A stretch of DNA of 21,097 bases from Ruminococcus flavefaciens. Lineage in GTDB: Bacteria > Bacillota > Clostridia > Oscillospirales > Ruminococcaceae. Shown here in pieces: positions 1 through 21,097 of this stretch. Location of the stretch: NCBI GenBank assembly GCA_902792495.1, contig CADBAC010000002.1, forward strand, positions 1-21,097, read 5' to 3'. Position 1 is the stretch's first letter; each line of letters starts with the position of its first letter. A model generated the notes under the pieces. That model had not been told where the DNA came from. It was given only the letters and a program-made list of their open reading frames with translations, and ran no database searches. A program made the translations under genes and the position numbers.

Positions 1-713
1 AGTTTGAGTTCATCGTCGGAGATATCCTTCTGAGGGCCTGCAATGTAGATGATCTTTGCATTGCCGGGGATAGCCTTTGTCTCGCTGAGGTCGATCTCCT
101 GAACGTCGTAGTTGTTGGTCTTGAGCTGTTTAGCGTAGATCTCATAGCTATCGGTTATGGACTTTTCACCGTGGCCCTGAAGGAAGTAGATAGTAGGGAG
201 AGAGCCGTTGGTGCAGGTCTCGATAGCGGCAGCGATGAGTTCTTCGCCTGCGTACTGGAAAGTACCGTCGGATGTGGTCTGGAATATCTTTGCGTGGTCG
301 ATACGCTTTGTGATATCGCCGCATCTTACGAAGATATCGCCGTTCTGTACCTTGAGCAGTCCGTCGTTGGAGAGGTCGTTTGCAAGGGAAGCGTCTGCGT
401 CAGGTTCAAAGTAAGTAACGTCGATGTTAGGACGTTCTTCAAGCTGTGTGAGTGTGTGATACAGCGAGAGAAATTCAGGTGCATCACGGAAATATTCCTT
501 CTTGGAGAGGAAGTATACGTCTATGTCCTTGTCGGATGTTTCATTCAGAAGCTGAGCGGTCTTTTCGTTGAGAGTGTATCTCTTGTTAGGTGTCATATCG
601 TAGACCTTGTCATAGTAGTTGACGATAAGGTTTATCGGTACGAAGATGACCAGAGTCAGCAGAGCGATAACGATGGCGATAGTGCCTGAGAAATTGAGCT
701 TTTTCTTTTCCAT
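1..713 (-). CDS. GldG-like ABC transport auxiliary membrane protein (partial)
   Basis: Reading the minus strand from the ATG at 713 gives an open frame of at least 237 codons that runs off the left edge, so the C-terminus is missing. The protein begins MEKKKLNFSGT and then has one hydrophobic segment (about residues 11-31), followed by a long soluble part containing FLSKKEYF and YFLQGHGEKS. That layout matches the GldG / ABC-type uncharacterised transport auxiliary family: an N-terminal membrane anchor with an extracytoplasmic domain that works with an ABC-2 permease. The stop of the permease lies 6 bp upstream, so the two are cotranscribed and probably form one complex. The transported substrate is unknown. 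A second membrane segment expected at the C-terminus cannot be checked here. The family call rests on the domain layout and the neighbours. Confidence 0.8.
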   Translation of the reverse strand, partial: MEKKKLNFSGTIAIVIALLTLVIFVPINLIVNYYDKVYDMTPNKRYTLNEKTAQLLNETSDKDIDVYFLSKKEYFRDAPEFLSLYHTLTQLEERPNIDVTYFEPDADASLANDLSNDGLLKVQNGDIFVRCGDITKRIDHAKIFQTTSDGTFQYAGEELIAAAIETCTNGSLPTIYFLQGHGEKSITDSYEIYAKQLKTNNYDVQEIDLSETKAIPGNAKIIYIAGPQKDISDDELK

Positions 714-719
714 CTCAGC

Positions 720-1454
720 TTACCCCCTTTTCCAGCGTCTTTTCTCGATGGAGATGTAGGTCCATACGAGATAGACAATAGTTGCAGAAGCAAAGAATAC
801 CAGATCGGAAAGGCGGATGAAGCCCTGTGAGAAGTAGGCGAATCTTGGCTGTGCGGCAAATGCGTAGAGAACTGACTGAAGCTTGGGATACTGTGAGATG
901 AAAGCAGTATTTGCAAAGTCGTCAAGGAAGAGTACAGCGAACATGACTATCTCTCCGATGATAGCGGCTATGATGGAGTTCTCGGTGAATGAGGAAATGA
1001 GCATACCCAGTGCAATGAACATCATTCCCCATGAGAAGATACCGATATAAGCGCAGATAAGCTGGCTTATAACGACTTCACCGTTGAGGGCTGTGATGAT
1101 CGGGTATACAAGTGTGCCTGCAAGCATGAAGATGTAAACGGTCATATTTGCGAGGAACTTTGCGATAACTATTTTAAGTACGCTGACAGGTGATGTCATC
1201 AGCAGAACTTCCGTGCCGAATTTTCTTTCATCAGCGAATGTACGCATTGTAAGGATCGGCAGCAGGAATATGAAGTAGAGCGTTACGTTGTAGAATACTT
1301 CGGTGAATGAGAACTTCATTGTGTTGGAAGAATCGATACTTCCGATGGCAACACCGAAGATGTAAGTGAACAGCAGCATGAAGAGAGCCGCTATAGCATA
1401 GGCGAAAGGAGTGTAGAAAAACGACTGCAGCTCCTTCTTATAAATAGGAAACAT
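720..1454 (-). CDS. ABC-2 type permease (GldF-like)
   Basis: This 244-residue integral membrane protein has about six hydrophobic segments, the first near residues 14-38. It starts MFPIYKKELQSFF, the short amphipathic N-terminus typical of ABC-2 permeases, and has the loop TMRTFADERKFGTEVLLMTSP. The phrase R-x-x-DERK-x-GT-x-E-L-L is a recognisable feature of GldF/NosY-type export permeases. The start overlaps the stop of the ATPase gene by one base (TAATG), so translation is probably coupled. It should form the membrane channel of an exporter energised by the ATPase encoded just upstream. The substrate cannot be inferred. If the ATPase is truly broken by the TGA described in the next entry, this permease would lack its dedicated energy source. 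Confidence 0.88.
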   Translation of the reverse strand: MFPIYKKELQSFFYTPFAYAIAALFMLLFTYIFGVAIGSIDSSNTMKFSFTEVFYNVTLYFIFLLPILTMRTFADERKFGTEVLLMTSPVSVLKIVIAKFLANMTVYIFMLAGTLVYPIITALNGEVVISQLICAYIGIFSWGMMFIALGMLISSFTENSIIAAIIGEIVMFAVLFLDDFANTAFISQYPKLQSVLYAFAAQPRFAYFSQGFIRLSDLVFFASATIVYLVWTYISIEKRRWKRG

Positions 1455-2509
1455 TACTCATTTTCCTCCTTTTCTTCAGAATCGGCTTCAGCATCTTTGC
1501 TTTCTGCGGCATCTGTATTTCCGGTTTCGGGAACGATCTCGTTGAGGAGCTCGTCAACTGACTTTTTCTGGACAGGCCTGTTGATAAGTTCGGTGAATAC
1601 CTTTTCAAGGTTGGGCTTGTCGGTGTAGACCTCAAGCACGCTTATCTGGTTCTTGAGGCAGTCAGCCAGCAGCTTTTCCTGTATCTGGTCGGCATTTCCG
1701 CTGAGCTTGACGGTGAATGATGTGATATTGTTGCCCTCGTCAACAGCTTCGGTGATCTCGGATACACCGTCTGCAACTCCTATGATAGCGGCTGCGGCAG
1801 CCTTGCTTCCTGCGCACCTGATGTGGAGGACAGAGGAGTCGTTGAAGGACTTTTCAAGGTTCTCGATGGTGTCGATTGCACGGATGTCGCCCTTGTTGAT
1901 GATAACGACACGGTCACACACCGCACTTACCTCACTGAGGATATGGGAGCTGAAAATCACTGAATGCTCCTTCTTCAGATCCTTGATGATGCTTCTTACT
2001 TCGATGACCTGATTTGGGTCGAGACCTACAGTAGGCTCATCGAGAATGAGAAACTTTGGGTTGCCGAGGAGTGCCTGGGCAAATCCCACACGCTGCTTGT
2101 AACCTTTTGAAAGGTTGCGTATCAGCTTGTTCTGAACGTCCGTGATCTTCAGAAGAGCCATTACACGATCCATTTCGCTCTTCTTTTCCTTGCCCTTGAT
2201 ACCTTTGAGGCCTGCTCAGAAATCCAGATATTCCCTGACTTTCATATCGGGATAGACAGGCGGTATCTCGGGGAGATAACCGATGTTTCTCTTGGCTTTT
2301 ACAGGATTTTCAGTTATGTCGTCTCCGCAGATGGTGACTTTTCCTCCGCTCATCGGGAGGTAGCCTGCGATCATGTTCATGGTCGTTGATTTGCCCGCAC
2401 CGTTAGGTCCGAGAAAACCGAGGATCTCATTATCGTTTATTGTAAAGCTAATGTCATTTACAGCACGGTTATTGCCGTAGAACTTAGTCAGATTTTCAAT
2501 AGTAATCAT
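1454..2509 (-). pseudogene. ABC transporter ATPase (GldA/CcmA-type) interrupted by an in-frame TGA
   Basis: Two open frames (2509-2216 and 2173-1454) lie in the same reading frame and together make a 352-codon gene. The N-terminal part has Walker A (GPNGAGKST, residues 34-42) and ends VREYLDF. After one TGA codon (plus-strand 2216-2218, codon 98) the frame continues AGLKGIKG and then gives the signature LSKGYKQRV (from residue 133), Walker B with LILDEP (154-159) and the switch histidine in SSH (189). All motifs have normal order and spacing, so nothing but the TGA disrupts it. The C-terminal tail is acidic and rich in Glu/Asp. The start has an AGGAG site 6-8 bp upstream. Other genes here (fmt, priA, rsgA) end in TGA, so the code is standard. 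The TGA is either a true nonsense mutation, a one-base sequencing or assembly error (for example a Cys TGC/TGT or Trp TGG codon), or a readthrough site. As written, the product would be a 97-residue fragment without Walker B, possibly with reinitiation at the ATG at 2173. Confidence 0.85.
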
Positions 2510-2580
2510 GAGCTTCTCCTTTCATTTGTATAATATTGACTATGACAGAAAAATACTGTGCTAAAGTATACAATTACTCT

Positions 2581-2609
2581 ATCATAGCATACTGTTTTAT
2601 TATCGCAGA
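2581..2609 (-). promoter_or_regulatory. Possible extended -10 promoter for the ABC operon
   Basis: On the minus strand, TATGAT (2586-2581) is preceded by TG one base further upstream (2589-2588), giving an extended -10 element about 70 bp before the ATPase start. The matching -35 region (around 2604-2610) is poor. It is the best candidate I can see for the leftward operon, but it is weak. Confidence 0.3.
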
Positions 2610-2922
2610 ATAATATTAATGTGAGATGAACAAAATGTGAACAAAATGTTAAATGACGATTTTGCGTCCCACATCCGATTCCTGCCTCATTGTAATTATC
2701 ATGATAAATATTATATCTATTCTGTGTGGAATTTGTGAAAGATTATTGTAAAGGGAATGAATCTTATTTACTTTTATTAAAAATAATAAAAAATTCATCA
2801 AATCGCAACTTATGAAAAATCAGCAACTTTTGAGCGGTGGACAAAATGTACAAAAAGCGGTATTCCAATGTGTGCATTGCACCAAAAATAACCTTAAGCC
2901 CTGCTGAAAACTTTTTAAACTG

Positions 2923-2951
2923 TTGACATGAATTGAAATGTGGAATATAAT
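2923..2951 (+). promoter_or_regulatory. Consensus sigma-A promoter of the GH48 gene
   Basis: TTGACA (2923-2928) and TATAAT (2946-2951) are separated by exactly 17 bp, a perfect match to the vegetative sigma-A consensus. Transcription should begin near 2958, leaving about 230 nt of untranslated leader before the GH48 start. Such an exact promoter fits strong expression of a major cellulase. Any regulation must then come from upstream operators or from the leader. Confidence 0.85.
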
Positions 2952-2957
2952 TATCTT

Positions 2958-3190
2958 GAAAATAGTTTGAGAATTGTGTGTTTATAATGTGATATAAACA
3001 CGCAGTGTATGAGTATTTTCATATACGGTTTTCGTCACGGGTGTGCTGTGATGATGACGGAAAACGGCTGATAACGGAGCATATTAGGTGAGTCCTGTTC
3101 CTCAGCTTTTTCTTTATTCTGCAAAGTCTCCGGTGTACGGGAACGAAACCTTTTTAACCACATCACATTATTATGAGAGGGGTAATACTA
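2958..3190 (+). promoter_or_regulatory. Structured 5' leader of the GH48 mRNA (candidate cis-acting RNA)
   Basis: The predicted leader contains three successive inverted repeats. Hairpin 1 pairs 2976-2986 with 2993-3003 (core GTGTTTATA with TATAAACAC, loop of six). Hairpin 2 is weaker and pairs GTA and TGA (3007-3012) with TCA and TAC (3019-3026), with a two-base bulge. Hairpin 3 pairs 3027-3037 with 3055-3066 (GTTTTCGTCA with TGACGGAAAAC, one bulged G), around a 17-base loop. A T-rich run follows near 3107-3118. The RBS GAGAGGGG lies at 3175-3182. I recognise no known riboswitch class. The structure could stabilise the mRNA, attenuate transcription or bind a regulator, and the sequence does not decide between these. 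Confidence 0.5.
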
Positions 3191-5668
3191 ATGATAAGCA
3201 AAAAGACAAAGGCTCTCGCTGCTGGTATCCTTTCAGCAGCAATGACAGCTACAGCTGTTATCCCAGCAGTTTCTTCAGCAGCTCCTACTGCTGAGGCTCA
3301 GAAGTCAAACGACAGCTACATCCATATGTTCGAGTCACTCTATGATGACGTTATGACAAACGGTATCGATAACGGCTTCATGAGCAAGCAGAACAACGGC
3401 GCTAAGAAGTTCGGTATTCCTTACCACGCTGTAGAGACACTCGTTGTTGAGGCTCCTGACTACGGTCACGAGACAACTTCCGAGGCTATGTCATACATCG
3501 TATGGATGGCTGCTATGCACGATGCACTCGTTGCTAAGGGCCAGACAACAGGCGGCAATGACCTGGCTGACGCTTGGAAGATTCTGGAGGCTATGATCCC
3601 TGGTTGGTCAACAGCTCACGGCAGATCCGATATCGAGTACGGTTCAATCTGGGAGCAGGAAAGACTCAAGGCTGATACAGCTGCTGAAGGCGACTCTCCT
3701 AAGGATTATCCTACAGAGCAGCCTAACGTAGATGCTATCAACCCAATGTACGATGCATTCAAGTCTGCATACGGTTCAGATAACGGTTACTACCTTATGA
3801 ACTGGCTCGCTGACGTTGATGACTGGTACGGATTCAGCAAGGGCACTAAGGGTGAAGGCAAGTTCACATTCATCAATACCTTCCAGAGAGGTGAGGAAGA
3901 GTCTTGTTTCGAGACAGTTCCTGCTCCTTGTCTTGAAGAGCTTAAGTGGGGTATGGAGAGCACTGATAAGGATAACGGTAACGGTATCAAGGCTATCTTC
4001 AACGGTAAGGACAAGGTTCCTGCTCAGTACTCATTCACAAACGCTCCTGACGCTGAGGACCGTGCTATCCAGGCTATCTACTTCGCTAACCAGAACGGCG
4101 TAGACTGCGGAGAGATCTCAGCTCTCGCAGGTAAGATGGGTGACCAGTGCCGTAACGATATGTTCGATAAGTATTACAAGGCTATCGCTAAGGATACTAC
4201 TATCAGATCTGAGTCTGCCGGCATGAAGTCAAAGCACTACCTCATGGCTTGGTATACAGCTTGGGGCGGAGCTCTCACAGCTTCTTACGGTAACTACAAG
4301 TGGGCTTGGCAGATCGGCTGCTCACATTCACATCAGTTCTATCAGAACCCACTCGCTGCTTATGGTCTTCTCTATGATAAGAACATCAACAGCGGTATGA
4401 AGGCTAAGGACGCTGACGAAGACTACACAGAGTCACTCAAGAGACAGATCGAAATGTACCTCTGGCTCCAGTCTGTTGAAGGTCCTTTCGCTGGTGGTTG
4501 TACAAACTCATATAAGGGACGTTACGAGGAATATCCTGCTGATCTCCCAATATTCTATGACATGGTATTCGTTGCTCACCCTGTTTACGCTGACCCGGGT
4601 TCAAACCACTGGATCGGTAACCAGGTATGGTCAACTCAGCGTCTTGCTGAACTTTACTACTATGTAAAGAAGAATGGCGATCAGTCCAACATCAAGCCCG
4701 GCGGAATGAGCCTCGAGGACGCTCTCGATGCACTCCTCAAGAGATGGATCGACTGGTTCGAGGAGAACACTCACTTCGATTACACAACACCAGACGGCGA
4801 TACTCTTGAATATTGTATCCCATCTAACCTCGACTGGGGTAAGGGCGGTCACCACACTGATCCTGACTGTGTTCCTGATACATGGACAGGTACATACAAT
4901 CCTGACGGCAACAAGAAGCTCCACGCTACAATCACAGGTTATGGCCAGGGCGACTACGGTTGTGTATCTTCACTCTGTAATACACTTATCTACTACGCAG
5001 CTGCAAAGGGCGTAGATGCTAAGTACGCTCAGGAAGAGGGTACAACAACTGAAGAGAAGGCTCTCTATCTTGCTAACAAGCTCCTCACAAAGCAGTATAA
5101 TGCCGGCCGTGACGAGAAGAGCCTCGGATTCAAGGATCACAACGGTTCACTCAAGAGAATCTTCACTGAGGAAGTTTATATTCCTGATTACTATAGCGGT
5201 AAAATGCCTGATGAATCAGAGCTCAAGCCGGGTGCTACATTCAGCTCTATCCGTAAGAGCTACGAAAATGATAAGATGTGGCAGGATTGTAAGGCTGTAT
5301 TTGATGCAACAGGCGGTACAGATGATTACGAGTACACACTCCACAGATTCTGGCACGCTGGTGATGCTATCATGGCATACGGCGGAATGGCTCTGCTCTA
5401 TCCTACTGTTGAGCCTTGGGATCCAACTAAGGGTGGTGGCAATGATACACCTGAGGTAACAACTACAGCTGCTCCTGAGACAACTACTAAGGCAACAGAG
5501 ACAACTGCTGCTGAGACAACTGCTTCTAACCCAAGCAAGTATTCACTTACTGAGCAGGGCAAGCTGAACGGTGACGTTAACAAGAACGGCGACGGTATCA
5601 CAAATGCTGACGCTCTCTCAATCCAGAAGTATAAGCTCGAACTCGTTAAGGAGCTCCCAGAGTCATAA
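3191..5668 (+). CDS. Secreted GH48 cellulase with a truncated dockerin
   Basis: This is a family-48 glycoside hydrolase, a processive exo-acting cellulase that releases cellobiose from chain ends and is usually the most abundant cellulosomal enzyme. The chosen ATG (3191) lies 8 bp after GAGAGGGG and begins a signal peptide (MISKKTKALAAG, hydrophobic core, cleavage near residues 30-37). An upstream in-frame ATG at 3173 precedes that RBS and is less likely. The product is 825 residues. The catalytic domain spans about residues 40-747 and contains VEAPDYGHETTSEAMSY. E87 and E98 there have the same 11-residue spacing as the E44/E55 pair I recall for C. cellulolyticum Cel48F. A Thr/Glu/Ala-rich linker (about 748-779) leads to NPSKYSLTEQGKLNG and one Ca-binding F-hand-like repeat (about 794-816, GDVNKNGDGITNADAL). 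The first dockerin repeat is missing. No CBM is visible. The gene stands alone, with its own promoter and terminator. Confidence 0.96.
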   Translation: MISKKTKALAAGILSAAMTATAVIPAVSSAAPTAEAQKSNDSYIHMFESLYDDVMTNGIDNGFMSKQNNGAKKFGIPYHAVETLVVEAPDYGHETTSEAMSYIVWMAAMHDALVAKGQTTGGNDLADAWKILEAMIPGWSTAHGRSDIEYGSIWEQERLKADTAAEGDSPKDYPTEQPNVDAINPMYDAFKSAYGSDNGYYLMNWLADVDDWYGFSKGTKGEGKFTFINTFQRGEEESCFETVPAPCLEELKWGMESTDKDNGNGIKAIFNGKDKVPAQYSFTNAPDAEDRAIQAIYFANQNGVDCGEISALAGKMGDQCRNDMFDKYYKAIAKDTTIRSESAGMKSKHYLMAWYTAWGGALTASYGNYKWAWQIGCSHSHQFYQNPLAAYGLLYDKNINSGMKAKDADEDYTESLKRQIEMYLWLQSVEGPFAGGCTNSYKGRYEEYPADLPIFYDMVFVAHPVYADPGSNHWIGNQVWSTQRLAELYYYVKKNGDQSNIKPGGMSLEDALDALLKRWIDWFEENTHFDYTTPDGDTLEYCIPSNLDWGKGGHHTDPDCVPDTWTGTYNPDGNKKLHATITGYGQGDYGCVSSLCNTLIYYAAAKGVDAKYAQEEGTTTEEKALYLANKLLTKQYNAGRDEKSLGFKDHNGSLKRIFTEEVYIPDYYSGKMPDESELKPGATFSSIRKSYENDKMWQDCKAVFDATGGTDDYEYTLHRFWHAGDAIMAYGGMALLYPTVEPWDPTKGGGNDTPEVTTTAAPETTTKATETTAAETTASNPSKYSLTEQGKLNGDVNKNGDGITNADALSIQKYKLELVKELPES

Positions 5669-5698
5669 TCTTCTGAAAATAATTTGTCCAAACGATTT

Positions 5699-5730
5699 AA
5701 GAGGACGCTTCGGCGTCCTCTTTTTATTTT
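5699..5730 (+). terminator. Rho-independent terminator of the GH48 gene
   Basis: A perfect 10-bp stem (AAGAGGACGC 5699-5708 with GCGTCCTCTT 5713-5722) closes on a TTCG loop between C and G, the extra-stable UUCG tetraloop. A T-rich tail follows (TTTTTATTTT, 5721-5730). It begins 30 bp after the GH48 stop and isolates that gene from the yicC operon. Confidence 0.95.
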
Positions 5731-5740
5731 CTGAAACCCC

Positions 5741-5769
5741 TTGCAATTCCTGACGGGAAGTGGTATAAT
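5741..5769 (+). promoter_or_regulatory. Sigma-A promoter of the yicC operon
   Basis: TTGCAA (5741-5746) and TATAAT (5764-5769) are 17 bp apart, and TG at 5761-5762 supplies an extended -10. It lies just after the GH48 terminator and about 50 bp before the yicC start. It probably drives the long rightward housekeeping run. Confidence 0.85.
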
Positions 5770-5821
5770 AATATAATAGCATAGTTATGCGAAAAAATAT
5801 ATACAGAAAGCAGGAGATACC

Positions 5822-6700
5822 GTGCTGAAAAGTATGACAGGCTACGGCCGAGCACAGAAAATACTGAACGGACGTGATATCCTCGTTGAGATACGTTCCG
5901 TTAATCATAGGTACTATGAATATTCTTCAAGGATCCCCCGCACTTACAGCTATATCGACGAAAAGTTAAAGGCTCTCCTCAAGAATTCCATATCCAGAGG
6001 TAAGGTCGAAGCGGCCGTTACCATCAATAACATAGAGGGAAAAGATACCGAGATCGCTATCAACAAGGGCGTGGCTGAAGGCTATGTTGCTGCTCTCAGA
6101 AGCGTTTCCGAAGAACTCAAACTTGCTGATGATCTCTCACTCTCAAAGCTTATGAAGCTTCCCGATATCTTCACTGTCCAGAAAACTCCCGACGATGAAG
6201 AACAGGTCTGGAACGACGTTGCAGAAGTCGCTCAGGAAGCTGTTGATAAATTCGTTGAGATGCGCAGCACCGAGGGTGAGCGCCTCAAAAATGATATCAC
6301 CGAAAAAGCTGACGGCATTCTCAGAATGGTCATGGAGGTGGAGAGACTTTCTCCCATCACTGTTGAAAATTACAGAAACCGCCTGTATAAGAAGCTGAGC
6401 GAAGTGCTGGAAAATAAGGACATCGACGAGCAGAGGATACTCACCGAGGCTGCTATTTTCTCCGAAAAGATCGCTGTTGACGAGGAAACTGTCCGCCTCC
6501 GCAGCCATATCTCCCAGCTGAAAAATATGCTGAGATCCAACGAGGCTGTGGGAAGAAAGCTTGATTTCATCGTTCAGGAAATGAACCGTGAGGTGAATAC
6601 CATCGGTTCAAAGGCTCAGGACCTCAATATCACCAAGATAGTTGTGGATATGAAGGCCGAGATCGAGAAGATCCGTGAACAGATCCAGAATATCGAATAA
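5822..6700 (+). CDS. yicC: YicC family endoribonuclease
   Basis: The 292-residue product begins MLKSMTGYGRA, the hallmark N-terminus of the YicC/YloC family, and ends with the family's conserved part (LDFIVQEMNREVNTIGSK ... KAEIEKIREQIQNIE). YicC proteins are stress-related endoribonucleases that act on RNA and small RNAs. The start is GTG, with AGGAGAT 4 bp upstream. Other candidate starts further in would remove the conserved N-terminus. It is the first gene after the operon promoter. The order yicC-remA-gmk-rpoZ is the standard Firmicutes arrangement (yloC-remA-gmk-rpoZ in Bacillus), which supports the call. Confidence 0.96.
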   Translation: MLKSMTGYGRAQKILNGRDILVEIRSVNHRYYEYSSRIPRTYSYIDEKLKALLKNSISRGKVEAAVTINNIEGKDTEIAINKGVAEGYVAALRSVSEELKLADDLSLSKLMKLPDIFTVQKTPDDEEQVWNDVAEVAQEAVDKFVEMRSTEGERLKNDITEKADGILRMVMEVERLSPITVENYRNRLYKKLSEVLENKDIDEQRILTEAAIFSEKIAVDEETVRLRSHISQLKNMLRSNEAVGRKLDFIVQEMNREVNTIGSKAQDLNITKIVVDMKAEIEKIREQIQNIE

Positions 6701-6703
6701 GCT

Positions 6704-6961
6704 ATGAAACTGGTAAATATAGGCTATGGAAATATGGTCTCCGCAGGTAGGATAATCTCCGTTGTAAGCCCCGAATCAGCGCCCATCAAGCGTCTGGTGC
6801 AGGAGGCCCGTGACAGCGGCAAGGCCATTGATGCCACTTTTGGAAGAAAGACAAGAGCGGTCCTTATCATGGACAGCGGACATATCGTCCTCTCGTCACT
6901 GATAACCGATACTCTTGCTGCAAGAATAAATGGTACCGGAGGTACAGAGGATAATGAATAA
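6704..6961 (+). CDS. remA: RemA-like DNA-binding regulator (DUF370)
   Basis: This 85-residue protein starts [20 protein letters not shown] and contains [25 protein letters not shown], all diagnostic of the DUF370/RemA family. In Bacillus subtilis RemA is a ring-forming DNA-binding protein that activates biofilm-matrix and osmoprotection genes. In Clostridia its targets are largely unknown. The gene begins 3 bp after the yicC stop without an obvious Shine-Dalgarno site, which suggests translational coupling. Its last codons overlap the start of gmk. The family assignment is firm. A role in matrix control in this organism is inference. Confidence 0.93.
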
Positions 6962-7559
6962 AGGCAGACTTATTGTTTTTTCCGCTCCGTCAGGCTGCGG
7001 AAAGGGTACTATGCTGGAACAGATTCTCAAGGATGAGAAGTTCTGCGTTTCCGTTTCGGCTACTACAAGATCTCCCCGTGAGGGCGAGGTGAACGGCGTT
7101 AACTATCACTTCATCTCAAGAGATGAGTTCGAGCAGAGAGTTTCCGACGGCGGCTTCCTTGAATATGCGGAATACTGCGGAAATCTCTACGGAACTCCCA
7201 TGAAGGAAGTGAACGAGATGCTGGAAAAGGGCATGAATGTTATCCTCGAGATCGAGGTTCAGGGTGCTATCAAGGTCATGAACAAAAGACCCGATGCGCT
7301 TTCAATCTTCATCGCTCCTCCGTCCATTGCCGAACTCCGCAGACGTCTTCACAAGAGAGGCACAGAAACAGAAGATGTCATCGAGCAGCGTATCGCTCAG
7401 GCTTCAAACGAGGTCGCTCTTGCTGCAAAGTATGACTATATCATCGTGAACGATGCCCTTGAGGACGCTGTTGACGATTTCTTCCACGTTGTCCGTGCAG
7501 AACAGCTCAGATCAGACAAGAGACCTGAGATCATTGCGGACATTATCAAAAATTCGTAA
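6954..7559 (+). CDS. gmk: Guanylate kinase
   Basis: Guanylate kinase phosphorylates GMP to GDP with ATP, an essential step in purine nucleotide supply. The product is 201 residues with [19 protein letters not shown] (P-loop about residues 10-19), the GMP-binding [17 protein letters not shown] and the lid region ... RLHKRGTE, all standard for the family. The ATG at 6954 overlaps the remA stop (ATGAATAA) and follows AGAGG by 3 bp. An in-frame ATG at 6930 would add a non-conserved extension inside remA and is less likely. The length is typical. Confidence 0.97.
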
Positions 7560-7567
7560 GCCAACTG

Positions 7568-7583
7568 CACAGCTTATGCTGTG
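7568..7583 (+). other. Short intercistronic hairpin
   Basis: CACAGC (7568-7573) and GCTGTG (7578-7583) form a perfect 6-bp stem with a TTAT loop between gmk and rpoZ. No T-tract follows, so it is not a canonical terminator. It could mark an mRNA processing or stability point. It is small enough to be incidental. Confidence 0.45.
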
Positions 7584-7608
7584 AGAATATATAATAGAGG
7601 TGTATAAA

Positions 7609-7818
7609 ATGCTCAGACCTGCTGTAAATCAGATCATATCCAAGAACGAAAGCTGTTATTCACTTGTTATCGCTGTTGCAAAGCGTGCAAGAGAGATCGC
7701 TGACGAGCTCTACGCAAACGGCGAAACTCTTGAAGAAAAGCCTGTTAAGACCGCTGTTGAGGAGCTCGCAAGCGGCAAGTGCAAGATAGTCAACACTGCT
7801 CCACAGAATAACGAATAA
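7609..7818 (+). CDS. rpoZ: RNA polymerase omega subunit
   Basis: The 69-residue product has the omega signature MLRPAVNQIISKNESCYSLVIAVAKRAREIA, in which the SxYxLVxxxAKRAR core is conserved. Omega helps assemble RNA polymerase by binding the beta-prime subunit. The ATG at 7609 follows GAGGTG by 6 bp. The in-frame GTG at 7600 lies inside the RBS and is rejected. The stop shares a base with the priA start (TAATG). In Bacillus, coaBC lies between rpoZ and priA, and it is absent here. Confidence 0.94.
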   Translation: MLRPAVNQIISKNESCYSLVIAVAKRAREIADELYANGETLEEKPVKTAVEELASGKCKIVNTAPQNNE

Positions 7819-10262
7819 TGCCCCTGATTGCGGAGATCGCCGTAAGCGGAACTGCATATTCCTTTGATATGCTGTTCAGCTATTCGGTGCCCGACAATAT
7901 CAAGGCTAAGGTCGGCTGCCGTGTGCTTGTCCCTTTCGGACGAGGCAACAAACGGCGTATCGGCGTTATCATGAAGCTTTCTCAGGATAGCGGCAAGAAG
8001 CTGAAAGCTATCGTTTCTCAGGTGGATGATGAGCCTGTTGTATCCGATGAACTGCTTCAGCTTGCCCTGTATCTGAGGGAGAATACTTACTGTACCTACT
8101 ATGACGCTGTCAGGATAATGCTTCCTCCTGCCATGAGCGTGAGAGCAAAGGAAAGGTTTACATTAGTGAAAAATTTCACAGACTTTTCTGCGCTTTCCGA
8201 TGATGCCCATGAACTGCTGGAAAAGCTGAAAGCTATCCCCGACAACAAGTCGCTGAATGAAGTGCTGGAGAATTACATCCTTGAAAACGGCAGGAGACTG
8301 CCCGATGAACTCTGCGACGCAGGGGCGATGGATTCCGATAACATCTTCAGACAGGCTGTAGGTGATGCCGCAGTAAAAATGGTGCGGCTTTCAGACAAGT
8401 ATCTCAGCGAACCCGAAAGCTTCGACCTTACACCAAAACAGAAGATAGTTGCGGATTTTTTGTCGGAGTACGGCGCTGCGGCTGTGAAAGAAGCTGCATA
8501 TATGTGCGGTGTCACTCAGGCTGTGGTCAAGCGCCTTGTCGCAGGAGGAGCTGCCGCTGAATACGACATGGAGGTTTTCCGCCATGTTGACGACGGCTCA
8601 GAAGAAAAATTCGACCCCGACGAAATAGTTCTCTCGGATGAACAGCAGTCCGCTCATGACGCTGTGCTTTCCGCTCTCTTTGACAGGAAGGCGGCAGCTT
8701 TTCTGCTGCATGGCGTTACGGGAAGCGGCAAGACTTCGGTCTTCGAGAAGCTTATATCCGATACAGTAAAAATGGGAAGGCAGGCTATACTGCTCATCCC
8801 CGAAATAGGCCTTACTCCTCAGATACTCCGCAGATTCCGCTCACTTTTCGGTGAGAGAGTTGCTGTTATCCACAGCGGACTTTCACAGGGGCAGCGTCTT
8901 GACGAGTACAAGAGGATAAAGAATGGCAGCGCCGATATAGTCATCGGCACAAGAAGTGCAGTGTTTGCACCTCTTGATAATATCGGCATCATCATAGTCG
9001 ATGAGGAAGGCGAGCGCTCTTACAAATCCGACAGCTCACCGAGATACATGACTCACGATGTCGCAAGGCAGCGCTGCGGTTACCACAAGGCTGTGCTTCT
9101 GCTGGCGTCGGCTACTCCCTCGGTGGAGAGCTACTATCTGGCGGAAAAAGGCGTGTACAGGCTTCTGGAGATGAATAAACGCTACAGCACTTCGCCTTTG
9201 CCCGAGGTAAGCATAGTCGATATGAATCTGGAGCGTGAGGCCGGCAACAAGACGGAATTCAGCCGAAAACTGGCTGAGGAGCTGAGCCGCAATCTGGCAA
9301 ACGGTGAGCAGTCCATACTTCTGCTCAATCGCCGTGGCTATCACACGGTCATAAGCTGCTGCGACTGCTATCAGCCCGTATACTGCCCGAATTGCTCCGT
9401 ACCGCTTACCTACCACAAGAAAAACGACAAGCTGATGTGCCACTACTGCGGCTACGTCAGCGAGAAAATAACGGTCTGCCCAAGCTGCGGCTCGGAAAGA
9501 CTGAGGAATATGGGGTTCGGCACTCAGAAGCTGGAGGAGGAACTTGCGGTTTATTTCCCGCAGGCGAGAGTTCTCCGCATGGACGCTGATACCACTTTTT
9601 CCCGATATTCCTACGAAAAGAACTTCGCAGACTTCCGTGACGGGAAGTACGACATAATGATAGGCACTCAGATGATCGGCAAGGGACTTGACTTCCCCGA
9701 TGTTACGCTGGTCGGAGTGCTTTCCGTCGATAAAGCCCTGTTTGCAGGAGATTTCCGGAGCTACGAGCGTACCTTCTCACTTATCACTCAGGTGGTGGGA
9801 CGAAGCGGCCGTGGCGAAAGACAGGGAAGGGCGATACTTCAGACTTTTATGCCCGAGCATTACATAATGAATCTGGCTGCGGCTCAGGACTACAAAGGCT
9901 TCTACAACGAAGAAATAGCCATCCGCCGTGCTATGATATTTCCGCCTGTCTGCGATATGGCGGTGTTCTGTTTTGCGGCAAACGATGAAGTGTCCGTTCA
10001 GAAGGGCGCAGACGCTGTGCTCCGTCTGATGAAGGAGAAACTGGACAGGATGCAGCCGAAAACTCCTATTCGTGTGCTTGGCCCAGTCAGAGCCTCATAC
10101 GGGAGAATAAACGGCAAATTCCGATACAGAATAATAATGAAATGCAAAAATAACGCCGAGATACGTGGTTTCATCAGTTCGCTTCTGACGGAAGCGGCCG
10201 ACCTGAAAGAAATGAAAGGCGTTGCCCTGTACGCTGATATGAACGGCGATGTCGGGGTATGA
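7818..10262 (+). CDS. priA: Primosomal protein N' (replication restart helicase PriA)
   Basis: The 814-residue protein has the full PriA layout. The N-terminal DNA-binding domain contains VGCRVLVPFGRGNKRRIGV. Helicase Walker A is HGVTGSGKTS (about 298-307). A motif II of DEEGERSYKSD follows at about 395, then GTRSAVFAP. The zinc-binding cysteine cluster (about 514-561) includes CPNC, CHYC and CPSC, and the C-terminal helicase lobe has IGTQMIGKGLDFPDVTLVG and QVVGRSGRG. PriA reloads the replisome at stalled forks. Motif II reads DEEG where the textbook PriA box is DEEH and other Clostridia, as I recall, have DEEQ, so that position varies. The start at 7818 is coupled to rpoZ. Length is normal. 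Confidence 0.97.
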   Translation: MPLIAEIAVSGTAYSFDMLFSYSVPDNIKAKVGCRVLVPFGRGNKRRIGVIMKLSQDSGKKLKAIVSQVDDEPVVSDELLQLALYLRENTYCTYYDAVRIMLPPAMSVRAKERFTLVKNFTDFSALSDDAHELLEKLKAIPDNKSLNEVLENYILENGRRLPDELCDAGAMDSDNIFRQAVGDAAVKMVRLSDKYLSEPESFDLTPKQKIVADFLSEYGAAAVKEAAYMCGVTQAVVKRLVAGGAAAEYDMEVFRHVDDGSEEKFDPDEIVLSDEQQSAHDAVLSALFDRKAAAFLLHGVTGSGKTSVFEKLISDTVKMGRQAILLIPEIGLTPQILRRFRSLFGERVAVIHSGLSQGQRLDEYKRIKNGSADIVIGTRSAVFAPLDNIGIIIVDEEGERSYKSDSSPRYMTHDVARQRCGYHKAVLLLASATPSVESYYLAEKGVYRLLEMNKRYSTSPLPEVSIVDMNLEREAGNKTEFSRKLAEELSRNLANGEQSILLLNRRGYHTVISCCDCYQPVYCPNCSVPLTYHKKNDKLMCHYCGYVSEKITVCPSCGSERLRNMGFGTQKLEEELAVYFPQARVLRMDADTTFSRYSYEKNFADFRDGKYDIMIGTQMIGKGLDFPDVTLVGVLSVDKALFAGDFRSYERTFSLITQVVGRSGRGERQGRAILQTFMPEHYIMNLAAAQDYKGFYNEEIAIRRAMIFPPVCDMAVFCFAANDEVSVQKGADAVLRLMKEKLDRMQPKTPIRVLGPVRASYGRINGKFRYRIIMKCKNNAEIRGFISSLLTEAADLKEMKGVALYADMNGDVGV

Positions 10263-10284
10263 TAAATATGAAAGGAAGAGCTAA

Positions 10285-10746
10285 ATGGCACTTAGAAAAA
10301 TTCTGACTGACAAAGACGAAAGCCTTCACAAGGTTTGCAAGCCCGTTGATAAATTCGACGAAAAGCTGGCTGTACTCCTTGATGATATGCATGAGACTCT
10401 CGACAAGGCTCAGGGCCTCGGACTGGCAGCTCCTCAGATCGGACTGTGCAGAAGAATATTCATCATGCATCTTGAGGAGGGCAGCTTCGAGTGCATCAAT
10501 CCCGAAGTTACACAGAAGGAAGGCAAGCAGAGAGTTCAGGAAGGCTGTCTCTCATGCCCGAATGTATGGGGATATGTTACACGTCCTATGAAATGCCATC
10601 TGAAGGCTCAGGACAGAAACGGCAACTGGTTCGAGAGAGACTTTGAAGGTCTCGGCGCTCAGTGTACCTGCCACGAAAATGACCATCTCGACGGCCATGT
10701 TTTCACAGAAATAGTCGAGGAATTCTTCGTTCCCGAGGAGGAATGA
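10285..10746 (+). CDS. def: Peptide deformylase
   Basis: This metal-dependent hydrolase removes the formyl group from the N-terminal methionine of new proteins. The 153-residue product carries all three signature motifs: GLGLAAPQIG (about 44-53), EGCLS (86-90, with C88 as a metal ligand) and HENDHLDG (130-137, H130 and H134 as ligands, E131 catalytic). The start follows AAAGGAAGAG. The fmt start lies one base after the def stop, so the enzymes that add and remove formyl groups are coexpressed, the usual bacterial arrangement. The C-terminus is acidic and short. Confidence 0.97.
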   Translation: MALRKILTDKDESLHKVCKPVDKFDEKLAVLLDDMHETLDKAQGLGLAAPQIGLCRRIFIMHLEEGSFECINPEVTQKEGKQRVQEGCLSCPNVWGYVTRPMKCHLKAQDRNGNWFERDFEGLGAQCTCHENDHLDGHVFTEIVEEFFVPEEE

Positions 10747-10747
10747 C

Positions 10748-11689
10748 ATGAAAATAGTATTTATGGGCAGCCCTGAATTTTCGGTTCCCTGCCTTAAAGT
10801 GCTGGCCGAAAGCAAGCACGAAGTAGCGGCTGTATTCACTCAGCCCGACAAGGCAAGAGGCAGACGAGGCAATCAGCTTGTGCCGACTGCGGTAAAGGCT
10901 GCGGCTTTAGAGTACGGCTATCAGGTATATCAGCCCCTTTCTCTGAGAAAAGGCGAGGATGCGGAGACCTCCATGCAGGTGCTGAGAGACATCGCTCCCG
11001 ACCTTATAGTAGTTACCGCTTACGGACAGATACTGCCGAAAGAGGTGCTTGAACTGCCGAAATACGGCTGTATCAACATTCACGCTTCACTTCTCCCCAA
11101 GTACAGAGGAGCCGCTCCCATAAACTGGGTGATCCTCAACGGCGAGACAGAAACGGGCGTGACATCAATGCAGATGGGCGAAGGCCTTGACACCGGCGAT
11201 ATGCTTATCAAAAAAGCCACAAAAATAGGCGAAAACGAGACCTATGAGGAACTCTATGCGAGACTGGCTGTCATGGGCGGCGAGGTGCTTGCGGAGACTC
11301 TCGAAGCTGTGGAAAAAGGCACTCTTTCTCCCGAAAAGCAGGACGATTCGCTTTCCTGCTATTCACCTATGATACAGAAGGAAATGAGCGCTCTGGACTT
11401 TTCAAAAACTGCCGCTGAGGTACACAATACCATCCGTGGCGTTACAGGCTTCACAATGCTTGACGGCAAGAGACTGAAGGTGTTCAGATCTGAGATTTCG
11501 GACAATATTGCTCCCGATGCAGAGAACGGCTCCATAGTCGATGAAAAGCGTTTCGCTGTGAAATGCGGCGACGGAAAAGCTGTTGTATTTACCGAAGTTC
11601 AGCCCGAAGGTAAAAAGCGCATGGCCGCTGAGGACTTCCTCAGAGGCAAAAAGCTCGTAAAGGGCGAAATACTTGGAGGAACCAAATGA
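10748..11689 (+). CDS. fmt: Methionyl-tRNA formyltransferase
   Basis: Fmt transfers a formyl group from 10-formyl-tetrahydrofolate to initiator Met-tRNA. The 313-residue protein begins MKIVFMGSPEFSVPCLKVL, contains the catalytic-site segment NIHASLLPKYRGAAPINW (residues about 114-131) and MGEGLDTGDML, and has the C-terminal tRNA-binding domain with TIRGVTGFTMLDGKRLKVF. Family length is about 310. A GAGGAG site at the end of def serves its start. Its stop overlaps the next gene by 4 bases (ATGA). Confidence 0.97.
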   Translation: MKIVFMGSPEFSVPCLKVLAESKHEVAAVFTQPDKARGRRGNQLVPTAVKAAALEYGYQVYQPLSLRKGEDAETSMQVLRDIAPDLIVVTAYGQILPKEVLELPKYGCINIHASLLPKYRGAAPINWVILNGETETGVTSMQMGEGLDTGDMLIKKATKIGENETYEELYARLAVMGGEVLAETLEAVEKGTLSPEKQDDSLSCYSPMIQKEMSALDFSKTAAEVHNTIRGVTGFTMLDGKRLKVFRSEISDNIAPDAENGSIVDEKRFAVKCGDGKAVVFTEVQPEGKKRMAAEDFLRGKKLVKGEILGGTK

Positions 11690-12375
11690 ACCCGAACTAC
11701 ACATATGTGATAACTTTCATAATAATGCTCATTCTCCCGATACTTGCGGAGATATACGTTACAGTAACTTTCAAGAAATACAACATGGTCCGCAATTCCC
11801 GTGGACTTACCTCCGACAGAGTCGCACGTATGATCCTCGACAGCAATGGACTTTTCGACACAAAGGTGGAATTCATCAGCGGCACTCTCAGCGATCACTA
11901 CGACCCGAGGGCAAATGTGGTGCGCCTTTCAAATTCCACATACGGTCAGATTTCCGTAGCGGCTATCGGTGTTGCTGCACATGAGTGCGGCCATGCCTGC
12001 CAGCACGCAGAAAGATATTTTCCGATCCGCCTGAGAACAGCTATCGTACCTGTTACAAATATCTGTTCAAGGCTGTGGTATCTGGTTTTTCTGGGAGGTG
12101 TTCTCCTCAGCAATATGACCATCGGAACCAATCTTATCTTTGTTTCTATCGTCATGTTTGCGGCAGTTGTACTGTTCCAGCTGGTCACTCTCCCCACTGA
12201 GATAAATGCAAGCAGAAGAGCAATGGCTACCCTCGAAAGAGACGGCATTCTTGAAGCCGACGAGCTTCCGAAGGCAAGAAAGGTACTGACCGCAGCAGCG
12301 CTCACATACGTTGCAGGCCTTATAGTATCTATCATGCAGCTGCTCCGACTTCTTGCTCCGTTCAGGAGAAGATGA
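11686..12375 (+). CDS. Membrane-bound neutral zinc metallopeptidase (YugP family)
   Basis: The 229-residue product has an N-terminal membrane segment (about residues 5-25), then the zinc-binding motif HECGH (99-103) within AAHECGHACQHAERY, two further hydrophobic segments (about 125-168), PTEINASRRAMATL, and a C-terminal membrane helix ending at a basic tail. This matches the YugP/COG2738 family of membrane peptidases, whose physiological substrates are not established. The glutamate in PTEINASRR is a plausible third zinc ligand. The start overlaps the fmt stop (ATGA), and the stop overlaps rsmB. Bacillus lacks a gene at this place. As I recall it is common in Clostridia, and its position suggests cotranscription rather than a defined shared role. 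Confidence 0.92.
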   Translation: MNPNYTYVITFIIMLILPILAEIYVTVTFKKYNMVRNSRGLTSDRVARMILDSNGLFDTKVEFISGTLSDHYDPRANVVRLSNSTYGQISVAAIGVAAHECGHACQHAERYFPIRLRTAIVPVTNICSRLWYLVFLGGVLLSNMTIGTNLIFVSIVMFAAVVLFQLVTLPTEINASRRAMATLERDGILEADELPKARKVLTAAALTYVAGLIVSIMQLLRLLAPFRRR

Positions 12376-13712
12376 TGGCTGATCCGAGATATACCGCTGT
12401 CAAGCTTCTGGACAAGACGTTCAGGAGCGGCAGCTACTCAAACATACAGCTTGACGCAGGGCTGAAAAACTCTGACCTTTCGCCCCAGGACAAACGGTTC
12501 TGCACGGCGCTTTACTATGGTGTCATCGAGAGGAAGATAACTCTCGATCATGTTCTGTCAGGTCTTTCTTCCCGTCCGCTGAGCAAGCTGGACAGCATAA
12601 TTATAACTATATTGCGGTGCGGTATCTACCAGATACTCTACATGGAAAACGTCCCCGACAACGCTGCTGTAAACGAGAGCGTCAAGCTTGCCAAGAAGTT
12701 CGGCAAGACCAGCGCTTCGGGCATGGTCAATGCGGTTCTCAGGAACTTTATCAGAAATGGCAAAAAGTATGATATATCAAAGAACGAAATAGAGCGTATG
12801 TCTGTGGAATACTCAATACCTGCCGAGCTGATAGAGAGCGTTGTGAATGACTACGGCATGGAGAATGCAAAAGACCTTTTTGTGGATTCTCTCGGTGAAG
12901 CTCCTACTTTCATCCGTGTCAACAATATCGGTGATGACGAAGCTGACGAGGACAGGGAATTTCTTGAAAAGTGGGGCGACAGATCATTTTTCGAGAAGTC
13001 TCCTCTCCTGCCTCATTGCTACAAGGTCAATGACAAGGTCGGTTTGTACAATCTGGAAAGCAACGATATGTTCATTATGGGTCTTTTCCATGTGCAGGAT
13101 CTGGCATCGCAGCTTTGCTGTGCAGCCGTTGCGCCAACGGAAAATGACATAGTTCTCGATATGTGCGCCGCCCCGGGAGGAAAGACTTTTACTATGGCGG
13201 AGATGATGGACGGCAAAGGACAGATATATGCTTTTGACCTCCATAAGCACCGTGTGGGATTGATAGAGGAAGGCGCAGCACGTCTTGAACTAAGTAATGT
13301 CAAAGCTGAGGCAAGGGATGCGACGAAGTATTACGATGACATCCCGAAAGCCACGAAGATACTCTGTGATGTGCCCTGTTCGGGCTACGGAGTCATCAGG
13401 AAAAAGCCTGAGATACGCTATAAGAGCATTTCGGACTTTGAGCGCCTGCCTGAGATACAGTACAAAATTGCCGAGAATGCGCTGAATTATCTGGCTGACG
13501 GCGGCGAGATGGTCTATTCCACCTGCACTGTACGCAAGGCAGAAAATGAAGATGTGGTGCAGAAACTTCTGGCAAATCATCCCGAACTCGAACTTGTGGA
13601 ACTTCCTCAGCCGCTGGGAAGCGTGTTCAGCGGAGGCATGGCGGCTATTTTTCCGCATCATTTCGGAAGTGACGGATTCTTTATAGCGAAACTCCGCAAA
13701 ATTCAGAAGTAA
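12372..13712 (+). CDS. rsmB: 16S rRNA (cytosine-967 C5)-methyltransferase
   Basis: RsmB methylates C967 of 16S rRNA with S-adenosylmethionine. The 446-residue protein has the NusB-like RNA-binding domain at the N-terminus (about residues 1-140, with AVKLLDKTF and LRCGIYQILYMENVPDNAAVNESVKLAKKFG in family order). A SAM-dependent methyltransferase domain follows, with MCAAPGGKT (from 264), DVPCSGYGVIRKKPEIRY (C336) and YSTCT (C385), the two cysteines needed for m5C chemistry. Two adjacent ATG codons (12372 and 12375) are possible starts, and AGGAG at 12364-12368 could serve either. It overlaps the stop of the peptidase gene. Confidence 0.96.
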   Translation: MMADPRYTAVKLLDKTFRSGSYSNIQLDAGLKNSDLSPQDKRFCTALYYGVIERKITLDHVLSGLSSRPLSKLDSIIITILRCGIYQILYMENVPDNAAVNESVKLAKKFGKTSASGMVNAVLRNFIRNGKKYDISKNEIERMSVEYSIPAELIESVVNDYGMENAKDLFVDSLGEAPTFIRVNNIGDDEADEDREFLEKWGDRSFFEKSPLLPHCYKVNDKVGLYNLESNDMFIMGLFHVQDLASQLCCAAVAPTENDIVLDMCAAPGGKTFTMAEMMDGKGQIYAFDLHKHRVGLIEEGAARLELSNVKAEARDATKYYDDIPKATKILCDVPCSGYGVIRKKPEIRYKSISDFERLPEIQYKIAENALNYLADGGEMVYSTCTVRKAENEDVVQKLLANHPELELVELPQPLGSVFSGGMAAIFPHHFGSDGFFIAKLRKIQK

Positions 13713-13743
13713 GCAGAAAGCAGAAAGCAGTTATCGATTCTGC
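13713..13743 (+). repeat. GCAGAAA heptamer repeat with a short hairpin
   Basis: Directly after the rsmB stop, GCAGAAA occurs twice and a half (13713-13730). The second GCAGAA (13720-13725) can pair with TTCTGC (13738-13743). The unit is 7 bp, the same period as the repeat at 13783-13815. Confidence 0.7.
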
Positions 13744-13762
13744 GCTCAAAGATTTTTGATCC

Positions 13763-13777
13763 GTCCACGGAGTGGAC
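13763..13777. repeat. Short inverted repeat GTCCAC-GGA-GTGGAC
   Basis: A perfect 6-bp stem (13763-13768 with 13772-13777) around GGA lies in the only sizeable gap inside the housekeeping run. Another small inverted repeat, TCAAA/TTTGA (13746-13750 with 13755-13759), sits just before it. No T-tract follows the stem, so a terminator is not supported. Confidence 0.55.
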
Positions 13778-13782
13778 ACCGC

Positions 13783-13815
13783 AATTCCGAATTCCGAATT
13801 ATGAATTCTGAATTA
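13783..13815. repeat. AATTCCG-type heptamer tandem repeat
   Basis: Four 7-bp units and a partial fifth follow each other: AATTCCG, AATTCCG, AATTATG, AATTCTG, AATTA. The repeat ends 20 bp before the rlmN start and just upstream of its RBS, so it lies in the 5' region of rlmN. The units have diverged, which suggests an old tract or one renewed by slippage. Confidence 0.85.
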
Positions 13816-13834
13816 AAAAGAAAGGGGTGAGCGG

Positions 13835-14893
13835 TTGGAAAAAATCGACATTCTCAGTCTCGGTCTGACTGAACTTGAAAATGTTTTAACTGAACTTGGA
13901 GAGAAAAAATTCAGGGCAAAACAGATCTTTCAGTGGCTTCATGTAAAAAGAGTCACCGATTTTGATAAAATGACTGATATATCTGTCCAATTGAGAACGG
14001 TCCTGAAAGAAAAATTTTGTATAAATGGACTATTTATAGAAAAAAAGCTTGAATCTTGTATGGATAATACTGTAAAATATCTGTATAGGCTTTCTGACGG
14101 GAACTTTGTCGAGACTGTTCTTATGGAGTACAACTACGGCCACAGCATCTGTGTCTCCACTCAGGTGGGGTGCAAAATGGGCTGCCGTTTCTGTGCCTCA
14201 GCTATTGCAGGTTATGTCAGAGACCTTGAGCCGTCCGAGATACTCATGCAGATCTATGAGACTGAAAGAGATTCGGGCGTCCGTGTTTCGGGCGTGGTGC
14301 TCATGGGCATAGGCGAGCCTCTCGATAACTATGAAAACGTTGTGAGATTCCTCAGCCTCCTCTCAGACAAGAACGGCAATAATATGAGCCTCAGACACGT
14401 ATCGCTGTCTACCTGCGGTATAGTCCCGAGGATCTATGATCTGGCAAAGCTACGGCTGGGCGTTACCCTGTGCGTATCGCTTCACTGCCCCGACAACGAG
14501 GGACGAAGCAAGATAATGCCCGTTAACAACAAGTATGACATAGACAGCCTTATCACGGCCTGCAAAGATTATATAGACGCAACAGGCCGCCGCATCACCT
14601 TTGAATATGCCGTTATCGACGGAGTCAACTCCACCGATGCCGATGCCGACAAGCTGGCTGACCTTCTCCGTGGCATCAACTGCCATGTGAACCTGATACC
14701 TGTCAACAAGGTGAAGGAGAGAAACTACAGGACAGCTCGTTCAGGCGTTGCCGATTTCGCCAAGCGGCTCGGCAAAAGAGGTATCAATGCCACTGTGAGA
14801 AGAACTCTCGGAAGCGATATCGAAGCTGCCTGCGGACAGCTGAGACGGGATGCGGCAAAAAGCAGTGAGAAGAACGGAGGTGCGGACGCTTGA
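13835..14893 (+). CDS. rlmN: Dual-specificity rRNA/tRNA adenine C2-methyltransferase (radical SAM)
   Basis: RlmN is a radical SAM enzyme that methylates C2 of A2503 in 23S rRNA, and A37 in some tRNAs in E. coli. The 352-residue protein starts MEKIDILSLGLTELENVL and has QIFQWLHVK, the cluster motif CKMGCRFC (C113, C117, C120), SGVVLMGIGEPLDNY, and the C-terminal DIEAACGQLR with the methyl-carrying C333. The start codon is TTG, 4 bp after AAGGGGTGA. No other in-frame start fits. The first 270 or so bases are visibly more AT-rich and use different codons (for example TTTTGTATAAATGGACTATT) from the rest of the gene and its neighbours. The stop overlaps the prpC start. Confidence 0.97.
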   Translation: MEKIDILSLGLTELENVLTELGEKKFRAKQIFQWLHVKRVTDFDKMTDISVQLRTVLKEKFCINGLFIEKKLESCMDNTVKYLYRLSDGNFVETVLMEYNYGHSICVSTQVGCKMGCRFCASAIAGYVRDLEPSEILMQIYETERDSGVRVSGVVLMGIGEPLDNYENVVRFLSLLSDKNGNNMSLRHVSLSTCGIVPRIYDLAKLRLGVTLCVSLHCPDNEGRSKIMPVNNKYDIDSLITACKDYIDATGRRITFEYAVIDGVNSTDADADKLADLLRGINCHVNLIPVNKVKERNYRTARSGVADFAKRLGKRGINATVRRTLGSDIEAACGQLRRDAAKSSEKNGGADA

Positions 14894-15615
14894 GATACCG
14901 TTTCGGTACGGATATCGGTCTGGCAAGAGATGAAAATCAGGACTCGGTCAGATGCGAGTATTTCGGCCACAATATACTCGCTGTCGTGTGCGACGGCATG
15001 GGCGGTGAAAGAGCAGGAAAAGAAGCAAGCTCCATCGCCGTTGAGGAATTCTTCCAGCGGTTCTCAGCAGGCTATTCCGAAAGACTGAATGATGAGGAGA
15101 TAAGGACCCTTCTCATTTCTTCTGTCTCAGCCGCTAATTCCGTTATATACACAAGGGCAAGGTTCGATTTCAAGAACTTCGGCATGGGTACTACCTGCGT
15201 CGCTGCCTTTGTCGGGAAAAACTCCGCTGTTATAGCCAATGTGGGCGACAGCAGAGCTTACCTCATCACAAATGACGGCCTCGTTCAGATAACCGAGGAC
15301 CACAACTACGCAATGGATCTCTACAAGCACGGTAAAATTACCGAGGAAGAGATCGAAACTCACCCTCAGAAGCATATGCTCGTGAAGGCTGTCGGTGTAG
15401 AAAAGACAGTCTCTGCGGATACTTTCGTATTTGACTATGAGGATAAGATCAGTCTGCTGCTCTGCTCCGACGGCCTTTCGGGCTATTGCAGCGACGATGA
15501 AATATATGACGTCATCATGCGCTCTACTTTTGATGACGTTGCAGACGAACTTATTACTTTAGCTCTCAGCAAGGGCGGCCGTGACAATATAACTGTTGCG
15601 GTAATTTCTGACTAA
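14890..15615 (+). CDS. prpC: PP2C-type Ser/Thr protein phosphatase (Stp/PrpC)
   Basis: PrpC dephosphorylates targets of the PASTA kinase encoded next to it. The 241-residue product has the PP2C metal-binding motifs in order: TDIGLARDENQDS, VCDGMGGERAG, ANVGDSRAYL, CSDGLSGY and KGGRDNITV. It is cytoplasmic, with no membrane segment. The start is TTG at 14890, overlapping the rlmN stop, with GGAGGTG 7 bp upstream. Pairing with prkC is the standard Firmicutes signalling module. Length is typical (about 240). Confidence 0.97.
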   Translation: MRYRFGTDIGLARDENQDSVRCEYFGHNILAVVCDGMGGERAGKEASSIAVEEFFQRFSAGYSERLNDEEIRTLLISSVSAANSVIYTRARFDFKNFGMGTTCVAAFVGKNSAVIANVGDSRAYLITNDGLVQITEDHNYAMDLYKHGKITEEEIETHPQKHMLVKAVGVEKTVSADTFVFDYEDKISLLLCSDGLSGYCSDDEIYDVIMRSTFDDVADELITLALSKGGRDNITVAVISD

Positions 15616-15632
15616 ACGCAGGAGGAAAGGAT

Positions 15633-17960
15633 ATGGATAAGAACATTGGCAAAAAGCTCGACGGAAGATATGAGATAACCGAGCTGATAGGCGTCGGAGG
15701 TATGGCCGAGGTCTACAAGGGTATCGACGTTATCGACAACAAGACTGTTGCGATAAAGATACTCAAGAAGGAGTTTGCAGAGAACGAGGAGTTCCTCCGC
15801 AGATTCAGAAACGAGAGCAAGGCGATCGCCGTTCTCTCACACCCGAATATAGTAAAGATCTACGATGTGGGCTTCTCAGAGAAGATCCAGTACATCGTTA
15901 TGGAGTACATCGACGGTATCACTCTTAAAGAGTATATCGAAGAGGAAAAGGTGCTCACATGGAAGGATACGGTACACTTCGTTATCCAGATCCTCCGTGC
16001 CCTCCAGCACGCTCACGACAAGGGCATCGTTCACCGTGACATAAAGCCCCAGAACATCATGATGTTCACAGACGGCACTATCAAGGTCATGGATTTCGGT
16101 ATCGCCAAGTTCGCAAGCGAGCAGGGTAAGACAGCTACCGATCAGGCTATCGGAAGCGTTCACTACATCAGCCCCGAGCAGGCAAGCGGAAGCGTTACAG
16201 ACGCTAAGAGCGATATCTACTCAGTAGGCGCTATGATGTACGAGATGCTCACAGGAAGAAAGCCATTCGACAGCGATAACCCGGTTGCTATCGCAGTAAT
16301 GCATATGCACGACATCCCAGAGCGTCCGAGAGCCCTCAATCCCGATATCCCCGACGGTCTCGAGGAAATCGTACTCAGAGCTATGGAAAAGGCTCCCGAG
16401 GACAGATACCAGTCAACAGGCGAGATGATCGCTGATATAGAAGCTTTCAAGGCTAACCCGTCTATCACTTTCGGTTACTACACCGAGGATACAGGCGATT
16501 CCGACGACAGCTTCATCTCTGACGGCTACGGCAACGACGTTGAGACAGAAAGCCCCGAGGAAGTACAGAATGCTTACGCTGCAAAGACACCTGCTTATGC
16601 AGGTGCAGGCGCAGGCGCTATGGCAATGGGCGGCGGCCGCTCAGCAAAGAGATATGCCGATGAAACTCCTGCGGATTATCTCGACGACGAGTATTACGAT
16701 GATGATTACGACGACGATGATGAAGAAGAGGAAGAGCGTTCTTCACTGGTAGTGCCTGTACTCACAGGTATCGTTATCGTTGTTCTGGTAGTTGCTGTTA
16801 TCTTCGTTGCAACTATCCTCAGCGGACTCCTCAAGGGAACAGGTCAGAAGAGCGACTTCACAATGCCTGACTTCTACGGCTGGGATTACAACATCGCAGT
16901 AAGCCAGTACGGAAACAACATCAAGTTCGAGGTAGAGAGCTCCGAGTATAACGAAGCTGACGAAAACTCGATCATCGAACAGAGCATAGAACCCGGTGCG
17001 GAATTCAACAAGGGCGATACCCTCAAGGTAAAGATCTCCAAGGGTATGGAAACTGTTGAGATCCCACGTCTGAGAGATCTCAATCAGGAGCTTGCAAAGG
17101 CACAGCTCAAGGAGAGAGGCCTCGAGTGCGAAGTTATCAAGACTTCAGACGCTGAAGTTCAGCAGGGCTATGTTATCAAGTCCGAGCCTGACGAGGGCAC
17201 AGAAGTCCACAAGGGCACAAAGGTAGTACTCTACGTAAGTATGGGTGCAAACGCTGAACAGGTAGTTGTTGAAGACTACACAGGCAGAACAGCCGACGAT
17301 GCTGTTGTAATGGCATCTTACAAGGGACTCAAGCCAAGAACAGAGCCTGTACCTTCATATGAGAAGGAAGGAACTGTTGTAGATCAGGAGCCTAAGAAGG
17401 ACGAAAAGGTAGAGAGCGGCACAGAGATCGTACTCTATGTCAGCGACGGTACAACACCTGACGGTGAGATCCCATTCACTATCTACTTCCCTGAGGGAGC
17501 AAACGGACGTTTTGCTATCGACTTCATCCTCAAGAGCGATGACGGCAAGACAGATACAGTTTCTTCACCAACACTCCTCGTTCCTGAAATGAGCAATCAT
17601 ACTCAGAACGTAAAGGGCTCAGGCGAGAACGTAAACGTTACAGTAGTTCTTACAAACCTCAGCACAAACCAGAGAGCTAATATCGGTACCTACACCTTCA
17701 ACTTTGCTACAAACAGCGTAACAAAGAACTCCGAGGACGTAGAGGGCGCATTCAGAGCAGTCGGCGGATTCACAGATCAGCCTGCTACTGAAGCACCACA
17801 GGAACAGCCTCAGGAACAGCCTCAGGAACAGCCACAGGAACAGCCTCAGGAAGAAATTCCTACAGAGGATAACCTCGTTCACCAGGGCAGAGTAGAGGGT
17901 CAGACAGGATTCTACGATGCAAACGGAAACTGGCAGTTCTATCCCGGATTTGCTGACTGA
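15633..17960 (+). CDS. prkC: PASTA-domain Ser/Thr protein kinase with extended C-terminus
   Basis: PrkC senses muropeptides or lipid II outside the cell and phosphorylates proteins for wall synthesis and division. The 775-residue protein has a kinase domain (about 10-275) with GVGGMAEVYKG, K42, HRDIKPQN (D136) and DFG (154-156). A linker of about 95 residues ends in a dense acidic patch (DDEYYDDDYDDDDEEEEE) just before the single membrane segment (372-396). Three PASTA domains follow (about 409-474, 475-541, 542-610). A beta-rich domain of about 95 residues (611-705) comes next, then PQEQ repeats (about 722-741) and a tail with GFYDANGNWQFYPGF. The extra domain and repeat beyond the PASTA units are not in B. 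subtilis PrkC and may contact peptidoglycan or another wall component. AGGAGG precedes the start. Confidence 0.97.
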   Translation: MDKNIGKKLDGRYEITELIGVGGMAEVYKGIDVIDNKTVAIKILKKEFAENEEFLRRFRNESKAIAVLSHPNIVKIYDVGFSEKIQYIVMEYIDGITLKEYIEEEKVLTWKDTVHFVIQILRALQHAHDKGIVHRDIKPQNIMMFTDGTIKVMDFGIAKFASEQGKTATDQAIGSVHYISPEQASGSVTDAKSDIYSVGAMMYEMLTGRKPFDSDNPVAIAVMHMHDIPERPRALNPDIPDGLEEIVLRAMEKAPEDRYQSTGEMIADIEAFKANPSITFGYYTEDTGDSDDSFISDGYGNDVETESPEEVQNAYAAKTPAYAGAGAGAMAMGGGRSAKRYADETPADYLDDEYYDDDYDDDDEEEEERSSLVVPVLTGIVIVVLVVAVIFVATILSGLLKGTGQKSDFTMPDFYGWDYNIAVSQYGNNIKFEVESSEYNEADENSIIEQSIEPGAEFNKGDTLKVKISKGMETVEIPRLRDLNQELAKAQLKERGLECEVIKTSDAEVQQGYVIKSEPDEGTEVHKGTKVVLYVSMGANAEQVVVEDYTGRTADDAVVMASYKGLKPRTEPVPSYEKEGTVVDQEPKKDEKVESGTEIVLYVSDGTTPDGEIPFTIYFPEGANGRFAIDFILKSDDGKTDTVSSPTLLVPEMSNHTQNVKGSGENVNVTVVLTNLSTNQRANIGTYTFNFATNSVTKNSEDVEGAFRAVGGFTDQPATEAPQEQPQEQPQEQPQEQPQEEIPTEDNLVHQGRVEGQTGFYDANGNWQFYPGFAD
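17796..17855 (+). repeat. 12-bp tandem repeat coding for PQEQ units in prkC
   Basis: Five 12-bp units encode PQEQ four times and PQEE once. The units are nearly identical (CCW CAG GAA CAG), so the tract can expand or contract by slippage in steps of four residues without shifting frame. It lies outside the cell, between the beta domain and the C-terminal tail. Confidence 0.9.
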
Positions 17961-18838
17961 TGAGTAACGCAGCAACAAGCGGAATAATAACAAAATGCTT
18001 AGGGGGACTCTACACAGTAGAGTCCCCTGATGGTATTTATGAGTGCAAAGCAAGAGGAGTTTTCCGCAACAAGGGAATAAGCCCCTGCGCAGGCGACCGT
18101 GTAACACTGGAAAACGGTGTTATCTCGGAAATATGCGAAAGGAAAAATTCCATCATCCGACCTCCCCTTGCAAATCTTGACCAGCTTATATTTGTGGTGT
18201 CTACCTGTTCACCTGCCCCGAATTTCCTTATACTTGACAAGTTCATAGCTATAGCCGAGTACAAGGGGATAACTCCCGTAGTGGTAATAACCAAGACGGA
18301 TCTGGGCGACAGTTCGGAGATACACAGGATATACAGCGGTATCGGCATTGATGTGATAGATGTGGACTACGGCAGCGAGGAGACTATCGAAGCTGTCCGC
18401 AGACTGCTGGCAGGAAAGATAAGCGCATTTACGGGAAATTCAGGTGCAGGCAAGTCCACTCTGCTGAATGCGGTGGACAGCACCCTCAATATCCCCACAG
18501 GCGAGATAAGCAAAAAGCTGGGCCGTGGCCGTCATACCACACGCCATGCCGAGCTGTATAAACTGAAAGACGGCGGATACATCGCAGATACTCCCGGCTT
18601 TTCCACATTCGACACAAACCGCTACGACATTATCCGCAAAGAGGAACTGGCAGGCTGTTTCCGTGAAATGGACGAGTACATCGGTCAGTGTCAGTTCAGT
18701 GACTGCGCTCATATCTGCGAAAAGGGATGCGAAGTGGTAGCCGCTGTTGAGGCAGGGAAAATTTCCCGAAGCCGCCACGAAAGCTACAAGGCTATGTACG
18801 AGGAAGCAAAGCAGATAAAGGAGTGGGAACTGAAATGA
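17960..18838 (+). CDS. rsgA: Ribosome small subunit-dependent GTPase A
   Basis: RsgA is a circularly permuted GTPase that helps mature the 30S subunit. The 292-residue protein has the N-terminal OB-fold (about 1-75), TKTD (G4), then GNSGAGKST (G1, from residue 159), GRGRHTTRHAELY and DTPGFSTF (G3). The C-terminal zinc site holds CQFSDCAHICEKGC. G4 coming before G1 shows the permuted order. The ATG overlaps the prkC stop (TGATG). No good SD is visible, so translation may be coupled to prkC. A perfect hairpin lies in its first codons (separate entry). In Bacillus rpe follows rsgA. Here thiN follows directly, overlapping by 4 bases. Confidence 0.97.
   Translation: MSNAATSGIITKCLGGLYTVESPDGIYECKARGVFRNKGISPCAGDRVTLENGVISEICERKNSIIRPPLANLDQLIFVVSTCSPAPNFLILDKFIAIAEYKGITPVVVITKTDLGDSSEIHRIYSGIGIDVIDVDYGSEETIEAVRRLLAGKISAFTGNSGAGKSTLLNAVDSTLNIPTGEISKKLGRGRHTTRHAELYKLKDGGYIADTPGFSTFDTNRYDIIRKEELAGCFREMDEYIGQCQFSDCAHICEKGCEVVAAVEAGKISRSRHESYKAMYEEAKQIKEWELK
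18002..18028 (+). promoter_or_regulatory. Perfect 11-bp hairpin inside the start of rsgA
   Basis: GGGGACTCTAC (18003-18013) pairs exactly with GTAGAGTCCCC (18017-18027) around a three-base ACA loop, and a G-T pair extends the stem. It covers codons 15-23 of rsgA (LGGLYTVES). No T-tract follows, so it is not a terminator. It could slow ribosomes, limit rsgA translation or protect the 3' end of a processed prkC message. Confidence 0.6.
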
Positions 18839-19479
18839 ACAAGTGGTGCGCCATTTTTGCAGGCGGAGATATGCCCGACATGAAGCCCTATTCTCTGCCG
18901 GTATACTACAAGAATTTCGAGTGCGTGATATGTGCTGACAGCGGCTACAAACACGCAAAAAGGCTGGGGATAGTTCCCGATGTCATTGTGGGGGATTTCG
19001 ATTCCTACGACGGCGAACTTCCCGAGGGAGCGGAGGTGATCCGCACCGTCCCCGAAAAGGACGATACCGACACTCTCATGGCTATAAAAAAAGCCATATC
19101 GCTGGGCTATAAGGAACTTTTCCTTTTCGGCGCACTGGGCGGCAAGCGATTTGAGCATACGGTCGCAAATATACAGGCAATGATGTATGCCCGTGAACAC
19201 GGCTGTAAACTTGGGATATACGGCGAAAGCACGCTTCTTCTGCAAGGTGCGGAGGACGGTGAACATTGCTATCTCCGTGAGGAAGAAGGCACGTACCTGT
19301 CAGTGTTTGCCATGACGGAAAGCGCAGACATCGAGTATATGCGGGGAGTGAAGTATCCGCTGGAGAATTACCATATGGTTCAGTCATTCCCCATAGGTGT
19401 AAGCAATGAAATAACGGATACGACCGCCGATATAAAGCTGAAAAGCGGAGTTGTCCTTATAGTGCTGACGGTCATGTAA
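18835..19479 (+). CDS. thiN: Thiamine pyrophosphokinase
   Basis: ThiN converts thiamine to thiamine pyrophosphate with ATP. The 214-residue product has the family motifs CADSGYKHAKRLGIVPDVIVGDFDS, KDDTDT, GALGGKRFEHTVANI and FPIGVSNE in the right order. The catalytic GxGGRxDH motif here reads GALGGKRFEH, so the usual Asp is Glu shifted by one; the rest is normal. The ATG at 18835 overlaps the rsgA stop (ATGA). An AGGAG lies 11 bp upstream. A GTG at 18823 in frame is possible but less conserved. The place between rsgA and spoVM is syntenic with Bacillus apart from the missing rpe. Confidence 0.95.
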   Translation: MNKWCAIFAGGDMPDMKPYSLPVYYKNFECVICADSGYKHAKRLGIVPDVIVGDFDSYDGELPEGAEVIRTVPEKDDTDTLMAIKKAISLGYKELFLFGALGGKRFEHTVANIQAMMYAREHGCKLGIYGESTLLLQGAEDGEHCYLREEEGTYLSVFAMTESADIEYMRGVKYPLENYHMVQSFPIGVSNEITDTTADIKLKSGVVLIVLTVM

Positions 19480-19549
19480 CAAAATCAGTGCCCTTTGAAT
19501 ATACTGTTTTAGTGGATGAACCACAACTATACTTAAAGGGGGACTGCAC

Positions 19550-19630
19550 ATGAAAGTCGTAGTCATACGAAGTCCGAAGCTGCTTTCGGGAATACTGAGA
19601 GTGATGTTCGGCATACGTAAAAGCGAGTAG
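19550..19630 (+). CDS. spoVM: Stage V sporulation protein M (SpoVM), 26 residues
   Basis: This tiny gene encodes an amphipathic membrane-curvature-sensing helix that anchors the SpoIVA spore-coat platform to the outer forespore membrane. The product is 26 residues, the same length as B. subtilis SpoVM. It begins MKVVVIRSPKLLSGI and shares P9, K10, L12, G14, I15, R17, M19 and G21 with the B. subtilis protein as I recall it. A strong AAAGGGGGA site sits 5-7 bp before the ATG. Its position right after thiN is where spoVM lies in Bacillus. It is too short for usual gene-calling thresholds. A 70-bp gap after thiN could hold a sporulation sigma promoter, but I could not identify one with confidence. 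Presence implies a sporulating ancestor or a retained sporulation programme. Confidence 0.88.
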   Translation: MKVVVIRSPKLLSGILRVMFGIRKSE

Positions 19631-19656
19631 CTTTTGAAAGTGAAAAGAAATATGCA

Positions 19657-19676
19657 GGGGCGCCTTGGGGCGCCCT
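19657..19676 (+). terminator. GC-rich hairpin after spoVM, possible terminator
   Basis: GGGGCGCC (19657-19664) pairs with GGCGCCCT (19669-19676) around TTGG, including one G-T pair. The following bases (TCGGTTTGTCGG) form only a weak T-run, so termination is plausible but not certain. Its start (TGCAGGGGCG) also resembles the TGTAGGGG ends of the repeats downstream, so it may belong to that family. Confidence 0.5.
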
Positions 19677-19755
19677 TCGGTTTGTCGGTAAAGTCAGATT
19701 TAATGTGGAATTATCGGATGAGCGGAACGTTCCCATACATAAGTCAACAAAAATG

Positions 19756-19863
19756 ATTTGTAGGGGACGGCGCAAAATTAGTTTTTCGGCAGACTCGGGA
19801 GAGCCATTGGTTTACGTAAAAAGTGTGTCAGATTGAGGACTGCCAAAGGCAGCCCCTACAAAT
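19756..19863. mobile_element. MITE/REP-like element with 11-bp inverted ends
   Basis: A perfect terminal inverted repeat bounds this 108-bp stretch: ATTTGTAGGGG (19756-19766) and CCCCTACAAAT (19853-19863). Next to the right end, CTGCC-AAA-GGCAG forms a small hairpin. There is no coding capacity, so if it moves it needs a transposase from elsewhere. The TGTAGGGG-type end resembles intergenic repeats I recall from Clostridia genomes. No clear target-site duplication is visible. Confidence 0.65.
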
Positions 19864-19910
19864 ATGGATTAATCATAAAACCGTGTTCCTGATTTAATAA
19901 GAGAAATCAA

Positions 19911-19971
19911 ATTTGTAGGGGAGCCCGCTCTCGTCCTCCCATAAAAATAAAATATCACGCCGAATCGGGAG
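19911..19971. repeat. Third ATTTGTAGGGG copy with internal inverted repeat
   Basis: ATTTGTAGGGG recurs at 19911-19921, followed by GAGCCCGCTCTCGTCCTCCC. CCTCCC (19935-19940) has its partner GGGAGG near 19966-19971. The opposite end of the element is missing or degraded. With the right end of the previous element it also forms an inverted pair across 47 bp. Confidence 0.6.
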
Positions 19972-20016
19972 GCCTCACCACGAAAAACGGAATAAGTTAA
20001 CCAAGTGAAAAAGGGC

Positions 20017-20045
20017 TTGAAAGTGCGGAAAGAATATGATATAAT
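20017..20045 (+). promoter_or_regulatory. Sigma-A promoter of miaB
   Basis: TTGAAA (20017-20022) and TATAAT (20040-20045) are 17 bp apart, with TG at 20037-20038 forming an extended -10. It lies about 25 bp upstream of the likely miaB RBS, so the leader is short. The same extended -10 design is seen at the yicC promoter. Confidence 0.85.
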
Positions 20046-20076
20046 AAAGTGTTAGCATTGAACGGGAGGCGAGGCG

Positions 20077-21097
20077 TTGAACGACAATACCGCTGCCATA
20101 GAGCAGATAAAAATAAAATTTGCAGGCAAAAGCCCGAAAGCATATGTGAGAAGCTTCGGATGTCAGCAGAGCGTTTCCGACGGCGAAAAAATAAAGGGAC
20201 TTCTCGGCCTTATGGGATGTTCCTTTACCGAGGACGAAAACGAAGCGGATATGATTATCCTCAATACCTGCGCTGTCAGGGAAAATGCCGAGGACAGAGT
20301 TTTCGGCATAGTGGGAAGCATGAAGAAGCTGAAAGAGCTGAAGCCTTCACTTATCATCGGCATTGCAGGCTGTATGACCGCTCAGAGCCATGTTGCGGAA
20401 AAGATAAAGAAGTCCTATCCGCAGGTGGATTTCGTCATGAGCACTTCCGCCATAAGCTCACTGCCTCATCTTCTGCTGGAATGTCTCAACGGAGCGAAAT
20501 TCTCGGCGGATATCAGCGAGTATGACGACTTCTCCGCTGTTGTGCCGCAGATACGTGACAGCAGCTTCAAGGCTTCGGTGCCAATAATGTTCGGCTGCAA
20601 TAATTTCTGCACCTACTGCATAGTTCCCTATGTCAGAGGCAGAGAGCGCAGCAGACAGCCTCAGGATATAATCGACGAGGTAAGGGGACTGGTCCGTGAC
20701 GGCTACAAGGAGATAATGCTTCTGGGACAGAATGTCAATTCCTACGGAAAGGACCTTGAAAACGGCATGACTTTTCCGCAGCTTCTGCGTGAACTGGACA
20801 AGATAGAGGGCGACTTCTGGATACGCTTTATGTCGTCCCATCCCAAGGACGCTACAAAGGAACTGGCAGATGCTATATTCGACTGTACGAAGGTGGCAAA
20901 GCATCTTCATCTTCCCGTGCAGAGCGGCAGCAATGATGTTCTCAGGCGGATGAACCGCAGATATACCGTCGAAAAGTACATGGAGACCGTTGACTATATC
21001 CGTCAGCGTGACCCTGATTTTTCGCTTACAACAGACCTTATCGTGGGATTCCCAGACGAAAAGGATGAGGACTTCGAGGCGACTCTGGACATAATAA
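20077..21097 (+). CDS. miaB: tRNA-2-methylthio-N6-dimethylallyladenosine synthase MiaB (partial)
   Basis: MiaB is a radical SAM methylthiotransferase that adds the 2-methylthio group to i6A37 in tRNA. The frame starts at TTG (20077), 7 bp after GGGAGG. It is the only start, because a stop lies in frame at 20059-20061. The 340 codons present run off the right edge, so the end of the radical SAM domain and the TRAM domain are missing. Cysteines for the auxiliary cluster are C29 (SFGCQQSVSDGEK), C65 (NTCAVRENAEDRVFG) and C99 (GCMTAQ). The radical SAM cluster is CNNFCTYC (C174, C178, C181), followed by IVPYVRGRERSR. LLGQNVNSYG and LPVQSGSNDVLRRMNR are family-typical. The N-terminal C-Q-Q form differs from the E. 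coli C-Q-M form and resembles clostridial members. Confidence 0.96.
   Translation, partial: MNDNTAAIEQIKIKFAGKSPKAYVRSFGCQQSVSDGEKIKGLLGLMGCSFTEDENEADMIILNTCAVRENAEDRVFGIVGSMKKLKELKPSLIIGIAGCMTAQSHVAEKIKKSYPQVDFVMSTSAISSLPHLLLECLNGAKFSADISEYDDFSAVVPQIRDSSFKASVPIMFGCNNFCTYCIVPYVRGRERSRQPQDIIDEVRGLVRDGYKEIMLLGQNVNSYGKDLENGMTFPQLLRELDKIEGDFWIRFMSSHPKDATKELADAIFDCTKVAKHLHLPVQSGSNDVLRRMNRRYTVEKYMETVDYIRQRDPDFSLTTDLIVGFPDEKDEDFEATLDII

Follow-up and report, generated by a model that had tools for sequence, protein, structure and literature searches.

A GH48 cellulase from a Ruminococcus flavefaciens genome bin ends in only the second half of a group-1 dockerin

Is a GH48 cellulase that ends in half a dockerin still a subunit of the cellulosome, and has the organism truly lost the other half? 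The question is raised by the window analysed here, a 21,097-nt stretch that is the whole contig C2 of an R. flavefaciens genome bin (G000; 2.57 Mb in 531 contigs, 79.6% complete, 3.6% contaminated). The GH48 gene lies on the forward strand at 3191..5668 and encodes 825 residues from the ATG at 3191, which is also the start of the homologues P0001–P0003 and P0005–P0007; a second in-frame ATG lies upstream at 3173, giving an open frame of 3173–5668 on the same strand. The catalytic domain (3317..5401, forward strand) places the protein in the GH48 family, matching Pfam PF02011 over its full length (profile positions 1–619 of 619, E 7.1e-165), and no other Pfam module was found in the protein. 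It is the only GH48 match in the fragmented bin, and most genus genomes searched likewise carry a single GH48. In strain FD-1, the sole critical exoglucanase is described as GH48 (PMC2930009). The gene is followed on its 3' side by a terminator-like hairpin with a T run (5699..5728, forward strand; stem 5699–5722, 10 pairs), found once against 0.1 expected in shuffled sequences; FD-1 has a hairpin too.

The C-terminus of the protein reads KATETTAAETTA followed directly by SNPSKYSLTEQGKLNGDVNKNGDGITNADALSIQKYKLELVKELPES and the stop codon, a linker joined to a second dockerin repeat without the first. The Thr-rich linker spans 5402..5524 and the half-dockerin 5525..5665, both on the forward strand, the latter comprising the end of helix 1 (SNPSKY), the helix 2 region, the second calcium loop and helix 3. 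The loop, DVNKNGDGITNAD (5573..5611, forward strand), has the 13 residues and the ligand positions n, n+6 and n+12 of groups 1a–c, with Asp at all three, which is the atypical calcium-loop pattern described for group 1 (PMC5429695). Asp795 and Asp807 are invariant among 64 aligned GH48 proteins. With respect to the two group-1 motifs given in PMC2930009, segment c2 (ALxIQKxxL, helix 3) is present as ALSIQKYKL, and segment c1 (VxIMQxxxNP, repeat 1, helix 1) is absent save for its final NP. Group 1 has two calcium repeats and this tail has one. A Pfam search up to E 1 returned no dockerin model, PF00404 included, for the protein. The best PDB matches of the tail are 5m2s_B (E 2.7e-13) and 5m2o_B (E 1.8e-10), chains named as R. 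flavefaciens or group-I dockerins, which align significantly in their second halves only; the resemblance to a dockerin is therefore not a matter of chance.

The first-pass annotation had proposed that the first repeat is absent in frame, and this was borne out by alignment with P0001, the nearest homologue found (861 residues, ENA source, representing a cluster of 11 members). At the deletion junction (5524..5525, forward strand), 36 codons of P0001, or 108 bp, are missing in frame, from the last part of the linker through repeat 1, stopping just short of SNPSKY. P0001 reads ETTAAETTA[SQTTVPTPGGKVTLWGDANCDGTVDVSDAVIIMQSL]SNPSKYSLTEQGKLNG... at this place and is 36 residues longer. The junction had also been placed at the right position, since the Ser codon that precedes NPSKY begins at 5525 and the stop codon ends at 5668; the extent of the loss was slightly underestimated, with about 14 linker residues gone in addition to the first repeat. 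Identity to P0001 is 93% by BLASTP, in which the gap is counted, and 97% in the alignment, where the 825-residue protein shows 22 differing positions, the 36-residue gap and two single-residue gaps in the linker. The differences amount to 17/714 over the catalytic region (residues 30–743), 4 in the linker and 1/46 in the half-dockerin (from Asn-780). A sister sequence with the same deletion may hide among the 11 members of the P0001 cluster. The GH48 of FD-1 (L033) also has a complete first repeat; its linker is the shorter one, and alignment with it leaves a gap of 75 nt.

A tail with one repeat might simply be the normal, conserved GH48 type of the genus, a reading that we regard as barely credible and for which we found no support in the relatives compared. 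A GH48 was detected in 112 of the 125 genomes searched in the genus, our own bin counted, and tails were taken in two batches (30 + 77) from 107 of the 111 others, leaving out G054, G071, G074 and G075, where the match or the contig stops short. Repeat 1 is present in 106 of these 107 tails, 99 by a script rule and seven (L004, L006, L007, L023, L274, L280 and L294) read individually; the contig of L287 stops short of it, and the tail of L308 is masked shortly past the start of repeat 1. An overlapping set of named genomes (80 loci, best of 125) gave repeat 1 in 77, with L048, L061 and L111 unreadable. All 120 GH48 proteins listed, of 2483 found, carry it as well (117 by script, 3 by eye), P0040 and P0114 ending early after repeat 1. 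One further protein among them, P0109, shows a frame change in the linker between its dockerin repeats, after repeat 1. The possibility left by the first-pass annotation, that GH48 orthologues share a single-repeat tail, thus found no example in 106 readable genus genomes or in the 120 listed proteins (of 2483).

Dockerins on other proteins mostly have repeat 1 as well. A search with the tail only yielded 39 proteins from 100 candidates, 36 of them new, and repeat 1 is present in 35; the stretch printed for the 36th, P0154, is not the dockerin. The 35 readable new proteins include no further enzyme with a group-1 half-dockerin. In the bin, 29 places match the tail, and the other 28 group-1 places all have repeat 1. 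In FD-1 (G125), repeat 1 accompanies 95 of the 97 matching group-1 places, and widespread half-dockerins in that genome were rejected on this count. The two exceptions are L230, which is degenerate, and L233, which has a second repeat only (see L243). L230 (G125:C11:45692-46402) is a degenerate group-1 dockerin remnant in an 83-aa frame, probably a decayed gene. L243 (G125:C8:105500-109000) is an orphan group-1-like second repeat, NGDIAGNNDGITNADALAVQKKLLGL, inside an FD-1 protein that also carries an apparently complete dockerin of another type. It resembles the window's tail in being a second repeat without a first; however, it is internal to a protein with another seemingly complete dockerin, whereas the window's tail is terminal. 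Since repeat 1 is found in the GH48 relatives, at 28 places in the bin and at 95 of 97 in FD-1, the window's tail looks like an isolated loss and not a dockerin class. Half group-1 dockerins are rare, and on GH48 none but the window's was seen.

An isolated loss in an assembled contig could also have arisen in assembly. The organism's GH48 would then have a normal two-repeat dockerin like that of P0001, and the gap would stem from a chimeric read, from gap closing or from the collapse of repeated dockerin DNA in a strain mixture. We hold this possible but doubtful, and consider a real deletion about twice as probable as an artefact. The bin is fragmented (531 contigs), and a run of 90 bases in the remaining half is identical to the dockerin of a paralogue (L114, contig C297), the kind of spot where assemblers stumble; the tail of this paralogue reads almost as that of P0122, whose Pfam domains mark it as a GH9 protein. 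However, the 90-bp match does not include the junction, whose 24-mer ACAACTGCTTCTAACCCAAGCAAG (5516–5539) occurs once in the bin, even at 3 mismatches, so that copying of the junction from a paralogous dockerin assembled in the bin was rejected. Placement of the missing first half beside another second half was rejected likewise, since 28/28 other places own their first repeat. The full module in so near a homologue as P0001 and the absence of the deletion from every other genome read favour an artefact, but both flanks match this one protein. The reading frame is kept, which speaks for a real event, although an in-frame result has a one-in-three chance anyway.

A second dockerin deletion in the bin also lends weight to an assembly origin. 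At L129 (contig C402), near position 1505 of the locus, 69 bp are missing relative to FD-1 L156, with the loss of helix 3 at the end of repeat 2 and of the original stop codon. Comparison of the window with FD-1 points the other way: from 1708 to 21097, gaps over 12 nt occur solely at the GH48 tail. BLAST against FD-1 split the contig at 5410/5525 into parts of 88.3% and 95.3% identity, but base-level divergence shows no step at the junction, and a strain chimera (misjoin) was rejected on these grounds. In the half, 20 of 144 bases differ from FD-1, much as on the GH48 side, and differences at fourfold sites are 0.20 in GH48, 0.16 in the half (3 of 19 sites) and 0.21 in yicC; they range over 0.26–0.34 in the three left-hand genes and 0.07–0.25 in the twelve genes further right. 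By both measures divergence is mosaic and does not shift sharply where the two parts join.

Two further observations concern the DNA around and within the half-dockerin. About 290 bp following GH48 (5740–6030) have zero mismatches to FD-1, with flanks differing by about 10%, and in the next gene divergence is patchy again; this pattern is one of mosaic divergence, perhaps through recombination. Within the half-dockerin, the GH48 gene differs from the GH9-like C297 paralogue at 7/141 bases and from the GH48 of FD-1 at 20/141, and the dockerins of the FD-1 GH48 and its own paralogue show 6 differences. These counts suggest that dockerins become more alike within each genome, as gene conversion would make them.

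What would the loss mean for binding? The FD-1 GH48 dockerin is assigned to group 1a (PMC2930009), has served as a group-1 probe (PMC5301203) and is also reported in PMC2721979; group-1 dockerins bind the ScaA and ScaB cohesins (PMC5429695). Mutants of the FD-1 dockerin Doc1a described in the latter source indicate which contacts matter. Relative to a wild-type Ka of 1.2e8 per M, I39A (3.9e6) and V43A (1.9e6) lose about 30- and 60-fold by its Table 2 (~100-fold in its text), and the double mutant of Ile-39 and Val-43 abolishes binding, whereas Q83A (1.5e8) and L87A (2.8e7) show little loss (PMC5429695). When the window's tail is mapped on Doc1a, the last linker residues occupy the place of helix 1; none of the contact residues 32–47 is left, linker residues standing in their stead, and Ile-39 and Val-43 of helix 1 fall in the missing stretch. 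Equivalents of Lys-54, Tyr-55, Gln-83 (5624–5626) and Leu-87 (5636–5638, both helix-3 contacts on the forward strand) are kept, together with the second calcium loop. On this mapping, the tail would keep minor contacts and lose the decisive ones. Because the contacts that dominate in Doc1a lie in the missing helix 1, we predict from the relative's mutants that the tail has no useful ScaA/ScaB cohesin binding and that the GH48 is free.

The AlphaFold2 models are consistent with a less settled fold of the half. The intact P0001 dockerin reached a pLDDT of 85–94 (10-residue blocks over 791–860) and the window's half 62–87; both models were built on the same 64 sequences, nearly all with repeat 1, which makes the pLDDT differences weak evidence and the support for such a fold correspondingly weak.

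The first-pass annotation held that a dockerin normally needs two repeats. For this species the premise goes too far, since the group-2 dockerins of FD-1, in which a single repeat is recognised (PMC2930009), do bind. They are described as being like truncated group 4 and as binding the ScaH cohesin, with a Ka of 1e6–1e7 per M for groups 2 and 4 (PMC5301203), and functional half-dockerins are also cited in PMC8063739. The window's half might accordingly be a working module, binding a cohesin alone as the group-2 half-dockerins do or pairing with a further half, such as the tail of a second GH48, to rebuild a two-helix face. We think this unlikely. In its favour, the half has not decayed and keeps both its second calcium loop and the contacts of helix 3. 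On the other side, the residues on which group-1 binding chiefly depends are missing, and at the places of Doc1a Val-76 and Gln-80, the symmetry mates of Ile-39 and Val-43, repeat 2 has Asn and Leu. Moreover, group 2 resembles part of group 4 and not group 1 (PMC5301203). The protein search with the tail also argues against it, repeat 1 being present in 35 of its 36 new proteins (P0154 being unreadable in the printed stretch). By published description, the FD-1 group-2 dockerins ('truncated', 'half-dockerins') share with the window's tail a C-terminal position and one recognised repeat; they form their own small family near part of group 4, whereas the window carries the second half of a group-1 dockerin and its enzyme's relatives are intact. 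To a related reading we give a slightly smaller chance still, namely that a natural R. flavefaciens-type population uncoupled GH48 from the cellulosome through the loss of half a dockerin and put the other half to a new use as a single-repeat module, such as weak or altered cohesin choice or the pairing of two GH48 tails. Among the three outcomes first suggested for the enzyme, its being left free is the best supported, through the Doc1a mutants; different binding and completion by a partner drew no positive evidence. That the leftover half shows no decay fits a recent event, and equally an artefact or a retained function.

A cellulosome system is present in this bin, although incompletely assembled, as indicated by genes for a ScaC-like cohesin protein and for the N-terminal part of ScaA. 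Contig C37 (L244) ends with the first 283 residues of the latter, which have 78% identity to FD-1; the scaffoldin cluster breaks off there inside scaA. A search of the bin with FD-1 ScaB gave one weak match (E 5.7e-4, residues 1923–1982). As the bin is 79.6% complete, neither this single weak match nor the ScaA fragment proves an absence. The names ScaC, ScaA and ScaB are those we presume for the FD-1 genes at L242, from gene order, domains and the usual order of the cluster.

Overall, we favour, as the fairly probable explanation, a recent in-frame loss of repeat 1 that leaves the GH48 secreted free and its remaining half vestigial. A 108-bp deletion would have taken repeat 1 of a GH48 group-1 dockerin, the remainder being the second calcium loop and helix 3. 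With helix 1 gone, useful affinity for ScaA/ScaB-type cohesins would be lost, and instead of joining the cellulosome as a subunit the GH48 would be secreted free. The remaining half would be a vestige in which decay has not yet begun.

Among the closest known systems is the GH48 of FD-1 with its group-1a dockerin. It and the window's GH48 are alike in gene, neighbourhood, second calcium loop and helix-3 contacts, and their second halves are 86% identical in DNA; however, FD-1 has repeat 1 and helix 1, whereas the window is without both. The GH48 of R. albus, listed under CBM37 in PMC4081043, is another ruminococcal GH48 with no tie to a cohesin, but it is associated with CBM37, whereas the window's protein keeps a dockerin remnant and has no other Pfam module. 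Single-repeat dockerins as such are already known in the species (group 2). Searches of the open-licence literature turned up no earlier account of a GH48 with half a group-1 dockerin.

The case rests on one bin, and its meaning depends on whether the deletion is real. If it is, a natural allele without the docking face would show the worth of GH48 docking, with the same enzyme bound in one form and free in the other. If it is an artefact, it would serve as a warning that repeated dockerin DNA can yield false domain losses in metagenome bins.
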